From contig JACVZY010000028.1 of the NCBI GenBank assembly GCA_014654705.1, positions 1-64,000 on the forward strand: 64,000 nucleotides of DNA, in the 5' to 3' direction. Of this stretch, positions 1-64,000 are shown piece after piece. The position numbers were made by a program, and so were the translations under genes. The notes below the pieces were generated by a model that was not told the origin of the DNA, searched no databases, and saw nothing but the letters and a program-made list of their open reading frames with translations. Each line of letters begins with the position of its first letter. Positions within the stretch are counted from its first letter, which is position 1. Source of the DNA: Ignavibacteria bacterium (GTDB lineage: Bacteria > Bacteroidota > Ignavibacteria > Kapaibacteriales > UBA4661).

Positions 1-1
1 G

Positions 2-235
2 TTAAAGAATTGCTTACACCCAAAATTGCTTTTACTTGACTTTGCGAAAGTCCTATGTAGAATACCTGTTAGTGCTCCTTTGACACCTACAACCTTCATC
101 AACTTTATTTTGCGTAACTTTTACAATCGTGCAATTCAGCTTAAAGGAGAAAAACTTATCTCTATAAGTTCATATAGATTTGATAATTGTATCACAGAGG
201 CTGAAAAGAAAATTCTACATCTAAGCATTGAATAA
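2..235 (+). CDS. 3' end of an unidentified gene (partial)
   Basis: The frame is open to the left edge and ends at 235, giving at least 77 residues of a C-terminus. I do not recognise it. It converges on the minus-strand gene that begins 10 bases further on. In element B the matching spot holds a plus-strand PIN-domain gene (35585-36610) that also converges on the homologous minus-strand gene, so this is probably a different accessory gene in the same exchangeable slot. The TTG at 26 is unlikely to be a true start, because the frame stays open upstream of it. Confidence 0.5.
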   Translation, partial: LKNCLHPKLLLLDFAKVLCRIPVSAPLTPTTFINFILRNFYNRAIQLKGEKLISISSYRFDNCITEAEKKILHLSIE

Positions 236-244
236 CAGATATTA

Positions 245-958
245 TTACCCGCCCACCCTCAACAACTGCGGATTCACCAAATTAAACTTCTGCTGATTCT
301 GCACCTCCTCCACCGCGAAATCTATCATCCGCGCTATTTCGCTCATGGCTTGGTTAAAGGTCGCGTCGCGTTGTGCCGTCCATTCTCCGTTTGGTAAGGC
401 ACGGCGGCGGTATTGCAGCGAAAATGTCGGGTCGGCGTTGGCAGCAGCGACAAGTTCACGGCATTTGTTCGCGGCTTGTGCCATCGAAAGTGCTTGCGTA
501 CTGATGAAATCTATATCCCACACGCGGTACGTTCCTCCTGCCGACTTTTGAATACCGTTCAACTTCGTAAAGTCGCGGATGAGATAGTCCGCGTTGCGAC
601 GCACGGGAACGATGGCTCCGGGTGGAAGAGGTGCAGGAACTTCAACTCGAATTTCCACCGCTTGCAGCGACAACGACATTTCAAAGCGATGACTTTCCAC
701 TACTAATCCGCCCGATATTCTGGAAACAAATGCTTCAATGCTTATGCTTGAAGCAATTCGCCCGCTTTGGTCTTTGGTTGGCAATGAAAATGGTGCCGTA
801 GAATACGTTGTGCCGTTGAACGAATAGGATTGGTCAAACACGCCTCGTGCATGAATGGCAAAAACGCGGACGGTGTACTGTCCTGCCGTTGCGTCCTCAA
901 TATCCACTCGGCAAAGGCGTGTATCGCTGCCGCCCATATCGTGTATCCGAACTCTCAT
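245..958 (-). CDS. Element protein with variable N-terminus and constant C-terminus
   Basis: 237 residues of unknown function. The last ~115 residues, from YLIRDFTKLNG to the end, are nearly identical to those of the element B homologue (36628-37344). The first ~120 residues are unrelated in sequence, although both look beta-rich. It is the last gene of the minus-strand backbone operon and overlaps the upstream DnaA-like gene by 4 bases (ATGA). A constant-variable layout is typical of adaptor or recognition proteins such as phage tip proteins, but no family was recognised and that role is inference. Confidence 0.7.
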   Translation of the reverse strand: MRVRIHDMGGSDTRLCRVDIEDATAGQYTVRVFAIHARGVFDQSYSFNGTTYSTAPFSLPTKDQSGRIASSISIEAFVSRISGGLVVESHRFEMSLSLQAVEIRVEVPAPLPPGAIVPVRRNADYLIRDFTKLNGIQKSAGGTYRVWDIDFISTQALSMAQAANKCRELVAAANADPTFSLQYRRRALPNGEWTAQRDATFNQAMSEIARMIDFAVEEVQNQQKFNLVNPQLLRVGG

Positions 959-1239
959 GGTGTGGTCTCCTTCAATGTGTGGTGAAGTTGGTGAAAAAGA
1001 TGTTGGTATGCGGTGTCGGTGGTAAACAAACTCTCATGCGTCTGCACAAAGTGAACAACCGTGCTGTGTGGTCGGCAAAGTTCGGCGGCGATTTCTCGCA
1101 CGGAATAGCCTTGCTCCACCAAAATTGCCGAGAGCGCACGGCGAATGTCCACGAGCTTACGGGCGCGAGATTTTGCTTTTAGCCGCCGCTCCAAATCGGG
1201 GATGTTGAGTGTTTGCGCTATTTGGGGGTAGTTTACCAT
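955..1239 (-). CDS. Stand-alone DnaA domain IV-like DNA-binding protein
   Basis: 94 residues from the ATG at 1239. The central segment resembles the C-terminal DNA-binding domain of DnaA: a helix, then GYSVREIA, then the signature-like CRPHSTVVHF (compare DHTTVLHA of DnaA). There is no AAA+ domain. It may bind DnaA boxes at the element's own origin or compete with host DnaA (inference). The homologue in B is 37332-37613. It sits between a variable-tip gene and a winged-helix gene in the same operon. Confidence 0.75.
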   Translation of the reverse strand: MVNYPQIAQTLNIPDLERRLKAKSRARKLVDIRRALSAILVEQGYSVREIAAELCRPHSTVVHFVQTHESLFTTDTAYQHLFHQLHHTLKETTP

Positions 1240-1314
1240 TACCTTTTGATGAAACATCGCTGAAAACGCCTGTAAATGCGTTGTAACGAATCGGTGTTTT
1301 GGGGTGTTCTGCCT

Positions 1315-1337
1315 GAGTGGAAGCGAGACTTCCGCTC
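1315..1337. other. Hairpin in the DnaA-like/winged-helix gap
   Basis: GAGTGGAAG and CTTCCGCTC flank a 5-base loop inside the 184-base gap between the DnaA-like gene and the winged-helix gene. A similar hairpin lies at the same place in B (37689-37711). It has no T-run typical of a terminator. A replication or regulatory site is possible. Confidence 0.5.
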
Positions 1338-1423
1338 TTGGCGTGGTTTTGTTGGTTTATGCCCTTCTAACGAGCTAAAAACGATACTGTTTGAGCAGTG
1401 AAGGGGTATTTTTTGCATGAATT

Positions 1424-1720
1424 TTACCGCAAGATATGGTAAAAATTGTGGTGTTTTCGCCGTTCCCAGCGAATACAGCCTTTTTCACGCAAGCTCATCA
1501 GCAGCGACCGCGTAAAGCGGAGCGAACAGCCGTAATGGTCAGCAATGGTACGCTGTTGCAAGCGACACTCCCCTTCCGCCGTAGCATAACTGGCAAGAAT
1601 CAGGTACATCGCTTTTTCAGCGTTGGTCAAGTTTGCATCGAGAGCGACAGACGTTGCTATGGTGGCAAATTCTTTCACTCGTGCCGTGCGTACAGAGGTT
1701 TTATGTACTGTGCGGGGCAT
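1424..1720 (-). CDS. Winged-helix (HTH_36-like) replication-associated protein
   Basis: 98 residues. The sequence LTNAEKAMYLILASYA followed by a recognition region with RTIADHYGCS and a KGCIRWERR wing fits the helix-turn-helix domain common in phage and plasmid replication proteins. It overlaps the end of the DUF4373 gene by 20 bases, so the two are translationally coupled. The homologue in B is 37796-38116. It probably binds element DNA at replication or regulatory sites (inference). Confidence 0.7.
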   Translation of the reverse strand: MPRTVHKTSVRTARVKEFATIATSVALDANLTNAEKAMYLILASYATAEGECRLQQRTIADHYGCSLRFTRSLLMSLREKGCIRWERRKHHNFYHILR

Positions 1721-2645
1721 TTTCTTTTCTCAAAAGTTGGTATTCTTGATAGGTTAAAAGTGCCTTGTCGCGCAGATGTTCGGCACGGCTGAAGTCCAAC
1801 GAATCCAGTCTGATAGTAGGATTCACGCCACCTTGCGGCATTTCAACCGCAACATAATGGCGTTGTTGTTGATTGCTTGGACTAAACGCCCGTGCCGGAA
1901 ATTTCATATCATCGGTCGGACGTGCCAGAGCGCGGAAATCCGCTTCTACACTGAATTTCAAGATTTTACGCGGGTCATAGCCGTTTGCCAGATGCTCCAG
2001 AAGCGTTTCCAACTGCGACCGCGCCGCGCTGACACTTGGCTTCCGTGCGTTTTCCCACTTTTCCCATTCGTGAGCAAACCCTTTCAGTGTTTTCAAAGCC
2101 TCCGGCATCTCGACCGTGTTTGCGGGGGTGGGTGGGAGGGTTTTTCTACTCTCCTCTCCTTTACTGTACTCTTCTCTACTCTGCTCGTTTGTAGCAGTGT
2201 CGTTTGGTACATGTGCTGGTTGCGTAACGGGTACAAGGTCGGATGTAACCGTTACATCCTCATCATGTAACCGATTCTTTTTGCTTTGGCGATACTTGCG
2301 AACCTTTTCCGCGTTCCGCGCCCGCTTTTCGTACATGGGTGCGAGACGTTTGATTAAACCGTTGCTGAAAAGCCAGCCGTCGTGAAGCAGAAATGCTGCC
2401 ACTTCGGGGCGCGTTGCCTCTTCGATGAAGGATTGAAACATCGCACGTTCACAACCGAACTTCCGCGCATAAACACCGCATTGAAACTCATTCCATTGGA
2501 TGCGATTGTCGGTTGCGCGAGACAGCACTTCAAGCATTTTGTTGAAAAGTGCGTAACCCACAAGTCCAAACTGCGATTCGAGGTAAATCACTTTTTCATC
2601 GGCGGACATATCCGCGTCGTGTTTGAACCATTCCGCTCCTGTCAT
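1701..2645 (-). CDS. DUF4373 (Lin1244/Lin1753-like) replication-associated protein
   Basis: 314 residues. The N-terminal ~110 residues (WFKHDADMSADEKVIYLE, FGLVGYALFNKMLEVL) match the DUF4373 domain found in phage and mobile-element replication loci. A basic, polar linker follows, with a variable C-terminal part. The start overlaps the stop of the upstream HTH gene as ATGA. The homologue in B is 38097-39056. It probably acts with the winged-helix and DnaA-like proteins in element replication, by context. Confidence 0.8.
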   Translation of the reverse strand: MTGAEWFKHDADMSADEKVIYLESQFGLVGYALFNKMLEVLSRATDNRIQWNEFQCGVYARKFGCERAMFQSFIEEATRPEVAAFLLHDGWLFSNGLIKRLAPMYEKRARNAEKVRKYRQSKKNRLHDEDVTVTSDLVPVTQPAHVPNDTATNEQSREEYSKGEESRKTLPPTPANTVEMPEALKTLKGFAHEWEKWENARKPSVSAARSQLETLLEHLANGYDPRKILKFSVEADFRALARPTDDMKFPARAFSPSNQQQRHYVAVEMPQGGVNPTIRLDSLDFSRAEHLRDKALLTYQEYQLLRKENAPHST

Positions 2646-2911
2646 GCTTGCTCAAAATAGTGTCGAAAAATACTTTGAAAATCTTTGCTTGCGTGGATTG
2701 ATCGGGTTTGTCGTTGTGCGGGATTATGCGTCTTGGCAGCTTGTTCTCGTGAGAAGAGTGCGGCACGTTCATAATCCTCCATGCGGAAATACTCCCGCGA
2801 ACCGTTGTGCTGAAACGGCGTGAGCAAACCGCGTGAGCGCAAGGAATACACGACCTTGTAGCCAACACCAAGTGTGCGGGCGAGTTGCGGTATGGTGTAG
2901 AGCTTGCTCAC
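2642..2911 (-). CDS. MerR/excisionase-type HTH protein
   Basis: 89 residues. YTIPQLARTLGVGYKVVYSL followed by a short wing (REYFRMEDYERA) is the HTH_17/MerR-like fold of small excisionases and regulators. It is the second gene of the leftward operon that diverges from the repressor. The homologue in B is 39053-39322. It could be the recombination directionality factor for the integrase at 3897, but a purely regulatory role is equally possible. Confidence 0.7.
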   Translation of the reverse strand: MSKLYTIPQLARTLGVGYKVVYSLRSRGLLTPFQHNGSREYFRMEDYERAALFSREQAAKTHNPAQRQTRSIHASKDFQSIFRHYFEQA

Positions 2912-2923
2912 TGTTACGAACCT

Positions 2924-3139
2924 TTACGCACGTGGAGTACCATTGAGACCAAACACTTTTGCAATCTCCGCTTCCTGTTCTTGAATCTCGCGCTCAATTT
3001 CGGCAGCAACTTTCATCGCTTCCAATTCGCGCCGTGCTATACGTTGCTGTGCCGTTTGGTACTTGATGCCAAGCCGCTCGGCAACCTTTTTTATCGTGCC
3101 GTGCCGGAGTTGGATTTGAGATAAATGTGGATTTTGCAT
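2924..3139 (-). CDS. Small HTH protein, first gene of the leftward operon
   Basis: 71 residues: an N-terminal helix-turn-helix-like segment (GTIKKVAERLGIKYQTAQQR) and a long charged helix. It is transcribed from the divergent intergenic region opposite the XRE repressor, the position of a Cro or early regulator in temperate phages. The homologue in B (39325-39540) is nearly identical. The exact function is unknown. Confidence 0.65.
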   Translation of the reverse strand: MQNPHLSQIQLRHGTIKKVAERLGIKYQTAQQRIARRELEAMKVAAEIEREIQEQEAEIAKVFGLNGTPRA

Positions 3140-3234
3140 TGTTGTTTTGTCATACTTTTATTATGTTACACTAATAATATAACACAAATATAATAAAATT
3201 AGCATAAAAAGCAATAATTTTAGCATAAATTACT
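3140..3234. promoter_or_regulatory. Divergent promoter/operator between repressor and early operon
   Basis: A 95-base AT-rich gap between two divergent regulators. TTAGCATAAA occurs twice in direct orientation (3199-3208 and 3220-3229), 21 bases apart, or about two helical turns on the same face. In B the gap at 39541-39625 has TTAGCACAAA and TTAGCATGAA at the same spacing. These are good candidates for repressor operators. No promoter was assigned with confidence. Confidence 0.55.
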
Positions 3235-3600
3235 ATGGAAAATCGTGAAGAAATACTTGCGCGGCTTCAACACTGGGTGTTTGAGGAGCAACGCTGGACC
3301 AAAGCGGAGTTTGCGCGTCGTACAGGTATTGCTGCGCAGAATGTGAATAAGTATTTATCGGGCGAATTGAACATTGAGAACCTGTACATGACTCTACAAG
3401 ACGCGGGCTGCGATATTCATTGGCTCAAAACAGGCGAACACGCCACGCCGGATGCAGAAATGGTGAAAATTCTGAAAGATGCGGGCATTGATACACCCGA
3501 AAAGCTGAAGGATTTTCTTAAAGTCGAGAGCGTGGTTGAGGATATTACGGCGATTGCTACCAAGCTGGCTTCCTACAAACGTCGAAAGCCCCGACGCTAA
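3235..3600 (+). CDS. XRE-family repressor
   Basis: 121 residues. The N-terminal HTH reads WTKAEFARRTGIAAQNVNKYLSG, a lambda-repressor-type (HTH_3) motif. A conserved helical C-terminus follows. It diverges from the early operon and precedes the integrase, the usual place of a lysogeny repressor. The homologue in B is 39626-39991, nearly identical apart from a few substitutions. It probably binds the TTAGCATAAA repeats just upstream. Confidence 0.8.
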   Translation: MENREEILARLQHWVFEEQRWTKAEFARRTGIAAQNVNKYLSGELNIENLYMTLQDAGCDIHWLKTGEHATPDAEMVKILKDAGIDTPEKLKDFLKVESVVEDITAIATKLASYKRRKPRR

Positions 3601-3877
3601 CGCGGTTTCGGTTACAATAGTTGTTGGTGATGTTCGCATTGCTCAGAAACCGGAGCGTAAGCAAGGATTGGCAGTATTACTTGTATGGTTACTCCTGCTC
3701 ATATCATGTACGGTTGCGCTGCTCACCCAAAGCGATACACCGGAAGTCATCGAAGCACAACAATTTTTGCTCCGCGATAGTAGCGGCAGAGTTCGTGCAG
3801 GTTTGGTGCTGGAACACAACGAACCGACATTATTTTTTGCCGATACAAGCGGCAAACGAATTTCAGAGTACAAATAA
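3536..3877 (+). CDS. Small single-pass membrane protein between repressor and integrase
   Basis: Up to 113 residues in a frame that overlaps the repressor's 3' end. One transmembrane segment (LAVLLVWLLLLISCTVALL) is followed by a conserved motif of the type EAQQFLLRDSSGRVRAGL and LFFADTSGKR. Homologues are 39927-40265 and, as a third paralogue, 32252-32503. The start is unclear: the only upstream initiator is TTG at 3536, and the copy in B could start at GTG 39993. Function unknown. Confidence 0.6.
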   Translation: MRILRRLLPSWLPTNVESPDANAVSVTIVVGDVRIAQKPERKQGLAVLLVWLLLLISCTVALLTQSDTPEVIEAQQFLLRDSSGRVRAGLVLEHNEPTLFFADTSGKRISEYK

Positions 3878-3896
3878 ATAACGGAGATAAGAATCT

Positions 3897-5015
3897 ATGC
3901 CCCGCCCACGCCGTGAAGACAGATGGACACACCCGCTTTATCGCATTGGTTTTTGTTTGAATCATAAAGGTATTGTGTACACGGAAGTCGGCGGTGTGCG
4001 CCGAACAACAGGTTTGGTCTGGCATGAGAAAAATAAAAAAGCCGGGCTGCAAGCACTAGAAAAACGCATTCAAGAGTACCTGAATCCTACGCCGATTGTT
4101 GAAGAAAGTGAACCGATTGAAAAACCAAAACAACACACCACAAACAGTGCGTTTGAAGTTTTTGCGAAGCAGACATTTCCCACGCGCTCAAAAAGTTATC
4201 TTTACAACTGGAAACAGGCGGTGGATTTACTATTGCCTACAAATGTATTACTGACGCTGACGGATGAAATTCGGAACTACATGATTGAGCAACTGGCTGA
4301 ATCTGCGTTGCATCCGAACACAAAACGCCAACATATATCGTGTATGCAACAGTTCTTTGATTTTTGTATTGAAGAAAATTTTTGTGCGCGGAATCCTGTG
4401 AAGAAATCCATGTACCCCAAAAAAGTAAAAGCAGATGTGAAGCCGTTTACGTTGGAAGAGTTTCAACGGATTGTGGAGTATTTTGAGGCAATGCCGCCAT
4501 CACTCAAAGCTCGTTCCGATACGAACAAAGACAAAAAGCAATTTGTGCTGCTGCTAAAATTCATCGGCACAACAGCGATTCGGATTAACGAGGCATTAGG
4601 GATTTACTGGTCGGATATTACGGACGACTACATTTTGATTCATGGTAAAGGTGGGCGCGATAGAAAATTTCCACTTGAGCCATTTCCCGATGTTCAAGCA
4701 GTCTTGCGGGAGTGTGAAGCATATCGTGAGGCAAATCATGGCAAGTTGTTTGTGTGGACGGCATACGCGAAGCTGGAATTATGGGTGCGTCAGGCACTTG
4801 AAGCATTGGAAATTCAGGGCAACGGTCGCAATTTTCATAGCATCCGCAAGATGCGGGAAAACTATTGGATAAAACAGGAGCGATTACCTGCCGATGTGAT
4901 TGCAGCTATTGTTGGACACACAACAAAAGTACAAACGGAGCATTACATTCAGGCACTCGAAATCAGCGAAATGAAAACTATCTTGACGCAATCCCGATAC
5001 CTAATCAATACCTAA
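3897..5015 (+). CDS. int: Tyrosine recombinase (integrase of element A)
   Basis: 372 residues. An N-terminal SAM-like core-binding region is followed by a catalytic domain with the Arg of TAIRINEALG, HSIRKMRENY (H-x-x-R), VGHTTK and the nucleophile in TEHYIQ. The gene ends inside a 19-bp arm-type repeat and lies ~97 bases before the 13-bp core. The homologue in B is 40281-41384 (367 residues). Its location identifies the right end of element A. Confidence 0.9.
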   Translation: MPRPRREDRWTHPLYRIGFCLNHKGIVYTEVGGVRRTTGLVWHEKNKKAGLQALEKRIQEYLNPTPIVEESEPIEKPKQHTTNSAFEVFAKQTFPTRSKSYLYNWKQAVDLLLPTNVLLTLTDEIRNYMIEQLAESALHPNTKRQHISCMQQFFDFCIEENFCARNPVKKSMYPKKVKADVKPFTLEEFQRIVEYFEAMPPSLKARSDTNKDKKQFVLLLKFIGTTAIRINEALGIYWSDITDDYILIHGKGGRDRKFPLEPFPDVQAVLRECEAYREANHGKLFVWTAYAKLELWVRQALEALEIQGNGRNFHSIRKMRENYWIKQERLPADVIAAIVGHTTKVQTEHYIQALEISEMKTILTQSRYLINT

Positions 5016-5018
5016 ACT
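5000..5018 (+). repeat. Integrase arm-type repeat, element A (ATA allele)
   Basis: CCTAATCAATACCTAAACT overlaps the end of the integrase gene. The identical 19-mer recurs at 41542-41560 beside the YqaJ gene of element C. Element B has the CGT allele of the same site at both of its ends. This pattern fits arm-type integrase binding sites on either side of an attP core. Confidence 0.7.
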
Positions 5019-5111
5019 CTGGTAGGTTTTCGGCATTATTTGGAAACTCAGGAATTTTAGAATGCAGTTTTGGTGCGACTTTGCAAGGGGTATTGAAAGT
5101 GGATATTGCAC

Positions 5112-5124
5112 CCACCTTCTGCAC
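5112..5124 (+). repeat. Attachment core (A/Z junction)
   Basis: CCACCTTCTGCAC, also at 12108-12120 and 41481-41493. Comparison with the uninterrupted 41481 site shows that 7.0 kb (element Z) is present here between two copies of the core. The three bases before it (CAC) are shared with the 41481 site but not the 12108 site, as expected for an integrase-proximal end. No tRNA sequence surrounds it. Confidence 0.8.
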
Positions 5125-5140
5125 AACTTAACGTTGTAAA

Positions 5141-5174
5141 CCTCGCATCAATACTTGATTGCGGGGTTTTTTTT
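5141..5174 (+). terminator. Terminator just inside the left end of Z
   Basis: An imperfect hairpin (CCTCGCATCA against TGATTGCGGGG, loop near TACT) is followed by eight T. It would stop rightward transcription coming from the element A integrase before it enters Z. Confidence 0.7.
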
Positions 5175-5612
5175 GCCCAAAATTATACAAGTAGTTATAC
5201 TAAAGCCTTGTTGCCTGTGATTTTTGTTGATAACGAATCGTTACGTCAGGTGCAAAATACCATCACTAGAAATGATGCAAAAGGGTGTAACGTTTCGTTA
5301 TTCCCTTCACAGTTTCATCAAAAGTGGTGAAATATCCCCAAACACAAGCATACAAGCCACTTCCAAGAAAAACGCATTAGAAGCCATTAGAGCGACGTTA
5401 GCAGCAATTCCGATATTCCCGCTGCGGTGCGCTCGCTGGAAGGGGTAAAAAAAACTAACGCATTAGAAGCCCGTAGCGCGGTTTTTATTCGTAATCCGAT
5501 ACCGAATAAGCCTATGCGCGTTTCAAACGAGATACGCCCGTTACTGCTTTTTCAGTAACAGAACAACCTGCTCCGATTTGAAATCGGAACGATAGATTTT
5601 GTGCGGGTTTGG
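5175..5612. other. 438-base non-coding end of Z with repeats
   Basis: No convincing gene. It contains a 15-bp direct repeat AACGCATTAGAAGCC (5371-5385 and 5457-5471), an inverted repeat GTTACTG/CAGTAAC near 5541-5560, and a short hairpin TCCGATTT/AAATCGGA near 5574-5590. Sequences related to AACGAATCGTT lie around 5228-5240 and 5287-5300. In a satellite such a terminal block could hold integrase arm sites, an origin or a packaging site. This is inference. Confidence 0.4.
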
Positions 5613-5650
5613 CAAAAAAAAGCCCGTCCAACAATTAAAGGACGGGCTTC
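5613..5650 (-). terminator. Terminator of the Z operon
   Basis: On the minus strand, AAGCCCGTCC and GGACGGGCTT form a perfect 10-bp stem around a 10-base loop, followed by a T-run. It lies directly downstream of the last leftward gene of Z. Confidence 0.85.
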
Positions 5651-5672
5651 TGGTTCTCCAAAAAGAATAGAA

Positions 5673-5933
5673 TCAAGTCAGATTTTCTGCTAACTGTTTG
5701 GCTACGGCTTCGCTCACTGGTTCGCCGATGCAAGCATCATTCAGCCTTGCGTAGGCGCTTATCGATTGCGATAAGGCGTGAACAGCCCGTAGCACTGTCT
5801 CTGGTTGTCGCTCGTTCTCAATTATGGTGGTTGTGCGTTCAATCGCAGCCCAAAGACGCATCTTAGCTTCCTTTAGACTGCCTTTCTTACGCCGTTTGTG
5901 CGGCTTCTGTGCTGTCTTTGCTTGTGTTGGCAT
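5673..5933 (-). CDS. Small helical protein of Z, unknown
   Basis: 86 residues with a very basic N-terminus (HKRRKKGSLKEAKMRLW) and an amphipathic helical body ending in YARLNDACIGE. It is the last gene of the Z operon, after the capsid gene, where phages keep head-completion or packaging genes. The start has a G-rich stretch (seven or more G) upstream. A DNA-binding packaging role is possible, but no family was recognised. Confidence 0.6.
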   Translation of the reverse strand: MPTQAKTAQKPHKRRKKGSLKEAKMRLWAAIERTTTIIENERQPETVLRAVHALSQSISAYARLNDACIGEPVSEAVAKQLAENLT

Positions 5934-5955
5934 AGGTTGTACCCCCCCCCTCGTT

Positions 5956-6204
5956 TTAAGTGATTACAGCATCCCTCAAAACGCCGTATCGGATTGCAAG
6001 ACCTACGCCGTGTGCCGGAACTATCTCGCCGTTTTTGTTTTCAGCAAGCATCTGTGCTGTGTACACACGCCCGTTTACTTCCAAGCGCACAAGTACGCCG
6101 TTTTCAGTGCATACACGAATAGTATTCGCCTCGTCTCGTATAACTACGGTATCAAGAGCGCTTGCGGTGGTGGGTTTCGGGAAAAGTTTATTGAGTAATC
6201 GCAT
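5956..6204 (-). CDS. Small protein downstream of the capsid gene, unknown
   Basis: 82 residues from the internal ATG at 6204; the longer frame runs into the capsid gene. The C-terminal half (NGVLVRLEVNGRVYTAQML then a GVGLAIRYG turn) looks like a small beta barrel, similar in feel to NfeD-type OB folds. It lies 12 bases after the capsid gene. It could be a capsid decoration or stabilising protein by position only. Confidence 0.55.
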   Translation of the reverse strand: MRLLNKLFPKPTTASALDTVVIRDEANTIRVCTENGVLVRLEVNGRVYTAQMLAENKNGEIVPAHGVGLAIRYGVLRDAVIT

Positions 6205-6215
6205 AGAAAAATCTT

Positions 6216-7133
6216 TCAAAGTAGTGTTACAAGTGAGAGTGCAGACGGATTGCTGCAAAGTACAGCGCATCGTACCTCACCCAAAAGCGTCAGAATGTTG
6301 CGCGTGAAAAGATTCGTATGGCTATCGGTGCTGCGAATACCACTATCTAACGCCGTCTTTGCAACAATAGTAGCCTGTGAATCAAGTACAAGCGCCGTCT
6401 TTGCTGGTAACTTTGGACTTTCAACGCATTGCAAGCCCCACAAATACACGTCTTGCGCCTCTGGATTCACGATATACCGCCCGCTTGCGTCCTTCTCTTC
6501 ACGAAGAGCAAGCCACGAAGCGCTGTCTAGGACTGCCAAGTTTGGTACAACGCTTTGGGGTGCATCAACATTCGCAGCCCGAATCTGCACAGCCGCTCGT
6601 AATAGCGCCCCTGCTATCGTGCTGGTTTGTGTGTAATTAAGCCCTGCCATTGCAAGTAGTCCAGGGCTGAGAACATCGGTAGAATTGAGAACGAAGCTAT
6701 CTACTTCATTTTCAACGCCCGCAAGTAACGCCGTATCTATCACGGATTGCGCTAGGCTCTCCGTAGCAAGCGCCTGACGTGTTGCAAATGTGTGGTGCGA
6801 TATGCGACGGGGAACAGTTTCCGCCGGAAGATAGTCGTAGTGTGATTCGGCGGATGCTGTGCCGTCTGGTACAATTGCAGCGTTGGAAGTCGCTGCTATA
6901 AGTTGTCCATACCGAATAACATTGCCGTCCGTGATTTCGGCTTGTGGCAATAGCAGATTAACAGCCCGTACCGTCCTAGCGTTGTAGCTGGTTGCATGGT
7001 CGTTGTAGGCTATTGCCTTAAATGACGCGCTCACGTCGCTGTGTTCGTTGCCCTTCGCTAGGTTGTGCCGGAGTTGCTGCGTAGTTTGTCGGAATTGTGC
7101 ATCATTCACGATGCTTTTGGAAAGTGTAGTCAT
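6216..7133 (-). CDS. HK97-fold major capsid protein
   Basis: 305 residues. The order of features fits the HK97 gp5 family: a short helical N-terminus, an N-arm ending near AIVPDGTASAESHYDYLP, a spine-helix region with RISHHTFATRQALATES, then VLDSASWLALREEKDASGRY (the family's W-x-x-L-x-x-x-K-D-x-x-G-R-Y pattern), and a final beta segment. It is somewhat short for the family and has no long N-terminal scaffold (delta) domain. It follows the prohead protease gene, the standard order in HK97-type phages. Confidence 0.8.
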   Translation of the reverse strand: MTTLSKSIVNDAQFRQTTQQLRHNLAKGNEHSDVSASFKAIAYNDHATSYNARTVRAVNLLLPQAEITDGNVIRYGQLIAATSNAAIVPDGTASAESHYDYLPAETVPRRISHHTFATRQALATESLAQSVIDTALLAGVENEVDSFVLNSTDVLSPGLLAMAGLNYTQTSTIAGALLRAAVQIRAANVDAPQSVVPNLAVLDSASWLALREEKDASGRYIVNPEAQDVYLWGLQCVESPKLPAKTALVLDSQATIVAKTALDSGIRSTDSHTNLFTRNILTLLGEVRCAVLCSNPSALSLVTLL

Positions 7134-7170
7134 TAGGAAACCTTCGATAAGTAATTAAAAAATAAAACGA

Positions 7171-7593
7171 TTAAAGAGACCACTTATACTGAGTGTGCCG
7201 TGCTTTTGTTGGTTGTTGTGCTAGTGATTGCAGCGAGATTGTATGCGGTTCTTTGGCATTTGTGAGCCGAAAACCAAGCAAATAGGCGCTTGCTGCTATG
7301 TTGTTACGCTGTTTAACGTCTGCAAAAATTGGCTGTACATGAATAGACAAGCCTTTCGCAGCCCGTTCACGGATAAATTGTAGTGCTGTTTTTGCCTGTG
7401 CTGTGCTGTGGAAGTGTGCTGTGAACAGGCTTGCGACGGGGTTAAGGCGAATGTCTGTCAACATACCAATCGTTGTGCCGTCATGGTCAAAGAGCGCCCC
7501 TTCGTGTGCGAGTTCTGACAAGCCTTTGAGAGCAAAGGACGGGACTTGAAGCCCCTGCGTACTTGGCTTGTCATGCCTAAGAATTATTGTCAT
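7171..7593 (-). CDS. HK97-type prohead maturation protease
   Basis: 140 residues from the ATG at 7593, which overlaps the end of the upstream 53-residue gene. LFDHDGTTIGMLTDIRLN supplies the catalytic-type His in the H-D motif, and KGLSIHVQPIFADV supplies the Ser in a LSI motif, matching the S78/U35 prohead protease layout. The length is compact (typically 150-220). It precedes the capsid gene. It should trim the capsid N-terminus during shell maturation. Confidence 0.75.
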   Translation of the reverse strand: MTIILRHDKPSTQGLQVPSFALKGLSELAHEGALFDHDGTTIGMLTDIRLNPVASLFTAHFHSTAQAKTALQFIRERAAKGLSIHVQPIFADVKQRNNIAASAYLLGFRLTNAKEPHTISLQSLAQQPTKARHTQYKWSL

Positions 7594-7738
7594 TCGGTTT
7601 GCCCTCAAAATGTTGGATAACTGCAATTAAGTCGGACGGCGTGAATAGGTGCGGAGCGTTTTGCAGCCGAAACAGTAGGACGTGCCTTGCTATTTCTACA
7701 ATCTCGCTATCGGTCTTTGTGGATTGTTGTTTTGCCAT
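7577..7738 (-). CDS. Small protein (53 residues) upstream of the protease
   Basis: A short frame from ATG 7738 to TAG 7577. It reads like a helical protein (SEIVEIARHVLLFRLQN then FTPSDLIAVIQHFEG). It overlaps the protease start by 17 bases, which suggests translational coupling. No family recognised. Confidence 0.5.
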   Translation of the reverse strand: MAKQQSTKTDSEIVEIARHVLLFRLQNAPHLFTPSDLIAVIQHFEGKPNDNNS

Positions 7739-7765
7739 GCTGGTCTTTCAAATGATGAAATAAAT

Positions 7766-7793
7766 AGCGACGGCAATATTTCGTGCCGTCGCT
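7766..7793. other. Intergenic hairpin in the Z operon
   Basis: AGCGACGGCA and TGCCGTCGCT form a perfect 10-bp stem with an 8-base loop between the 96-residue and 53-residue genes. No T-run of terminator length follows on the minus strand. It may punctuate or stabilise the mRNA ahead of the capsid genes. Confidence 0.6.
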
Positions 7794-7805
7794 GGTGGTT
7801 GGTCG

Positions 7806-8096
7806 TTAGTTCAAACTCATTGCCGGTACGCCTTCGCAGAAATGATTTAGATACGATGCACAGGTCGCTACAACGGTGTTTTCAATGTCGGACGGTGGTA
7901 GTTGTAGGATTGCAAATAAAACATCGTTAAACGCAGCGTGTCCGTGTTCTGGTATCAGTGTGCGGAAAATGTTCAATGCCTCTTTGCTATCAAAAATGAC
8001 GGTTAAGCCATTGCTTGTAGGCTCTTCATACCGCCGCTTGCTTGTGCAGTACGGTTTAAGTCTTTCCAGTAGGTTGTTAAATTCAAAAGTTTCCAT
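7806..8096 (-). CDS. Small Z protein, unknown
   Basis: 96 residues, start ATG at 8096, 23 bases after the DUF3987 gene. Mostly helical with several Cys and His (YCTSKRRYEE, VATCASYLNHFCEG). No recognised domain. Its location between replication and head genes suggests a satellite-specific control or adaptor protein. Confidence 0.5.
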   Translation of the reverse strand: METFEFNNLLERLKPYCTSKRRYEEPTSNGLTVIFDSKEALNIFRTLIPEHGHAAFNDVLFAILQLPPSDIENTVVATCASYLNHFCEGVPAMSLN

Positions 8097-8119
8097 GTTA
8101 GTCTTTCAAAAGTTGTGTG

Positions 8120-9991
8120 TCAAAAATTGTAAATGCTGTTCTCGTAATCTGGTGGTGCTTCATCGGCAAAATTTGGGATTACTGCTTGTTCCTGCATCAT
8201 TTTCAGCACAGCCGCTTTGGGGTCTGCTGCGATAGCTGCCTTTACCGCCTCTGCCTTTGCGGACACTTTTCCCCGCTCTTCATTGCGCCCGCCAACGTCC
8301 GCCAATTCTTTTACGCCACTTTTGGCGGTTGGCGGAACAGGCGGAACAGGCGGAAGTTCTGTCTTTACTTTTCCGCCACTTCCGCCACTTCCGCCATTGG
8401 CGGTATTTGGCGGAATAATATACTTGCCTTGCACAATTTGTTTGATGTTCCCTGAATTTGTCAGTGATTTGATGTACCGTTCCGCCGTCCGCTTTGCGAT
8501 ATTGTTCTTCACGGCTATATCTATTGCCTCGTTTGTATCAAACGCTTTAGGCAGTAACTCTAAGAAACGCATAACACTTGGCTTCATACCGCTCACGGCT
8601 TTGGTGGTTCGTGGGAGCAGGCTTGATAGACTGTGTGCATGATTGGTGAACAGTTTGCCCAACGCAATGCCACATTCTACGTCGTCGTTAGTTGCCTCAA
8701 TTTCCGCGTTTTCCTCTTTGCATAGTCCTTTGAACGCCTCTAAGCCGTGAGTGTCCTTCCAACGAATGACGGCGAATTGCATTGCCAGACGAAACGCCAC
8801 GATTGCGCCCCGCCGTGCTGACGGCAATAAGTCCGGTCGTTGTTCCTCGTTGTAGAAATCGTTTTGCATATCAGAGAACGCAAGGTCAATCAAAGCCCAT
8901 TGATAATCGCTCAATTCGACAAGTACAGGCGGAAACGCCTCATTGCGTCCCGTGAGCGCCTTGTAAAGGCTCTTTAGTACTTCCGCTTGCGTCTTTATTG
9001 CGTCTTTGCGTCCTCTGCTTTGTTTGGTCGGAGCATGGGAGCGCCACTTTAGCGGTGGGTTGTGAAAATAAACGCCGAAACGAGAGAACAAGCCGTTTTC
9101 GGTACTTTGCATCAGTTCCGTGAATTGGCTTGGAGTGCCGGAAAGGAAAACCGATAGTCGTGGGCAGTTGATGGTAAGCGTAGTTTTGCCACGATACGCC
9201 GTTTTGCGTTTGACGCTCACGGTCTCATGGTGAAATGCACCGCGCAAGATGCTTGAAACGTTGCCCCAATCTGCGTTTCTGTCCGCCGCAAGGAGACTGT
9301 CTATTTCGGTTTCAAAGAGATATGCCCGCCCGCCGTTATCGTGCAACGATTGGATAAGAGCGATAGCGCTTGCGTTTGCTGGTACGATGTGGCATTCCTC
9401 TGGTGGTGGTGGTTCTGTCATACTTTCGCCTTTTCCCAAAGCCTTCTCACGGGCTTCGTAGTCAAGCCGTGCGGCTTCGCTTTGATTACGCAACAGTCCA
9501 TCTACCGCCTCTGCCAAGCCCTTTGCCTCTGCTGCTTTCCCCTTACCTTGTCCCGCCCCTGCTACGACAGCAAGGAATATATCTGGTGAATAAAAGCCGT
9601 CAGCGTGAGCGCCCTCTACATTAGGGAGCACGCTTGCGATAGTTGGCAGCATACCGCACAAAAAGACGTGCTTTTCGTGTATATCGCTAAACAGTTCGCA
9701 CAATTCGCGGTGGGTGTTCGGGAGTAATGCGTACACATCTAAGGGAATTTCTACCGCCGCATCTAATAGACCGTCTTTCGGTTCGTCTGTCTCGCTGGTG
9801 GTTTCACGCTTGCCCCAAAAATGATTGTAAATGTCAAGCGGTATGCCTTTATCGTCCTTTGAGTAATGGTGGCTTGTGCCGTCTTTCCTTGTGTATATCA
9901 GTTGTGGAAAGGCGTTCTCCCTGTTCACTTTCCAGTTGTCAAGGCTGTGGAAATGCTCGTTTTCCTCTTGGTTGTATGCTGAATTTTGCAT
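8120..9991 (-). CDS. DUF3987 primase/helicase-like replication protein
   Basis: 623 residues. The central region has the DUF3987 hallmarks: LCGMLPTIASVLPNV, a Walker-A-like AGAGQGKGKA, the family motif ETEIDSLL, then SGTPSQFTELM. A winged-helix-like segment near KRTAERYIKSL precedes a low-complexity GGSGGSGG/PPVPPVPP linker and a C-terminal tail. Proteins of this family serve as replication ATPases in phages, plasmids and islands. It is the largest gene of Z and probably drives Z's own replication. Confidence 0.8.
   Translation of the reverse strand: MQNSAYNQEENEHFHSLDNWKVNRENAFPQLIYTRKDGTSHHYSKDDKGIPLDIYNHFWGKRETTSETDEPKDGLLDAAVEIPLDVYALLPNTHRELCELFSDIHEKHVFLCGMLPTIASVLPNVEGAHADGFYSPDIFLAVVAGAGQGKGKAAEAKGLAEAVDGLLRNQSEAARLDYEAREKALGKGESMTEPPPPEECHIVPANASAIALIQSLHDNGGRAYLFETEIDSLLAADRNADWGNVSSILRGAFHHETVSVKRKTAYRGKTTLTINCPRLSVFLSGTPSQFTELMQSTENGLFSRFGVYFHNPPLKWRSHAPTKQSRGRKDAIKTQAEVLKSLYKALTGRNEAFPPVLVELSDYQWALIDLAFSDMQNDFYNEEQRPDLLPSARRGAIVAFRLAMQFAVIRWKDTHGLEAFKGLCKEENAEIEATNDDVECGIALGKLFTNHAHSLSSLLPRTTKAVSGMKPSVMRFLELLPKAFDTNEAIDIAVKNNIAKRTAERYIKSLTNSGNIKQIVQGKYIIPPNTANGGSGGSGGKVKTELPPVPPVPPTAKSGVKELADVGGRNEERGKVSAKAEAVKAAIAADPKAAVLKMMQEQAVIPNFADEAPPDYENSIYNF
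8328..8422. repeat. GGCGGAA/TTCCGCC repeat cluster in the DUF3987 gene
   Basis: Tandem GGCGGAACA units are followed ~45 bases later by tandem CCGCCACTT units and further GGCGG copies, forming large inverted repeats. They encode the GGSGGSGG and PPVPPVPP linker. Simple-repeat expansion of a flexible linker explains them. An origin-iteron role is an alternative. Confidence 0.5.
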
Positions 9992-10024
9992 ATTTTTGAC
10001 CTCAGAAATTGTTATGAATTATTC

Positions 10025-10063
10025 GCCCGAAACGCAGGTTTGTCGCTGCTTTCGGGCTTTTTT
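10025..10063 (+). terminator. Hairpin with T-run between HTH and DUF3987 genes
   Basis: GCCCGAAA and TTTCGGGC flank a 17-base loop, and the plus strand then has TTTTTTA. In the direction of the Z operon (minus) no T-run follows. It is therefore a plus-strand terminator against antisense transcription, or an mRNA hairpin between the two genes. Confidence 0.5.
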
Positions 10064-10067
10064 ATTG

Positions 10068-10355
10068 TCATAGGTTGACCAAATCAGAACGGCGAAAAAG
10101 AACACGTCCGCCAATTTTCGTATAAGGCAAAGAGCCGTCTCGCATCCGCCGAAACAAAGACGGCTGCGATATTCGGAGCAAGCTGCAAGTTTCCGATTTT
10201 GTCAGAAACTCATCACTTGATGCAAGCGGTGGTGCTGGTTGTTGCTGGTTTGCAAAGTAGCGGGAAATTTCGCCAGAGACAGCATCACGCACGATGCTAT
10301 CAAGTTTGTGTGCCGGAATAACGATAAACTCCGCACTGTTATCAGAGTGTGGCAT
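10068..10355 (-). CDS. xis: Excisionase-type HTH protein of Z
   Basis: 95 residues from ATG 10355. The C-terminal ~55 residues (FLTKSETCSLLRISQPSLFR, then GSLPYTKIGGRVLFRRSDL) form the HTH_17 helix-turn-helix/winged domain of excisionase-family proteins. It lies next to the Z integrase on the same strand. It could also act as the operon's regulator. Confidence 0.75.
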   Translation of the reverse strand: MPHSDNSAEFIVIPAHKLDSIVRDAVSGEISRYFANQQQPAPPLASSDEFLTKSETCSLLRISQPSLFRRMRDGSLPYTKIGGRVLFRRSDLVNL

Positions 10356-10433
10356 AGAAATAAAAAAAAGAGTGAGAAAGCACTCTCGGACAGCATAGAA
10401 GCAACCCAAAAACCTTCGGAGCGAAGATTTTTT

Positions 10434-10510
10434 AGCGGGGAATCAAAAGAAGATGTAATTTTGAACATCCTACCTTTCAAAAAGACACTTTGTTTTTTTG
10501 ATTCCCCGCT
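10434..10510. repeat. Long inverted repeat between Z integrase and HTH gene
   Basis: AGCGGGGAATCAAAA (10434-10448) and its perfect complement TTTTGATTCCCCGCT (10496-10510) surround a 47-base loop in the 290-base gap between integrase and HTH genes. The rest of the gap (10511-10645) shows no gene. It may be an operator, an mRNA hairpin or the scar of a small insertion. Confidence 0.6.
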
Positions 10511-10645
10511 CTTGCGGTGCTATCGCGCTGTGAGAGCGTTTTTTTTACAACACAAAAATATGACAATTTTTGATTCGTAAAACGTGTTCTTCATATCAAA
10601 TTTTCGACACGGTTGCAATGCGTTGATATGCAAAGATTAAACGCT

Positions 10646-11917
10646 TCATCCGTCGTTTACAACCAATCGCAGATTTTCATTGCCCCACGCGGCGTAAAAT
10701 TCAGTTTTCACGGTGTCGGAAGATTTACCGATATAGGTTTCAAGCTGCTTTATTGAGGCATGACCTGTGATTTTTTGTATTGCGCTCAGTCTCATGCCTT
10801 GTTTCATGCTTAGTGTGCAGAATGTTCTTCGTGCCGTATGGCTGCCAATCATTGAATAAAGCGGCTTCATTTCGTCTTGACGCTGGTTTCCTTTGAAAGT
10901 GGTCTTGCGGCAAGGTCTGTTTAGTCCGGCTCGTTGAGCGCCTTCCTGAAGGTATTTGTTGAATTTTTGATTGCTAATAACAGGCAGCTTTCCTGACTCT
11001 TGGTATCGGCTTAAAATCTCTAATGCTTCCTCAGTCAAAGGAACTTCAATAATATCATTTGTCTTTTGCGTCCGCACGTGCCATGTTTTACCATGAATAG
11101 CATCGAAAGTGAGTCCTCTCAAATCGCTGAAACGTTGTCCCGTGAGGCATCCAAAGCAAAAAACGTCCCTTACACGTGCGAGATAGTGCGATGTACCGAA
11201 ATCGTAACGCAAGTACGCTATCAGTTCCGATTTTTCTAGCGATACAACATCAGTTGACTGCATTTTTGGTGGCTTGAATCCCTTAAAACTTTCGTTTGTG
11301 TTGAATCCGCGTTCTGTTGCCCAAAACAGAAAAGTTTTAAGGAATCGTACTGTTCTCGCTACATGATTCGTGGAAAGGTCTTTATCTTCCAGTAGATAGG
11401 CAAGGAATTTTCCATAAAATGATTTGTCAACATTGCTAAACGATAGCACGAAGCGCTTCTTACTGGCAAAGTCTTGTAGATAGCCGCGTAATGTCGTGAA
11501 CTTTTTGCGCGTGTTCACAGACCAAAGCGGACGCTGCGTATCAAGGAACTCATCAAATGCCTCTTGAAAGCTATACACTTTCTTAGGCTTGTCTGGTTCT
11601 TCACCTTTGATTATCCGTTTGAAATTTTCTTGAAAAAACTCAAAATCTGTCTTGCCTTCTCGCAAGCTGCTATCGTAAAACGTGCGTAGTTCCTGCTTAA
11701 TTTCAGCAAGACGTTTGTTTGTTTGGAAAGCGCCTTCCGTCCCTGCCTTTTGCTCTTGGCGCGTTACGTGCCAGTCTTGGACGGGAACACGCAGCCCTGT
11801 AACAACGCTAATCACCTTGTAGGCAGAATCTTTGCCCGTTTTGGTGATTCGGCATACAATCGAAACGCGCTTGTCTTTCTTGGAAGGAGCGGCAACCTTG
11901 AAAAAATTGATATTCAT
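10646..11917 (-). CDS. int: SAM_5-type tyrosine recombinase (integrase of Z)
   Basis: 423 residues. An N-terminal arm-binding domain with a KKDKRVSIVCRI segment is followed by a SAM-like core-binding domain and a catalytic domain with GQRFSDLRGL (Arg), HTARRTFCTL (H-x-x-R), TGHASI and the nucleophile in LETYIGKS. This is the Bacteroidota integrase type of conjugative and mobilisable islands, clearly different from the integrases of A and B. It ends the Z gene set ~190 bases from the right core; that gap (11918-12107) holds no visible gene. Confidence 0.9.
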   Translation of the reverse strand: MNINFFKVAAPSKKDKRVSIVCRITKTGKDSAYKVISVVTGLRVPVQDWHVTRQEQKAGTEGAFQTNKRLAEIKQELRTFYDSSLREGKTDFEFFQENFKRIIKGEEPDKPKKVYSFQEAFDEFLDTQRPLWSVNTRKKFTTLRGYLQDFASKKRFVLSFSNVDKSFYGKFLAYLLEDKDLSTNHVARTVRFLKTFLFWATERGFNTNESFKGFKPPKMQSTDVVSLEKSELIAYLRYDFGTSHYLARVRDVFCFGCLTGQRFSDLRGLTFDAIHGKTWHVRTQKTNDIIEVPLTEEALEILSRYQESGKLPVISNQKFNKYLQEGAQRAGLNRPCRKTTFKGNQRQDEMKPLYSMIGSHTARRTFCTLSMKQGMRLSAIQKITGHASIKQLETYIGKSSDTVKTEFYAAWGNENLRLVVNDG

Positions 11918-12107
11918 TTGCTCTTGTGCCTTTAGTATAATTGATAAAGCCTAAGTAAATATACGAATAGTTGTACAAAAAAATGCAATACAAAGATTCA
12001 CAATGAATAATTTTGAGCAAAGTAAACAATCTAAACGACCACAAAGCGCTATTTTGCTAGGTTTCCAAATTTCAAGATATTTCAAAAGAATTAATAGGGT
12101 TAAAGAG

Positions 12108-12120
12108 CCACCTTCTGCAC
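12108..12120 (+). repeat. Attachment core (Z/B junction)
   Basis: CCACCTTCTGCAC, preceded by unrelated sequence from Z (AAAGAG) and followed by the conserved terminator and arm of element B's YqaJ end. It is the right end of Z and the left end of B at once. Confidence 0.8.
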
Positions 12121-12138
12121 TGCCTTCATGGTAAAAAA

Positions 12139-12171
12139 GGCTTCAAACCTACAATGTTTGAAGCCTTTTTT
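12139..12171. terminator. Bidirectional terminator at the left end of B
   Basis: GGCTTCAAAC and GTTTGAAGCC form a perfect stem, with T6 on one side and A6 on the other. It stands between the core and the YqaJ gene. The equivalent at the B/C junction is 41501-41530. It ends the YqaJ operon and insulates the junction. Confidence 0.85.
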
Positions 12172-12176
12172 GTTTT

Positions 12177-12198
12177 CGTCCTTTTCACGTCCTAAACT
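12177..12198 (+). repeat. Arm-type repeat, element B left (CGT allele)
   Basis: CGTCCT, two bases, then TCACGTCCTAAACT. The same 22-bp site with 20 matches lies at 41366-41387 at the end of the B integrase gene. It overlaps the 3' end of the YqaJ gene. Confidence 0.7.
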
Positions 12199-12767
12199 TT
12201 CTCCAATCCTCCTACTTTTTCGCCTATTTTCTCCCAAAATGCTTGCGCCGTGTCGCGCATCCGCTCAATAAGTTCTTCATCGCGCACAATCGGCTGCACG
12301 TGCAGCTTCCAGCCTTGCTCAAGAGCGCAAATATAGCCAAACTTCACACCCAGCACAAAACAGTACCACTGCACTTGATATGCAGCCATTGTGCGCTTGT
12401 CCTTTGACCAATACGCGGCGTTTTTGATTTCCAATACTGCGTGAGCTTTACTGCTCCCAATCGCAAGCAAGCGGTCAGGCGTTGCCAAAAAGATGCCGTC
12501 GCGTTTGTACAAGCGTTTCGGATTCTGTACGGTAAATTCCGGCTTCAGACGTTTGAACTCACGGACGGTAAAGGATTCAATGCGTTTACCGATGCGCATT
12601 TGTTCGGTTTCGGGCGTTTCGTAGCCTTCGACTTTGGAGCGGTACACGTCTTCTGCGGTGGCGAATGGGTTTACGCCCATGAGCGCGGCAATATCGCTGC
12701 CGCCGATGCCGCTTCGCCGCATAGTGCGCCATTTCTTGAGCGAAGTTATTTTGATTTCTTCCAGCAT
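12192..12767 (-). CDS. YqaJ/lambda-type exonuclease (viral recombinase)
   Basis: 191 residues. Motifs of the YqaJ nuclease family are present: RRSGIGGSDIAALMG, LATPDRLL (metal-binding Asp) and AVLEIKNA (E-x-K). It would resect DNA ends for single-strand annealing recombination. It ends a leftward operon of six small genes that may include its annealing partner. The homologue in C is 41554-42129. Confidence 0.85.
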   Translation of the reverse strand: MLEEIKITSLKKWRTMRRSGIGGSDIAALMGVNPFATAEDVYRSKVEGYETPETEQMRIGKRIESFTVREFKRLKPEFTVQNPKRLYKRDGIFLATPDRLLAIGSSKAHAVLEIKNAAYWSKDKRTMAAYQVQWYCFVLGVKFGYICALEQGWKLHVQPIVRDEELIERMRDTAQAFWEKIGEKVGGLEKV

Positions 12768-12840
12768 AATTTTGAAAAATAATACGCCCGCTTGCCAAAC
12801 GAATTATCGTGGCTTACGGGCGCGGTTGATAGTGTACGGA

Positions 12841-13305
12841 TTAGTGCAGCACTCGTGCTGCATGATTGGGCGGAACTTTTTCGCTGCCGTATTTTTTGCG
12901 GATGTCGTTGATGTCTTGCGCTTCGCCTCTGGTATGAGTCTTGTATTCTAATGCCCGATAAAACCACAGTTTTTTCACGGGCGCAAAACAAAAGCCTTCG
13001 TGCTTTAGTGTTGTGCGGTGCGCGTAGGTGTTGCCCGATACCCACAGCCATTTACCAATGATTTCCAGTTCCAAGCCGTCTAAATGTGCAATCGCCGCAA
13101 TTTTATCGCGGTAGAGAAGTTCGCTTGCTTCGGCTTCGGTGCTGTAATCGCCTTGCATCACGCGCCGAAGCATGGTTTGATACTCGGCGTTGAGTGCCTT
13201 CATTTCCTCATCGTTACCGCCTACGTCGGGATGCAGTTTTTTGCACCATGCGTGATAAGCGCGTTTGAGGTCGTCCAGCGTGTGAATATTTTCAAAGTAG
13301 TGCAT
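12841..13305 (-). CDS. J-domain protein
   Basis: 154 residues from ATG 13305, which has homologue support (the longer frame is not conserved). The N-terminal J-domain has LDDLKRAYHAWCKKLHPDVG with the HPD motif and a shortened helix III. The C-terminal ~90 residues are specific to this family (GLELEIIGKWLWVSGNTY). It could recruit host Hsp70 during element replication, as phage J-proteins do (inference). The homologue in C is 42196-42654. Confidence 0.8.
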   Translation of the reverse strand: MHYFENIHTLDDLKRAYHAWCKKLHPDVGGNDEEMKALNAEYQTMLRRVMQGDYSTEAEASELLYRDKIAAIAHLDGLELEIIGKWLWVSGNTYAHRTTLKHEGFCFAPVKKLWFYRALEYKTHTRGEAQDINDIRKKYGSEKVPPNHAARVLH

Positions 13306-13381
13306 TGTTTTTGCTCCTTTCTTGAACCACAAAAAGCCGCTCCGAAACAGATTCAAAGCGGCTTTCGTGCTTATGGTATGC

Positions 13382-13930
13382 TTAGTAAAGCGGTTTGACT
13401 TCATAAATTTTTGCTTTACCAATTTCTACTTTGATGCTTTCGGTGTACTTGATTTCAACAGGCGTACCGCTCGGAATATGCTCAAACTGTTTGCGGAGTG
13501 TAACACCTGCATTTATCCATACTTGCTTCTGATTGTCAATCCATGTAACGCCGATAATTTCTTTGCGCTCGTCGCCTTTGCCTTTGACAATCGTTTTTTC
13601 TCCCAGATACACACCGCGTACAGTCTCACCTTCGGTGGTAAATTCTTTGTATTTGGCATTCATTGAAACACCGCTTTGCATCGTTTCCAAGCGGGAAAGA
13701 GCCGATTCCATTGCAAGAAGTTTTTCGGCGGAAATCAGCACTGGTGCGGTAGCAAGTTCAGTTTCCTTTTCCACGCCGTGAGAATCTATGCTGTTTATGG
13801 GCTGTTCAACACCCATTTCCAGAATTTCCCCTGTTGCGGTATTTACAGCCGTGTTATTTACAAGTGCTACATCTTCGGAAACCGGAGAAACGATTGTTTC
13901 TTTAGCGAGTTTTTGAGTTTTGGTATTCAT
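13382..13930 (-). CDS. Conserved element protein, possible ssDNA-binding/annealing partner
   Basis: 182 residues from ATG 13930. A polar, low-complexity N-terminal half is followed by a beta-rich C-terminal half (GVYLGEKTIVKGKG, VTWIDNQKQVWINAG, VEIKYTESIKVE) resembling an OB-type barrel. It belongs to the YqaJ operon, so a single-strand binding or annealing role is plausible. No family was recognised. The homologue in C is 42729-43268, very similar in the C-terminal half. Confidence 0.6.
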   Translation of the reverse strand: MNTKTQKLAKETIVSPVSEDVALVNNTAVNTATGEILEMGVEQPINSIDSHGVEKETELATAPVLISAEKLLAMESALSRLETMQSGVSMNAKYKEFTTEGETVRGVYLGEKTIVKGKGDERKEIIGVTWIDNQKQVWINAGVTLRKQFEHIPSGTPVEIKYTESIKVEIGKAKIYEVKPLY

Positions 13931-14007
13931 GGAAATTTGTCCTTGATAAAAGCCGCTTGCACTTGATGACAAGCGGCTTGTGAGTAAATTTTTCGAGTAA
14001 TAAAGAA

Positions 14008-14229
14008 TTAGCACGGAAACTGCGTCAGCCCTGCAATAAGCGACGCGGCTTCATCAACGGAACACAACAGCAGCGAGCAAAGATGCCGACAATGATAGTC
14101 ATTGCTGGCGGTACAAGGCGTAAGCACCGATACTTCACACTTGCCCACTTTGCCGACGCAGGAAAAATAGAGCGACACCGTAAAGCCGTCGCGCCGTGCG
14201 GCGTTGATAGCCGAAAGAAGTTCAGGCAT
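14008..14229 (-). CDS. Small Cys/His-containing element protein
   Basis: 73 residues from ATG 14229, chosen because the homologue in C (43341-43550, 69 residues) starts at the equivalent Met. It overlaps the end of the upstream gene by 8 bases. The two copies share the framework (AARRDGF, C-terminal FPC) but diverge in the middle, where this one is Cys-rich. Function unknown. Confidence 0.55.
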   Translation of the reverse strand: MPELLSAINAARRDGFTVSLYFSCVGKVGKCEVSVLTPCTASNDYHCRHLCSLLLCSVDEAASLIAGLTQFPC

Positions 14230-14590
14230 TGCACACCTCCCACACTCTATCGTCCATTTCACGCGCCATATTGTTGTAATCAGGTTCAGGATTCATAAAG
14301 CCCTCATCACTACCAAAACTCAAAAAATCGCTGTCATTGTACAAGTACATAAACCATTCTTGCACGTCAGAACAAAATTTCATCACAAACGCCATCTTCA
14401 CGCGGTCGCCCGATTTCCAAAATTCTTTCATCGTGCGAATGCTCTCAAGAGCGTTGTGTAATACTTGTTCGCGCTCAATCTGCGCGAGTTCCTCCGTAGT
14501 CGGAAGGAACGGTATTTCAGGCATTGCGCCGATGCCGTGCGGTTCTTCTTGCATAGCTTTGTCAAGAAGTATATTTTTGAGGTAGCTCAT
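14222..14590 (-). CDS. Conserved acidic element protein, unknown
   Basis: 122 residues, acidic and helical (EELAQIEREQVLHNALESIR, FCSDVQEWFMYLYNDSDFLS). Conserved in C (43560-43925) except for the C-terminal ~20 residues. It is part of the YqaJ operon. No family recognised. Confidence 0.6.
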   Translation of the reverse strand: MSYLKNILLDKAMQEEPHGIGAMPEIPFLPTTEELAQIEREQVLHNALESIRTMKEFWKSGDRVKMAFVMKFCSDVQEWFMYLYNDSDFLSFGSDEGFMNPEPDYNNMAREMDDRVWEVCNA

Positions 14591-14658
14591 ATCGTTATGC
14601 TAATAAAATGTGAGTAAAAATCGGGCTTTCAATGTCACAACCATTGAAAGCCCTTGTT

Positions 14659-15153
14659 TTATACGGGCAACGTGATTGCCAGCGAGGATTTGCTTTCGGA
14701 AATAACAGGCGGAAAAACTTCTACGCCTTCTTCGGTAACAGGCAGCACCAATTTTTTCAAGAACTCTTCCCGTGCTTTGAGCAGTGATTTTGTGCGCTCC
14801 ACTTCTGCCACAAGTTGCGTGTGCTTCGCATCACGGGAAAAATCCCATTCGCTTTCCAAGCGCACGGAAAACTTTACGCCTGTTTCGGTGGCGTGGATGC
14901 CGTTTGTGCGTTGGCTTTCGGCATAAGCAAGCGCCCGCATCATAATCGCGGCTTTGAGGATTTTCAAATACTCTTCTGTGGCTTTGATGGCAACCAGAAG
15001 CGCAAACTTATCGCTATCAGTGCGGATAAAGCCCGCATAATTACTGGCAAGTTCAGCAAGCGCGGACTTATTGAGCGGAATAGAGCGCAAGGGCAAAAGT
15101 TCGGAGACTTTCGCCGTTTTGCGGCGTACATCTGATTTTGCAATGGGTTTCAT
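14659..15153 (-). CDS. Conserved element protein, first gene of the YqaJ operon
   Basis: 164 residues from ATG 15153, which has a good ribosome-binding site (AGGAAAA, 8 bases upstream). A basic N-terminus (RRKTAKVSELLPLR) is followed by a helical body with a coiled-coil-like segment before a conserved tail (PVTEEGVEVFPPV). The homologue in C is 44002-44496. The long upstream frame is not conserved. Function unknown. Confidence 0.6.
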   Translation of the reverse strand: MKPIAKSDVRRKTAKVSELLPLRSIPLNKSALAELASNYAGFIRTDSDKFALLVAIKATEEYLKILKAAIMMRALAYAESQRTNGIHATETGVKFSVRLESEWDFSRDAKHTQLVAEVERTKSLLKAREEFLKKLVLPVTEEGVEVFPPVISESKSSLAITLPV

Positions 15154-15394
15154 AGCATTTTCCTTTCGGAAGAAGTGAACAAAAAAAGTGTGTGTGCTTC
15201 TCTCGCACCGTTGGGGCTGTGCAACGTAAACGCTTGAACGAGAGAAACAATAAATTGTCAAAGAACATCCTTTGCCACTACCGAGCGGAGAGCGCACGGC
15301 GCGGCGAGGGGCTGCGCTCTTGCGCTACGCGGGGACGAAACGAGCGAGGCAGGAGCGAGAGTAGCTCCCCAAGCGATTTCCCAAAAAACCGCCG
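15154..15394. other. GC-rich leader region between YqaJ operon and adenine-free genes
   Basis: 241 bases without a gene. The stretch around 15280-15365 is very GC-rich, with repeated GAGCG/GCGAG-type words (CGGAGAGCGCACGGCGCGG, ACGAGCGAGGCAGGAGCGAG). Nearly the same words occur in C at 44625-44705. Related words recur in the GC block after the ribbon-helix-helix gene (17114-17191). It may be an mRNA leader, an origin or a transfer site. Confidence 0.4.
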
Positions 15395-15943
15395 CTAAAA
15401 CAGCGACGGCGAAGGAGACAGCAAAAACCACCCCGCACCAAGAGCAACAAAGCCCCACGCAGGAACGCCAAGCGGCGCAAACACCAACAACGGCACACCC
15501 AAGCCCGCAGCAAACGCCGCCGAAGCCCACGAACCAGAACCAAACCCCGCGAAACACGCCGACACAACGGGCGACGGCGCAAGACCACGAGGACACACCG
15601 ACGACGGAAACACCACCACAAGCGACGGAGCACGACCAGAACCCGCCCGCACCACCGCAGCCGAACGCAGCGCCAGACGCGCCGACCACGACGAAGCGGA
15701 AAACGAGGCAGCACGGAACACACACGCACCCTCAAGCCCGGAGCGCACCGCAGCATCAACGCCGGAAGCACAGCCCACCGCAACAAAGGCACGAGACGAG
15801 ACCAACGCCAACACAGGCGCAAGCACGGGCGGCACAACCGAGCGCGAACCCGAAAACGCCAAAGAACGCGCCCCCGCCACAAGAGCGGCAACGGACGGGG
15901 GCAACACAGAACCAACAGCAGGAGCGAAAGAAGAAGCAACCAC
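15395..15943 (-). CDS. Adenine-free SLOG/DprA-like Rossmann protein
   Basis: 182 residues from GTG 15943, preceded by GAGGGG. The fold signature is LAFSGSRS (P-loop-like GSR), VAVGCASGVDAAVR, VFPSSVCPRG and GSGSWASAAFAAGLGVPLLVF, as in SLOG/DprA/LOG-type nucleotide-binding proteins. The coding strand has almost no adenine, so the protein is built from F, L, S, C, W, P, R, V, A and G. The exceptions are Asp63 of the GVD motif and Glu71. The frame was chosen by motif and by conservation with 44732-45277, since all six frames are open here. Confidence 0.7.
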   Translation of the reverse strand: MVASSFAPAVGSVLPPSVAALVAGARSLAFSGSRSVVPPVLAPVLALVSSRAFVAVGCASGVDAAVRSGLEGACVFRAASFSASSWSARLALRSAAVVRAGSGRAPSLVVVFPSSVCPRGLAPSPVVSACFAGFGSGSWASAAFAAGLGVPLLVFAPLGVPAWGFVALGAGWFLLSPSPSLF

Positions 15944-15953
15944 AGCGCACCCC

Positions 15954-16328
15954 TCAAGAAAAAGTAGGAGAAGAAACGACACGACGACGAGCCGCCGACA
16001 AACGCCCCAACCACGCAGCCGGAGCAAGCGCAACGCCCACAGGCGCAGGAACACCCGAAGGCAAAACCGCAGGAACAGAAACCGACCAGACAGCACCCGC
16101 ACGACGCACCACACAAAACAGCCCAACAAACCGCGCAGCCCGCACCGAAAACGCCCGCGCCGCACCAAACGACGAAAACGAACACTCCGCAACAAAACCC
16201 GACACCGAGCGCACCGACAAACGGAACGAAACGGAAGAACAACCACGCCCAACCAACCAAGCGGAAAGCGAAAACACCGACGGAGCGCGAAGAACGCGAG
16301 AGCCAAAAGGAAAAGAAGAAGAGAGCAT
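15954..16328 (-). CDS. Adenine-free small gene upstream of the SLOG-like gene
   Basis: 124 residues from ATG 16328 to TGA 15954, ending 10 bases before the GTG of the SLOG-like gene. Nearly the same protein is encoded in C (45288-45662), with the same start and a different stop codon. Rich in S, V, F, R and A; no recognisable domain (FSLSAWLVGRGCSSVSFRLS). Three sense-strand adenines lie in 15957-16320: one Thr codon, one Glu codon, and the next only at the start region. Real coding is likely but not proven. Confidence 0.55.
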   Translation of the reverse strand: MLSSSFPFGSRVLRAPSVFSLSAWLVGRGCSSVSFRLSVRSVSGFVAECSFSSFGAARAFSVRAARFVGLFCVVRRAGAVWSVSVPAVLPSGVPAPVGVALAPAAWLGRLSAARRRVVSSPTFS

Positions 16329-16374
16329 AAAAACACCTACAAAAAGAAGTGAAAGAAGAACGAACTGAACACTA

Positions 16375-16405
16375 CAAAGATACGAGAAAGCGCAAAGAAA
16401 AGCAA
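16375..16405 (-). promoter_or_regulatory. Bacteroidota-type promoter of the adenine-free pair
   Basis: On the minus strand TTG (16405-16403), 20 bases, then TATCTTTG (16382-16375), the TAnnTTTG -7 element. It lies ~50 bases before the ATG at 16328. The same arrangement and spacing is present in C at 45709-45739. Confidence 0.75.
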
Positions 16406-16499
16406 GAAAAAAAATACAAAATAGAAAAATAAAAAATACAAAAATACTTGTACACAACCCCAGAAAAAACAAACACACGCACTCCACACTCTGCACCAC

Positions 16500-16765
16500 A
16501 CACCTAACAACAAATGCCATGCTGCCGCAGGCGAAGGCGATAGCAAGCAGCCCCAATACAATCTTTGCCGATGCTTGGGCAGCGCAGCCGCCGAAACAAT
16601 ATGCCGAGCCGCCCGACGCACAACAAGAGCAAGGCACGACGACCGAACAAGATGCAAGGGCGGAGGCTTTGCGACGTGCATTTTACCCTTGCATCTTTTT
16701 TCGGCGACGTGCTATTTTGCCCATGCGGAGGGTGTGCCTTCCTGCCCGGATAGGGCAAAATGAAC
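16500..16765. other. Structured conserved region before the RHH gene
   Basis: A conserved plus-strand frame runs 16519-16770 (83 residues; 84 in C at 45855-46109), but it also spans strong hairpins. GATGCAAGGG and CCCTTGCATC (about 16650-16698) are followed by T6. ATTTTGCCC and GGGCAAAAT enclose a smaller stem at about 16714-16762. The protein-level similarity may simply follow RNA or DNA structure. A regulatory RNA, an origin or a small protein are all possible. Confidence 0.4.
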
Positions 16766-16868
16766 AATAATGCCGATGATTTTGTTTGCAATGATTTGTA
16801 GTGTATATTTGCCGATTATGTAATCAACAAAGATTCCTTTTTACCGACAACAAATCAAGGCATTTCGT

Positions 16869-17093
16869 ATGGCAAAATTAGGTCGGAAACCTCGTTCGGA
16901 AGATGGATCGGTTCGTGTGGTAACGGTTCGTTTAACCGAAGAAGAATTTGCACGATTAACCAAGGAATCGGAAGAGGTAGGCTTGGGCATTTCCCAACTG
17001 ATGCGGTCGCGGTCATTGGACACGCCGGAGACAATCGCCCAAAAGTATCAGGAATTGAAAGAAGCGGTCGCAATGGTTTTGGCAAAGTTTTAG
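16869..17093 (+). CDS. Ribbon-helix-helix DNA-binding protein (MobC/CopG-like)
   Basis: 74 residues. The ribbon is VRVVTVRLTEEEFARLTKES, followed by two helices with GLGISQLMRSRSL. This is the size and pattern of relaxosome accessory or plasmid-copy regulators. It is the last backbone gene before the cargo, next to a GC-rich hairpin block. The homologue in C is 46208-46432. No relaxase was seen, so mobilisation in trans is only a possibility. Confidence 0.75.
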   Translation: MAKLGRKPRSEDGSVRVVTVRLTEEEFARLTKESEEVGLGISQLMRSRSLDTPETIAQKYQELKEAVAMVLAKF

Positions 17094-17113
17094 ACACAGG
17101 ATTGTACTTCCCT

Positions 17114-17191
17114 CTCGGTTCACTGCCGAGGAGAGCGCGGCGAAGGACGCGGAGCAGCCGCGCCCGTAGTCCACGCACCGACAAGGCAAAT
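17114..17191. other. GC-rich hairpin block at the backbone/cargo border (B)
   Basis: CTCGG-TTCACTG-CCGAG forms a hairpin (17114-17130), followed by GC-rich words (GAGAGCGCGGCGAAGGACGC) that can fold again with GCAGCCGCGCCC. The sequence is shared with C (46454-46532), and homology stops at the motif ending GGCAAATC in both. It therefore marks the right edge of the left backbone. It could be an oriT, an origin or a cargo-insertion site. Confidence 0.5.
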
Positions 17192-17236
17192 CTTTTCGCT
17201 TTTACATTGGTTTCTGTCGAGATTTTTTTATTGCAA

Positions 17237-17267
17237 TTGCTTCGCAAGGATTTTTACGCTACTTTTG
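17237..17267 (+). promoter_or_regulatory. Bacteroidota-type promoter at the start of the B cargo
   Basis: TTG (17237-17239), exactly 20 bases, then TACTTTTG (17260-17267). It stands ~45 bases after the end of the backbone homology and directly before the first cargo gene, so it probably drives the metal-efflux operon. Confidence 0.7.
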
Positions 17268-17271
17268 TATC

Positions 17272-17688
17272 GTGTTGCACAAATTTCGTCATATCGCCCG
17301 TCCAATCGTCGCGCTCGTACTTGTTTTGTACAGCGTGTCTATGCTCGTTTGCCTCGACGCGGAATGTCTTCGTGGCGATAACGATGGTTGTACCACCCTT
17401 GTTTCAACATTGCTACAACAAGGCTCGTCGTTTCACCAGAGCGACAATCATGCTTCCTACGGAAACAATGACGGAACGACTGTAATAGCGCAACCCGATT
17501 CGTCAAGCAATCACGAACACCATGAAGGCGACGCTCATCATTGTTCGTGTGTGTGCCATGTTCCCGCATTTGTGCAAGCACTTTCCTTTCCGACCGCAAT
17601 TTTTATCGAACACTCCTATCCTGTGGCAAATCCTCTTGCTGCACATTCTCTTCGTTCCGGTTCGCTCTACCGTCCTCCGATAGCATAA
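17272..17688 (+). CDS. Small exported His/Cys-rich protein of the metal operon
   Basis: 138 residues from a GTG, or shorter from ATG 17341. A hydrophobic N-terminal segment (IVALVLVLYSVSMLVC) is followed by a His-rich stretch and HHCSCVCHVP. Such small periplasmic or membrane-anchored proteins commonly precede heavy-metal efflux genes in Bacteroidota and may bind metal. The GTG lies only 4 bases from the -7 element, so the true start is uncertain. Confidence 0.6.
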   Translation: MLHKFRHIARPIVALVLVLYSVSMLVCLDAECLRGDNDGCTTLVSTLLQQGSSFHQSDNHASYGNNDGTTVIAQPDSSSNHEHHEGDAHHCSCVCHVPAFVQALSFPTAIFIEHSYPVANPLAAHSLRSGSLYRPPIA

Positions 17689-17766
17689 CGCTTCCTTATC
17701 GTTGAATTCATGCTACTTCATTCCGAATGTAGCACTAATCCTCGTTTTATTTTCTCAAGGAAGATT

Positions 17767-18801
17767 ATGCTTGCTTCTGCTCTCTCGGCGTTTGCTGCCG
17801 CGAGTTTCTTATCATTTGCTCCCTGTAACACTAATACTGTCAGCGATTCTCTCGAAAAAAAAGATGATGCGCCACTGGATTCTCTACGGCAAACCACTGA
17901 TTCTTGCCGTTACACAGTGCAAGAATTTACCTACGCCGATACACGTGCTTATACCATTGATGGTACAATGCCGCGACGCACCACCGAATGGCAGCTTGTT
18001 CCGACGATAATAACAAGCGGCGTGTATACTTCACTTGTTGCAGGACTTCACATTTACCAATCGCAAAAGGTGTGGGCGGATAAAGCCTCATTCCGCATTC
18101 TTGATGACTTTGATGTGGATTTACTCGCCGATAAAGGCGGGCATTTCTTGGCAGGATACACCATGTCAAAGTTTTCAGCCGACGCACTGATGGCATCGGG
18201 CGTAAGTAGAAATGATGCGATGTTGGGTGGAATGGCAATGGGCTTCGGCTATCAACTCTATGTCGAAATCATGGATGGTTTCGGAAAAAATTGGGGCTTC
18301 TCGCCGACTGATGTTCTCTTCAATGGTATTGGTGCAGGATTGTTCATTGCACAGCACTACGCGCCTGTGTTACAAAATTTTACCCCCAAAGCAACATTCT
18401 TCCCTGCACCGTGGTTTGGCGAAAAAAAGCGTTTTTATGCTACCGATATTTGGGTAGATGATTACAGCGCATGGACGTGGTGGGTGTCGGTGAATGTTCA
18501 CAATCTTCTGCCGGAAACAATACAACCTTACTATCCTTCATGGCTGAATATCGCCGTTGGCTACACTGCCCGCAACTTGGATTGGGATGATGCCACGCGC
18601 CGCATTATCATTTCTTTGGATTACGACTTGACAAAAATTCTTCCCGAAGGCGGGGCGTTTTGGAATTGGATTAGGCAGTATGTCAATCTGATAAAACTAC
18701 CTGCGCCTGCCATTGAGTTTACGCTATCGCCGTCGTGGGGATATGTTCGCCCACCACGCTTCTATCTATTGTTTCCGTTCAAAATCGGTGCAACGCCGTA
18801 G
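17767..18801 (+). CDS. DUF2279 envelope protein
   Basis: 344 residues from ATG 17767, chosen for its AAGGAAG ribosome-binding site and a following signal-like segment. The body has the DUF2279 pattern: DKGGHFLAGYTMSKFSADAL, MAMGFGYQLYVEIMDGFGKNWGFSPTDV split by short turns, and an aromatic C-terminal half likely in the outer membrane. Function is not established. Here it is in line with the CzcA pump gene, which starts 38 bases later. Confidence 0.7.
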   Translation: MLASALSAFAAASFLSFAPCNTNTVSDSLEKKDDAPLDSLRQTTDSCRYTVQEFTYADTRAYTIDGTMPRRTTEWQLVPTIITSGVYTSLVAGLHIYQSQKVWADKASFRILDDFDVDLLADKGGHFLAGYTMSKFSADALMASGVSRNDAMLGGMAMGFGYQLYVEIMDGFGKNWGFSPTDVLFNGIGAGLFIAQHYAPVLQNFTPKATFFPAPWFGEKKRFYATDIWVDDYSAWTWWVSVNVHNLLPETIQPYYPSWLNIAVGYTARNLDWDDATRRIIISLDYDLTKILPEGGAFWNWIRQYVNLIKLPAPAIEFTLSPSWGYVRPPRFYLLFPFKIGATP

Positions 18802-18839
18802 GCAATCAACTATCAATCTATTTTCATAAACAAATTACT

Positions 18840-21800
18840 ATGCTTGACCGTATCATTCTTTTTTCCATTCGCAACAAGCTCATTATTGCGATGCTCACGC
18901 TGGCACTCGTAGCGTGGGGAACGTATTCTATTACGCAACTTCCCATAGATGCTGTGCCGGATATTACCAACAACCAAGTCCAAATCATCACGCGCAGTCC
19001 CTCGCTCGCGCCGCCGGAGGTGGAACGCCTTATCACCTTCCCTATCGAAATTGCTCTTTCTTCCATTCCATACCGCACCGAAATTCGCTCCATTTCACGT
19101 TTCGGGCTGTCGGTGGTAACGATTGTATTCGAGGAGCATATTGATATTTATTGGGCGCGGCAGCGAGTTTCCGAGCGCATGAAAGAAGCCGAAAGTCAGA
19201 TACCAAGCGGCATCGGCAAACCCGAACTTGCGCCCGTCAGTACCGGTTTAGGGGAAATTTACCAGTACGTCCTTCGCGCAAAAAGTGGTTTCGAGGCAAA
19301 ATTTACCCCTATGGAACTACGCTCCGTCCAAGATTGGATCGTGCGTCGCCAACTTCTTGGTACCCAAGGTGTAGCGGATGTAAGCAGCTTCGGCGGTTTT
19401 TTGAAACAATACGAAATTGCGCTCGACCCCGACCGCCTCCGCGCTATGAACATTAGTACGCAAGAGGTATTCACCGCATTAGAAGAGAATAATCAAAACT
19501 CCGGCGGCGCGTACATTGACAACAAACCGCAAGCCTACTCCATTCGCACCGAAGGCTTGGCAAAAAATACCGACGACATCGCCAAAATTGTGGTCAAAAC
19601 TCGTGCGGACGGCATCCCCATTCTCATCCGCGATGTGGCAACCGTCCAACTTGGGAGTGCAATCCGCTACGGTGCAATGACCCGTACCGCACCGAACGAG
19701 ACAAGTGGCGAAGTCGTTGGTGGTATCGTGATGATGCTCAAAGGAGAAAATTCCTCAAAGGTCATTGCAAACGTGAAAGAGCGCATCGAAACGATTTCCG
19801 CAAGCCTTCCCGAAGGCGTTGAAATTGTGCCGTATCTTGACCGCACCAAATTGGTATTTAATGCCATCAAAACCGTCATCACCAATCTTGCCGAAGGCGC
19901 ACTTATCGTGATTTTCGTGTTGGTGGTGTTCTTGGGCAATGTTCGTGCGGGCTTGGTGGTTGCCTCCGCGATTCCTCTGTCGCTGCTCTTTGCCATTTCG
20001 CTGATGAATGTTTTTGGTGTGTCGGGCAATCTTATGTCGCTGGGAGCGATTGACTTTGGTATTATCGTGGACGGCGCGGTGATTATCGTGGAAGCCACGC
20101 TGCATCACTTCCACGAGCACAAAATCACCCACCGCATGACACAAACCGAAATGGATGCCGAAGTGTATGATGCTGCTTCAAAAATTCGCTCTTCCGCAGC
20201 GTTTGGCGAAATCATCATCCTTATTGTGTATTTGCCGATTTTGGCACTCGTAGGCGTGGAAGGCAAAATGTTTCGCCCAATGGCTGAGACGGTTTCCTTT
20301 GCCATTTTGGGCGCATTTATCCTTTCGCTCACCTATATTCCGATGATGTCCGCTCTCTTTTTGAGCAAAGAACCTTCTACCAAAGAAACACTCTCCGACC
20401 GCATGATGTCAGCATTGCAGCGTGTGTACGAACCTGTCTTGCGCTGGGCGTTGCGGCAAAAAATTGTTGTGGTCGGTGTGTCGTTGGCGATGCTAACGGG
20501 CGCACTTGTGCTATTTCTTTCAATGGGCGGTGAATTTATTCCAACGCTCGACGAAGGCGATTTTGCCGTCGGGGTGCGCGTGATGACAGGTTCATCGCTT
20601 TCGCACAGTGTGGAAACGGCTATCAAGGTTGGCGAAACATTGATGAAGCGGTTTCCCGAAGTGGAACAAACGGTTGGGCGCATCGGCGCAAGTGAAATTC
20701 CCACCGACCCTATGCCCGTCGAAGCAACGGATTTGATGGTAATTTTGAAACCGCACAGCGAGTGGAAAACAGCACATACCCGCGAAGAACTGGCGGAAAA
20801 AATGCAGGAAGTCTTGGAAACCATTCCGGGTGCGGAATACGAGTTTTTGCAGCCAATTCAAATGCGCTTTAACGAACTTATCAGTGGTGCGCGGCAGGAT
20901 GTGGTGGTAAAGATTTTTGGCGAAAATATGGACGTGCTGGCGGAACAAGCCACAAAAATTGGCGCAATCGCAGGAAAAATTCAAGGAGCGCAAGATATTT
21001 ACGTCGAGCGTGTGTCGGGCTTGCCGCAAATCATTGTGCGCCCCGACCGCGACGCGCTTGCCCGCTTCGGCGTGTCCGTGAATGCCGTCAATGGTGCTGT
21101 TCGTACAGCGTTTGCGGGCGAATCTGCGGGACTTATCTATGAAAACGAACAACGCTACGACCTCGTTGTACGGCTCGACACCGCAAACCGTCGCAGCATT
21201 GAAGATGTTCAACGTTTGCTTATTGCTACGCCCGCAGGCAACACGGTTCCGCTTTCCGAACTTGCCGACGTGCGCTTTGAACTCGGACCCAACCAAGTGC
21301 AACGCGAGGACGCAAAACGGCGTATTATGGTCGGCTTCAACGTCCGCAACCGCGACGTAGAAAGTATTGTTGCTGAACTGCGTGGAAAAATTCAAGCGCA
21401 AGTGAAGCTGCCTACGGGCTATTTCATACACTACGGCGGCAGTTTTGAAAACCTCATTGAAGCAAAAAAACGTTTGTCCATTGCCGTACCGATTGCCCTC
21501 TTACTCATTTTCACGCTGTTATATTTTACGTTTCGTTCGGTCAAGTTTGGATTGCTCATTTTTACAGCGATTCCGCTCTCCGCCATTGGTGGTGTAGTGG
21601 CGTTGTGGTTGCGCGGGATGCCGTTTTCGATTTCGGCGGGCATTGGCTTTATCGCGCTCTTTGGCGTGGCGGTGCTGAACGGCATTGTCCTTGTGGGATA
21701 CTTTAATCGTCTCAAAGCTGAAGGTATGACCGACCTCCGCGAAATTGTCCTCAAGGGAACACGAGTGCGCCTGCGTCCTGTCTTGATGACGGCGGCAGTC

Positions 21801-23282
21801 GCTTCGCTCGGCTTTTTGCCAATGGCGATTTCTACGTCGTCGGGTGCAGAAGTTCAGAAACCGCTTGCAACAGTGGTCATCGGTGGTTTGGTATCGGCAA
21901 CACTACTCACGCTTATTGTGCTGCCTGTGCTGTATATCCTTGTGGAAACGTGGTCGGAGCGTCGGGACAAAAAACGTTCCGAACAAGATTCCGATAACAA
22001 AACACCGCTTCAAACGGGCGGCGAAACGGCATTGATTATTCTCGTGTTGTTCTTTTGCGGAACATCTGCTTTTGCACAAGCATCACCGCAAAGCTCATTA
22101 CCGCAAAACTCATCACCGCAAGCAATCTCGCTGGAGCAAGCAATCGAAACTGCTCTGAAGCGCAACCCTACGCTGCAAACGGGACGGACGGAAATTGAGC
22201 TGCAACGCGCCTTGAAGCGCACGGCAACGGACATCGGCAAAACAAATGTATCGCTTCAGCTTGGGCAGTACAACAGTTTCGCACAAGACAATAACCTCAC
22301 TATTTCGCAAACAATTCCTTTCCCCACCGTCTTCACAAGCCAAGCCGCTTTCGGCGAGGCTCAGATTCACGGTGCGGAATTGAAATTTGCCACGACACGC
22401 AATGAACTCGTTTTTGCGGTGAAGTCAGCGTTTTATCAGCTTGCGGTGCTGTCGGAGCGGGAACGGCTCTTGCGTGAGCAAGATAGCCTCCTTGCTGCGT
22501 TTGCCAAAGCCGCCGCAAAACGCTACACCACAGGCGAGACCACGCAGCTTGAGGCAGGGGTTGCCGCGCTCCAAGCCTCCGAAATCACTGCCACACTTGC
22601 TCAAACCCGCGCCGATATGCTCTCGGCGCAAACGCAGCTTCAAACCGTGCTTGCCACGGGCGCACCCGTACAAATTCTTGCACCCGCATCGCTCAAGCGT
22701 TCATTGCAAATGCCGACCGACACCACGACGTTTACTCGCAACCCGCTCTACGCCTTTGTGAAGCAGCAAATCGCTATTGCACAAGCTGCGCAATCAGTGG
22801 AAGCCGCACGGGTACTGCCCGACATTAGCATTGGCTATTTTTCGCAAACGCTCATCGGGACGCAGGAAGGAAGCCGTGTGTTTGGCTCAAGCGACCGTTT
22901 TTCGGGAGTGCAGCTTGGTATTGCGCTGCCACTCTGGTTTGTGCCGCAGCTTGCAAAAGTGGAAGCCGCCGAACTTGCCGCCGATATTGCCCGCACAAAT
23001 GCGGAGGCATATCGTGTACAACTTTCGGGCGAATACGCCAAAGCAGTGCAGCAGTTTGTGAAATACAAAACAAACGTGGATTACTACGAGCAAAACGCTT
23101 TGCCGCAAGCGGCACAAGTGCAAAAGACAGCGCAACAACTCTATGAGCGTGGCGAAATAGGCTATCTGGAATACTCGCAAAGTCTCGCCCGTGTGCTTGC
23201 CGTGAAAACGAACTATGTGGAATCGGTCGCCGCGTACAACCACGCTGTTCTCACGCTGGAATTGCTTGCGGGCATTGAATAA
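18840..23282 (+). CDS. czcA: CzcA/CusA-type RND metal pump fused to a TolC-type channel
   Basis: 1480 residues. Residues ~1-1050 are a heavy-metal-efflux RND transporter with two 6-helix blocks and the family signature DFGIIVDGAVIIVE near residue 403, the form typical of CzcA (divalent Zn/Co/Cd) rather than CusA. Residues ~1060-1480 begin with an internal signal-like helix (LIILVLFFCGTSAFAQ) and form an outer-membrane efflux protein (LEQAIETALKRNP). The pump and channel are therefore translated as one chain. The start follows homology (MLDRIILFSIRNK). Confidence 0.9.
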   Translation: MLDRIILFSIRNKLIIAMLTLALVAWGTYSITQLPIDAVPDITNNQVQIITRSPSLAPPEVERLITFPIEIALSSIPYRTEIRSISRFGLSVVTIVFEEHIDIYWARQRVSERMKEAESQIPSGIGKPELAPVSTGLGEIYQYVLRAKSGFEAKFTPMELRSVQDWIVRRQLLGTQGVADVSSFGGFLKQYEIALDPDRLRAMNISTQEVFTALEENNQNSGGAYIDNKPQAYSIRTEGLAKNTDDIAKIVVKTRADGIPILIRDVATVQLGSAIRYGAMTRTAPNETSGEVVGGIVMMLKGENSSKVIANVKERIETISASLPEGVEIVPYLDRTKLVFNAIKTVITNLAEGALIVIFVLVVFLGNVRAGLVVASAIPLSLLFAISLMNVFGVSGNLMSLGAIDFGIIVDGAVIIVEATLHHFHEHKITHRMTQTEMDAEVYDAASKIRSSAAFGEIIILIVYLPILALVGVEGKMFRPMAETVSFAILGAFILSLTYIPMMSALFLSKEPSTKETLSDRMMSALQRVYEPVLRWALRQKIVVVGVSLAMLTGALVLFLSMGGEFIPTLDEGDFAVGVRVMTGSSLSHSVETAIKVGETLMKRFPEVEQTVGRIGASEIPTDPMPVEATDLMVILKPHSEWKTAHTREELAEKMQEVLETIPGAEYEFLQPIQMRFNELISGARQDVVVKIFGENMDVLAEQATKIGAIAGKIQGAQDIYVERVSGLPQIIVRPDRDALARFGVSVNAVNGAVRTAFAGESAGLIYENEQRYDLVVRLDTANRRSIEDVQRLLIATPAGNTVPLSELADVRFELGPNQVQREDAKRRIMVGFNVRNRDVESIVAELRGKIQAQVKLPTGYFIHYGGSFENLIEAKKRLSIAVPIALLLIFTLLYFTFRSVKFGLLIFTAIPLSAIGGVVALWLRGMPFSISAGIGFIALFGVAVLNGIVLVGYFNRLKAEGMTDLREIVLKGTRVRLRPVLMTAAVASLGFLPMAISTSSGAEVQKPLATVVIGGLVSATLLTLIVLPVLYILVETWSERRDKKRSEQDSDNKTPLQTGGETALIILVLFFCGTSAFAQASPQSSLPQNSSPQAISLEQAIETALKRNPTLQTGRTEIELQRALKRTATDIGKTNVSLQLGQYNSFAQDNNLTISQTIPFPTVFTSQAAFGEAQIHGAELKFATTRNELVFAVKSAFYQLAVLSERERLLREQDSLLAAFAKAAAKRYTTGETTQLEAGVAALQASEITATLAQTRADMLSAQTQLQTVLATGAPVQILAPASLKRSLQMPTDTTTFTRNPLYAFVKQQIAIAQAAQSVEAARVLPDISIGYFSQTLIGTQEGSRVFGSSDRFSGVQLGIALPLWFVPQLAKVEAAELAADIARTNAEAYRVQLSGEYAKAVQQFVKYKTNVDYYEQNALPQAAQVQKTAQQLYERGEIGYLEYSQSLARVLAVKTNYVESVAAYNHAVLTLELLAGIE

Positions 23283-23316
23283 CACACAACTCAACCATCA
23301 TTTTCATTTTGACACT

Positions 23317-24615
23317 ATGAACCCATTTATCAAACTCTCGCTTTCCTGCATCTTTGCTGCCACGCTTCTTGCTTCTTGCGGAAAAAAGGATGCACCCGCA
23401 GAAAAACCAACAGAAGAACACGCTCACGAAGAACACGCCGCTACCGTTGAATTTACAGCCGACCAATACGCAATGGCGGGCATCGAACTTGGCGCAGTGG
23501 AAACCAAAAATCTCAGTAGCGTTGTGAAAGTAAACGGTATGCTCGATGCGCCGCCGCAAAATGTGGTGTCCATGTCGCCGCGCATCGGTGGCTATATTCG
23601 CTCTACGCCGCTTTTGCAAGGGCTTCGTGTTCGCAAAGGGCAAACTCTCGCCGTGCTGGAACATCAAGACGTGGCAACACTTCAGCAGGAATTTTTAGAA
23701 ACGCGAAGCCGCTTGGAATTTGCTGAAGCAGAATTTAAGCGACAAGAGGCACTGCAAAAAGAAAACATCAATGCCGTAAAAACCTTTCAGCAAAGCTCAA
23801 GCGACTACAAAAGCCTGCAATCCCGCTTTGCCGCCTTGAAGCAACGCCTCGCGCTTATCGGTGTGAATGGCGACAAACTCCGCGACAATGACGTGAGCGC
23901 GACATATAGCATCACCTCGCCGATAGACGGCTATGTGGCGGAGGTGAACGTAACGCTTGGGCAGTTTGTGTCGCCCAATGATGTTGTGTGCCGCATCATC
24001 AATACCTCGCACGTTCACGCTGAATTGACGGTATTTGAGCGCGATGCACCGAAGTTGCGTGAAGGTCAGCGTGTGCGCTTTACGCTGGTGAACGAAACCG
24101 AAGAACGCACGGCAAAGGTGTATTTGATTGGACGGGAAATCACGAAAGAGCGCACCGTGCGTGTTCATGCTCATTTGGACAAAGACGACGGGCGACTTTT
24201 GCCAAATACTGCACTGAAAGCACTTATTGAACTTGGCGAGCAGTCTGTTCCCGCCGTACCGAATGCCGCATTGGTCAGCGCAGATGGCAAGGATTATCTT
24301 TTTGTTCTCGCCGAAGAGCACCATCACGAGGACGGAGAAAAACACGAGCCAAACGAAAAAGAAGCCGCACACAACGATACCGACCATAAAGAAGGTGAAG
24401 CAAAAAGCGACGAACACCATGAAGAACACGAACACGGTAAACGCTTTACGTTCCAAATGGTCGAAGTGAAGCGCGGCGCATCGGCGGGCGGTTTTACGGA
24501 AGTGCTGTTACCGGAAAATTTCAATCGCACAGCGACAAAAATTGTCGTCAAAGGCACGTACTCACTTCTTTCGCAGATGAAATCGGGCGAAGGTGGCGAT
24601 GAACATGGGCATTAG
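23317..24615 (+). CDS. czcB: CzcB/CusB-type periplasmic adaptor (lipoprotein)
   Basis: 432 residues. A lipoprotein signal (LSCIFAATLLASC) precedes two barrel-sandwich halves (VNGMLDAPPQNVVSMSPRIG, SPIDGYVAEVNVTLGQFVSP) around a coiled-coil hairpin. His-rich acidic stretches occur after the signal (EEHAHEEH) and near residues 330-375 (HHHEDGEKHE and on), probably metal-binding. It completes the tripartite pump with the upstream fused CzcA-TolC chain, 34 bases away. Confidence 0.9.
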   Translation: MNPFIKLSLSCIFAATLLASCGKKDAPAEKPTEEHAHEEHAATVEFTADQYAMAGIELGAVETKNLSSVVKVNGMLDAPPQNVVSMSPRIGGYIRSTPLLQGLRVRKGQTLAVLEHQDVATLQQEFLETRSRLEFAEAEFKRQEALQKENINAVKTFQQSSSDYKSLQSRFAALKQRLALIGVNGDKLRDNDVSATYSITSPIDGYVAEVNVTLGQFVSPNDVVCRIINTSHVHAELTVFERDAPKLREGQRVRFTLVNETEERTAKVYLIGREITKERTVRVHAHLDKDDGRLLPNTALKALIELGEQSVPAVPNAALVSADGKDYLFVLAEEHHHEDGEKHEPNEKEAAHNDTDHKEGEAKSDEHHEEHEHGKRFTFQMVEVKRGASAGGFTEVLLPENFNRTATKIVVKGTYSLLSQMKSGEGGDEHGH

Positions 24616-24690
24616 ACATGCCTACGTTCGGATTACCCATAATTTTTTATTTCTTCACGGACAATGTAAACTTACAAGGACATTTCAATC

Positions 24691-26694
24691 ATGGAAAACG
24701 ATAACAAACCAGAGCAAAAGCAAAGCGATCAGCTTGCAAACGTTGCAGAAAAAGAAACAGAACAAGAGATTGACGACCACGCCGAAGGCGACGACCATCA
24801 GCACGATGATGCAGGAGCTACCGAAGAGCCAGCAGATACGGGTTGGAAATCCCATTGGGATTTACTCTTGGGGTTATTCATCTTGCTTGTCATGATGATA
24901 CTCAATTTCGGCTTTCAGTATGTTCCGCCGCAGTGGGCAGACTTCGCAATTCACGCCGTTGCGTACGTACTTGCTGGCTGGCGTGTGTTGGCAATGGCTT
25001 TCCGAAAACTGAAGCGGGCAGATTTTTTCAACGAGTTTTTCCTCATGAGCGTCGCAACGTTAGGTGCATTCTATATCGGCTCTTATAGCGAGGGCGTTGC
25101 TGTGATGGTGTTCTATCGCATTGGCGAATGGTTTCAGGATGTTGCCGTAAGCAATGCAAAACGGAGCATCAAGGCTTTGTTGGATGTTCGCCCCGATACG
25201 GTTTCTGTTCTGCGCAATGGAAGTGTAGTGGTGCTTAAGCCCTCAGAGGTGAGCGTCGGTGAAACCATACAGGTAAAGCCGGGCGAAAAAGTAGCATTAG
25301 ATGGCGAATTACTATCCGAAAGTGCTTCTTTCAATACAGCCGCACTGACGGGCGAAAGCAAACCCGATACGAAGCGCAAAGGTGAAGCAATTTTGGCGGG
25401 TATGATAAACCTTGCCACCGTCGCAGAAATCACTATCACCGCCCTTTTCAAAGACAGCAAACTGAGTCGCATTCTGGAAATGGTGCAGGACGCAACGGCA
25501 CGGAAATCACAGACGCAGTTGTTTATTTCAAAGTTTGCTGCGGTGTATACGCCGATTGTTTTTGCCCTTGCCGTAGCCGTGTGTTTTGTACCGTATTTTT
25601 TTGTGGGCGAATATGTGTTCAATACGTGGTTTTACCGAGCATTGGTGTTTCTGGTCATTAGTTGCCCGTGTGCGCTTGTGGTCTCGATTCCGCTTGGATA
25701 TTTTGGAGGTATTGGTCTTGCATCGCGTAACGGCATTCTTTTCAAAGGCGGCAATTTTCTGGACGTGATGACCACCATCAATACGGTCGTTATGGACAAA
25801 ACAGGTACGTTGACAAAAGGTGTTTTCAAGGTACAAAAGGTTGTGCCAAACGGTGTGCAAGAAAACGAACTTCTCCGTATTGCGGCAGTCATAGAAGCAA
25901 ACTCTACGCATCCCGTAGCAAAGGCAGTAGTAGAATATGCCAAAGGTAAAGAAGGTGATTCAAAAGCAAGTGATGTGGAAGAAATCGCAGGACATGGCTT
26001 GAAAGGTATCGTTGATGGCAAAGAGGTATTGGCGGGTAATACAAAGTTGATGAAAAAATACAACGTCGTCTATCCTAACGACATCGAAACCATCGTGGAT
26101 ACCATTGTTCTTCTTGCTATTGACAATACATTTGCAGGATATATCACCATTGCCGACGAAATCAAAGAAGACGCAGCGCAAGCCATCAAGGATATGCACG
26201 GATTGAGTATCAAAACCGTGATGCTTTCCGGCGACAAACAAAGCGTAGTGGACGCGGTGGCAAAGCAAATAGGCATTGATGAAGCCTACGGCGATTTGCT
26301 GCCCGAAGGAAAAGTAGAAAAGGTGCAGAAGCTCAAAGATGAAGGTCGGCGTATAGCCTTCGCGGGCGATGGCGTGAACGACGCGCCAGTGGTGGCATTG
26401 GCGGATGCAGGAATAGCAATGGGCGGTCTGGGCAGCGATGCGACCATTGAAACCGCAGACGTGGTTATTCAGAATGACAAGCCTTCGAGTATTGTTGCCG
26501 CTATTACCATTGGCAAGATTACACGAGGCATTGTTTGGCAGAATATTATTTTAGCAATGGCGGTCAAGGCGATAGTTCTCGTGTTGGGTGCGGGCGGTAT
26601 CGCCACGTTGTGGGAAGCGGTGATTGCTGATGTGGGCGTTGCACTTTTGGCAATTCTGAATGCCGTAAGGATACAGAAAACGACGTTCAAATAA
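24691..26694 (+). CDS. zntA: P1B-type ATPase, Zn/Cd/Pb class
   Basis: 667 residues. TGES near 220, the transmembrane CPC motif near 325 in SCPCALVVSIPLGYFGG, DKTGT with the phosphorylated Asp near 369, a HP dipeptide (STHPVAKAV) and GDGVND. The sequence around CPC and the final LWEAVIADVG fit ZntA/CadA. There is no N-terminal HMA domain; a His/Asp-rich tail (DDHAEGDDHQHDD) takes its place. It exports divalent metals to the periplasm, where the Czc pump can take over. Confidence 0.9.
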   Translation: MENDNKPEQKQSDQLANVAEKETEQEIDDHAEGDDHQHDDAGATEEPADTGWKSHWDLLLGLFILLVMMILNFGFQYVPPQWADFAIHAVAYVLAGWRVLAMAFRKLKRADFFNEFFLMSVATLGAFYIGSYSEGVAVMVFYRIGEWFQDVAVSNAKRSIKALLDVRPDTVSVLRNGSVVVLKPSEVSVGETIQVKPGEKVALDGELLSESASFNTAALTGESKPDTKRKGEAILAGMINLATVAEITITALFKDSKLSRILEMVQDATARKSQTQLFISKFAAVYTPIVFALAVAVCFVPYFFVGEYVFNTWFYRALVFLVISCPCALVVSIPLGYFGGIGLASRNGILFKGGNFLDVMTTINTVVMDKTGTLTKGVFKVQKVVPNGVQENELLRIAAVIEANSTHPVAKAVVEYAKGKEGDSKASDVEEIAGHGLKGIVDGKEVLAGNTKLMKKYNVVYPNDIETIVDTIVLLAIDNTFAGYITIADEIKEDAAQAIKDMHGLSIKTVMLSGDKQSVVDAVAKQIGIDEAYGDLLPEGKVEKVQKLKDEGRRIAFAGDGVNDAPVVALADAGIAMGGLGSDATIETADVVIQNDKPSSIVAAITIGKITRGIVWQNIILAMAVKAIVLVLGAGGIATLWEAVIADVGVALLAILNAVRIQKTTFK

Positions 26695-26748
26695 TCACTT
26701 TTTTATCATAATATAGCTTGATTTCAAGCTGTCTATTTTTTTTTCATT

Positions 26749-27222
26749 ATGACCATCAAACTTACAACAGTCTTACACGCTTTGCCGGAGCGTGTTTGGC
26801 ATGAAGTTCTCACGCCGAAACTTCTTCAATTTGTTGCTGCTCCGCTTGTTCATTTCATACCCTTGCAACCACCTTCTTTTCCTGAAAACTGGGGCAATGG
26901 TAGGTACTTGGCAGAAGTACGGATATTCGGCTGGCTGCCCTTCGGCACACAATGGATTGTAACGAGCATTGAGAGCGAAGACAACGAGCAGGGTCGGCAA
27001 GTCTATACGCTGCGTGATAATGGTCATAGCCACCTTATCTCCACGTGGGATCATTGGATTTTTATTGAAGAATTGCCGAACGGCTTTACCCGCTATACCG
27101 ACCGAATAGAAGTTCGAGCTGGCATTCTCACGCCCTTTATCGGAATTTTTGCATGGATATTTTATTGGCATCGGCAACGTCGCTGGCGGCTGTTCGTGAA
27201 GCGGGGCTTTCAGTATCAATAA
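26749..27222 (+). CDS. SRPBCC-like small protein
   Basis: 157 residues. The beta-rich body with a final amphipathic helix (TTVLHALPERVWHEVLTP at the start, FIGIFAWIFYWHRQRRW near the end) fits the START/SRPBCC ligand-binding fold. It has no obvious metal ligands. It lies 54 bases after the ATPase gene. Function unknown. Confidence 0.6.
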   Translation: MTIKLTTVLHALPERVWHEVLTPKLLQFVAAPLVHFIPLQPPSFPENWGNGRYLAEVRIFGWLPFGTQWIVTSIESEDNEQGRQVYTLRDNGHSHLISTWDHWIFIEELPNGFTRYTDRIEVRAGILTPFIGIFAWIFYWHRQRRWRLFVKRGFQYQ

Positions 27223-27285
27223 GTCTTTTTCAATAATCTTACTTGAAAATATCTTTTTGCGTGTTCATTCATTTTTGAAATAACT

Positions 27286-27399
27286 ATGAAACGCATTGCT
27301 GTTTTCGTTTATGCTGAACGACATAAAGAGCGAGGTGTACACCATTTTGTAGAGCCATTTTGTAAAAATTGTACGCAGAGGCAAAGCCATGATGAATAG
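27286..27399 (+). CDS. Possible 37-residue leader peptide before the AraC gene
   Basis: ATG 27286 to TAG 27399, overlapping the AraC start by 11 bases. It carries CKNC and several His. It could be a translation-coupled leader or chance. No homologue is available inside the window. Confidence 0.3.
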   Translation: MKRIAVFVYAERHKERGVHHFVEPFCKNCTQRQSHDE

Positions 27400-28138
27400 A
27401 TTTCATATTGAAAATAGTTTCGGACTGTTTATAGGGAAACTCCTTGAAAACAGACTGCATAAACATTATGCTCTTCAGCTTAGTATGGCAAAGAGTGGCG
27501 TTCTTATGCTCACCGATGACCAAAATCAACAACAAATCTCGCAATACTTTTTTATCAATTCCAAAGTGCCGCATTTGCTTGTTGGTCAAGATGTGCAGCT
27601 TACCGTACTTATCAATCCTCTCAGCCCGATTGGACACACACTATCGCTGGAATACGGTCAGCATACCATCTTGACCACACCTTTGCGGCTCACCGATGAA
27701 TTACAAAAGGGTTTCCTTGACTTTACCGCCGAGTCCATGAGCGAACGTGCGTTTACCGAATTCACACAACGAGTCAATGATATATTTTTTCGGTATAAGT
27801 GCCAATGTGAGGAGAAGCACCATTTGTCCGATGAAAGAGTTTTCAAAGCATTGGAGTTTTTAGATGCTCATTTTGACAGAACGGTAACGCTCGGCGAGGT
27901 TGCAAGTCACTGTTTCCTTTCGGAGACACGTTTTCTCCACCTTTTTAAGGAAAAAACACATCTCAATTTCAGGAGATACCAACTATGGAATAAACTTGTA
28001 AAGTCTATGCCGTTGTTGAAACACAATTCTATTACCGAAACAGCCTTTCGGTGTGGTTTTACCGACAGCGCACACTACACGAGAACATTTGTCGAGACCT
28101 TTGGCATAACGCCCAAATTCCTTCAACGCAAAGAATAG
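27389..28138 (+). CDS. AraC-family transcriptional regulator
   Basis: 249 residues. The C-terminal ~100 residues are a double HTH: VTLGEVASHCFLSETRFLHL for the first and SITETAFRCGFTDSAHYTR-type sequence for the second. The N-terminal cupin-like sensing half is divergent (MAKSGVLMLTDDQNQQQ). It may control the neighbouring transglutaminase-like gene or the metal operon. The inducer is unknown. Confidence 0.85.
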   Translation: MMNRFHIENSFGLFIGKLLENRLHKHYALQLSMAKSGVLMLTDDQNQQQISQYFFINSKVPHLLVGQDVQLTVLINPLSPIGHTLSLEYGQHTILTTPLRLTDELQKGFLDFTAESMSERAFTEFTQRVNDIFFRYKCQCEEKHHLSDERVFKALEFLDAHFDRTVTLGEVASHCFLSETRFLHLFKEKTHLNFRRYQLWNKLVKSMPLLKHNSITETAFRCGFTDSAHYTRTFVETFGITPKFLQRKE

Positions 28139-28239
28139 CCGGTTTGTACAATTTTTTCCTTTTATCGCTTACTATTTTTGAGAAATACAATCACAAACCC
28201 TATGGGTATTTTTATTTTTCAATTGTAGGAGCAACATAT

Positions 28240-28962
28240 ATGCAAACCGAAACAGTACAGCAGCAGCAGTATCTGGCAACAACAGCCATACTCAACTATC
28301 AGGATGAGAGTATTCAAGCCCTGATTCGTTCAAAGGATTGGAAATCTCTATCGGACTATGAGCGTATTGGTGCAGTGTATAACTTCGTCCGCGATGAAAT
28401 TGCATTCGGCTATAATGCCAGCGATGCCATTCCTGCTTCCGAGGTTCTGCGGGACGGATACGGGCAGTGCAACACCAAAACAACCCTCTGTATGGCATTG
28501 TTGCGGGCGCTTGGTATTCCTACGCGCTTTCGTGGCTTGACCATCCATAAACAACTACAAAAAGGTGCTGTAACCGGACTGTGGTATCAGATGGCTCCGG
28601 CAGAAATTATTCATAGCTGGGCGGAGGTATGGTACGATGGACGCTGGATATATTTAGAGGGCTTTATCCTTGATATGCCCTATTTGTCTGCTTTGCAGCA
28701 AAAATTTGCCAACTGCAACGGCAGTTTTTGCGGCTATGGCGTAGATACGGACAATTTCAAAAACCCACCTGTAAATTGGCGCGGTGAAGATACCTACATC
28801 CAACACAAAGGTATTGTTCGAGACTTTGGGGTGTTTGATTCGCCCGATGATTTTTATACAAAACATGGAACAAATTTTAGAGGGCTAAGAAAATTCATGT
28901 TTACTTCAATCATTCGGCACTTGATGAATCGGAATGTCGCACGGATTCGCTCGAAAAAATAG
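28240..28962 (+). CDS. Transglutaminase-like cysteine protein
   Basis: 240 residues from ATG 28240 with an AGGAG site. The core has the transglutaminase triad: Cys in GYGQCNTKTTL, His in IIHSWAEVWYDG and Asp or Glu in WIYLEGFILD. There is no signal peptide, so it is probably cytoplasmic. It follows the AraC gene. Similar proteins are annotated only by fold, and the substrate is unknown. Confidence 0.75.
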   Translation: MQTETVQQQQYLATTAILNYQDESIQALIRSKDWKSLSDYERIGAVYNFVRDEIAFGYNASDAIPASEVLRDGYGQCNTKTTLCMALLRALGIPTRFRGLTIHKQLQKGAVTGLWYQMAPAEIIHSWAEVWYDGRWIYLEGFILDMPYLSALQQKFANCNGSFCGYGVDTDNFKNPPVNWRGEDTYIQHKGIVRDFGVFDSPDDFYTKHGTNFRGLRKFMFTSIIRHLMNRNVARIRSKK

Positions 28963-29026
28963 CTTCGTGAAGCTCACTCTCCGATAATTCGCCGATGTGC
29001 ACATACCTTCGCTTTTGGGGAAAAAG

Positions 29027-29108
29027 TAAAGTGTGGAAAATTGAGTGTAAAGCCGTATTTTTAGCCTACACTAAAAAAATAGTTTGTTACTCAATTTTTC
29101 ATACTTTA
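29027..29108. repeat. Inverted repeat upstream of the di-haem gene
   Basis: TAAAGTGTGGAAAATTGAGT (29027-29046) and its near-complement (29089-29108) match at 18 of 20 positions around a 42-base loop. The right arm ends 13 bases before the ATG of the next gene. It could be an operator, a terminator of the upstream gene or the ends of a very small inverted-repeat element. Confidence 0.5.
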
Positions 29109-29121
29109 TACATTTATATCA

Positions 29122-30339
29122 ATGATGAAACATTTTCTTATTTGCATTGTCGCCGCTTTTCTCCTCGCCTCGTGCGATTTCTTGCTTCCGCCAGCACCCG
29201 TTGCCGAGGATACGTTAGCAGAGCCGCTTGAAGGTTTGACCGAAGCACAGCAGGCAAATCACATCCAAGGCGATACGGAATTTGCCCGCTCATTTGGCGT
29301 GGCGGACGGTTTGGGACCGATGTTCAATGCACCTTCCTGCGAAAGCTGTCATATCGGCGATGGCAAAGGACACGCGCTTACAACGCTCATTCGCTTCGGG
29401 CGCATGAACGGTGCGACCTTCGACCCGATGACCGCACACGGCGGACCGCAACTGCAAAACCGCTCCATTGCGGGCTATTTGCCGGAAACGCTACCGACAC
29501 TTGCCACAGGCGTAACGCGCTTGTTACCGCCTGCCGTTACGGGACTGGGTTATCTTGCGGCGGTAAGTGATGAAACGCTGCTTGCCCTTGCCGACCCCGA
29601 CGACCTGAATGGTGACGGTATTTCCGGTGTACCGAATTACGACGAGCCGCCCGATTTTTTTGAACCACTTCCGATGCACAAACCCTTGAACGGCAGGTAC
29701 ATCGGGCGTTTTGGGCGTAAAGCGGGTGCGATTGACCTTTTGCAACAAACCGCCGCCGCGTATCGCAACGACATGGGCATCACGTCCGATTTCATCATGC
29801 AAGACCTCGCTAACGTGCAAACAGGAGCGTTCACGGGCGATAATGTTCCTGACCCCGAAGTAAGTGCGAGTGTGGTACGGAATGTGGTCTTTTACCTTCG
29901 CACCCTCAAAGCCCCACCCCGTCGTAATGCGAATGCTACGGACGTGAAAGCGGGCGAACAAATCTTTGCGCGTATAGGCTGTGCAGGTTGCCACGTGCCG
30001 ACACTGAAAACGGGCGCGTCCGACATTGCGGTACTGAACGAGGTAGAATTTCATCCCTATACCGATTTACTTCTGCACGACATGGGCGCGGAGCTTGACG
30101 ACAAGTACACCGAAGGCAGTGCGAAAACTGCCGAATGGCGCACTACGCCGCTTTGGGGCGTGGGGCTTTCGGCGCAGTCGCAAGGCGGAGCGGCGACGTA
30201 TCTGCACGACGGACGCGCCCGCACACTGCCAGAGGCAATCCAAGCGCATGGCGGCGAAGCGAGCCGCTCACGCACCCGCTTCAACGCGCTCACGGGGAGC
30301 GAAAAGCAACAACTCATCACATTTTTGCAATCGCTTTAA
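29122..30339 (+). CDS. Di-haem thiol-oxidoreductase-like lipoprotein (DUF1111)
   Basis: 405 residues. A lipoprotein signal (CIVAAFLLASC) and two haem c motifs: CESCH near residue 73 and CAGCH near 287. The DUF1111 pattern (NRSIAGYLPETLP, GRFGRKAGAIDL, WRTTPLWGVGL) is clear. These periplasmic electron-transfer proteins often neighbour iron-uptake or imelysin genes. Here it heads a set with a Rieske protein and a porin. Confidence 0.85.
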   Translation: MMKHFLICIVAAFLLASCDFLLPPAPVAEDTLAEPLEGLTEAQQANHIQGDTEFARSFGVADGLGPMFNAPSCESCHIGDGKGHALTTLIRFGRMNGATFDPMTAHGGPQLQNRSIAGYLPETLPTLATGVTRLLPPAVTGLGYLAAVSDETLLALADPDDLNGDGISGVPNYDEPPDFFEPLPMHKPLNGRYIGRFGRKAGAIDLLQQTAAAYRNDMGITSDFIMQDLANVQTGAFTGDNVPDPEVSASVVRNVVFYLRTLKAPPRRNANATDVKAGEQIFARIGCAGCHVPTLKTGASDIAVLNEVEFHPYTDLLLHDMGAELDDKYTEGSAKTAEWRTTPLWGVGLSAQSQGGAATYLHDGRARTLPEAIQAHGGEASRSRTRFNALTGSEKQQLITFLQSL

Positions 30340-30352
30340 GGGGAAACAACTA

Positions 30353-30817
30353 ATGACACCAAAAACAATAACGCGCAAAGAATTTTTAGAACAAACAGCC
30401 GCACTTGCGGTGCTGGGGGCAAGCACAGGGACACTTGCAACGCTGCTCACGGGCTGCACAACGGTTCGGTACGTGAGTGGCACGGAAAGTACAACTGCAA
30501 ACGCTGTTACCGTACCGCTTGCGGAATTTGCCGACGGTACATTTGTGGTTGTTCGCAAAGGCGGCAAATTATCTGCACCTGTGTATCTATGCAAACACGC
30601 GGACGGTACATTTTCAGCGCTTGTGATGAAATGCACTCACAAAGGCTGCGAAGTCCGTCCTGCGGGCGATTTGCTCATCTGCCCTTGTCATGGCAGCGAA
30701 TTTACGAACAAAGGCGTGGTGCTGTCTCCGCCAGCGTTGGAAAATCTGCTTTCCTTCCACACAAGCGTTGATGCGGCTTCGGTAACGATTTACATTCAGG
30801 ACGGAGGCGTACAATGA
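30353..30817 (+). CDS. Rieske [2Fe-2S] protein
   Basis: 154 residues. The N-terminal segment (TRKEFLEQTAALAVLGAS, then a LLTGC lipobox) gives membrane anchoring. Cluster ligands are Cys94/His96 (KCTHKGC) and Cys110/His113 (CPCHGS). It starts 13 bases after the di-haem gene and overlaps the porin gene start (ATGA). Probably the electron partner of the di-haem protein in the periplasm. Confidence 0.85.
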   Translation: MTPKTITRKEFLEQTAALAVLGASTGTLATLLTGCTTVRYVSGTESTTANAVTVPLAEFADGTFVVVRKGGKLSAPVYLCKHADGTFSALVMKCTHKGCEVRPAGDLLICPCHGSEFTNKGVVLSPPALENLLSFHTSVDAASVTIYIQDGGVQ

Positions 30818-32046
30818 AGACTGTAACATTCTTTATTTGCTTTCTTGTCATCGCCTTTCCTGTTTTTGCTCAAGACAACAAAGATTCTACACAAATGCAG
30901 ACCCGAAGCGTCGTACCGCAAAATGCAACAACACAAAACGCAACTACGCAGGATGCCGTCTATCGCCGACCGTTTATCACGTCCTTTGCGAATACTTCCA
31001 TTGGCGGCTATGCGGAAGCAAACACGAATTATTTTGTCCAAGATGGCGTAACGGAGGGCTTTTCAATGGAAATGCGCCGTTTTAACCTATTTATTTTTTC
31101 CAGTATCAGTTCGCGGATAAAATTGCTTTCGGAAATAGAATTTGAGCGTGGCACAGAGGCAATCAGCATCGAAACTGCACTTGTGGATTTTGAGATTGAT
31201 CCTGCATTGACATTACGCGGCGGAATTATTTTGCCGCCCGTGGGCGCATTTAACCTTCGGCACGACAGCCCGTTGTATGAAATTGTCGAGCGTCCGCTGG
31301 TGGCAACGCAGATTATCCCTTCGACGCTTTCATCGGTGGGCTTTGGCGTGTATGGGCGATACTTTTTTGGTGATTTTATCGCCACCTACGACGCATACAT
31401 CGTGAACGGTTTGCAAGACGGCATTATTCTGAATGCCGAAGGCAGAACGTTTTTACAGGCAGGTAAGGTGAAAGAAATTTTTAGCGAAAGCAACAACGGC
31501 GTTCCGGCGTTTACAGGCAAGGTCGCGCTTCGCAAGCGGGGTTTGGGGGAAATCGGTGCGTCATACTACGGCGGCATTTACAACCGCTTCCGCAGAGACG
31601 GTATCACGGTGGATGCCCAACGGTCGCTTCATATCGTGGCTCTGGACGCAAACGCCACGATTGGCAAGGTGCTTTTGCAAGGTGAGGCAGCAATGAGCAT
31701 CGTGGACGTTCCCGAAAGCGCAGGCGAGTTTTACGGACGCAGGCAATGGGGGGCGTATCTGGATGCGGTCGTACCTGTATGGACGGGCGCGGTGTTGGAC
31801 TACACCGCGGCAACGGTGAACGCTACGCTGCGCGTGGAACACGTAGATTACAACGTTGGGCAGTTTGCCGCAACAGGTGGGAATATCGGTGATGAAGTAA
31901 CGGCGGGCGCAGTGGGCATCAGCTTCCGCCCCACACCGAACACCGTCTTTCGCTTGAATTACCGTCAGGAATTTATCCGCGACCTCTTGGGCAATGTGCC
32001 AGTGCGCCGTGCGGGTGTGCAGTTTGGTTTTGCAACCTATTTTTAA
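30814..32046 (+). CDS. Outer-membrane porin-like beta-barrel protein
   Basis: 410 residues with a signal peptide (FFICFLVIAFPVFAQ). Alternating beta strands (RFNLFIFSSISSRIKLLSEI, GVYGRYFFGDFIATYDAYI) and a terminal Phe (FGFATYF) indicate a phosphate-selective-porin-like barrel. It is translationally coupled to the Rieske gene. Substrate unknown; metal ion or oxyanion passage fits the neighbourhood. Confidence 0.75.
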   Translation: MKTVTFFICFLVIAFPVFAQDNKDSTQMQTRSVVPQNATTQNATTQDAVYRRPFITSFANTSIGGYAEANTNYFVQDGVTEGFSMEMRRFNLFIFSSISSRIKLLSEIEFERGTEAISIETALVDFEIDPALTLRGGIILPPVGAFNLRHDSPLYEIVERPLVATQIIPSTLSSVGFGVYGRYFFGDFIATYDAYIVNGLQDGIILNAEGRTFLQAGKVKEIFSESNNGVPAFTGKVALRKRGLGEIGASYYGGIYNRFRRDGITVDAQRSLHIVALDANATIGKVLLQGEAAMSIVDVPESAGEFYGRRQWGAYLDAVVPVWTGAVLDYTAATVNATLRVEHVDYNVGQFAATGGNIGDEVTAGAVGISFRPTPNTVFRLNYRQEFIRDLLGNVPVRRAGVQFGFATYF

Positions 32047-32067
32047 CGATTCCTTTTTAGAATCATC

Positions 32068-32241
32068 ATGGCTCATTCCCGCCGCAATCATTCACATGGA
32101 CACGCACATTCTCACGCGCCCGCAACCTTTGACCGCACACTTAGAGTCGGTATGACACTCAATTTTGCTTTTGTCGTTGCCGGAGATAGGCTCGGAACGC
32201 TGGATGCTGCGGCAGCGTGTCATCAAAACGGCGAGGGATAA
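32068..32241 (+). pseudogene. czcD: 5' fragment of a cation diffusion facilitator gene
   Basis: Begins as a CDF transporter with the usual His-rich start (NHSHGHAHSHA) and RTLRVGMTLNFAFVVA, the opening of transmembrane helix 1. After about position 32181 the sequence no longer matches the family and stops at 32241. The rest of the gene is not found elsewhere in the window. The break is the border between metal cargo and element backbone. Confidence 0.75.
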
Positions 32242-32251
32242 AAAAGACTGT

Positions 32252-32503
32252 ATGAATCAGCAACGCAGTTTGTCATTTATTGTGCAGCTTTTATTGCTTC
32301 TCTGTGGTCTCGTGTGCATCATTACTACATCGCTGGTGATAATGGCACTACGCCCCTCACTGCCAAAGGCAGTGGAAGCACGAAGTTTTGTGCTGCGAGA
32401 TTCCCTAGGGCGTGTGCGGGCAGAATTGAGTGTAGATGCGGCGGGCAATGCTGCCCTATTTTTTGTGGATAGTTTGGGACAGAAGAAAGCGGTGTTGAAG
32501 TAA
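32252..32503 (+). CDS. Third paralogue of the small single-pass membrane protein
   Basis: 83 residues from ATG 32252. Transmembrane segment IVQLLLLLCGLVCIITTSLV, then EARSFVLRDSLGRVRAEL and LFFVDSLGQKK, matching the proteins at 3536-3877 and 39927-40265. Unlike those it has a clear ATG start and no repressor or integrase beside it. It stands at the start of the right backbone, possibly the remnant of an older element. Confidence 0.65.
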   Translation: MNQQRSLSFIVQLLLLLCGLVCIITTSLVIMALRPSLPKAVEARSFVLRDSLGRVRAELSVDAAGNAALFFVDSLGQKKAVLK

Positions 32504-32541
32504 TACCAAAAGATTTTGCGAACTACGTCTAACCAACAAAA

Positions 32542-32576
32542 AAGCCCGTCTATGCGTAAGCATAAGCGGGCTTTTT
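32542..32576. terminator. Bidirectional terminator between convergent genes
   Basis: AAGCCCG and CGGGCTT with an inner TATGC/GCATA stem, A-run before and T-run after. It separates the plus-strand membrane-protein gene from the leftward toxin-antitoxin-chaperone operon. Confidence 0.85.
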
Positions 32577-32601
32577 AACAGCGAATTTCTTGAATAAGAA
32601 T

Positions 32602-33045
32602 TTATTGAGCCTCATTGAGCTGGACGGCTTCCGGTGGAGTAAATTCTTCAAGCGTTCCTTGAAAAAACTGCACCGGAATTGTGATTGCTCCTGTAACCGT
32701 ACCAAGGCTTGCCGTAAAATTAGTAATGAATGCCCGAACATACGGGAACATAATAGCGGCGGCGTTGATGTGGGCAAACTGCTTGCGTGTTTCTTCCGAG
32801 ATTTCCCCTTGCAATTCAAAACGTCCTGTTGCTGTTACAGTAACGGAAAAAAAAGTAGGGGCTACCAAATGCGCTTCCATAATCACAACAAACGCATTAT
32901 GTTCATCGGGGGGGAAAAAGACCTTAGGCTTAAAGTCAAACGTGATTGGAGTGGAATTATCATAGCGTTGTTCGGTCTCAAACTGAACGCTCAGAATTTC
33001 CACGCCGTGAAATGCAAGTGCTGTATTTGTCTGTACATCTGACAT
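32602..33045 (-). CDS. SecB-like chaperone of a toxin-antitoxin-chaperone module
   Basis: 147 residues. It matches the SecB family: VEILSVQFETEQ at the N-terminus, FVVIMEAHL, FELQGEISEETRKQFAHINA and the hallmark AAIMFPYVRAFITNFTASLG. It is the last gene of a three-gene leftward operon, 2 bases after the antitoxin-like gene. Dedicated SecB-like chaperones in such operons protect and fold an unstable antitoxin, as in Rv1957 and CmdC. A general export role is unlikely here because of the mobile context. Confidence 0.85.
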   Translation of the reverse strand: MSDVQTNTALAFHGVEILSVQFETEQRYDNSTPITFDFKPKVFFPPDEHNAFVVIMEAHLVAPTFFSVTVTATGRFELQGEISEETRKQFAHINAAAIMFPYVRAFITNFTASLGTVTGAITIPVQFFQGTLEEFTPPEAVQLNEAQ

Positions 33046-33047
33046 AA

Positions 33048-33314
33048 TTACGCAGCAATTGGATATAAAGTTCCTTGACCGATGTTATTTGAATACGTCA
33101 GGTTTGATACAACGATACAACGGGTCATCGCTTGAGCAATAGTAATTTCTTGCGAGGGAACAAATGATTGCACGGCTGCTTCATATACGCCGTCATCCGC
33201 AAGAAATTGTGCATTATTGCGGTCTTGTTCAGCATACCACTCAAGCAATGACTCTTTCGTTTCTCGGTTCAAAACGTCCATGAGTTCCTGTTCTAATGCT
33301 TGAAGGTTTATCAT
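33048..33314 (-). CDS. Putative antitoxin with chaperone-addiction tail
   Basis: 88 residues with a strong ribosome-binding site (AAGGAG). The N-terminal ~60 residues are helical and acidic. The C-terminal ~25 (MTRCIVVSNLTYSNNIGQG and on) are hydrophobic and aromatic, like the chaperone-addiction tails that SecB-like chaperones bind. It sits between toxin and chaperone genes. No DNA-binding motif recognised. Confidence 0.6.
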   Translation of the reverse strand: MINLQALEQELMDVLNRETKESLLEWYAEQDRNNAQFLADDGVYEAAVQSFVPSQEITIAQAMTRCIVVSNLTYSNNIGQGTLYPIAA

Positions 33315-33354
33315 GGTATCTCCTTACAATTAAAGTGTTTGAAATAAATACACT

Positions 33355-33840
33355 CTATCCTTCGCTATGGAAGGTGAATGTCTGCATGATACGGAGGTCG
33401 TACACGGCAAGTTGAATGCGTTTTCGATACGCAAGTGGTTCATGTGGTCTGATATACAGCTTGGGTCGGCTTGTCGGTGAATCACTAAACATCAATCCAC
33501 TCAGTTGCTGAAACCACGTAAGCCTACTATCAAAGTAGGAGTACACTTCGTGAACATGGGGCTTTCTTCCTGTTTTTTCCTCTAATATCTTCGTTACAGT
33601 TTCTATCTGTTTTACCCAAAAGCGATAATGCTCTTCGTTGAATACCGTATCCAAAACATTATCACAATCAATTTCTGCTTGATAGATTTCATATTTCGGT
33701 CGTTTTGCTTGCCGTCCCCACTGGACAGCATCTTCAAGATCGTCCCAAAAATAAAATCCTTTTCCTAACCACGCATCACGTCGTACACATCGGATTGGGT
33801 CTGTCAAACGCAGTGTGCGTTTTTCTTGTGTGTGAAACAT
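33355..33840 (-). CDS. Putative ADP-ribosyltransferase-type toxin
   Basis: 161 residues from ATG 33840. The N-terminal FHTQ (His) followed by LGKGFYFWDDLEDAVQWG (Tyr in a G-x-G-F-Y-F motif) resembles the DUF3990/ART fold of ADP-ribosylating toxins. The acidic catalytic residue cannot be placed with confidence. It heads the operon with the antitoxin-like and SecB-like genes, the gene order of toxin-antitoxin-chaperone systems. The toxin assignment is inference. Confidence 0.55.
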   Translation of the reverse strand: MFHTQEKRTLRLTDPIRCVRRDAWLGKGFYFWDDLEDAVQWGRQAKRPKYEIYQAEIDCDNVLDTVFNEEHYRFWVKQIETVTKILEEKTGRKPHVHEVYSYFDSRLTWFQQLSGLMFSDSPTSRPKLYIRPHEPLAYRKRIQLAVYDLRIMQTFTFHSEG

Positions 33841-33973
33841 GACACGAATCAAAGCAGTAAGAGTAAGAATAAATAGGTTTGCCAGACGGTTTAGAAGTTC
33901 TTTTCTATAAAGACGGCAAATATACAGATTCCGTGTGAAATTTTGGAAGAAAAATAATAATAGCGAGATTCAA

Positions 33974-34012
33974 TTAAAAAAGCCCGCTTGAGCAGTACGC
34001 TCAAGCGGGCTT
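33974..34012 (-). terminator. Terminator after the lysis cassette
   Basis: A perfect 14-bp stem AAGCCCGCTTGAGC/GCTCAAGCGGGCTT with a 5-base loop, followed on the minus strand by T6. The remaining gap to the toxin gene (33841-33973) probably holds the toxin operon promoter but none was assigned. Confidence 0.85.
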
Positions 34013-34209
34013 CACTCTTTATGTACAATCTTCTCAACATTCTCCAATCTTCGGTCGCGGTCTTCATCGGCTTGGTGCTTCACGGCGATTTCTTTTTCGA
34101 TGTACTGAAGGTTTTGACGGATGCCCAGCACGTCACCATGCAATGCCTTCAGGAAATACGCTATCACCGACACCAAGCCTGTGATAATGTACAACTCAAG
34201 TTTGTCCAT
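34012..34209 (-). CDS. Small holin/spanin-like membrane protein
   Basis: 65 residues from ATG 34209 (GGAAAA site). One N-terminal transmembrane segment (YIITGLVSVIAYFLKAL) and a charged helical tail (EKEIAVKHQADEDRDRRLEN). It overlaps the preceding holin-like gene by 14 bases. Size and position suggest a lysis accessory protein. Confidence 0.55.
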   Translation of the reverse strand: MDKLELYIITGLVSVIAYFLKALHGDVLGIRQNLQYIEKEIAVKHQADEDRDRRLENVEKIVHKE

Positions 34210-34519
34210 TGGTTTTTTCCTCCAAGACTTGCCAAGCTGCATCCACTTTTTGCGGATTCACGACCTGCTTACCTGTAAAGAAGCCAATCACGGCGATTGC
34301 CGCAGCTTCCAGCATTTTCACGGTGCTGTCGTCTATCGGCAAACCAAAAAGATTACCCAAGTATGCCAAGAGCGCAACAAGTGCGGCGGCGGTGCTTACC
34401 CAATTCTTCGTTTGGGCGGACACAATCACGCGCTGGATTTTGCCGATAAGCGTTGGTGCGCTCATTATCCATTGAAAGACCGATGGAATTTTGAGATTTG
34501 TCAAGTTTACAGAACTCAT
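34196..34519 (-). CDS. Holin-like membrane protein
   Basis: 107 residues with two hydrophobic segments (STAAALVALLAYLGNLFGL and LEAAAIAVIGFFTGKQVV), a short turn between them and charged ends. It overlaps the endolysin stop by 4 bases. Phage holins are often of this size and lie beside the lysin gene. Confidence 0.65.
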   Translation of the reverse strand: MSSVNLTNLKIPSVFQWIMSAPTLIGKIQRVIVSAQTKNWVSTAAALVALLAYLGNLFGLPIDDSTVKMLEAAAIAVIGFFTGKQVVNPQKVDAAWQVLEEKTNGQT

Positions 34520-34938
34520 AATGCTCTCCTAATAGAAATGATGCGGTGTGTGGGATATGGTGAAATGGAAACTTTGTTACCTTGATTGCCACCTAAGAGC
34601 AAGACCGAATCTTGTTCGCGTCCGGCAAAAAAGCCAACATGACCAAATGCAGGATTTGTGCCACGCGATAGCACTACAATATCGCCGCGTCGTGCTTCCC
34701 GAAGCGAAATCTCTTTGCCCCATGCTAGAAAACTTCTCGCACGGGCAGAATTTGTTCCCTGAAAACCAGCCTTTTTCAAGCACCAGTTTATGAAGCTCGC
34801 ACACCACGCAACCTCGTCGCTCGTGGCTTTCAGGTTCGTGGCTTGGTGATACTCAAGGATGCGGGTATTATCGGTATCGCCGAAGATTTCCGACGTACCA
34901 AGCTCGTGAACGGCAATATCGAAAGCTGCTCTGCTCAT
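34516..34938 (-). CDS. Endolysin-like peptidoglycan hydrolase (TIGR02594/CHAP-type)
   Basis: 140 residues. VAWCASFINWCLKKAGFQGT holds the catalytic Cys, and FGHVGFFAGRE the His, as in NlpC/P60-CHAP-type amidases of the TIGR02594 family. No signal peptide, so export would depend on the neighbouring holin-like proteins. It is part of a lysis cassette inside an element that has no visible virion genes. Confidence 0.8.
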   Translation of the reverse strand: MSRAAFDIAVHELGTSEIFGDTDNTRILEYHQATNLKATSDEVAWCASFINWCLKKAGFQGTNSARARSFLAWGKEISLREARRGDIVVLSRGTNPAFGHVGFFAGREQDSVLLLGGNQGNKVSISPYPTHRIISIRRAL

Positions 34939-34959
34939 GGAATGTGGTAATTGATGAAG

Positions 34960-35009
34960 AAAAAAAAGCCGAAGCGTGGTGATTGAGTATGATGCTCAGG
35001 CTTCGGCTT
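34960..35009 (-). terminator. Terminator between the 108-residue gene and the endolysin gene
   Basis: AAGCCGAAGC and GCTTCGGCTT surround a 24-base loop, and the minus strand continues with T7. It lies between the upstream gene's stop (35046) and the endolysin start (34938), so the lysis genes may be read by readthrough or from a promoter in this gap. Confidence 0.75.
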
Positions 35010-35045
35010 GATTCTTTATGCGTCATGCCGCTTAGTGAGGAACGA

Positions 35046-35372
35046 TTACGGCAACGGTAATTGCACAGCACCAACGGCAGTTTTTGCAGAGGTGAGCGCA
35101 GTTTTAACATTCTCCAATGCCGTTCGGAACGCGGCATTCGGCGTGAACTGTACTTCGCCTTCGATACCTTTTGCCACAACGATGACTTTGCCATCGGTAT
35201 CGGCTTGAAGCACGTCAAACGCAGCAAGAGCATCGGTACAATTTTTCTCCAAGGTTCCGATAGAGCGCACCGCGCTCACGAAATCTTGGAATTCGTTGAA
35301 CTGGCGGTAATTGCCGTTATCCTGCGTGGCAATACCTTCCAATTTGGTTACTTGCGACAATGCAATATCCAT
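35046..35372 (-). CDS. Small element protein upstream of the lysis genes, unknown
   Basis: 108 residues, largely alpha-helical with a middle beta hairpin (GKVIVVAKGIEGEVQF). ATG 35372. It comes before the endolysin gene, as minor phage structural proteins often do, but no family is recognised. The 212 bases to the next gene (35373-35584) contain nothing clear. Confidence 0.5.
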   Translation of the reverse strand: MDIALSQVTKLEGIATQDNGNYRQFNEFQDFVSAVRSIGTLEKNCTDALAAFDVLQADTDGKVIVVAKGIEGEVQFTPNAAFRTALENVKTALTSAKTAVGAVQLPLP

Positions 35373-35584
35373 GATTGCATCCTTTCAATAAGTGGTGGTG
35401 AAAAGTGATATTGAACGGATGCAAAATAACAAGGCGGGAGGCGGTATGGAAGGAATTGAAATAGACCGTTATGGTGATTGAGAATTGCTTGTAAAAGTTT
35501 GTGGCTTTTTTGTAGGTTATGGTGAAATGCTAAGATAGTCCGTAACTCACATGATTTCGAGTAACTCTAAACACCTAAAATTAT

Positions 35585-36610
35585 ATGGCAGATAAAAAAT
35601 TTGCAGTTTTATTTGACACCAACTCATATAGACAGTTTGTTAGCGGTAAAAAAACAAATGAGGCTCTGTGTGAGATAAAAGCACTAAAAAAAATGGAGAA
35701 CAGGAAGAACATTCAAGCCTATGGAGTAATGGTAGTCGCGTTGGAGATGCTTGGAAATCTTGCTGAAGGAGAAACGGGGGTTAATTACAGGGATTGCCTA
35801 AATGGACTTTTGGCAATGATAGAACACTGCTCTGATGGACATGGTACACCACCAAGATATACTCTACAACCAGCCTTACACATAGCCAATTCTTTTTTTG
35901 GAGGGGTTCCGCAAGAAATTGAAAACCGAGCAAAAAATCTTATGGGTATAGCGGAGGATCTTAGTCGTGATTTACAAACGGCATTAAAACACCATCAGGA
36001 AAAGGGAACTTTTAATACTATCAGAACTTACATAGATAATGAAGAACAAGTATTCTCGACGACGATAACTGACTTTATCGAAGGAGTTAAACAAAAAGTA
36101 GTCAGTGAGCATCCTCGTATTGCGGATAGAGACCTTAGAACCAAGTTGTTAGCTTACATTCAGACCAAGGAATTTGAATCAATTATTGCAAAGGGAATTA
36201 TTGTTGCAACTGCCCAAAAGTTGAATCAAGGTTTACCAGAACAAGAAATCGATAAACGTGCTTTGAAAATGATGGAAGAGTTTCCATTATCAGCTGGTTT
36301 TCATCAATGGATATGTCACAAGATTGTTCATGATACTATTGATATGCAATCAAGCACATCAAGAAAAAAAAGGTGGAATTGGTTGTGGGATTATCAGGTA
36401 GCGTTTTTAGTGAATAAGCATACATTAGACGGTAGAGAGGTCATATTAGTTACTTCAGACGGTGATTTAATTAAAATGCTCAAAGACTGTGGTTACAATA
36501 ACAAAGTGCTAACAATTACACAGTACATAGATTTTGTAAAAAGCTCTGGAAAAAGGCAATGGTGTTTTAATTTATGCCGTTTATTAACTTTTTTCAACAA
36601 GGTAAAATAA
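35585..36610 (+). CDS. PIN-domain-like protein in the exchangeable slot
   Basis: 341 residues. The first strand FAVLFDTNSY and the late VILVTSDGDLIKMLKDCGY carry Asp residues at PIN nuclease positions, with a Glu in VMVVALEMLG. A long helical insertion fills the middle. It is AT-rich relative to its neighbours and faces the backbone operon. In element A a different gene (2-235) sits here, so it behaves like a moron gene. Defence or toxin function is inference. Confidence 0.6.
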   Translation: MADKKFAVLFDTNSYRQFVSGKKTNEALCEIKALKKMENRKNIQAYGVMVVALEMLGNLAEGETGVNYRDCLNGLLAMIEHCSDGHGTPPRYTLQPALHIANSFFGGVPQEIENRAKNLMGIAEDLSRDLQTALKHHQEKGTFNTIRTYIDNEEQVFSTTITDFIEGVKQKVVSEHPRIADRDLRTKLLAYIQTKEFESIIAKGIIVATAQKLNQGLPEQEIDKRALKMMEEFPLSAGFHQWICHKIVHDTIDMQSSTSRKKRWNWLWDYQVAFLVNKHTLDGREVILVTSDGDLIKMLKDCGYNNKVLTITQYIDFVKSSGKRQWCFNLCRLLTFFNKVK

Positions 36611-36627
36611 TTTAGCAATCCCCAATT

Positions 36628-37344
36628 CTACGGATTCACCTTCAACAACTGCGGATTCACCAAATTAAACTTCTGCTGATTCTGTACCTCCTCCACCGCA
36701 AAATCTATCACCCGCGCTATCTCGCCCATTGCCTGATTAAAGGTTGCGTCGCGTTGCGCTGTCCACTCTTCGTTCGATAACGCACGAGTGCGGTATTGCA
36801 AGGAAAACGTCGGGTCGGCTGTGGCGGCTGCGACGAGTTCACGGCATTTGTTCGCGGCTTGCGCCATCGAAAGTGCTTGTGTGCTGATGAAATCTATATC
36901 CCACACCCGATACGTTCCGCCCGCCGATTTTTGGATGCCGTTCAGCTTCGTGAAGTCACGGATGAGATATTGTGCCGTGCGGCGCTGCGGGATGTATCCG
37001 TTTTGTGCCGGAGCCGCATCAGAAAAAATCGTTTCGCCAAAGCCGAATTGTTTATTTCCCGCATCCAGATACACGCCTTGTAGCATATTTGTTCCTGTTG
37101 GATAAGCGCTACTGTCAATGTACGACGCGCCCGAATACGTGTTCGGTGTGGCGGGAGACGTAACTTGCGTGAGCGGAATTTCTCGCGTGTCGAGTAATTG
37201 TGCGGGATTCACGCCGTCAAAACGGAAGAATCGTACACGAAAACGAAACGGTGGTGTAAATGTACCACCAGCGTTTGTGTAGGTGATGTTTGCATCGGCA
37301 GCGTCGCGCCGGAGCAACATGACGAAATTTTCTACGATTGCCAT
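36628..37344 (-). CDS. Constant-variable element protein (B copy)
   Basis: 238 residues. The C-terminal ~115 residues match the element A protein (245-958). The N-terminal half (LLRRDAADANITYTNAGGTF and on) is unrelated to it. It overlaps the DnaA-like gene by 13 bases. The switch from unrelated to nearly identical sequence occurs near residue 122, just before YLIRDFTK. Confidence 0.7.
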   Translation of the reverse strand: MAIVENFVMLLRRDAADANITYTNAGGTFTPPFRFRVRFFRFDGVNPAQLLDTREIPLTQVTSPATPNTYSGASYIDSSAYPTGTNMLQGVYLDAGNKQFGFGETIFSDAAPAQNGYIPQRRTAQYLIRDFTKLNGIQKSAGGTYRVWDIDFISTQALSMAQAANKCRELVAAATADPTFSLQYRTRALSNEEWTAQRDATFNQAMGEIARVIDFAVEEVQNQQKFNLVNPQLLKVNP

Positions 37345-37613
37345 TGGGTTATGTCCTTCAGTTGGTGAAAAAGATGTTGATATGCGGTGTCGGTGATGAA
37401 TAAACTTTGATGCGTCTGCACAAAGTGAACAACGGTGCTGTGCGGGCGACAGAGTTCGGAAGCAATCTCGCGCACGGAATACCCTTGTTCGATAAGAATT
37501 GCCGAAAGCGCACGGCGAATATCCACCAGACGGCGGGCGCGTGATTTCGCTTTCAAACGCCGCTCCAAATCAGGGATATTGAGTGTTTGCGCTATTTTTG
37601 GGTAGTCTAACAT
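37332..37613 (-). CDS. Stand-alone DnaA domain IV-like protein (B copy)
   Basis: 93 residues, nearly identical to 955-1239 except at the C-terminus. Contains GYSVREIASELCRPHSTVVH. It confirms the ATG choice for the element A gene, where the frame extends further upstream. Confidence 0.75.
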   Translation of the reverse strand: MLDYPKIAQTLNIPDLERRLKAKSRARRLVDIRRALSAILIEQGYSVREIASELCRPHSTVVHFVQTHQSLFITDTAYQHLFHQLKDITQWQS

Positions 37614-37688
37614 TGCCTTTTGATGAAAAATCGCTTACAACGCCTGTAAATGCGAAATAACGAATCCGCGTTTTGTAAGTACAGTAGT

Positions 37689-37711
37689 GAGCGGAATACT
37701 CGCTTCCGCTC
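37689..37711. other. Hairpin in the DnaA-like/winged-helix gap (B copy)
   Basis: GAGCGGAA and TTCCGCTC with a 7-base loop, at the same place as the hairpin at 1315-1337. The surrounding gap (37614-37795) has no gene. The phrase GCCTGTAAATGCG beside the DnaA-like gene is shared with A. Confidence 0.5.
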
Positions 37712-37795
37712 GTGGTTTGGTTCAGCCGCTCCATGCCGCTCTAACAGCCTAAAAAGGGTATTTTTTGGGTGCTTGAGCAACATTTTCGGTCATTT

Positions 37796-38116
37796 TCAGC
37801 GAAGAATCTGGTACAAATTATAGTGATTGCGCCGTTCCCATCGGATGCAGCCTTTGGTGCGAAGCCCCATGAGCAGCGACCGCGCAAAGCGGAGCGAACA
37901 GCCGTAGTGTTCAGCAATGGTGCGCTGTTGCAGTCTGCACTCCCCTTCTGCGGTAGCATAAGTGGCAAGAATGAGGTACATCGCTTTTTCGGCGTTGGTC
38001 AAATTTGCATCGAGGGCGACGGAGGAAGCGATCGTTGCCACGTCCTTTGGTCGTGTCGTGAGTTTCGTCAGCTTCACCGCCTTCGGCGGCTTGATTTTAC
38101 GCGGTGTTTGGGGCAT
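37796..38116 (-). CDS. Winged-helix (HTH_36-like) protein (B copy)
   Basis: 106 residues, a few longer than the element A copy at the N-terminus. The HTH core NAEKAMYLILATYATAEG and RTIAEHYGCS is conserved. It overlaps the DUF4373 gene end by 20 bases. Confidence 0.7.
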   Translation of the reverse strand: MPQTPRKIKPPKAVKLTKLTTRPKDVATIASSVALDANLTNAEKAMYLILATYATAEGECRLQQRTIAEHYGCSLRFARSLLMGLRTKGCIRWERRNHYNLYQILR

Positions 38117-39056
38117 TGGCTTTCTTCAACAGTTGATATTCATCGTAACTCAAGATGCTTTTTTCGCGCAAGTGTTCAGCGCGAGTGAAATCCAGCGACT
38201 CAAGAAGAACGTGCGGATTGATGCCGCCTTCGGGCATTTCAACTGACACATAACGGCGTGTCGGCTGGTAGCCTTGGCTTGCCGTTCTCACGGGAAACTT
38301 CATGTCGTCGGTCGGACGCGCAAGAGCGCGGAAATCCGCTTCCACACTGAACTTCAGGATTTTACGCGGGTCGTAGCCGTTTGCAAAATGTTCCAGAAGC
38401 GTTTCCAACTGCGACCGCGCCGCGCCCATGCTTGGCTTTCGTTCGCTTTCCCACTTTTCCCATTCCTGAGCAAAACCCTTCAATACCTTCAAAGCCTCCG
38501 GTATTTCCATCGAGTTTGCGGGGGTGGGTGGGTGGGTTTTTCTACTCTGCTCTCCTCTACTGTACTCTCCTCTACTCTGCTCGTTTGTAGCGGTGTTGTT
38601 TGATGAGTGTGCTGGTTGCGTGGCGGGTACAAGTTCGGATGTAACCGTTACATCGTCGTTATGTACTCCGTTATCCTGCATCTTGCCCTTTTTACTTTGG
38701 CGATACTTGCGAACCTTTTCCGCGTTCCGCGCCCGCTTTTCGTACATCGGTGCGAGACGTTGCACCAAACCCTTGCTGAAAAGCCAACCATCTTGCACGA
38801 AAAACGCCGCCACTTCGGGGCGTGTTGCTTCTTCGATGAAGGATTGAAACAGAACACGATCACAACCGAACTTCCGTGCATACACCCCGCATTGAAAGTC
38901 ATTCCATTGGATACGATTATCGTTTGCACGAGACAGTACCTCCAGCATTTTGTTGAAAAGCGCGTAGCCCACAAGTCCAAACTGCGATTCGAGATAAATC
39001 ACCTTTTCATCGGCGGACATATCCGCATCGTGTTTGAACCATTCTGCTCCGTTCAT
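38097..39056 (-). CDS. DUF4373 replication-associated protein (B copy)
   Basis: 319 residues. The DUF4373 domain is almost unchanged from the A copy (1701-2645). The linker after the KYRQSKK segment is expanded by a few residues, and the C-terminal third is conserved (LLEHFANGYDPRKILKFSVE). Coupled by ATGA to the upstream HTH gene. Confidence 0.8.
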   Translation of the reverse strand: MNGAEWFKHDADMSADEKVIYLESQFGLVGYALFNKMLEVLSRANDNRIQWNDFQCGVYARKFGCDRVLFQSFIEEATRPEVAAFFVQDGWLFSKGLVQRLAPMYEKRARNAEKVRKYRQSKKGKMQDNGVHNDDVTVTSELVPATQPAHSSNNTATNEQSRGEYSRGEQSRKTHPPTPANSMEIPEALKVLKGFAQEWEKWESERKPSMGAARSQLETLLEHFANGYDPRKILKFSVEADFRALARPTDDMKFPVRTASQGYQPTRRYVSVEMPEGGINPHVLLESLDFTRAEHLREKSILSYDEYQLLKKANAPNTA

Positions 39057-39322
39057 ACTTGCTCAAAAAAATGCCGAAAAATACTTTGAAAGTCCTTGCT
39101 TGCGTGGATTGGTCGGGCTTGCCTTTGTGCGGGATTATGCGTTTTGGTAGCTTGTTCGCGGGAGAAGAGCGCGGCACGTTCATAATCTTCCATTCGGAAA
39201 TACTCACGCGAACCGTTGTATTGAAACGGTGTAAGTAGTCCACGAGACCGCAGCGAATAGACCACTTTGTAGCCAACGCCGAGGGCGCGGGCGAGTTGCG
39301 GTATGGTGTAGAGCTTACTCAC
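39053..39322 (-). CDS. MerR/excisionase-type HTH protein (B copy)
   Basis: 89 residues, differing from 2642-2911 at only a few positions. Keeps YTIPQLARALGVGYKVVYSL. Starts 2 bases after the stop of the upstream HTH gene, whereas in A the gap is 12 bases. Confidence 0.7.
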   Translation of the reverse strand: MSKLYTIPQLARALGVGYKVVYSLRSRGLLTPFQYNGSREYFRMEDYERAALFSREQATKTHNPAQRQARPIHASKDFQSIFRHFFEQV

Positions 39323-39324
39323 TT

Positions 39325-39540
39325 TTACGCACGTGGAGTACCGTTGATGCCAAACACTTTTGCAATCTCCGCTTCCTGTTCTTGTATCTCGCGCTCAATC
39401 TCGGCAGCAATTTTCATCGCTTCCAACTCTCGGCGGGCGATACGCTGTTGTGCTGTCTGATATTTGATACCAAGCCGTTCGGCAACCTTTTTTATCGTGC
39501 CATGCCGGAGGCGGATATGAGATAAATGTGGATTTTGCAT
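39325..39540 (-). CDS. Small HTH protein (B copy)
   Basis: 71 residues, nearly identical to 2924-3139 (GTIKKVAERLGIKYQTAQQR). First gene of the leftward early operon of B. Confidence 0.65.
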   Translation of the reverse strand: MQNPHLSHIRLRHGTIKKVAERLGIKYQTAQQRIARRELEAMKIAAEIEREIQEQEAEIAKVFGINGTPRA

Positions 39541-39625
39541 TGTTGTTTTGTCATACTTTTATTATGTTACAGTAATAATACAAGGCAAATATAATAAAAT
39601 TAGCACAAAAAGCAATAATTTTAGC
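39541..39625. promoter_or_regulatory. Divergent promoter/operator (B copy)
   Basis: An 85-base AT-rich gap with TTAGCACAAA and TTAGCATGAA spaced as in A. The second repeat runs into the repressor start codon. Small differences from the A operators might give the two repressors different specificities. Confidence 0.5.
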
Positions 39626-39991
39626 ATGAATAATCGTGAAGAAATACTTGCGCGGCTTCAACACTGGGTGTTTGAGGAGCAACGCTGGACGAAAGCGGAG
39701 TTTGCACGGCGCACAGGTATTGCTCCGCAGAACGTCAATAAGTATCTGTCGGGAGAATTGAACATTGAGAACTTGTACATGGCTCTGCAAGATGCGGGTT
39801 GCGATATTCATTGGCTCAAAACTGGCGAACGCGCCACACCTGACGTGGAAATGATGAAGATTCTGAAGGATGCCGGCATTGACACACCCGATAAGCTGAA
39901 AGACTTTCTTAAAGTCGAGAGCGTGGTTGAGGATATTGCGGCGATTGCTACCAAGCTGGCTTCCTATCAACGTCGAAAGCCCCGACGTTAA
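39626..39991 (+). CDS. XRE-family repressor (B copy)
   Basis: 121 residues from ATG 39626, matching the start of the A repressor; the longer upstream frame is not conserved. HTH: KAEFARRTGIAPQNVNKYLS. Given its near identity to the A repressor, cross-immunity between the tandem elements is likely (inference). Confidence 0.8.
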   Translation: MNNREEILARLQHWVFEEQRWTKAEFARRTGIAPQNVNKYLSGELNIENLYMALQDAGCDIHWLKTGERATPDVEMMKILKDAGIDTPDKLKDFLKVESVVEDIAAIATKLASYQRRKPRR

Positions 39992-40265
39992 TGTGGTTGC
40001 GATTATCGTTGCAGATGTCCGTAGCACGTCGGCAACGAATGACCGTGCAAACTATGGTGTACGTTTTGTACTGCTCGTGTTCACAGTGTGCATGATACTT
40101 GCTCTCTTTTGGCAGCGTGAATCAACGACAGAAGTGATCGAAGCACGACAATTTTTGCTTCGAGACAGTAACGGTACAATTCGTGCGGGTTTGGTGATGG
40201 AGCAGAACGAGCCAGTATTATTTTTTGCCGACACAAACGGCAAACGAATTTCAGAGTACAAATAA
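39927..40265 (+). CDS. Small single-pass membrane protein (B copy)
   Basis: Up to 112 residues overlapping the repressor. A start at GTG 39993, right after the repressor stop, is plausible here. Transmembrane segment VRFVLLVFTVCMILALFW, then EARQFLLRDSNGTIRAGL. The membrane segment differs from A while the C-terminal motif is conserved, so the soluble motif is what matters. Confidence 0.6.
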   Translation: MRILRRLLPSWLPINVESPDVNVVAIIVADVRSTSATNDRANYGVRFVLLVFTVCMILALFWQRESTTEVIEARQFLLRDSNGTIRAGLVMEQNEPVLFFADTNGKRISEYK

Positions 40266-40280
40266 CGGAGACAAGTATTT

Positions 40281-41384
40281 ATGCCTCGCCCACGCCGTGA
40301 AGATAGATGGACGCATCCGTTGTACAACATCGGCTTTTGCCGTGAGCGCGACGGCATGGTTCATACGGAAATCAAGGGACAACGGTTTGCGACGGGGTTA
40401 GTCTGGCATGACAAGAACAAAAAACTTGCACTGCAAATTCTTGAGCAGCGTATCATGGCGTATTTGAATCCCACACCTCAGCAATCGGACGCACCCAAAC
40501 TCCACACCACAAACAGCGCATTTGAATTATTTGCACAACAACAATTTCCAACGCGCTCGAAGAGCTACCTTTACAACTGGAAGCAAGCTGTCGAGGTCTT
40601 GTTACCGTCAAATATTCTTATCACTGCGACGGAAGAAATTCGCAGTTACATGATTGAACGGTTGGCGAAATCCCATCTTCACGCCAACACCAAACGCCAG
40701 CACCTCGCGTGTATGCAGCAATTTTTCGAGTATTGCATTGATGAGCATTATTGTTCGCGCAGTCCTGTGAAAAAGTCCATGTATCCGAAAAAGGTGAAAC
40801 AAGATGTGAAGCCGTTCACGCTGGAAGAGTACGAGCGTATTGTGAAATATTTCGAGACCAAACCACCTTCGGCAAAAGCACGATTGGATAAGAACAGAGA
40901 CAAGAAGCAGTTCGTGTTACTCTTGAAATTTGTCGGTACAACAGCAGTACGCATCAATGAGGTGTTAGGTATTCATTGGTCGGATATTAGCGAGGACTAC
41001 ATTTTGATTCACGGCAAGGGCGCACGAGATAGGAAATTCCCACTGAAATCTTTCCCCGAAGTGCACGAGATTGTACGGCAGTGCGAGGAATACCGCGAAA
41101 CGAACAAAGAAAAGTTGTTTGTGTGGACAAGTTATGCGAAATTAGAACTGTGGATTCGTCAGGCATTGGAGGCGTTAGAAATTCCGGGTGACGGGCGAAA
41201 TTTTCACAGCATTCGCAAGATGCGTGAAAATTATTGGATAAAGCAAGAGCGATTGCCTTCGGATGTTGTTGCTGCGATTGTCGGACACACAACCCGCGTC
41301 CAAAGTGAACACTATTTGCAAGCGTTGGAAATTCAGGAAATGGACGCAATTATTTCGCATTCTCGCGTCCTAATCACGTCCTAA
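40281..41384 (+). CDS. int: Tyrosine recombinase (integrase of element B)
   Basis: 367 residues. Catalytic residues in TTAVRINEVLG, HSIRKMRENY, VGHTTR and SEHYLQ. It is a close relative of the integrase at 3897, with clear divergence in the N-terminal ~120 residues. It ends in the CGT-allele arm repeat, 97 bases before the core at 41481. Confidence 0.9.
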   Translation: MPRPRREDRWTHPLYNIGFCRERDGMVHTEIKGQRFATGLVWHDKNKKLALQILEQRIMAYLNPTPQQSDAPKLHTTNSAFELFAQQQFPTRSKSYLYNWKQAVEVLLPSNILITATEEIRSYMIERLAKSHLHANTKRQHLACMQQFFEYCIDEHYCSRSPVKKSMYPKKVKQDVKPFTLEEYERIVKYFETKPPSAKARLDKNRDKKQFVLLLKFVGTTAVRINEVLGIHWSDISEDYILIHGKGARDRKFPLKSFPEVHEIVRQCEEYRETNKEKLFVWTSYAKLELWIRQALEALEIPGDGRNFHSIRKMRENYWIKQERLPSDVVAAIVGHTTRVQSEHYLQALEIQEMDAIISHSRVLITS

Positions 41385-41387
41385 ACT
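41366..41387 (+). repeat. Arm-type repeat, element B right (CGT allele)
   Basis: CGTCCT, AA, then TCACGTCCTAAACT, overlapping the integrase 3' end. It matches the arm at 12177-12198 at 20 of 22 positions, linking the two ends of B. Confidence 0.7.
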
Positions 41388-41480
41388 CCCGTTAAATAGC
41401 AGCATCAATGAGCAATCTAATCAAACATACTTTTCAGAAATCATGCAGCATTGAAGGCAGGCAAAATGTGGCTGTTTCAC

Positions 41481-41493
41481 CCACCTTCTGCAC
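41481..41493 (+). repeat. Attachment core (B/C junction)
   Basis: CCACCTTCTGCAC in a 154-base spacer between the arm at 41366-41387 and the arm at 41542-41560. There is no insertion at this junction, so it serves as the reference for locating Z at the A/B junction. Confidence 0.8.
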
Positions 41494-41500
41494 ATAAAAC

Positions 41501-41530
41501 GGCTTGAAACTTAATGTTTCAAGCCTTTTT
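41501..41530. terminator. Terminator at the left end of C
   Basis: GGCTTGAAAC, TTAAT, GTTTCAAGCC, then T5. It is the counterpart of 12139-12171, with the stem sequence changed but pairing preserved. Confidence 0.85.
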
Positions 41531-41541
41531 GTTTTGAAATG

Positions 41542-41560
41542 CCTAATCAATACCTAAACT
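41542..41560 (+). repeat. Arm-type repeat, element C left (ATA allele)
   Basis: CCTAATCAATACCTAAACT, identical over 19 bases to 5000-5018 of element A and different from both B arms. It overlaps the 3' end of the YqaJ gene of C. Confidence 0.7.
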
Positions 41561-42129
41561 TTTCCCGACCTTCCTACTTTTCCTCCTATTTTCTCCCAAA
41601 ATGCCTGTGCCGTGTCTTTCATGCGTTCAATAAGCTCTTCATCACGCACAATCGGCTGCACGTGCAGTTTCCATCCTTGCTCAAGAGCGCAAATATAGCC
41701 AAACTTCATGCCCAAAACGAACAAGTACCACTGAACCTGATACGCAGCCATAGTGCGCTTGTCTTTCGACCAATACGCAGCATTTTTGATTTCCAATACT
41801 GCGTGAGCTTCACTGCTGCCAACAGATAACAAGCGGTCGGGCGTAGCAAGAAAAATGCCGCCGCGTTTGTACAAACGCTTGGGATTGAGAATAGTAAACT
41901 CCGGCTTCAAACGTTTGAACTCGCGCACAGTAAAGGCTTCAATGCGTTTGCCGATGCGCATTTGTTCGGTTTCGGGTGTTTCGTAGCCTTCGACTTTGGA
42001 GCGGTACACGTCCTCTGCCGTGGCGAATGGGTTTACGCCCATCAGCGCGGCAATATCGCTGCCTCCGATGCCGCTTCGTCTCGCCTCTCGCCAGCGTTTT
42101 TGCGAAGTGATGTTGATTTCTTCCAGCAT
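41554..42129 (-). CDS. YqaJ-type exonuclease (C copy)
   Basis: 191 residues from ATG 42129. Same motifs as 12192-12767 (GIGGSDIAALMG, LATPDRLL, AVLEIKNA). Differences are scattered and conservative. Confidence 0.85.
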   Translation of the reverse strand: MLEEINITSQKRWREARRSGIGGSDIAALMGVNPFATAEDVYRSKVEGYETPETEQMRIGKRIEAFTVREFKRLKPEFTILNPKRLYKRGGIFLATPDRLLSVGSSEAHAVLEIKNAAYWSKDKRTMAAYQVQWYLFVLGMKFGYICALEQGWKLHVQPIVRDEELIERMKDTAQAFWEKIGGKVGRSGKV

Positions 42130-42195
42130 AGTTTTGAAAAAAAATGCGCCCGCTCCGATGGTTATCAAAGCGGGCTTTGTTTTTGAAATGGTGAC

Positions 42196-42654
42196 TTAAT
42201 GCAGCACACGTGCTGCGGGCGATACTTTTTCGCTACCGTATTTTTTGCGGATGTCGTTGATGTCGTGCGCCTCGCCACGTGTGCGCGTTGCGTATTCCAG
42301 CGCCCGATAAAACCATAACTTTTTCACAGGCGCAAAACAAAAGCCTTCGCGCTTGAGCGCTTCGCGGTGCGCGTAGGTGTTGCCACCAACCCACAGCCAT
42401 TTGCCGATGATTTCCAGTTCCAAGCCGTCCAAGTGGGCAATCGCCGCAATTTTGTCGCGGTAGAGAAGTTCGCTTGCTTCGGCTTCCGTGCTGAAATCGC
42501 CGTGCATCACGCGCCGAAGCACGGCTTGATACTCGGCGTTGAGTGCCTTCATGTCTTCATCATTACCGCCTACGTCGGGATGCAGTTTTTTGCACCATGC
42601 GTGGTACGCGCGTTTGAGGTCGTCGAGGGTGTGAATATTTTCAAAGTAGCGCAT
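42196..42654 (-). CDS. J-domain protein (C copy)
   Basis: 152 residues from ATG 42654. HPD in KKLHPDVGGNDEDMKAL. Two residues shorter than the B copy near the C-terminus. Confidence 0.8.
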   Translation of the reverse strand: MRYFENIHTLDDLKRAYHAWCKKLHPDVGGNDEDMKALNAEYQAVLRRVMHGDFSTEAEASELLYRDKIAAIAHLDGLELEIIGKWLWVGGNTYAHREALKREGFCFAPVKKLWFYRALEYATRTRGEAHDINDIRKKYGSEKVSPAARVLH

Positions 42655-42728
42655 TATTTTTTTCCTTTCTTGAAACACAAAAAGCCGCTCCGAAATAGAT
42701 TCAAAGCGGCTTCTGCGTTCAGATATGC

Positions 42729-43268
42729 TTAGTAAAGCGGTTTAACTTCATAAATTTTTGCTTTACCAATCTCTACTTTAATGCTTTCGGTGTAGGTGAT
42801 TTCGACAGGCGTACCGATTGGAATATGTTCAAACTGTTTGCGGAGCGTCACCCCCGCATTTATCCAGACTTGTTTGCTGTTGTCTATCCACGTAACCCCG
42901 ATAATTTCTTTACGGTCGTCGCCTTTGCCTTTGACGATGGTTTTTTCGCCCAGATACACACCGCGCACGGTCTCGCCTTCGGTGGTAAATTCTTTGTATT
43001 TGGCATTGAGCGACACGCCGCTTTGCATCGTGTCCAAGCGGGAAAGTGCGGATTCCATTGCCTGAAACTTTTCGACGGGAATCAGTACCGGAGCGGCGGC
43101 AAGTTCAGTTTCTTTCTCCACACCCAAGGAATCAACACTGTTGATAGGCTGTTCAGCGCCCATTTCCAACACTTCACCGGTGGCAGTGTTCACGAGGTCG
43201 TTGTTTACGAGGGCTACATTGTCAGAAACAATCGTTTCTTTTGCGATTTTTTGAGCTTTGGTATTCAT
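42729..43268 (-). CDS. Possible ssDNA-binding/annealing protein (C copy)
   Basis: 179 residues from ATG 43268. The beta-rich C-terminal half is nearly identical to 13382-13930. The N-terminal polar half has small deletions. Same place in the YqaJ operon. Confidence 0.6.
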   Translation of the reverse strand: MNTKAQKIAKETIVSDNVALVNNDLVNTATGEVLEMGAEQPINSVDSLGVEKETELAAAPVLIPVEKFQAMESALSRLDTMQSGVSLNAKYKEFTTEGETVRGVYLGEKTIVKGKGDDRKEIIGVTWIDNSKQVWINAGVTLRKQFEHIPIGTPVEITYTESIKVEIGKAKIYEVKPLY

Positions 43269-43340
43269 GGTAAAGATCCTTAATGAAAAGCCGCTTGCAC
43301 AAGATAACAAGCGGCTTGTGAGAAAAAGTGAGTGATACAT

Positions 43341-43550
43341 TTAGCACGGAAAATCCGTGAGCTTCGCAATACGCCGAGCGGCTTCTTTTGCCGTCATAGT
43401 GCGATATTCACAGGCTATCATCGAAGAATGATGATGCACCGAAAATGAGGCAATATGCGGCTCTGCATCGTGAGAGTGCTGCCAGACTTGAAAGCTGCAC
43501 GAAAAGCCCTCCCGTGCAGCAAGCGCAATGGTTTCTAAGAGTTGTTTCAT
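43341..43550 (-). CDS. Small element protein (C copy)
   Basis: 69 residues. The frame of 14008-14229 is kept (AAREGF, C-terminal FPC), but the central part is His-rich (HSHDAEPH, VHHHSS) instead of Cys-rich. The exchange of one set of potential metal ligands for another is notable. Function unknown. Confidence 0.55.
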   Translation of the reverse strand: MKQLLETIALAAREGFSCSFQVWQHSHDAEPHIASFSVHHHSSMIACEYRTMTAKEAARRIAKLTDFPC

Positions 43551-43559
43551 GGTTGTCTC

Positions 43560-43925
43560 CTAAAAACATAAGTCATAATCAGCATCTTCACGGCGGCGTA
43601 CTTCATTATCCCAATCAGGTTCAGGACTACCAAAATTTTCATCACTACCAAAACTCAAAAAATCACTGTCGTAGTACAAGTAATTGAGCCACTCTTGTAC
43701 ATCCGAACAAAATTTCATGGCAAATGCCATCTTCACGCGGTCGCCGGATTTCCAAAATTCTTTCATCAGGCGAATACCTTCCAACGCAACATTTAATGCC
43801 TGTTCACGCTCAACTTGCGCGAGTTCTTCAGCACTCGGCAAAAATGGAACATTGGGCATTGTACCAAAGCCATGCGGTTCTTCTTGCATAGCTCGGTCAA
43901 GAACGATATTTTTGGTGTAACTCAT
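43560..43925 (-). CDS. Conserved acidic element protein (C copy)
   Basis: 121 residues, homologue of 14222-14590. FCSDVQEWLNYLYYDSDFLS is conserved. The C-terminus differs, and unlike in B it does not overlap the next gene. Confidence 0.6.
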   Translation of the reverse strand: MSYTKNIVLDRAMQEEPHGFGTMPNVPFLPSAEELAQVEREQALNVALEGIRLMKEFWKSGDRVKMAFAMKFCSDVQEWLNYLYYDSDFLSFGSDENFGSPEPDWDNEVRRREDADYDLCF

Positions 43926-44001
43926 TTTGACACCTTTAGCGGTTTAATAAGTGAGAAAAATCGGGCTTGTGAGTGGCTTCAACACTTACAAGCCCTTTGT
44001 T

Positions 44002-44496
44002 TTATGCGGGTAATGTAATCGCAAGCGACGAAGATGTTTCGGTAATAACAGGCGGAACAACTTCAACACCTTCTTCAGTGATGGGCGTAACAAGTTTTTT
44101 CAAAAACTCCTCGCGGGTTTTGAGTGCAGACTTCGTGCTTTCAAGCTGTGCCGTAAGCTGACGATGTTTGGCATCGCGGGAAAAATCCCATGAACTTTCC
44201 AAACGCAGAGAAAACTTTACACCTGTTTCGGTGGAGTGAATACCGTTTGCGCGTTGTGCTGCGGCGTATGCAAGAGCATTTGCCATGATAGCAACTTTGA
44301 GTGCTTTCAAATACTCTTCTGCGGCTTTAATGGTAACAAGCAGCGAAAATTTATCGCTATCGGTACGGACAAAACCCGCATAGTTTCGAGCGAGTTCGAC
44401 AAGTGCGGATTTATTGAGCGGAATGGAGCGCAAAGGCAACAGTTCCGCGACTTTCGCAGTTTTCCTACGGCTATCAGTTTTTGCAATGGGTTTCAT
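44002..44496 (-). CDS. First gene of the YqaJ operon (C copy)
   Basis: 164 residues, same length as the B copy (14659-15153). Starts MKPIAKTDSRRKTAKV. Conserved tail PITEEGVEVVPPV. Function unknown. Confidence 0.6.
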   Translation of the reverse strand: MKPIAKTDSRRKTAKVAELLPLRSIPLNKSALVELARNYAGFVRTDSDKFSLLVTIKAAEEYLKALKVAIMANALAYAAAQRANGIHSTETGVKFSLRLESSWDFSRDAKHRQLTAQLESTKSALKTREEFLKKLVTPITEEGVEVVPPVITETSSSLAITLPA

Positions 44497-44731
44497 AACA
44501 GTTTCCTTTCGGAAAAAGTGAACAAAAAAAGTGAGTGTACTTCCCTCGCAGCGTTGGGGCTGTGCAACGTAAACACTTGTGCGAGAGAAGCAGATGAATT
44601 TTCAAAGAACATCCTTTTGCCGCTACCGAGCGGAAAGCGCACGGCGCGGCGAGGGTCAGGCGTAGCCACGCGGGGGCGAAACGAGCGAGGCAGGAGCGAG
44701 AGTAGTCCCCCAAGCGATTTCGCCGCCCCCG

Positions 44732-45277
44732 CTAAAAAAGCGAGGGAGCAGGAGCAAGCAACCACCACCCCGCACCAAGCGAGGAAAAACCCCACGACGG
44801 CACACCAAACGGAGCAAACACCAAGAGCGGCACACCCAAGCCCGCAGCAAACGCCGCCGAAGACCACGAACCCGAACCCAAGCCACAGAAGCACACAGAG
44901 GACAAAGGCGACGGCGCAAGACCACGAGGACACACCGAAGAAGGAAAAACCACAAAAACAGAACCACCGGCACGAGAAGAAGCAGAAGCCACACACCGAA
45001 CCACAGCCGCCGACCGCAAGACCAAACGCCCCGACCACGAAGAAGCAGAGAACGAAGCCGCCGAAAACACCGCACAGCCAACAACAGAAGCCCGCACAGC
45101 CGCGTCCACACCCGAAGCACAGCCCACAGCCACAAACGCACGGGGAGAAACAGCCGAACACACCGAAGCAAGACACAACGGAACAACCGAGCGAGAGCCG
45201 GAGAAGCCCACCGCACCCGCCCCACCCACAAGGGCGAGGACGGACGCAGGAACAGAAGCGAAAGAGGAAGCAACCAC
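44732..45277 (-). CDS. Adenine-free SLOG/DprA-like protein (C copy)
   Basis: 181 residues from GTG 45277 with an AGGGGG site. VGFSGSRSV, VAVGCASGVDAAVR, VFPSSVCPRG, GSGSWSSAAFAAGLGVPLLVF. The body of the gene has a single adenine on the coding strand, in the codon of Asp58 of the GVD motif; every other residue comes from codons without A. This frame conserves the protein relative to the B copy. The other open frames in this region are artefacts of the composition. Confidence 0.7.
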   Translation of the reverse strand: MVASSFASVPASVLALVGGAGAVGFSGSRSVVPLCLASVCSAVSPRAFVAVGCASGVDAAVRASVVGCAVFSAASFSASSWSGRLVLRSAAVVRCVASASSRAGGSVFVVFPSSVCPRGLAPSPLSSVCFCGLGSGSWSSAAFAAGLGVPLLVFAPFGVPSWGFSSLGAGWWLLAPAPSLF

Positions 45278-45287
45278 AGCACACCCC

Positions 45288-45662
45288 CTACAAAACAGAA
45301 GAAGAAAGAACACCACGACGACGAGCCGCCGACAACAAGCCCAACCACGCAGCAGGAGCAAGCGCAGAACCAAAGGGAACAGCCACACCCGAAGGAACAA
45401 CGGCAGGAACGGAAACCAACCACGAAGAGCCAACACGACGCACCACACAGAACAAGCCGACAAACCGCGCCGCACGAGAAGCAAACGCACGAGCCGCGCC
45501 AAACGACGAGAACGAACACACCGCCACAAAACCCGACACCGACCGCACCGACAAACGAAACGAAACAGAAGAACAACCACGACCGACCAACCAACCCGAA
45601 AGCGAGAACAACGACGGAGCGCGAAGAACACGCGAGCCAAAAGGAAAAGAGGAAGAAAGCAT
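45288..45662 (-). CDS. Adenine-free small gene (C copy)
   Basis: 124 residues from ATG 45662 to TAG 45288. Between 44761 and 45660 its stop codon holds one of only two coding-strand adenines. Same start and length as the B copy (15954-16328). No recognised domain. Confidence 0.55.
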   Translation of the reverse strand: MLSSSFPFGSRVLRAPSLFSLSGWLVGRGCSSVSFRLSVRSVSGFVAVCSFSSFGAARAFASRAARFVGLFCVVRRVGSSWLVSVPAVVPSGVAVPFGSALAPAAWLGLLSAARRRGVLSSSVL

Positions 45663-45708
45663 AAAAACACCTACAAAAAGAAGTGAAAGAAGAACGAACT
45701 GAACACTA

Positions 45709-45739
45709 CAAAGATACAAGAAAACGCAACAAAAAGCAA
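45709..45739 (-). promoter_or_regulatory. Bacteroidota-type promoter of the adenine-free pair (C copy)
   Basis: Minus strand TTG (45739-45737), 20 bases, TATCTTTG (45716-45709), as in B at 16375-16405. The upstream A/T-tract region (plus strand nearly T-free) is conserved as well. Confidence 0.75.
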
Positions 45740-45844
45740 GAAAAAAAATACAAAAAAGAAAAATAAAAAATACAAAAACACTTGCACACAACCCCAGAAA
45801 AAACAAACACACGCACTCCACATCCGCCACACCACACACAGAGA

Positions 45845-46105
45845 ACAATAAGCCATGCTGCCGCAGGCGAAGGCGAAAGCAAGCAGCGAAAGAACAATCT
45901 TTTGCCGACAAGGAAACGCCGCGCAGCCGCCGAAACATTATGCCGAGCCGACCGACGCACAACAAAAGCAAGGCACGACGACCGAAAAAGATGCAAGGGC
46001 GGAGGCTTTGCGACGTTTATTATACCCTTGCTTCTTTTTTCGGCGACGTGCTATTTTGTTCAAGCGGAGGGCGTGCCTTCCCGCCCAGATAGGGCAAAAT
46101 GAACA
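45845..46105. other. Structured conserved region before the RHH gene (C copy)
   Basis: Counterpart of 16500-16765. The GATGCAAGGG/CCCTTGCTTC stem has one mismatch here and keeps T6. The outer ATTTTGTTC/GGGCAAAAT stem is weakened. The plus-strand frame 45855-46109 (84 residues) stays open and similar, which slightly favours coding. Unresolved. Confidence 0.4.
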
Positions 46106-46207
46106 ATAATGCCGATGATTTTGTTTGTTGTAATTTGTAGTGTATATTTGCCGATTATGTAATTAACAATGATTCCTTTTTACCAATAGCAAATTAAGGT
46201 GTTTTGT

Positions 46208-46432
46208 ATGGCAAAATTAGGCAGGAAACCTCGTTCGGAAGATGGGTCGGTTCGTGTGGTAACTGTTCGCTTAACCGAAGAAGAATTTGCACGATTAACA
46301 AAAGAATCGGAAGAAGCAGGCTTGGGCATTTCCCAACTGATGCGGGCGCGGTCGTTGGAAACACCTGACGTTATCAATCACAAGTATCAGGAATTGAAAG
46401 AGGCGGTTGCTATGGTCTTGGCAAAGTTTTAA
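46208..46432 (+). CDS. Ribbon-helix-helix protein (C copy)
   Basis: 74 residues, nearly identical to 16869-17093 (VRVVTVRLTEEEFARLTKES). The few changes are in the second helix and C-terminus. Confidence 0.75.
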   Translation: MAKLGRKPRSEDGSVRVVTVRLTEEEFARLTKESEEAGLGISQLMRARSLETPDVINHKYQELKEAVAMVLAKF

Positions 46433-46453
46433 TTGTTTCTCACTCTTCCCCCT

Positions 46454-46532
46454 CTCGGTTCACTGCCGAGGAGAGCGCAGCGAAGGGCGCGGAGCAGCCG
46501 CACCCGTAGTTTGCGCACCGACGAGGCAAATC
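46454..46532. other. GC-rich hairpin block at the backbone/cargo border (C)
   Basis: CTCGG-TTCACTG-CCGAG at 46454-46470 and the following GC-rich words match 17114-17191. Similarity to B ends at GGCAAATC (46532). Between 46533 and 46754 no gene is evident. Confidence 0.5.
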
Positions 46533-46754
46533 GGTACTTCGTGGAATAGTTGTATCGTGGCAGAATGGTTTACAGCACCGATGTTGGTAACTAGTTGCAG
46601 CAATGCTATTTATACAAAACCTCGGTACAATGCCGATGTATTGAGCCACAGGTGCGGGATGACTGAAGCGTACTTGCACAATTTGCTCCCAGAGGCAAGA
46701 AAAGCAAATCTAAACAGCATGATTCTCTTTTTTTACTCCCACAACAAATTTGTA

Positions 46755-46785
46755 TTGGCAATAACTTGTAGGCTTGCTACATTTG
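46755..46785 (+). promoter_or_regulatory. Bacteroidota-type promoter, start of the C cargo
   Basis: TTG (46755-46757), 20 bases, TACATTTG (46778-46785). It precedes the small exported protein gene by ~80 bases. Confidence 0.65.
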
Positions 46786-46867
46786 TAACGGTTCTTGCTC
46801 ATCACTCGCACAAATATGTGTTTTTTGAACGTGAAACTTTTTCAACCCGCCTCATGTTTATGCTTCT

Positions 46868-47236
46868 GTGAAACGCATTTTTTCCATAGTGCTGCTTGTC
46901 TTGATGACGCTCCAACTCAACGCTTCGCTGTTGATATGGGGCGCATACGGTCTATTGCAAAAACAAATTGCAGAAAAATATTGCGAATTTTACCTCGAAG
47001 ATCGCTTGTGTAACGGACAGTGCTTTGTTCGCAAAATTATTATCAAAACTGAGCAGCAAGAACCAAAGCAAACCACACCCCAAATTCGTATTTTGGAACT
47101 GTCTCCCGTCATCACACCTGATATACCTTCGTTAGCAAGTGTTTGCGTCGCAAAAGAATCCTACACGACTCCTTTTCTTGAATCTTCTCCTCTACTCGGC
47201 TTCAAAAATTCGATTTTCCGCCCCCCGACTGCGTAA
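46868..47236 (+). CDS. Small exported Cys-containing protein
   Basis: 122 residues from GTG 46868. Signal-like segment FSIVLLVLMTLQLNASLLIWG, then CEFYLEDRLCNGQCFVRK, a pattern common in small Bacteroidota proteins beside copper and respiratory genes. Role unknown. It opens the cytochrome region. Confidence 0.6.
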   Translation: MKRIFSIVLLVLMTLQLNASLLIWGAYGLLQKQIAEKYCEFYLEDRLCNGQCFVRKIIIKTEQQEPKQTTPQIRILELSPVITPDIPSLASVCVAKESYTTPFLESSPLLGFKNSIFRPPTA

Positions 47237-47388
47237 CTGTCCCTCTCTGCGAAGCCTTCGCTCCTTTTCCGACTAAAATTGTTCAACACTGCGGCACCAG
47301 CCTCAGTGCATATCTGCTTGTAAGCATACTATTTCAATCACGGTTATAGTGGTTATGTAGTCCATAGCAGAATGCACTTGTGATGTTT

Positions 47389-47500
47389 ATTCCCCTGTTG
47401 CCGCAAATGTATTTCTCTTCTTGCGGCAATACATTTGTAAGCCCGTTCTATGCAATGTATAATCTATTGCAGTGTAATGTATTGCAGCGTTTCTTTCATG
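47389..47500. promoter_or_regulatory. Regulatory dyads upstream of the respiratory genes
   Basis: In the 286-base gap 47237-47522 several dyads cluster: TTGCCGCAA/TTGCGGCAA, the interleaved CAAATGTATT/AATACATTTG, and TGCAAT-N9-ATTGCA (47451-47471) with a second ATTGCAG downstream. TACATTTG at 47430-47437 fits a -7 element, but no TTG is at the right distance. Likely operator sites of an unknown regulator. Confidence 0.45.
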
Positions 47501-47522
47501 ACTAAAAAAAGGCACTATTACT

Positions 47523-48690
47523 ATGAATACTAATTCTCAAACGTCTTCTGTCGTTCTTACTCTCTCTCATGCGGCAGAACTATTTTCCCTCGGCGACACA
47601 GTTCGCGCACATGAAGGTGCTTTAGACAATCGTGTCAATATTTCTCTTGAAGGTTGGTATGGCACTATTTACCTCCTTATACGAAAATGAACAAGGCGAA
47701 GAATACGCCACAGTTCAGTGGTCGCCTGCTACACTTCAGGCACTTTCTGACAGCATCCTACACGAATACGCGATTCACAACCTTTCGCCCTACAACGCTG
47801 ATGTTTTGCTTGCTGACCTTCGCTTGACTTCTCTTGATGAAAGCCCCGCCGATACTGATAATGGTACTGTCTATCAAAACATATCGGCACGTCTCAAGCA
47901 GCTTCAAGCCGGATACCACCAACTTCTCCGTTCGCGGCGAATCCTTGGTGTGATTATCGGTGTGTTGGGTTTGGGAATAGCTGCAACGCTTGGTGTACGC
48001 CTTCTCAACATAGAAAATGCTGCCGTACTTCAGGTTTGTGATAGCCTTTGTGCGTGGAATGTTGCATCGTCTTCGCTTGATGAGAATATCTTCAAAATTC
48101 CCATCAAACTTGAATTTCTCGCTCATCTTCCTCAAGCAACACTGGTGGCTTTTTTGCTTACAGCACTTTCAAGCCTAAAACTCCTTTGGCGACCCGGGGT
48201 TGTTCCTCAGTTACTCTTAGCTGGCTTTAGTGTTGTGCAGATAAATCTTGTTGCCCAAGGGTGGATTGCCCCTATTCTTTGCTTCATTATCCCCTTCACA
48301 CTCTATGAATTGTATCTGTTCCGCCCCAAAGTATTACGAGGCTCAACACAGATTGCGTTGAGTATTTTGATGATAATTGGTATCGCCTCGTTGTCTGCTC
48401 CGGTAGCAGTTTCGGCGAAAGGTTTTACCTTTACTCAAACTGCATCAAACAACAATTCGGCAGAGCGGGGTACGCAAAAACAAGAGAAATACTGGGTGGC
48501 GGGCGTATGCGACGGCTGCAAAAAAGAAATTGAAACCGCAGTTAAGGGAGTGAAAGGCGTAACTAAAGCAGAATGGGACTTGAAAACCAAAACTGTTACC
48601 ATAGACTATAATGCTGCTCAAACCAGCCCCGACGCACTCAAGAAAGCACTTGTGGCAACGGGTCGTAAAGTAAAATCTCCCAAACCTTAG
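47523..48690 (+). pseudogene. Membrane protein with C-terminal HMA domain, interrupted by a frameshift
   Basis: ATG 47523 opens a 55-codon frame (SVVLTLSHAAELFSLGD...) that stops at 47690. The overlapping frame +1 continues to 48690 with four or so transmembrane segments and a heavy-metal-associated domain containing CDGCKKEIETAVKGVKG. Joining them near 47670-47680 gives a natural reading (GTIYL then YENEQGEEY). Either a one-base indel, a sequencing error or +1 frameshifting. The downstream frame alone could start at ATG 47659. Confidence 0.6.
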
Positions 48691-48729
48691 CTATAACCTC
48701 GTTTATTACCAAAACTTTCACAAAAAACT

Positions 48730-49305
48730 ATGAAAACTCCAATGAAATATCAGCCCAATAACCGATTTGCAGCCATTCTTTTCTGCACGTTTGCGTTTGT
48801 TGCCTCATACATTGCCGCAAAAAATGCCCCATCAGCAAATGCCCATACCAATACGCTCACTACTCATGCCACCAATGCTGCTTCGGTAGGTATAGCCGAA
48901 GCTCATATGATTGCCTATAATCCACTTGCCGCCGTTGCTCTCGCCGACGACAAAGCTGCTCTCATGGCAAAAGGCGAAAAAGTCTATAAAGGTTATTGTC
49001 AGACGTGCCATCAAGCCAATGGGCAGGGATTAGCAAGCGTGTATCCGCCTGTGGCAGCATCCGATTACATCAAGAAAAACGGTATCAAAGACGTTGCACT
49101 TGGCGTTCTTTGGGGCAGAAGCGGCAAAATGACCGTGAACGGCAAAGAGTACAACGGCGTAATGGCTCCGATTCCATCGAATTACACCGACGAAGACGTA
49201 GCGGGCGTTGTTACCTACGTCATGAACTCTTTCGGTAATCCGGGCGGAATCATCACCACCGCCGAAATCACCAAACTCCGCAAAGCGGGTAAACCCAAAA
49301 AATAG
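48730..49305 (+). CDS. Mono-haem cytochrome c
   Basis: 191 residues. N-terminal signal or anchor (FAAILFCTFAFVASYIAA), then CQTCH near residue 90 and a distal Met candidate in GVMAPIPSNYTDEDVAGV. Class I cytochrome c. It heads the oxidase-like cluster and could donate to or accept from the two membrane subunits downstream. Confidence 0.85.
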   Translation: MKTPMKYQPNNRFAAILFCTFAFVASYIAAKNAPSANAHTNTLTTHATNAASVGIAEAHMIAYNPLAAVALADDKAALMAKGEKVYKGYCQTCHQANGQGLASVYPPVAASDYIKKNGIKDVALGVLWGRSGKMTVNGKEYNGVMAPIPSNYTDEDVAGVVTYVMNSFGNPGGIITTAEITKLRKAGKPKK

Positions 49306-49316
49306 GAGACATTATC

Positions 49317-49613
49317 ATGGGGTACATGATCAATACTCGCGGGCAACTCGTCAATGACACCATTGCTGTTACCAGAACGTTTGTTACGACTGAGGGCGGA
49401 ATGGAGGTATGCAAATTTGTCATTGACGATTTGTATGCCCCAAAGCCTGATGAAATGAAGGTGATTGAACGCTGGGAAACAGCGTACTTCTGTAAAGAGC
49501 AGCCAATAGCTACGGACAAAGAACATTCATTCCTGAAGGATAAAGGGGTGTGGTTTTCTGTCAGTGCGGCTACTTTCCTCTGGTGCTGCATCTATTTTTT
49601 CTCCACTCATTGA
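49317..49613 (+). CDS. Small membrane protein, unknown
   Basis: 98 residues. A soluble N-terminal ~75 residues and one C-terminal membrane segment (WFSVSAATFLWCCIYFFST). 11 bases after the cytochrome gene. No family recognised. Confidence 0.5.
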   Translation: MGYMINTRGQLVNDTIAVTRTFVTTEGGMEVCKFVIDDLYAPKPDEMKVIERWETAYFCKEQPIATDKEHSFLKDKGVWFSVSAATFLWCCIYFFSTH

Positions 49614-49638
49614 GTTTGAATGTGAAAGGCTATTTGCT

Positions 49639-49836
49639 ATGAAATCATTAGCGATATTCATGGTGGTATGTACTACTATCTTTTTGTTCAGTTACACCGT
49701 ACTTCTGGGAATGGATGTTTCATTGCAGGTTATGACCGCCCTCTTTATCATCGGGAACGGTTTAGTACCTCTGATGGTGTATCTTGTATTGAAAGACAAG
49801 TACATAACCGCCAAAACATTTGAAGATTGGTACTGA
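49639..49836 (+). CDS. Small two-helix membrane protein
   Basis: 65 residues from ATG 49639. Two hydrophobic segments (IFMVVCTTIFLFSYTVLLG, LFIIGNGLVPLMVYLVL). Probably a subunit or assembly factor of the neighbouring oxidase-like complex, by position only. Confidence 0.5.
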   Translation: MKSLAIFMVVCTTIFLFSYTVLLGMDVSLQVMTALFIIGNGLVPLMVYLVLKDKYITAKTFEDWY

Positions 49837-49919
49837 GCGCAACGCTCAGGAAGACCGTCCGAAATCAACACTGTAAAGGCATTTTCATTCATTGAACAAT
49901 CACATTCCATCATCACATT

Positions 49920-50566
49920 ATGCTACAACTTTTCAAACGCTTCGGTGTCGCCGCTTTCGGTATCGCTGGCGGAATACTTGGATTAACCTTCTTGCTGCGG
50001 GCAAGCCGTCCGGTGGAAATTGACACCTCGCATTTGCACAGTTCCAAATACGACCACAGTAATTGCGCACGATTGCTCTGGGGCAAACAACTCCCGCGAA
50101 CTGTTCATGCACTGACCGACATAAACAACCAAGAACTTGACCTGAAAGCACTGTCTGAGAAGGGCGAATCGGTTGTACTCATTCGGTATTTGGGGTATTC
50201 CTGTTCGCATTGCATAGCACAGTTAATTGCGCTCAATGCACGTGCGGACACCTTGAAAAAACTTGGTGTGCGTGTTATCGCTTTTAGTGAGGATGATGCA
50301 GAGCAAAATGCGGTGATAGCAAAAAAAATGGCTTTGACCCCGACGTGTTTACGCTCGCCTCCGATGCTGATAACCGCTTCGGGCGGCGATTAGGCGCGGT
50401 GTTCAAAGAACCCAACGGCGAGGAGACCAATCTCCATGCCGCAATCGTCGTGCGCCGCGATACGGTCATGTTTGCTGTCATGGACATTAAACCTTTTATG
50501 GCGATTGATTCGCTCCTGAAGGAATCACAGCGCACTACGCCGATAAAAGCTGTGCCAGCATTGTGA
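49920..50566 (+). pseudogene. AhpC/TSA peroxiredoxin-like gene split at an A8 tract
   Basis: Frame one runs from ATG 49920 with an anchor (AAFGIAGGILGLTFLL) and YLGYSCSHCIAQL (thioredoxin-fold C-x-x-C). At AAAAAAAA (50321-50328) the homologous reading continues in the next frame as NGFDPDVFTLASDADNRFGR to 50566. The unshifted frame stops at 50393. Loss or gain of one A, polymerase slippage or an assembly error would all explain it. Confidence 0.65.
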
Positions 50567-50636
50567 GCGTACAACGGAAAAGAAGTTTCTTTTCCTCAAA
50601 TCCAATTACTTGACCTCAATATGTACTTCAATATCT

Positions 50637-52061
50637 ATGGACTTACCTATTTTTCATCTCGACTGGTTGAATAACCGATTTCTTATCGGTATTATCGCCG
50701 TTCTCCACGTATTTATCAACCATCCGCTTGCCGTCGGCGGCATTGCTTTTGTTTCAACTCTTGAATGGTGGGGGCGACGCACGGGCGATGCTCGCTGGGA
50801 TAAACTCGCCTATCGCATTATGACAACTTTTTTTGTTATTACCACAACCATTGGCGCAATGACCGGCGTTGGGATATGGTTCTCGGCAGGTCTCGTGAAT
50901 CCGATTGCTATTGGCAGTTTGATTCGAGTTTTTTACTGGGGCTGGTTTACCGAATGGATTGTCTTTGTTACGGAAGTAGTCTTGATTCTGATTTACTACT
51001 TGACATGGAAATCATGGACTGCTCAAGGCGACGCAAAAAAACGCTCTCATATTCGTTTAGGATTCGGCTTGGCTGCCGCATCATGGCTTACTATGGTGTT
51101 GATAGTCGCTATTTTAGGCTTTATGATGGATACCGGGACATGGCTACGTGATAAATCGTTCTTTTCCGCATTTTTGAACCCTGCATATCTACCACAACTC
51201 TCCTTTCGCACTCCTGTTGCGATGATGATGGCGGGCGGAGCAGGGTTATTTTTAGTTGTATTTTTCACACGTGGAGACCGCGAGTTCCGCATGAAGGCTG
51301 TACGGGCAATTGCCTTATGGCAATTATGCTGGTCTCCATTTGCATTTTTGGGAGCAACATGGTACGCTAACATTATTCCCAGCACGATGATTGCGAATTT
51401 ATCCGTAGCAAACACGACACAACACTTTGCTGAATGGTTTAGTATTGTAAAGCAGCTTGTTCTGTACGTTACTTTAGGTGGTATGGTGCTTGCTGCGTGG
51501 GCTGTTATTCGCCCTCAATGGTATCCGCGTGCAATGTATTTTGTTCCGTTTATTGGTTTTTTGTTTTTGCTCGGACATTTTGAACGTGTACGGGAGTTTA
51601 TTCGTAAACCCTTTGCAATCGGCAATTATCTGTATTCTAACGGTATTCGCGCTCAAGACTATCCGCTTTTGCAAAAAGAAGGTATGCTGAAGCATCTCAC
51701 CTATATCAGCGCACGGGAAATTACTCCCGAAAATCAGGTGCGTGTGGGCAAAGAATTGTTTATGGCGGCTTGTAGTCGTTGCCATACCATCAATGGCATA
51801 AACAATATCAGCAGTAATTTGGAAGCAATGTATGGTAAGAGTAAAACGTGGGAAACAGATGTAGTTGCAAACTATTTTGTTGCTATGCACAAAACACGGA
51901 CGTTTATGCCACCGTTTCCGGGAAATGATGATGAGCGAAAAGCGATTGCTTCGTATTTAGTGTGGTTGCAGACCAATAGAGACGAAGCTGAACCCGCTCA
52001 ATCATCTGGAGTAACCATTCCCAAAACAGAACAGCAGCCCGGCATGGCTCAACAACGCTAA
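50637..52061 (+). CDS. Cytochrome bd-like membrane subunit with C-terminal cytochrome c
   Basis: 474 residues from ATG 50637. About eight transmembrane helices, with CydA-like early sequence (LIGIIAVLHVFINHPLAVGG, FFVITTTIGAMTGVGIWF). A cytochrome c module has CSRCH near residue 379. Quinol oxidase subunit I normally lacks haem c. The pair with the next gene suggests a membrane complex linking quinol, haem c and perhaps oxygen. Confidence 0.7.
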   Translation: MDLPIFHLDWLNNRFLIGIIAVLHVFINHPLAVGGIAFVSTLEWWGRRTGDARWDKLAYRIMTTFFVITTTIGAMTGVGIWFSAGLVNPIAIGSLIRVFYWGWFTEWIVFVTEVVLILIYYLTWKSWTAQGDAKKRSHIRLGFGLAAASWLTMVLIVAILGFMMDTGTWLRDKSFFSAFLNPAYLPQLSFRTPVAMMMAGGAGLFLVVFFTRGDREFRMKAVRAIALWQLCWSPFAFLGATWYANIIPSTMIANLSVANTTQHFAEWFSIVKQLVLYVTLGGMVLAAWAVIRPQWYPRAMYFVPFIGFLFLLGHFERVREFIRKPFAIGNYLYSNGIRAQDYPLLQKEGMLKHLTYISAREITPENQVRVGKELFMAACSRCHTINGINNISSNLEAMYGKSKTWETDVVANYFVAMHKTRTFMPPFPGNDDERKAIASYLVWLQTNRDEAEPAQSSGVTIPKTEQQPGMAQQR

Positions 52062-52081
52062 CCAAAGGAGAAATAATCACT

Positions 52082-53590
52082 ATGAAAACATTCTTATTTG
52101 CCCAATCCATGTTACTGGCTCAAATACAATCAGCAGCACCTATTCCCCGTGATATTCCTTTGCCTCTTCCTGCCCCGGAATGGCTCTTGATAACACTGCT
52201 GGTCGTTTCGTTTATACTGCACATTTTGTTTGTGAATCTCATGCTTGGCTCGGCAGTGCTGACGCTTATTTATGAGATTCGCGGGCGCAAACAGCCCGAA
52301 TACGATGGTTTAGCGTATGAAATTGCCCGAACTATCACCGTTAATAAATCTCTTGCTGTGGTGTTAGGAGTTGCCCCGCTACTGTCTATCAATGTGTTGT
52401 ACACAATGCACTTTTATACAGCAAATGCACTTACCGGAACGGCATGGATACTCCTTATTCCGATGATTATTCTTACGTTTTTATTGCTCTATGCGCATAA
52501 ATACTCATGGGAAAAATTGCGTGAGCATAAGGGATTACATATTTCCATGATTGCCGCCGCCGTGTTGTTATTTTTAATGATACCACTCGTGTTTTTGGCA
52601 AATGTAAACCTTATGCTTTTTCCTGAAAAATGGCTGACCGTCAAAGGGTTTTTCTCGGCGTTGCTCTTACCGAATGTCTTCCCGCGTTATTTCCATTTTC
52701 TTTGTGCATCACTGGCAATTACAGGGTTGTTTTTGGTGTGGTATGTCGGACGTAAACAGTTTAATCTTGCCGAACGCTTGCCACAGTTTGAAAAAAACGC
52801 CTTACGCAAACAGTTTTACTCTCTTGCTTTTGGTGTGAGTGTTGCACAGTTTACGATTGGTCCATTAGTGCTTTTTACGCTGCCTGAGCGGGGAATAAGT
52901 GCAAAAATGGTTGTTACTATTTTGAGCGGTGCGGTCATTGCTCTCCCTGCACTCTGGTATATGTGGAAAGAAATTACTTCTCAAGAGGCAAATGTCGGTC
53001 AGCACTTATATCGTATTGCGGGTTTATTTTCGTTGGTTGTTGTTGCAATGGCAAGCGGACGACATTTATACCGTGAAGAAGCACTTGCCGACCATCGTAC
53101 ACAAATGAAAATCAAAACGGAAGCGTTTGAACGTGCTTCGGTCGAAGCTCTCAAAGAACGTATGAAAACACTTGGAAAAGAGCATCCTAACGTGGGAAAT
53201 ATGACCGAGCGCAAAGCTCTTGCATTGCAAAAAGGTGAATGTGAAACCTGTCATCATCCTGTGGAATGGAACGAGGAAATGCAAGCTCCTCCTATGTCAT
53301 TTTTAGCAGCACATACCGATTTAAGTCCACCGATAAAAGCGGGTGCTTCTCATGGCGAGACTGTTTTTGTCCAAAATTGCGGTGCTTGCCATGCAGTGGA
53401 CAAAAAACTTATCGGTCCGCCGCTAACAGAAATTGCTCAAGTCTATAATGAGCCAAACGGTATTGTAACGTGGGCAAAAGCTCCCGGTAAAAAACGCCCC
53501 GATTATCCGCAGATGCCTGCGTTTGCTCACGTGCCGGAGACAGACTTAAAAGCTGTCGGCGAGTATATGCTTCAAGCAGGCAAGCGGTAG
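52082..53590 (+). CDS. Multi-pass membrane partner subunit with two haem c motifs
   Basis: 502 residues. About eight to nine transmembrane segments and, after residue ~340, a periplasmic part with CETCH (387) and CGACH (433). It follows the bd-like subunit by 20 bases. I infer a two-subunit quinol/cytochrome c complex. The acceptor is unknown. Confidence 0.7.
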   Translation: MKTFLFAQSMLLAQIQSAAPIPRDIPLPLPAPEWLLITLLVVSFILHILFVNLMLGSAVLTLIYEIRGRKQPEYDGLAYEIARTITVNKSLAVVLGVAPLLSINVLYTMHFYTANALTGTAWILLIPMIILTFLLLYAHKYSWEKLREHKGLHISMIAAAVLLFLMIPLVFLANVNLMLFPEKWLTVKGFFSALLLPNVFPRYFHFLCASLAITGLFLVWYVGRKQFNLAERLPQFEKNALRKQFYSLAFGVSVAQFTIGPLVLFTLPERGISAKMVVTILSGAVIALPALWYMWKEITSQEANVGQHLYRIAGLFSLVVVAMASGRHLYREEALADHRTQMKIKTEAFERASVEALKERMKTLGKEHPNVGNMTERKALALQKGECETCHHPVEWNEEMQAPPMSFLAAHTDLSPPIKAGASHGETVFVQNCGACHAVDKKLIGPPLTEIAQVYNEPNGIVTWAKAPGKKRPDYPQMPAFAHVPETDLKAVGEYMLQAGKR

Positions 53591-53762
53591 GTATTGCTTG
53601 GAATGAGCAAGATAAAACTCGGTAATGCTCAGATACAGTTGATGTTATGTTCGATAAACAAGGCAGCATACTGCCTTGCTGCAGTTTATCAACTCAAAAA
53701 GAACAGTACCTAAAACTCTTGTAAGGTATTACGGCATAGTGTTGGTACAAGGCGACATGGAT

Positions 53763-53807
53763 ACATTATTACCGGCGTGGTGTTCTTCATCATGCCGGTA
53801 ATAATGT
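53763..53807. repeat. Perfect 14-bp inverted repeat in a 470-base gap
   Basis: ACATTATTACCGGC and GCCGGTAATAATGT flank 17 bases. The gap 53591-54061 otherwise shows no gene. There is no clean T-run, so an operator or replication-type dyad is as likely as a terminator. Confidence 0.6.
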
Positions 53808-54016
53808 GATAATGTACAAGAACAGTTTGTCCAAAAGAAGATACATCCAACCATATCATAAATGTAATTTTTATTGTTTATTAACAATTTACAGTTGTGA
53901 ATGGTACAAAGTAAACCTAGTGAAATACTTATGGCATTTTTCGGTAAAAGGTGGAACATCTGAAAGTACATAGCCGAATGAACAGAGTGCTAGAGATTAC
54001 GAAAACTTCTTTTTAT

Positions 54017-54031
54017 TGCAAATGATTTGCA
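54017..54031. promoter_or_regulatory. Fur/Zur-type 7-1-7 palindrome
   Basis: TGCAAAT-G-ATTTGCA, a perfect 7-1-7 dyad of the size and symmetry bound by Fur-family regulators, 30 bases before the first gene of the metal-transport cluster. The downstream genes (DUF3299-like protein, ABC transporter with His-rich loop) favour Zur over Fur. Inference. Confidence 0.55.
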
Positions 54032-54061
54032 AATAAAAGCCGATTATTGTAATTTGAAAAC

Positions 54062-54466
54062 ATGAATCTATGGATTATCATAACCAATAGACTTCGTATT
54101 ACTACGGCAGTCATCGTTATCGTCGCCTTTGCACTGCTTCGCTTTGCAGAGGTATGGCATACACATAGCAATTTTGACGACTCCCCTCATTCTTCACAAG
54201 AATTAAGTGTTTTTCAATTTTTTTCATTGTTTCCTGTACCATCTTCAGACGACGGACATACTAACGAGTCATCGTCGCACGAGGAATCTTGCCCACTTTG
54301 CAAACTTCTCCTTCAGCAAAGCCTTTTTTGCATCGGATTTGCTGCCATTATCTTTATTGAGTCTTCTTGGCTAATCTTTATTCCCTTGAGAATACAGCTC
54401 TGTATTTGCCAAATCCTACTAGGCATATTTGGTCGTTCCCCTCCACTGAGTTCTACTATCGCGTAA
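54062..54466 (+). CDS. Small membrane protein with CPLC motif
   Basis: 134 residues. N-terminal segment TAVIVIVAFALLRFAEVWHTH, a His/Ser/Asp-rich loop, CPLCKLLLQQ and a second hydrophobic segment. It resembles the small exported His/Cys proteins at the head of the other metal loci here. Directly downstream of the Fur/Zur-type box. Confidence 0.55.
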   Translation: MNLWIIITNRLRITTAVIVIVAFALLRFAEVWHTHSNFDDSPHSSQELSVFQFFSLFPVPSSDDGHTNESSSHEESCPLCKLLLQQSLFCIGFAAIIFIESSWLIFIPLRIQLCICQILLGIFGRSPPLSSTIA

Positions 54467-54648
54467 TAATTTTCCACTGCTCACTTCCAATATTTTGTAT
54501 CAACACGATTCGTAACGATTCGTGAGGTAGCATTCATTCTATTCTACTATGCTTGTTATTCGCCTGATTTCGTTTATCAGGTGACAGACATTGCGTTGTA
54601 TCTATATGCCAATAACTCAGTATCCACTTTTATTGTATTTAGCTCATT
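54467..54648. other. Gap with short repeats before the ABC genes
   Basis: No gene. ACGATTCGT occurs twice in tandem (about 54509-54528) and CCTGAT/ATCAGG forms a small hairpin (about 54573-54592). It may contain the promoter of the ABC operon, but no match to the TTG-N20-TAnnTTTG pattern was found. Confidence 0.35.
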
Positions 54649-55377
54649 ATGCTTGAAGCAATCAATCTCTCAAAAACATACAACACTGCAATTGCTCTTC
54701 ACAGCTTGAATCTCTACATTCCGGCGGGCGAGATTTTCTGCCTCTTGGGGGCGAATGGTGCGGGCAAAACCACGACCATCAACCTGTTTATGGGCTTTAC
54801 CGAACCCACAATTGGTGAGGTGCTGGTCGGTGGAATAAATGTGGCGCAAAAACCGCATGAAATCAAGAAACTCATCGCGTATATTCCTGAAAATGTGATG
54901 CTGTACCCGACGCTTACAGGCTTGGAAAATTTAGCGTATTTGAGCGGTCTTTCGGGCACGGCGTATTCCGATGCGGAACTTGTCGTTTTTCTGCAACGTG
55001 CTGGTTTGCAGAAAGAAGCAATGAAGAGGCGTGTAGGCGAATATTCCAAAGGAATGCGTCAAAAAGTCGGCATCGCTATTGCACTTGCCAAACACGCAAA
55101 AGCACTGTTTTTAGACGAACCCACATCCGGTTTAGACCCGCTTGCGAGCAATGAATTTTCGCGCCTCATCCGTGGGCTTGCGGATACCGAAGGCGTTGCC
55201 GTTCTCATGGCGACACATGATCTTTTCCGAGCAAAAGAAGTCGGAGACCGCATCGGGATTATGAACGCAGGGCATTTGGCAAGCGTTGTGAAGGCTGGAG
55301 ACGTGTCGCCATCACGCTTGGAGGAATTATACATGGAGACGATTTTGCAAAAACACGCTCAACGGGAGGCAGCATGA
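54649..55377 (+). CDS. ABC transporter ATPase (NosF-like)
   Basis: 242 residues. Walker A GANGAGKTTT, signature YSKGMRQKVGIAIALA, Walker B LFLDEPTSGLDP. ABC-2 type exporter ATPase, of the NosF or multidrug subclass. It overlaps the first permease gene by 4 bases. Confidence 0.85.
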   Translation: MLEAINLSKTYNTAIALHSLNLYIPAGEIFCLLGANGAGKTTTINLFMGFTEPTIGEVLVGGINVAQKPHEIKKLIAYIPENVMLYPTLTGLENLAYLSGLSGTAYSDAELVVFLQRAGLQKEAMKRRVGEYSKGMRQKVGIAIALAKHAKALFLDEPTSGLDPLASNEFSRLIRGLADTEGVAVLMATHDLFRAKEVGDRIGIMNAGHLASVVKAGDVSPSRLEELYMETILQKHAQREAA

Positions 55378-56816
55378 TTACTCACGTGTTCTTTATCGCA
55401 AAAAAAGAAATCGCGGATTTGCTGCGCGACAAGCGCTTGCGCTGGTCAGCACTTACATTGTACGTGCTTTTCGCCGTCGCACTTTTTTCGGGCTGGCAGT
55501 ATTTCACCCAAACTAAGCCACGCCATGCTGACGCACAAGCCGCATCCTATCAGCAATGGCTGGCACAAGGGTCAAAAAATCCGCACTCGGCAGCGCATTA
55601 CGGCTTCTATGCCTACAAACCCGTGCCGCTTTTGGCAGTTGTGGACAAAGGCATGGATGACTATTTGGGCAATGCTGTGTGGATGGAAGCGCACAAACAA
55701 AATAACGTAAGCAATCGCACCGCGCAAGATGTGGCGGACGTTTCGCGCTTTGGCAATATCACTGTCGGCTTTGTGTTGCAATTTTTGCTGCCGATTGTGA
55801 TTATCCTCCTCACCTTCAATGCCGTGAGCAAAGAGCGCGAATCAGGAACGCTCCGAATACTCCTCAGCACACAAACAAGCGGTGTCCAGATTCTGGTGGG
55901 CAAAGGCGCGGCAGCATTTGCAGCGGTGTTCGGCGTAATTGTTCTGCCGATGCTGCTTGTAAGCGCAGGCGTGATGATGCTTGCGGTCGGTGGACAGGAC
56001 TTTGTTGCATCCCTGCCGGCTTTTGGCGTGTGGGTGCTGTTTGTGCTGGTGAGCGTGGTGCTGTGGATCGCTCTGGGGCTTGTTGTGTCGGCATCTGTAC
56101 GAGAATCGGGCGCGGCACTGGTGGTTTTACTTGGCGTGTGGACGCTGGGAGCATTTTTCGTGCCGCGTTTGAGCGGCAGCCTAGCGCGGACACTGCATCC
56201 AACGCCGTCGGCATTTGCCTTCAATGAACAAATCATTTTTGAAAAAGCAAACGGCGTAGATGGTCATAATTCCGCTGACGAGCGCAGCAAAGCACTCGAA
56301 GCACGGGTTCTCAAGCAGTACGGAGTGGATAGTCTTTCACAGCTTCCCGTCAGCTTTGCGGGAATTGCCTTGCAGGAAGGCGAAGAAAGCGATTATCTCG
56401 TGTTCGACAAAAATTACGGCAATCTTTTTCAAATATTTCAACGCCAAGAAAGCGTGATGGAAGCATTAAACCTGCTCTCGCCCGTGCTTGCGGCGCAATC
56501 AATTTCCCGCGCTCTTGCCGGAACGGACACCGATAAGCACCTCCATTTTACCAACAACGCCGAGCAGTTCCGCCGTGTGATAATGAAAACGATGAACGAC
56601 GATATGCGCGACAACGGCGCGAAAGATAAAACAAAACGCGACTTTGGCTATATGGCGAGCGATGAACTGTGGCACAAAATCCCGCCCTACACGTATTCGC
56701 AGCCCGGTGTGGGCTTCGTGCTTGGAAATCAAGTGCTGAATATCGCATCATTACTGGCGTGGACAGTAGGCACTCTGGGGCTGTTGGTATGGCGTGGGCG
56801 CTTGCTCAAGCCGTAG
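55374..56816 (+). CDS. ABC-2 permease (DUF3526-like), first subunit
   Basis: 480 residues. N-terminal helix (RLRWSALTLYVLFAVALFSG), a large periplasmic segment, then a five-helix block including SKERESGTLRILLSTQTSG. This is the DUF3526 arrangement. It pairs with the next gene as a heterodimer. Confidence 0.8.
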   Translation: MITHVFFIAKKEIADLLRDKRLRWSALTLYVLFAVALFSGWQYFTQTKPRHADAQAASYQQWLAQGSKNPHSAAHYGFYAYKPVPLLAVVDKGMDDYLGNAVWMEAHKQNNVSNRTAQDVADVSRFGNITVGFVLQFLLPIVIILLTFNAVSKERESGTLRILLSTQTSGVQILVGKGAAAFAAVFGVIVLPMLLVSAGVMMLAVGGQDFVASLPAFGVWVLFVLVSVVLWIALGLVVSASVRESGAALVVLLGVWTLGAFFVPRLSGSLARTLHPTPSAFAFNEQIIFEKANGVDGHNSADERSKALEARVLKQYGVDSLSQLPVSFAGIALQEGEESDYLVFDKNYGNLFQIFQRQESVMEALNLLSPVLAAQSISRALAGTDTDKHLHFTNNAEQFRRVIMKTMNDDMRDNGAKDKTKRDFGYMASDELWHKIPPYTYSQPGVGFVLGNQVLNIASLLAWTVGTLGLLVWRGRLLKP

Positions 56817-56865
56817 TAGTACCTTTTTTCTTACTGAACCATCTCTCAATACAAGGAATTACCTC

Positions 56866-58311
56866 ATGTTCAAGCATATCATGTACTATGATTGGCTGCT
56901 TTTGTGGGCGAATCGCACTTTGGCGGTCAGTGTGTCGCTGCTCACGCTCTTCACTGCCTTCGCGCTGTGGAATGGCGCACAGCACGTGAGTTTTCAGCGC
57001 CAAACATTGGCTGTAATTCAGGATTCTTCCCAAAAGACATCCTCCGCTCTGCAAGCCGCCGTCCACGAAATTGAAGCGGGCAAGCCGTACACAGGCAATG
57101 CCTTCCAAAACCCGCAATCGCCCTATCCGATTGGCGCGAACAAAGGCGCACGCTTCGCCACACTCGCACCTGAGCCGCTTGCACTAATCGCCTTTGGGCA
57201 AAGCGACCTTCTGCCGTATTACTACCGTATAACCATGACCAAAAAACAATCGCTCTACCACGCCGAAGAAATTGAAAATGCGGCGATTCTCTACAACGGT
57301 AATTTCGACGTAGCGTTTGTGATTGTGTACCTTGTACCGCTTCTCATTATCGCCCTTTCTTACAATATCGTTGCCTCCGAACGCGAGCAGGGAACGCTCG
57401 CAATGCTGCTTTCCAGTAATGCCCGCTTTGATAGCCTTGTGCTGACGAAATACCTTTTTCGCTTCGCGCTTGTGGACGCAGCGTTTTCGGTGGTCTTGAT
57501 TGTGGGATTATTGCTGGCACGAGTTAATCTCGTTGAAGCAGCGCCACAGCTTGGTTTGCTTTTGCTCACAACGCTCTTGTATGCAGCGTTTTGGTTCGCG
57601 CTGTCCTTTGCGGTCAATAGTTTTGGGCGCAATTCCGGCTTCAATGCGGCGATACTTGTGGGCGCGTGGCTGCTTCTCGTGTTGATTATTCCCGCAACGC
57701 TCAGTGTTCTTGCCACGACGCTCCATCCAACGCCATCGCGTGTGGAACTCATCACCACAACCCGCGAGGCTTCCGATGCAGCAAAAAAGCGTTCAAGCCA
57801 GATTTTATCGAAGTTTCTCGAAGACCATCCCGAACTTGCGCCGAAGGACAAACAAGTGGATGCGAAGGATTTCGCCGTTATCGCGCTCACGGCGCAAATG
57901 GACGTAGATAAAACACTGAAACCGCTCCAAGACCGCTTTGAATCACAGTTACAGGCGCAGCAATCGCTTGTGCGCTTCTACCGTGTGCTTTCGCCCGCAG
58001 TCTTTGTGCAGCACACGTTGAACGATATTGCTGGCACGGGGCATGAGCGTTACGCGACATTCAACGCGCAAGTTGTGAGGTTCTATGCGGATTTCCAGCA
58101 GTTTTTTGTCAAAAAAATATTTCGCCAAGAACAAATGACCAGCGCAGATTTTGAGCAGGTTCCCGCATTTCGCTACCAAAAGCCTGATGCGCCTTTGCTT
58201 GGGTGGTCGAATATTCTTAATCTCTCATTATTATTGGCTTTGACGGTAGTATGCGCAGGTGTGGGCTTGCGTCGGACAGCGCGTTTGCAGCTTGTCTATG
58301 CAGTGGCGTAA
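56866..58311 (+). CDS. ABC-2 permease (DUF3526-like), second subunit
   Basis: 481 residues from ATG 56866. Same topology as the first subunit, with ASEREQGTLAMLLSSNARFD. The two permeases plus the ATPase and the barrel protein downstream form one operon with short gaps. Confidence 0.8.
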   Translation: MFKHIMYYDWLLLWANRTLAVSVSLLTLFTAFALWNGAQHVSFQRQTLAVIQDSSQKTSSALQAAVHEIEAGKPYTGNAFQNPQSPYPIGANKGARFATLAPEPLALIAFGQSDLLPYYYRITMTKKQSLYHAEEIENAAILYNGNFDVAFVIVYLVPLLIIALSYNIVASEREQGTLAMLLSSNARFDSLVLTKYLFRFALVDAAFSVVLIVGLLLARVNLVEAAPQLGLLLLTTLLYAAFWFALSFAVNSFGRNSGFNAAILVGAWLLLVLIIPATLSVLATTLHPTPSRVELITTTREASDAAKKRSSQILSKFLEDHPELAPKDKQVDAKDFAVIALTAQMDVDKTLKPLQDRFESQLQAQQSLVRFYRVLSPAVFVQHTLNDIAGTGHERYATFNAQVVRFYADFQQFFVKKIFRQEQMTSADFEQVPAFRYQKPDAPLLGWSNILNLSLLLALTVVCAGVGLRRTARLQLVYAVA

Positions 58312-58357
58312 ATACCCCATTTTCTTACAGCTTTTTCATACGAACACATTCAGTGTT

Positions 58358-60607
58358 ATGCGACAACGATACCAATGGATAATAATAGCAGTGTCCATAA
58401 TTTTTTCGATAAGCTCGTCAATGCTTGCTTTCGGGCAAGACAATACCGTACGCAAACATCTGCAAGGTAACTTTCCGCCACCTGCCAAACAGCCTGTTGT
58501 CATTGCCCGCGAAGTAGATGAAAGGTCAATCACACTTGATGGGCTTTTGGACGAATCAGTATGGCTTCACGCGGAGGCAATTACCGATTTTTTTCAAATG
58601 GAACCCGTACAAGGCTCACAAAACCGTCATTCTACAAGTGTTCGGGTGTTGTTCGACGAGCGGTTTTTGTACATCGGTGTCGTCTGTCGCGATAGCGCGG
58701 GGCGAGGCGGTACGCGGGTTCAAGACCTTCGTCGTGATTTCATTTTTGGTGAAAATGATATGTTCGCCATTCAGTTTGACCCGCAAAACCTCAAGCGTTA
58801 TTGCGTCTCGTTCCAAACCACGCCTTACGGCTCACAGCGCGACTTGCAGGTCTTTGACGATAACTTCCGCGACAACGATTGGGATGCGCTGTGGCAAGTT
58901 CGCACCAATATCAGCGATAGCGGCTGGACTGCCGAGTTTGCCATTCCTTTTGCCACGCTGCGCTATGATTATGCTGAAATACAGGACAGTGTTTCGTGGG
59001 GAATAAGTTTTTTCCGTGTTGCACGGCGAGACTTCGAGCAAACTGTCTTTCCGCCCGTGCCGCAATCGTATTCGCAGTACCGTATGGTCTATGCCGCACA
59101 GTTGCTTGGTTTGAAGTTGCCCAAACCATCGGTAAATCTTAGAGTGCAGCCTTACGCGCTCTATGATTTTTCAAGCTCGAAAGCAAGTCGTGATGCTGCT
59201 CCTGTGGTGCAAGGCGTTCCAAAATTCGGTGGCGACGCAAAGTGGGCGGTGAAGCCCGATGCGACGCTCGACCTCACCTTCAACACCGATTTTGCACAGG
59301 CGGATGTAGATAGAGCGGTGAACAACCTGACGCGCTTCAACCTTTTTTTTCCTGAACGACGGCAGTTTTTTCTCGAAAATTCGGGCGTGTTTGCGGGCGT
59401 GGATAACGCTTTTGTGCGTCCATTTTTCAGTCGGGCTATCGGGCTTGCCAACACGCAATTTGCCGCCACACCTGTTCCGATTGAAGTCGGTATGCGCTAT
59501 GTGGAGCGCAACGCAGACCGCGCCATTGCCGGAATGTTCGTGCGTCAGCGTGGAGACGATGCACAGTCGGCGGCAAACTTTGGTATTCTGCGCTATGTGA
59601 AAAACTTTGGAGCGCAAAATAATATCGGCGCAATGCTCACTCATCGCTACGACGACGCTTCGGAACGGTTGAATTTTGGTGGCAAACATAACACAACGCT
59701 CACGCTAGACGGTCTTTTGCGTCCAACCGACGAACTCACTATCACCGCCACATTGACGGGTTCTCTTGATAGCAACAGTAGTCGTCTGGGTTCGGGAGGG
59801 AATGTCTTTGCGGGCTACAACACGAACGCATTTTATGTTGGAACACTACACGCATGGGCAACCGAAAAATTTCTGCCCGGAATGGGCTTCGTTGCTCAAT
59901 CCAACACGATGTTTCATAATCCGGGCGGCTACGCAATTCTGCGTCCCACAGAACGTACATGGTGGCGACGGTGGGATCCGGGCGTGTTTTTGGAACTGTA
60001 TCACAACGTGAGTGACGGCGCATTTCAACAGGCTTCACTGGATATTTTCCCTGTGTATTTTTTCTTCCAAGACAACGCATTTGCACGGTATAGCGTCGTT
60101 CCAACGTGGCAAAATATCAACTTCGCTTTCGCGCCTGTTGGTGTAGAAATTGAGCAAGGGCGGTACTTCTACGTCCGTCATATCCTGCAATACAGCAGCG
60201 ATGCGTCGGCACCATTCTCCTTTGTAGCGCGAGGCGAATTGGGTGGCTATTTCAACGGCGCACTGACGACGTTTTATGGCTCCATGCGCTATGCGCCTCT
60301 CCCCAATATCGCATTCACGGCAGAGTACGAGCGCAATCAGTTTTTCGATGTTGGTATCAGACGTGAAAATCTCACGACCGACCTCATCACGGGCGCAGTA
60401 CGGCTTGCGCTGAACCCGCAAGTTCAGCTTTCGGTGTTTTATCAGTACAATTCCTTCGACCGACGTTCACGCTGGAATGCGCGTGGTAGCTGGGAATTTT
60501 TGCCGCTCAGTTTTTTGTATTTGGTTTTTAACGATTCCATGATTCAGCCCGAAGGTCAGCAAACACAAGCCTTTATCGGTAAGGTGGTTTATACGCATCA
60601 GTTTTGA
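58358..60607 (+). CDS. DUF5916 outer-membrane protein with CBM9-like domain
   Basis: 749 residues from ATG 58358 with a signal peptide. The N-terminal domain (ITLDGLLDESVWLHAE, FLYIGVVCRDSA, WTAEFAIPFATLRYD) is the carbohydrate-binding family 9-like fold. The rest is an outer-membrane barrel (FNLFFPERRQFFLENSGVFA is the family hallmark). In Bacteroidota it often accompanies DUF3526 ABC transporters; substrate unknown. Confidence 0.85.
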   Translation: MRQRYQWIIIAVSIIFSISSSMLAFGQDNTVRKHLQGNFPPPAKQPVVIAREVDERSITLDGLLDESVWLHAEAITDFFQMEPVQGSQNRHSTSVRVLFDERFLYIGVVCRDSAGRGGTRVQDLRRDFIFGENDMFAIQFDPQNLKRYCVSFQTTPYGSQRDLQVFDDNFRDNDWDALWQVRTNISDSGWTAEFAIPFATLRYDYAEIQDSVSWGISFFRVARRDFEQTVFPPVPQSYSQYRMVYAAQLLGLKLPKPSVNLRVQPYALYDFSSSKASRDAAPVVQGVPKFGGDAKWAVKPDATLDLTFNTDFAQADVDRAVNNLTRFNLFFPERRQFFLENSGVFAGVDNAFVRPFFSRAIGLANTQFAATPVPIEVGMRYVERNADRAIAGMFVRQRGDDAQSAANFGILRYVKNFGAQNNIGAMLTHRYDDASERLNFGGKHNTTLTLDGLLRPTDELTITATLTGSLDSNSSRLGSGGNVFAGYNTNAFYVGTLHAWATEKFLPGMGFVAQSNTMFHNPGGYAILRPTERTWWRRWDPGVFLELYHNVSDGAFQQASLDIFPVYFFFQDNAFARYSVVPTWQNINFAFAPVGVEIEQGRYFYVRHILQYSSDASAPFSFVARGELGGYFNGALTTFYGSMRYAPLPNIAFTAEYERNQFFDVGIRRENLTTDLITGAVRLALNPQVQLSVFYQYNSFDRRSRWNARGSWEFLPLSFLYLVFNDSMIQPEGQQTQAFIGKVVYTHQF

Positions 60608-60631
60608 GCAATCTTCATTCAAACAATCATT

Positions 60632-61540
60632 ATGGAAATTTCACATAATGCCGATGTTCTTATCATCGGCGGCAGCTACGCAGGATTGTCAGCGGCAATG
60701 GCTCTTGGGCGCTCCATGAGAAGTGTCGTCATCATTGACAGTGGCAAGCCGTGTAATCAGCAAACACCGCATTCTCACAACTTCATCACGCAGGACGGCG
60801 AAAAACCTGCGTCTATTTTTACCAAAGCCAGAACACAAGTACTTGCTTACCCTACTGTTCAGTTCTTTAGCGAACTCGCTCTTGATGGAAAAAAGACAAA
60901 TGACGGATTTGAAATAAGAACCGACGGAGGGCATATTTTTACGGGTAAAAAAATCTTGTTCGCAACCGGAGTCAAGGATTTGCCACATATTCAGGGAATT
61001 GCTGCGTGTTGGGGGATTTCGGTGTTGCACTGTCCGTATTGTCATGGCTACGAAGTTCGCAACCAGCATATAGGAATTATTGGGAATGGTGATGTTGGTT
61101 TTCATCTGGTTAAACTTTTGAGTAATTGGACACAACGGCTCACGCTCTTCACCAACGGACTCTCTACGCTGACAGAAGAACAACGCAACAAAACACAGCG
61201 TCATCAGATTGAAATTATTGAAAAAGAAATTTCTTCGCTGGGGCACACAAATGGTCAGGTTGAAAGTATACAATTTTCGGACATGACAACGTACAATGGT
61301 ATAAGTGCAGTATTTGCTAGGCTTCCTTTCGAGCAACATTGCGCTCTTCCTCAAGAGCTTGGCTGTGAAATGACGGAACAAGGCTATATCAAAGCCGATA
61401 TGATGCAAAAAACCTCGCTTCACGGCGTATATGCTGCCGGAGATAATACAAGCATGATGCGCTCAGTCTCGGCAGCCGTAGCAGCAGGTACAATGGCAGG
61501 AGCCGCAATCAACGTTGAGATTATTGAGGAAGAATTTTGA
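60632..61540 (+). CDS. FAD/NAD(P)-dependent oxidoreductase, thioredoxin reductase-like
   Basis: 302 residues. N-terminal FAD Rossmann (LIIGGSYAGLSAAMALG), redox motif CPYCHGYE in place of the CATC of classic TrxR, NAD(P)-binding HIGIIGNGDVGFHLV, and YAAGDNTS near the end. Such CPYC enzymes oxidise or reduce small dithiols. A redox link to metal handling is possible. Confidence 0.85.
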   Translation: MEISHNADVLIIGGSYAGLSAAMALGRSMRSVVIIDSGKPCNQQTPHSHNFITQDGEKPASIFTKARTQVLAYPTVQFFSELALDGKKTNDGFEIRTDGGHIFTGKKILFATGVKDLPHIQGIAACWGISVLHCPYCHGYEVRNQHIGIIGNGDVGFHLVKLLSNWTQRLTLFTNGLSTLTEEQRNKTQRHQIEIIEKEISSLGHTNGQVESIQFSDMTTYNGISAVFARLPFEQHCALPQELGCEMTEQGYIKADMMQKTSLHGVYAAGDNTSMMRSVSAAVAAGTMAGAAINVEIIEEEF

Positions 61541-61541
61541 T

Positions 61542-62426
61542 ATGAATACTGACCCATCCCCAAAACCAATTCACCTCGACCGCACAGGCATAGTGCTGAC
61601 GACCATCTGCGCGGTGCATTGCGCCGCAATGCCGATGCTCGCGGTTGCCGCACCACTGCTCATTCCGGTCTTTCTTGGCTTGCACAAATATCTTGCCTTC
61701 GCTGTTGCACCGATAGCAGTGATTGCTGCCGTGCAAGGCTGGAATAAGCATCGTCGTTGGGATATTGTTGCGTTGCTCCTTTTCGGCGCAGCCTTGATTT
61801 CAAGCGCGTGTACGTGGCTTCTGCCCGTACTTTGGGAGCAAGGCATTTCCGCAAACGAGACCGTGCTAACGTGCGTGGGCGGTGCAATGCTGGTGGCTGG
61901 ACATTGGATGAATAACCGATGTTCGCAAGTGCGTTTTTTGGTTGCGTCAAATACACACAGTATGCCGCGCCGTTTGCAGCGTAGCGCGTGGAGTGCATTG
62001 GCACTGGTAGTCTTGACACTTGCTCTTGCGCTGCTGCTTCCGCTCCGTGCGCCGACGATGGAAGCGTATCAGCGTGTTTCGTTCCGCACACTGCGTTTAT
62101 ATTTTCCCGGCAATCCGCCCCCGACCGATATTCGCAATTTGAATAATCAAAAAGTAGAAATTATGGGCTTTATGGCGGCACTCAATCAGTTGGAAGATAT
62201 TGATGAATTTGTCCTCTCGTCCGCACCGCCCATGAACTGCTTTTGTCATCCGCCCGGACAAGTTAATGAACTCATTCTTGTCCAAATGAAAAAAGGTGCG
62301 GCTCTACCAAGTTACAAAGGTGGTGTTGTGCGGATTCGAGGGACACTTATCATCAACCTCAATCTCAAACGCGATAATCAGTACTCGGAGGTCATGTACA
62401 CCATTTCCGCCGATGAAGTTCTGTAA
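61542..62426 (+). CDS. MerC-like membrane domain fused to a DUF3299-like domain
   Basis: 294 residues from ATG 61542. The first ~135 residues are a MerC-type four-helix domain with CAVHCAAMPML. After another membrane segment the C-terminal ~110 residues read QKVEIMGFMAALNQLEDIDEFVL, split by MNCFCHPPGQVNELILV, the DUF3299 pattern (with CFCHPP for CIHVPPPP). DUF3299 proteins accompany putative zinc ABC systems. Both halves are metal-related. Confidence 0.7.
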   Translation: MNTDPSPKPIHLDRTGIVLTTICAVHCAAMPMLAVAAPLLIPVFLGLHKYLAFAVAPIAVIAAVQGWNKHRRWDIVALLLFGAALISSACTWLLPVLWEQGISANETVLTCVGGAMLVAGHWMNNRCSQVRFLVASNTHSMPRRLQRSAWSALALVVLTLALALLLPLRAPTMEAYQRVSFRTLRLYFPGNPPPTDIRNLNNQKVEIMGFMAALNQLEDIDEFVLSSAPPMNCFCHPPGQVNELILVQMKKGAALPSYKGGVVRIRGTLIINLNLKRDNQYSEVMYTISADEVL

Positions 62427-62484
62427 GATTTTGTTAAACAACATTTTGCCCCTTTACTTTTCATCTTCAACCGACGATACATTT

Positions 62485-63153
62485 ATGCCACTGTTAGAAA
62501 TAACCAATCTTGTGAAACGTTTGGGGCGCAACAATAGCGAACACCAATTCACACTGCGCATACCGCACTTCACGCTCGAACAAGGCACAGACCTTGTGCT
62601 GACGGGCGAAAGCGGTTCCGGAAAAACCACGCTTCTGAACGTGATATGCGGCATCATCGCTGCCGACGAAGGAGCAGTACACCTTTTGGACACCAATATC
62701 AGTGCGCTTTCGGAAGCCAAACGCGACCGTTTTCGTGCGGAACACATCGGTATTGTCTATCAAACATTTAACCTGTTACAAGGCTTCTCAGCACTCGAAA
62801 ATGTGATGATGGGAGCAGCATTTGCCAAAAGCAAATTCGACATTTCTGCGCGTGCCGAAGAACTTCTTGTGCGCTTGGGGTTGAAAGACCGCTTGCGCAA
62901 TAAGCCCGCCGAATTGTCTGTCGGACAACAGCAGCGTGTGGCAGTTGCAAGGGCGCTTATCAGCAAACCCGCTTTGTTACTTACTGATGAACCGACGGCA
63001 AGTATTGATGCTCGCAACAGCATAATGGTTGTCGAAGAAATGCGCTCACTGGCGCGTGAACAAGGCTCTACGCTTCTTGTTGTAAGCCACGATACCAACG
63101 TTGCGGCGATGTTTTCCGCAACACAAACAATCCATGATTTTATCGTACCCTAA
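62485..63153 (+). CDS. ABC ATPase (LolD/MacB-like)
   Basis: 222 residues from ATG 62485. Walker A GESGSGKTTL, signature LSVGQQQRVAVARAL, Walker B LLLTDEPTASID. The MacB/LolD subclass that works with FtsX-type permeases, one of which follows 15 bases later. Confidence 0.85.
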   Translation: MPLLEITNLVKRLGRNNSEHQFTLRIPHFTLEQGTDLVLTGESGSGKTTLLNVICGIIAADEGAVHLLDTNISALSEAKRDRFRAEHIGIVYQTFNLLQGFSALENVMMGAAFAKSKFDISARAEELLVRLGLKDRLRNKPAELSVGQQQRVAVARALISKPALLLTDEPTASIDARNSIMVVEEMRSLAREQGSTLLVVSHDTNVAAMFSATQTIHDFIVP

Positions 63154-63168
63154 ATTTTCACGTATCTC

Positions 63169-64000
63169 ATGAGTTTTTTCCGCATTGTTCTTGGTTTTAT
63201 GCGCCAACGCCTCTTTGCTTCGGTGCTGACAGCCTCATCGGTGGCGGTTGGTGTGGCACTTGTCGCAGCAATTCTTGCTTTGCGCCTCGAATCCGAGCGG
63301 GCATTTTCACAAAAAGATACCGGGTTTGAGGTAATTGTCGGGGCGAAAGGCAGTCCGCTTCAGTTGGTACTCAATACGATGTATCATCTTGGTTCACCGA
63401 ATGGAAATGTTCCCCTTGCTGTGTATGAACAACTACGCACGGACAAGCGCGTTACTGCTATGTTGCCAATGGTTTTTGGCGATAACGTCGGTGGGTACAA
63501 GGTTATCGGTACGACACCGGAATTTTTCACCGAATTTCGCTATCGCAAAAATATTGGTGTGCAGGTAGCACAAGGCAAGCCGTTCGAGAAAAATTATCAA
63601 GTCGTCATCGGCACGGAAGTCGCACAACGTCTTGCCTTGCGGGTTGGCGATTCGGTAACGATTCGGCATGGTTTGGCGGAAACCGCCGAAGGCGCACACG
63701 ACCACGGCAAAATGCCTGTTGTTGGCATTCTTGCGCCTACACAAACAGCGATTGACAAAGGTGTGTACTCGACAATGTACACCGTTTGGGACATTCACTA
63801 CCACGAATACGAAGAAGCCCAAGAAGAAGCAGAAGAAGCTGCCGCAAAAGCCCGTGGCGAAGCGGTTCCCGAACACAAGCACGACGACCACGACGGTAAG
63901 CATGAACATCACGACCACGATAAAGACCACGACCATAAGCACGACCACGATGGCAAACACAAACACCATGACCATGGCGAAGAGCATGAACACAACCACG
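63169..64000 (+). CDS. FtsX-type ABC permease with His/Asp-rich loop (partial)
   Basis: Starts at ATG 63169 and stays open to the edge (277 residues seen). One N-terminal membrane helix (VLTASSVAVGVALVAAILAL), a MacB-type periplasmic domain (VVIGTEVAQRLALRVGDSV), then a long loop dominated by His, Asp, Lys and Glu from ~residue 220 on (HHDHDKDHDHKHDHDGKH). The loop is probably a periplasmic metal-binding segment. The 3' end lies outside the window. Confidence 0.75.
   Translation, partial: MSFFRIVLGFMRQRLFASVLTASSVAVGVALVAAILALRLESERAFSQKDTGFEVIVGAKGSPLQLVLNTMYHLGSPNGNVPLAVYEQLRTDKRVTAMLPMVFGDNVGGYKVIGTTPEFFTEFRYRKNIGVQVAQGKPFEKNYQVVIGTEVAQRLALRVGDSVTIRHGLAETAEGAHDHGKMPVVGILAPTQTAIDKGVYSTMYTVWDIHYHEYEEAQEEAEEAAAKARGEAVPEHKHDDHDGKHEHHDHDKDHDHKHDHDGKHKHHDHGEEHEHNH

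Follow-up and report, generated by a model that had tools for sequence, protein, structure and literature searches.

Why should protein-coding DNA be written almost without one of its four bases? The window analyzed here, a stretch of 64,000 nucleotides from an Ignavibacteria contig, raises this question in two places, which we call elements B and C. On the minus (coding) strand of element C, positions 44734-45661 carry A only at 45289 and 45105, with further A contributed by the gene ends (45662 in the ATG and 44733 in the final TAG). Plus-strand counts over 44761-45660 are 364 A, 322 C, 212 G, and 2 T, which bears out the claim of a sequence-only reading that two A occur in 900 coding-strand bases; its assignment of these to the TAG stop of the upstream gene (45289) and to the GAC codon of Asp58 (45105), correctly numbered from the GTG at 45277, was equally accurate. 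A second near A-free minus-strand stretch, also holding two genes, occupies 15397-16327 in element B, where the Asp codon is GAT and the upstream gene stops with TGA, as had likewise been reported.

With the window's own A frequency, the binomial probability of two or fewer A in 900 bases has a log10 of -114. Searching for A-free runs of 150 bases returned 784 overlapping matches in the window (a number that reflects run lengths), all of them within elements B and C, and none in 100 dinucleotide shuffles. At fourfold-degenerate third positions, 0 of 493 codons in the four genes of the two elements end in A, compared with 160 of 833 (19%) in nine neighboring genes. Because these silent positions are empty of A, the depletion is an effect on nucleotides rather than on amino acids, and an amino-acid-level cause is ruled out. 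The further claim that A is tolerated only where it is unavoidable holds for element C, in which a single sense codon contains A (start and stop excluded), but not for element B (four A in total in gene 1 and three in gene 2), where three A could have been avoided (the extra codons in Table 1), nor for many relatives, the A fraction of the family spanning 0.2% to 27%.

Table 1. Features of the two A-depleted stretches and their surroundings in the window.
Feature	Position	Strand	Remarks
Downstream gene of element C	44002..44496	-	Not A-depleted; no Pfam match; other element's copy at 14659-15153
Gene 2 of element C, A-free	44732..45277	-	Predicted DprA-like SLOG protein, 181 aa; GTG start, TAG stop; fold from element B copy
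GAC codon of Asp58, GxD motif	45104..45106	-	The gene's sole A-containing sense codon
Gene 1 of element C, A-free	45288..45662	-	124 aa; ATG start, TAG stop; no Pfam match
A-poor leader of element C	45663..46012	-	4-10% A per 50 nt; bin further upstream 48% A
TATAAT box	46019..46024	-	At the 5' edge of the A-poor stretch; putative promoter, read from sequence
Ribbon-helix-helix gene, NikA-like mobilization protein	46208..46432	+	Divergent; 33 bits, cut-off 27; copy at 16869-17093
Gene 2 of element B, A-free	15395..15943	-	Predicted SLOG protein; GTG start, TAG stop; Asp63 GAT; extra A codon E71 GAG (avoidable)
Gene 1 of element B, A-free	15954..16328	-	124 aa; ATG start, TGA stop; extra A codons E48 GAG and T122 ACT (avoidable)

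By eye, window positions 245-17093 and 36628-46432 are two diverged copies of one mobile element with matching gene order (integrase-like, helix-turn-helix-like, YqaJ, DnaJ-like, and NikA-like genes), and metal-efflux-like genes follow the first copy. Pfam confirmed the YqaJ recombinase and the NikA-like gene in one element copy. As candidates for a toxin-antitoxin partner, the NikA/ribbon-helix-helix-like gene is present in four Kapaibacterium copies (one tested by Pfam), while pSYSX and Nostoc carry a different small gene that is convergent to the SLOG gene. Such a convergent small gene lies at 4697-5128 in locus L015, 2702-3145 in L016, and 4697-5128 in L017 (minus strand); its annotated frame enters the T-poor strand of the SLOG gene and thereby acquires a Gln/Pro/Arg/Ser-rich tail, and blastp linkage provisionally groups the frames of 10 loci with this gene.

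Pfam gave no match for any of the four window proteins (genes 1 and 2 of elements B and C). Proteins similar to the gene 1 product occur in the relatives' loci L038 and L039 (A-poor), L037 (A 19%), and possibly L033. The gene 2 products of the two elements are 75% identical; two relatives match DNA_processg_A (PF02481) at 20.4 and 19.3 bits, below the cut-off of 29.6, and when PF02481 was compared with alignment A6, 3 of 15 members matched weakly (best E 0.0021). An AF2 model of the element B copy, made with 15 aligned sequences, has a pLDDT of 88.9. VIA-align places 4ljr as its best neighbor (Z 10.1, rmsd 3.3, 126 aligned), followed by 3maj (9.7) and 5mll (9.5); the top six rows are DprA or ShosA (Z 10.1-9.0), and the next row drops to 7.5. 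ShosA (8zva), the DprA-like antitoxin of the ShosTA defense system, has a Z of 9.0 (rmsd 3.5, 125 aligned). Foldseek alone returned no match to the model with E < 0.1, and a sequence search of solved structures found DprA 3uqz alone (E 0.15). Because the Pfam score is sub-threshold, the model confident, and the top six neighbors all DprA or ShosA with a gap thereafter, the gene 2 product is, as modeled, a DprA-like SLOG protein and not DprA proper, which binds ssDNA and loads RecA. It shares structural similarity and weak sequence matches with the DprA/SMF family (PF02481), and differs in falling below the Pfam cut-off, in having the GxD Asp as the sole invariant acidic residue of the SLOG alignment, in a C-terminal QxxL tail, and in its A-poor gene.

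SLOG relatives include the N-glycosidases LOG and MilB, the latter a nucleotide N-glycosidase. MilB is among the structural neighbors of the model (Z 6.5, rmsd 4.0, 110 aligned), at a Z that may mean just a common arrangement. LOG-type nucleotide N-glycosidases carry the catalytic motif PGGxGTxxE, and the corresponding region here reads GSGSWAS, GSGTWGT, or similar with no conserved Glu, thus departing from the LOG type. Nine pairs of SLOG relatives gave dN/dS values of about 0.09-0.37, that is, purifying selection, from which we conclude that the gene encodes a working protein. It is hardly conceivable that the A-free frames are an ordinary low-complexity or compositional artifact with no real genes: the four window proteins without a Pfam match would fit such a view, but the dN/dS values, the pLDDT, the DprA Z score of 10.1, and relatives in two phyla speak against it, and chance and low complexity are ruled out by the shuffles, the binomial probability, and dN/dS. 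The earlier proposal of selection against A together with selection for protein function stands in its second half and in part of its first, in that a pressure against A acts on a conserved protein whose Asp is kept; that pressure may be selection or strand-biased mutation.

Relatives of the SLOG gene occur in Candidatus Kapaibacterium records, in 4 genomes (the window genome being one of them, and all four from its genus) out of 99 in its surroundings, on cyanobacterial plasmids (Synechococcus elongatus, Synechocystis, Nostoc, Microcystis, Cylindrospermopsis, and Stanieria), and on viral contigs, with 20 and 25 loci in two overlapping sets. Scanning viral sequences with one protein, P0002, gave no relative, and neither did tblastn against phage records. 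For base composition we used 44 SLOG sequences, extracted from the window and from relatives' loci (including L057, L059, L060, L072, L075, and L078) by a motif pattern that contains the Asp. L005 and L006, whose composition marks them as near-copies of L003 and L004, were left out, as were L022, which yielded no SLOG gene; the cut or over-long loci L044, L048, and L051; L069 and L076, which fall outside the pattern; and L073, whose core is that of L072, together with further viral-contig loci that repeat contigs already in the set. L034/L035 and L049/L050 are near-copies, yet they are counted in the 44; the reading frame used for L012 shifts close to the end of the gene. Further near-copies were removed for the protein tree and for the counts of leftover-A context.

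The A content is at most 1.5% in 20 of the 44 sequences, at most 5.2% in 31, and 9.6-27.1% in ten (nine at 10.9-27.1%, one at 9.6%). It lies below the level of the fetched locus in 42 of 42 SLOG genes outside the window, L019 being hardly depleted (27% A versus 32.5% in its locus). The fold as such does not demand A-freeness, since members richer in A fit the motif pattern too. A protein tree of 41 rows, flagged for composition bias, puts the changes of the A-poor state at four, at least two of them forced by well supported branches.

The GxD Asp is always among the A-containing codons of the 20 poorest sequences, a result that is partly circular because the extraction pattern required the Asp. 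In the core of winC, L049, and L050, the Asp codon is the only one with A, and L069 and L076, which lie outside the pattern, keep the Asp too (by eye). A second pattern, written for a version without Asp, had no match among the examined loci, and a homolog that had lost the Asp while staying A-free, which the sequence-only reading had named as the case against it, was not found. Of the 44 sequences, 30 (10 of the 20 most A-poor and 9 of the 10 least A-poor) carry a QxxL among their last 14 residues. This C-terminal tail may be beta-clamp-binding-like; beta-sliding-clamp-binding proteins use a QxxL[FL]-type motif. The Gln codon is CAG in the 10 most A-poor members with the tail, and Gln is replaced by Pro or Ala in the window copies and several other very poor members.

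Stop codons in 30 A-poor genes are TAG in 26, TGA in 4 (one of which, in L012, comes from the shifted frame), and TAA in none, compared with 118 TAA, 58 TAG, and 42 TGA in control frames. When codon context is ignored, 91 of 219 leftover A fall in CAG versus 14% in the control; with codon context allowed for, the excess is 34 against 20.9 expected (p 0.002, with related sequences non-independent). A strong sequence context of leftover A is thus mostly, not wholly, explained by codon context, and the Microcystis members differ in their context, which is GAT. The idea of a UV-proof template (no T on the template strand) is unsupported, as leftover A favor CAG, a CT dipyrimidine on the template.

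A second gene family shows that A is not the only base to be avoided. Upstream of the A-poor gene, a C-depleted gene is found on pSYSX (two copies), in Synechocystis B12, in Stanieria, on two Nostoc plasmids, and on the viral contigs L034/L035; it is also upstream in L038, as a fragment. C counts are 3/480 in L021, 3/504 in L054, 4/465 in L013, 4/414 in L020, 10/504 in L034, 10/492 in L022, 22/501 in L055, 39/504 in L016, and 36/498 in L017, corresponding to at most 2.1% C in six of nine loci and 4-8% in the remaining three. The product displays an HxD ... HG ... R pattern (alignment A5); in 2OG-Fe(II) oxygenases, HxD ... H ... R provides the iron and 2OG ligands. Two of the three C in each of the two poorest genes (L021, 72-551; L054, 3965-4468) and two of the four in L013 (3559-4023) lie in the codons of two presumed iron-ligand His, and both His are found in 8 of 9 loci, the L020 frame ending before the second. 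The protein shares this pattern with 2OG-Fe(II) oxygenases such as AlkB and TET/JBP, but differs from them in its C-poor gene and in Pfam scores below cut-off: PF13640 matches 3 of 5 members (best 20.6 bits, cut-off 27), PF13532 reaches 14.1 bits against 31.2, and Tet_JBP appears in one member at E 0.11. The structure model of this oxygenase-like protein was unusable (pLDDT 38), and a sequence search of solved structures gave nothing convincing.

The five oxygenase-like genes measured contain 37.5-43.4% A and the SLOG genes 22-41% C, so the partner's base is not lacking. Because the neighboring gene family is C-depleted, the rule is one base per gene and not A as such, and the earlier focus on A was too narrow. 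A need for open reading in all six frames was rejected as a goal, as it cannot explain the C-poor gene. Across 50 kb of pSYSX and the whole 44.7 kb of pIITB3_1, no 300-nt window outside these genes has less than 5% of any base. Three further annotations are recorded here as side observations. In L022, a reverse transcriptase (6025-7599; group II intron-like by eye) follows the C-poor oxygenase-like gene at the expected SLOG position; pSYSX, which carries a C-poor gene, also has a cytidine deaminase (L081, 32129-32545); and an AlkB-annotated gene in two pieces with a transposase frame between them (L018, 5216-5996) lies near a Microcystis SLOG gene, with no C-poor window around it at the threshold used.

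The cyanobacterial SLOG relatives are situated upstream of genes annotated as ArdA, zincin-like metallopeptidase (presumably ArdC-like), SSB, Rad52/ERF, or Gp157. These neighbors look like plasmid establishment genes, which is what one would expect if transcripts made early or in times of defense lacked A (or C) in order to escape base-specific weapons of the host. Base-specific attack on mRNA exists: the ADP-ribosyltransferase CmdT modifies A in GA dinucleotides of mRNA (PMC11618068, in excerpt), and mRNA of ACA-less genes, without the toxin site, survives MazF (PMC4775720, in excerpt). We nevertheless judge evasion of a foreign attack to be unlikely, the candidate weapons being mRNA ADP-ribosyltransferases such as CmdT, A- or C-specific endoribonucleases, and chain-terminating nucleotides. 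A host weapon should strike all early genes alike, yet at the thresholds used no base-poor window turned up in ArdA, SSB, or the remaining genes of the regions concerned; moreover, neighbors in the same cell avoid different bases, and the avoided base follows the gene family in two phyla.

On pSYSX the module lies upstream of a gene that by position is slr6031 (CyRepX1), which is reported to support replication (PMC10899382, in excerpt), and a NikA-like gene stands beside the window copy. Both would suit a role of the A-free or C-free strand as DNA, for instance in priming, strand transfer, or pairing, whether single-stranded or as part of a replication structure, with the protein following from it. 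We regard this as highly improbable, given that the protein is under purifying selection, that the depletion stays with particular protein families, and that it ends at terminators in L038 and L040.

How far the depletion extends was measured around 30 A-poor loci. Median A is 0 in most 30-nt bins of the coding core; after the stop, mean A is 10% in the first 30 nt and 10-20% over the first 60, and is normal beyond 60 nt. Upstream of the core motif mean A is about 8-13% for ~300 nt, and the median is 3-12% at 60-300 nt upstream, a zone that includes gene 1 in some loci. Gene 1 is itself A-poor where it lies upstream in the same transcript as the SLOG gene (window, L038). The closest fit is seen in L038, which has 53/140 A upstream of a TTGACA/TATAAT promoter (predicted from its sequence), 32/940 between the presumed transcription start and the SLOG stop (gene 1 included), 0/24 from there to a putative hairpin terminator, and 40/120 beyond; a second SLOG copy, separately promoted, has 109/561 A (about 19.4-19.5%). 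L040 has no A from the stop to a GGGGGG-TGTT-CCCCCC-T7 terminator and 29% A after it. In the four Kapaibacterium copies measured, A-poor leader sequence reaches to about 350 nt before gene 1, where window copy C has the adjoining TATAAT box. A becomes scarce ~60-75 nt ahead of the best -10 box in Synechocystis and Stanieria; when these two are taken together with Kapaibacterium, the onset precedes the nearest promoter-like site by about 60-300 nt. The C-poor stretch starts 90-120 nt before the start codon in four loci. A strict boundary at the promoter was therefore rejected, since both ends are seen in L038 only and other loci are depleted further upstream. The transcript would still be the best description of the depleted unit, short of proof. 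The adjoining SLOG copies of L038 (705-1220 and 1399-1908), one A-poor (3.5%) and the other with its own promoter, form a natural comparison.

Such a pattern could also arise by erosion, if the coding strand exposed by transcription were the repeated target of a mutator with base specificity, be it the product, a deaminase, or a reverse transcriptase, and selection saved the essential codons. Strand-specific, transcription-linked depletion with essential codons retained, and its reach upstream of some promoter-like sites, would follow from this process. It is however improbable in our estimation: the coding core, with a median of 0% A, is more depleted than the 60-300 nt upstream (3-12%) or the 60 nt after the stop (means of 10-20%), wobble T, G, and C are all used as replacement instead of one product base, and annotations of the fetched plasmid stretches show one reverse transcriptase only (that of L022).

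The products might instead act on nucleotide pools, SLOG draining adenine nucleotides and the oxygenase cytosine nucleotides, with each message makeable when its pool is empty. Depletion of the whole L038 transcript, the link of base to gene family, and the presence of MilB among the structural neighbors accord with this idea, to which we give little credence for three reasons. Translation needs ATP, which makes an A-free message of no use to a cell without ATP; drained pools would impose no context on leftover A, whereas TAG outnumbers TGA by 26 to 4 (58 to 42 in the control); and the clamp-like tail would point to DNA.

We tentatively favor, at somewhat less than even confidence, the reading that each transcript avoids the base attacked by its own product. 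The DprA-like SLOG protein of the A-poor gene would act on adenine-containing single-stranded nucleic acid, probably by removing or modifying adenine, and the 2OG-Fe(II) oxygenase-like protein of the C-poor gene would act on cytosine, probably by oxidation. Each protein would endanger the very RNA that it is translated from, or the DNA strand that transcription lays open, and the transcript would be purged of the attacked base except where function needs it. For A, these exceptions are the GxD Asp and, in many members, the Gln of the QxxL tail; for C, they are the two presumed Fe-ligand His codons. Because the two neighbors do not avoid each other's base, this action would have to be mainly in cis. 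The tail might bind the sliding clamp and so bring the SLOG protein to replicating DNA.

A product that attacks its own base is the simplest gene-tied cause, because one base per family is avoided over two phyla, because avoidance on the coding strand is strictest where it is translated, and because codons of presumed essential residues are excepted and the partner's base is kept. The link of base to gene family, the retention of these codons in both genes, the fit to the transcript in L038 and L040, and the at least two changes of the A-poor label on the tree all count in favor. Against it stand the hardly depleted L019 and the three oxygenase-like genes at 4-8% C, and strict avoidance is not always needed, since ten of the 44 SLOG sequences carry 9.6-27% A. 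Depletion upstream of promoter-like sites also counts against it, as a pure transcript model needs further promoters there. The CAG preference would fit a context-dependent enzyme, but it shrinks once codon context is considered. A clamp-binding-like tail also speaks against an action on the message, as it would point to DNA rather than RNA.

Two unrelated mobile-element gene families, one almost without A and the other almost without C, with the scarce base left mainly in codons of key residues, suggest that the message must hide from something that is letter-specific. We know of no natural genes purged of a whole base, let alone in two unrelated families and for two different bases, and a full-text search of mainly open-access journal papers listed no adenine-free, adenine-lacking, or cytosine-free genes of this kind. 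We judge the phenomenon to be new in kind. That these mobile-element genes form a hitherto undescribed class, with the missing base as the chemical target of the encoded enzyme and with a spared message that keeps yielding product while other nucleic acid is hit, is a reasonable but still doubtful prospect. Diversity-generating retroelements, which combine a reverse transcriptase with template and variable repeats, likewise involve an adenine-specific process on one strand; here, however, A is absent and not diversified, neither such repeats nor a dedicated reverse transcriptase came to notice, and the C-poor sister gene is unexplained by them. A parallel in logic is single-protein production with MazF, where the message of an ACA-less gene, devoid of the toxin target, is made while others are destroyed (PMC4775720, in excerpt). 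That system is engineered and concerns a three-base site, whereas the genes described here are natural, avoid a single base, and may themselves encode the attacker.

If each message does avoid its own product's target, the missing letter would predict the substrate of an unknown enzyme straight from sequence, which would be a new route to function, and these genes would supply ready-made messages that survive base-specific attack. The SLOG gene also illustrates that a protein can be reduced to about ten kinds of amino acid while under purifying selection. Both the SLOG and the oxygenase-like gene are present in duplicate on pSYSX of the laboratory strain Synechocystis sp. PCC 6803, which makes the question testable now.
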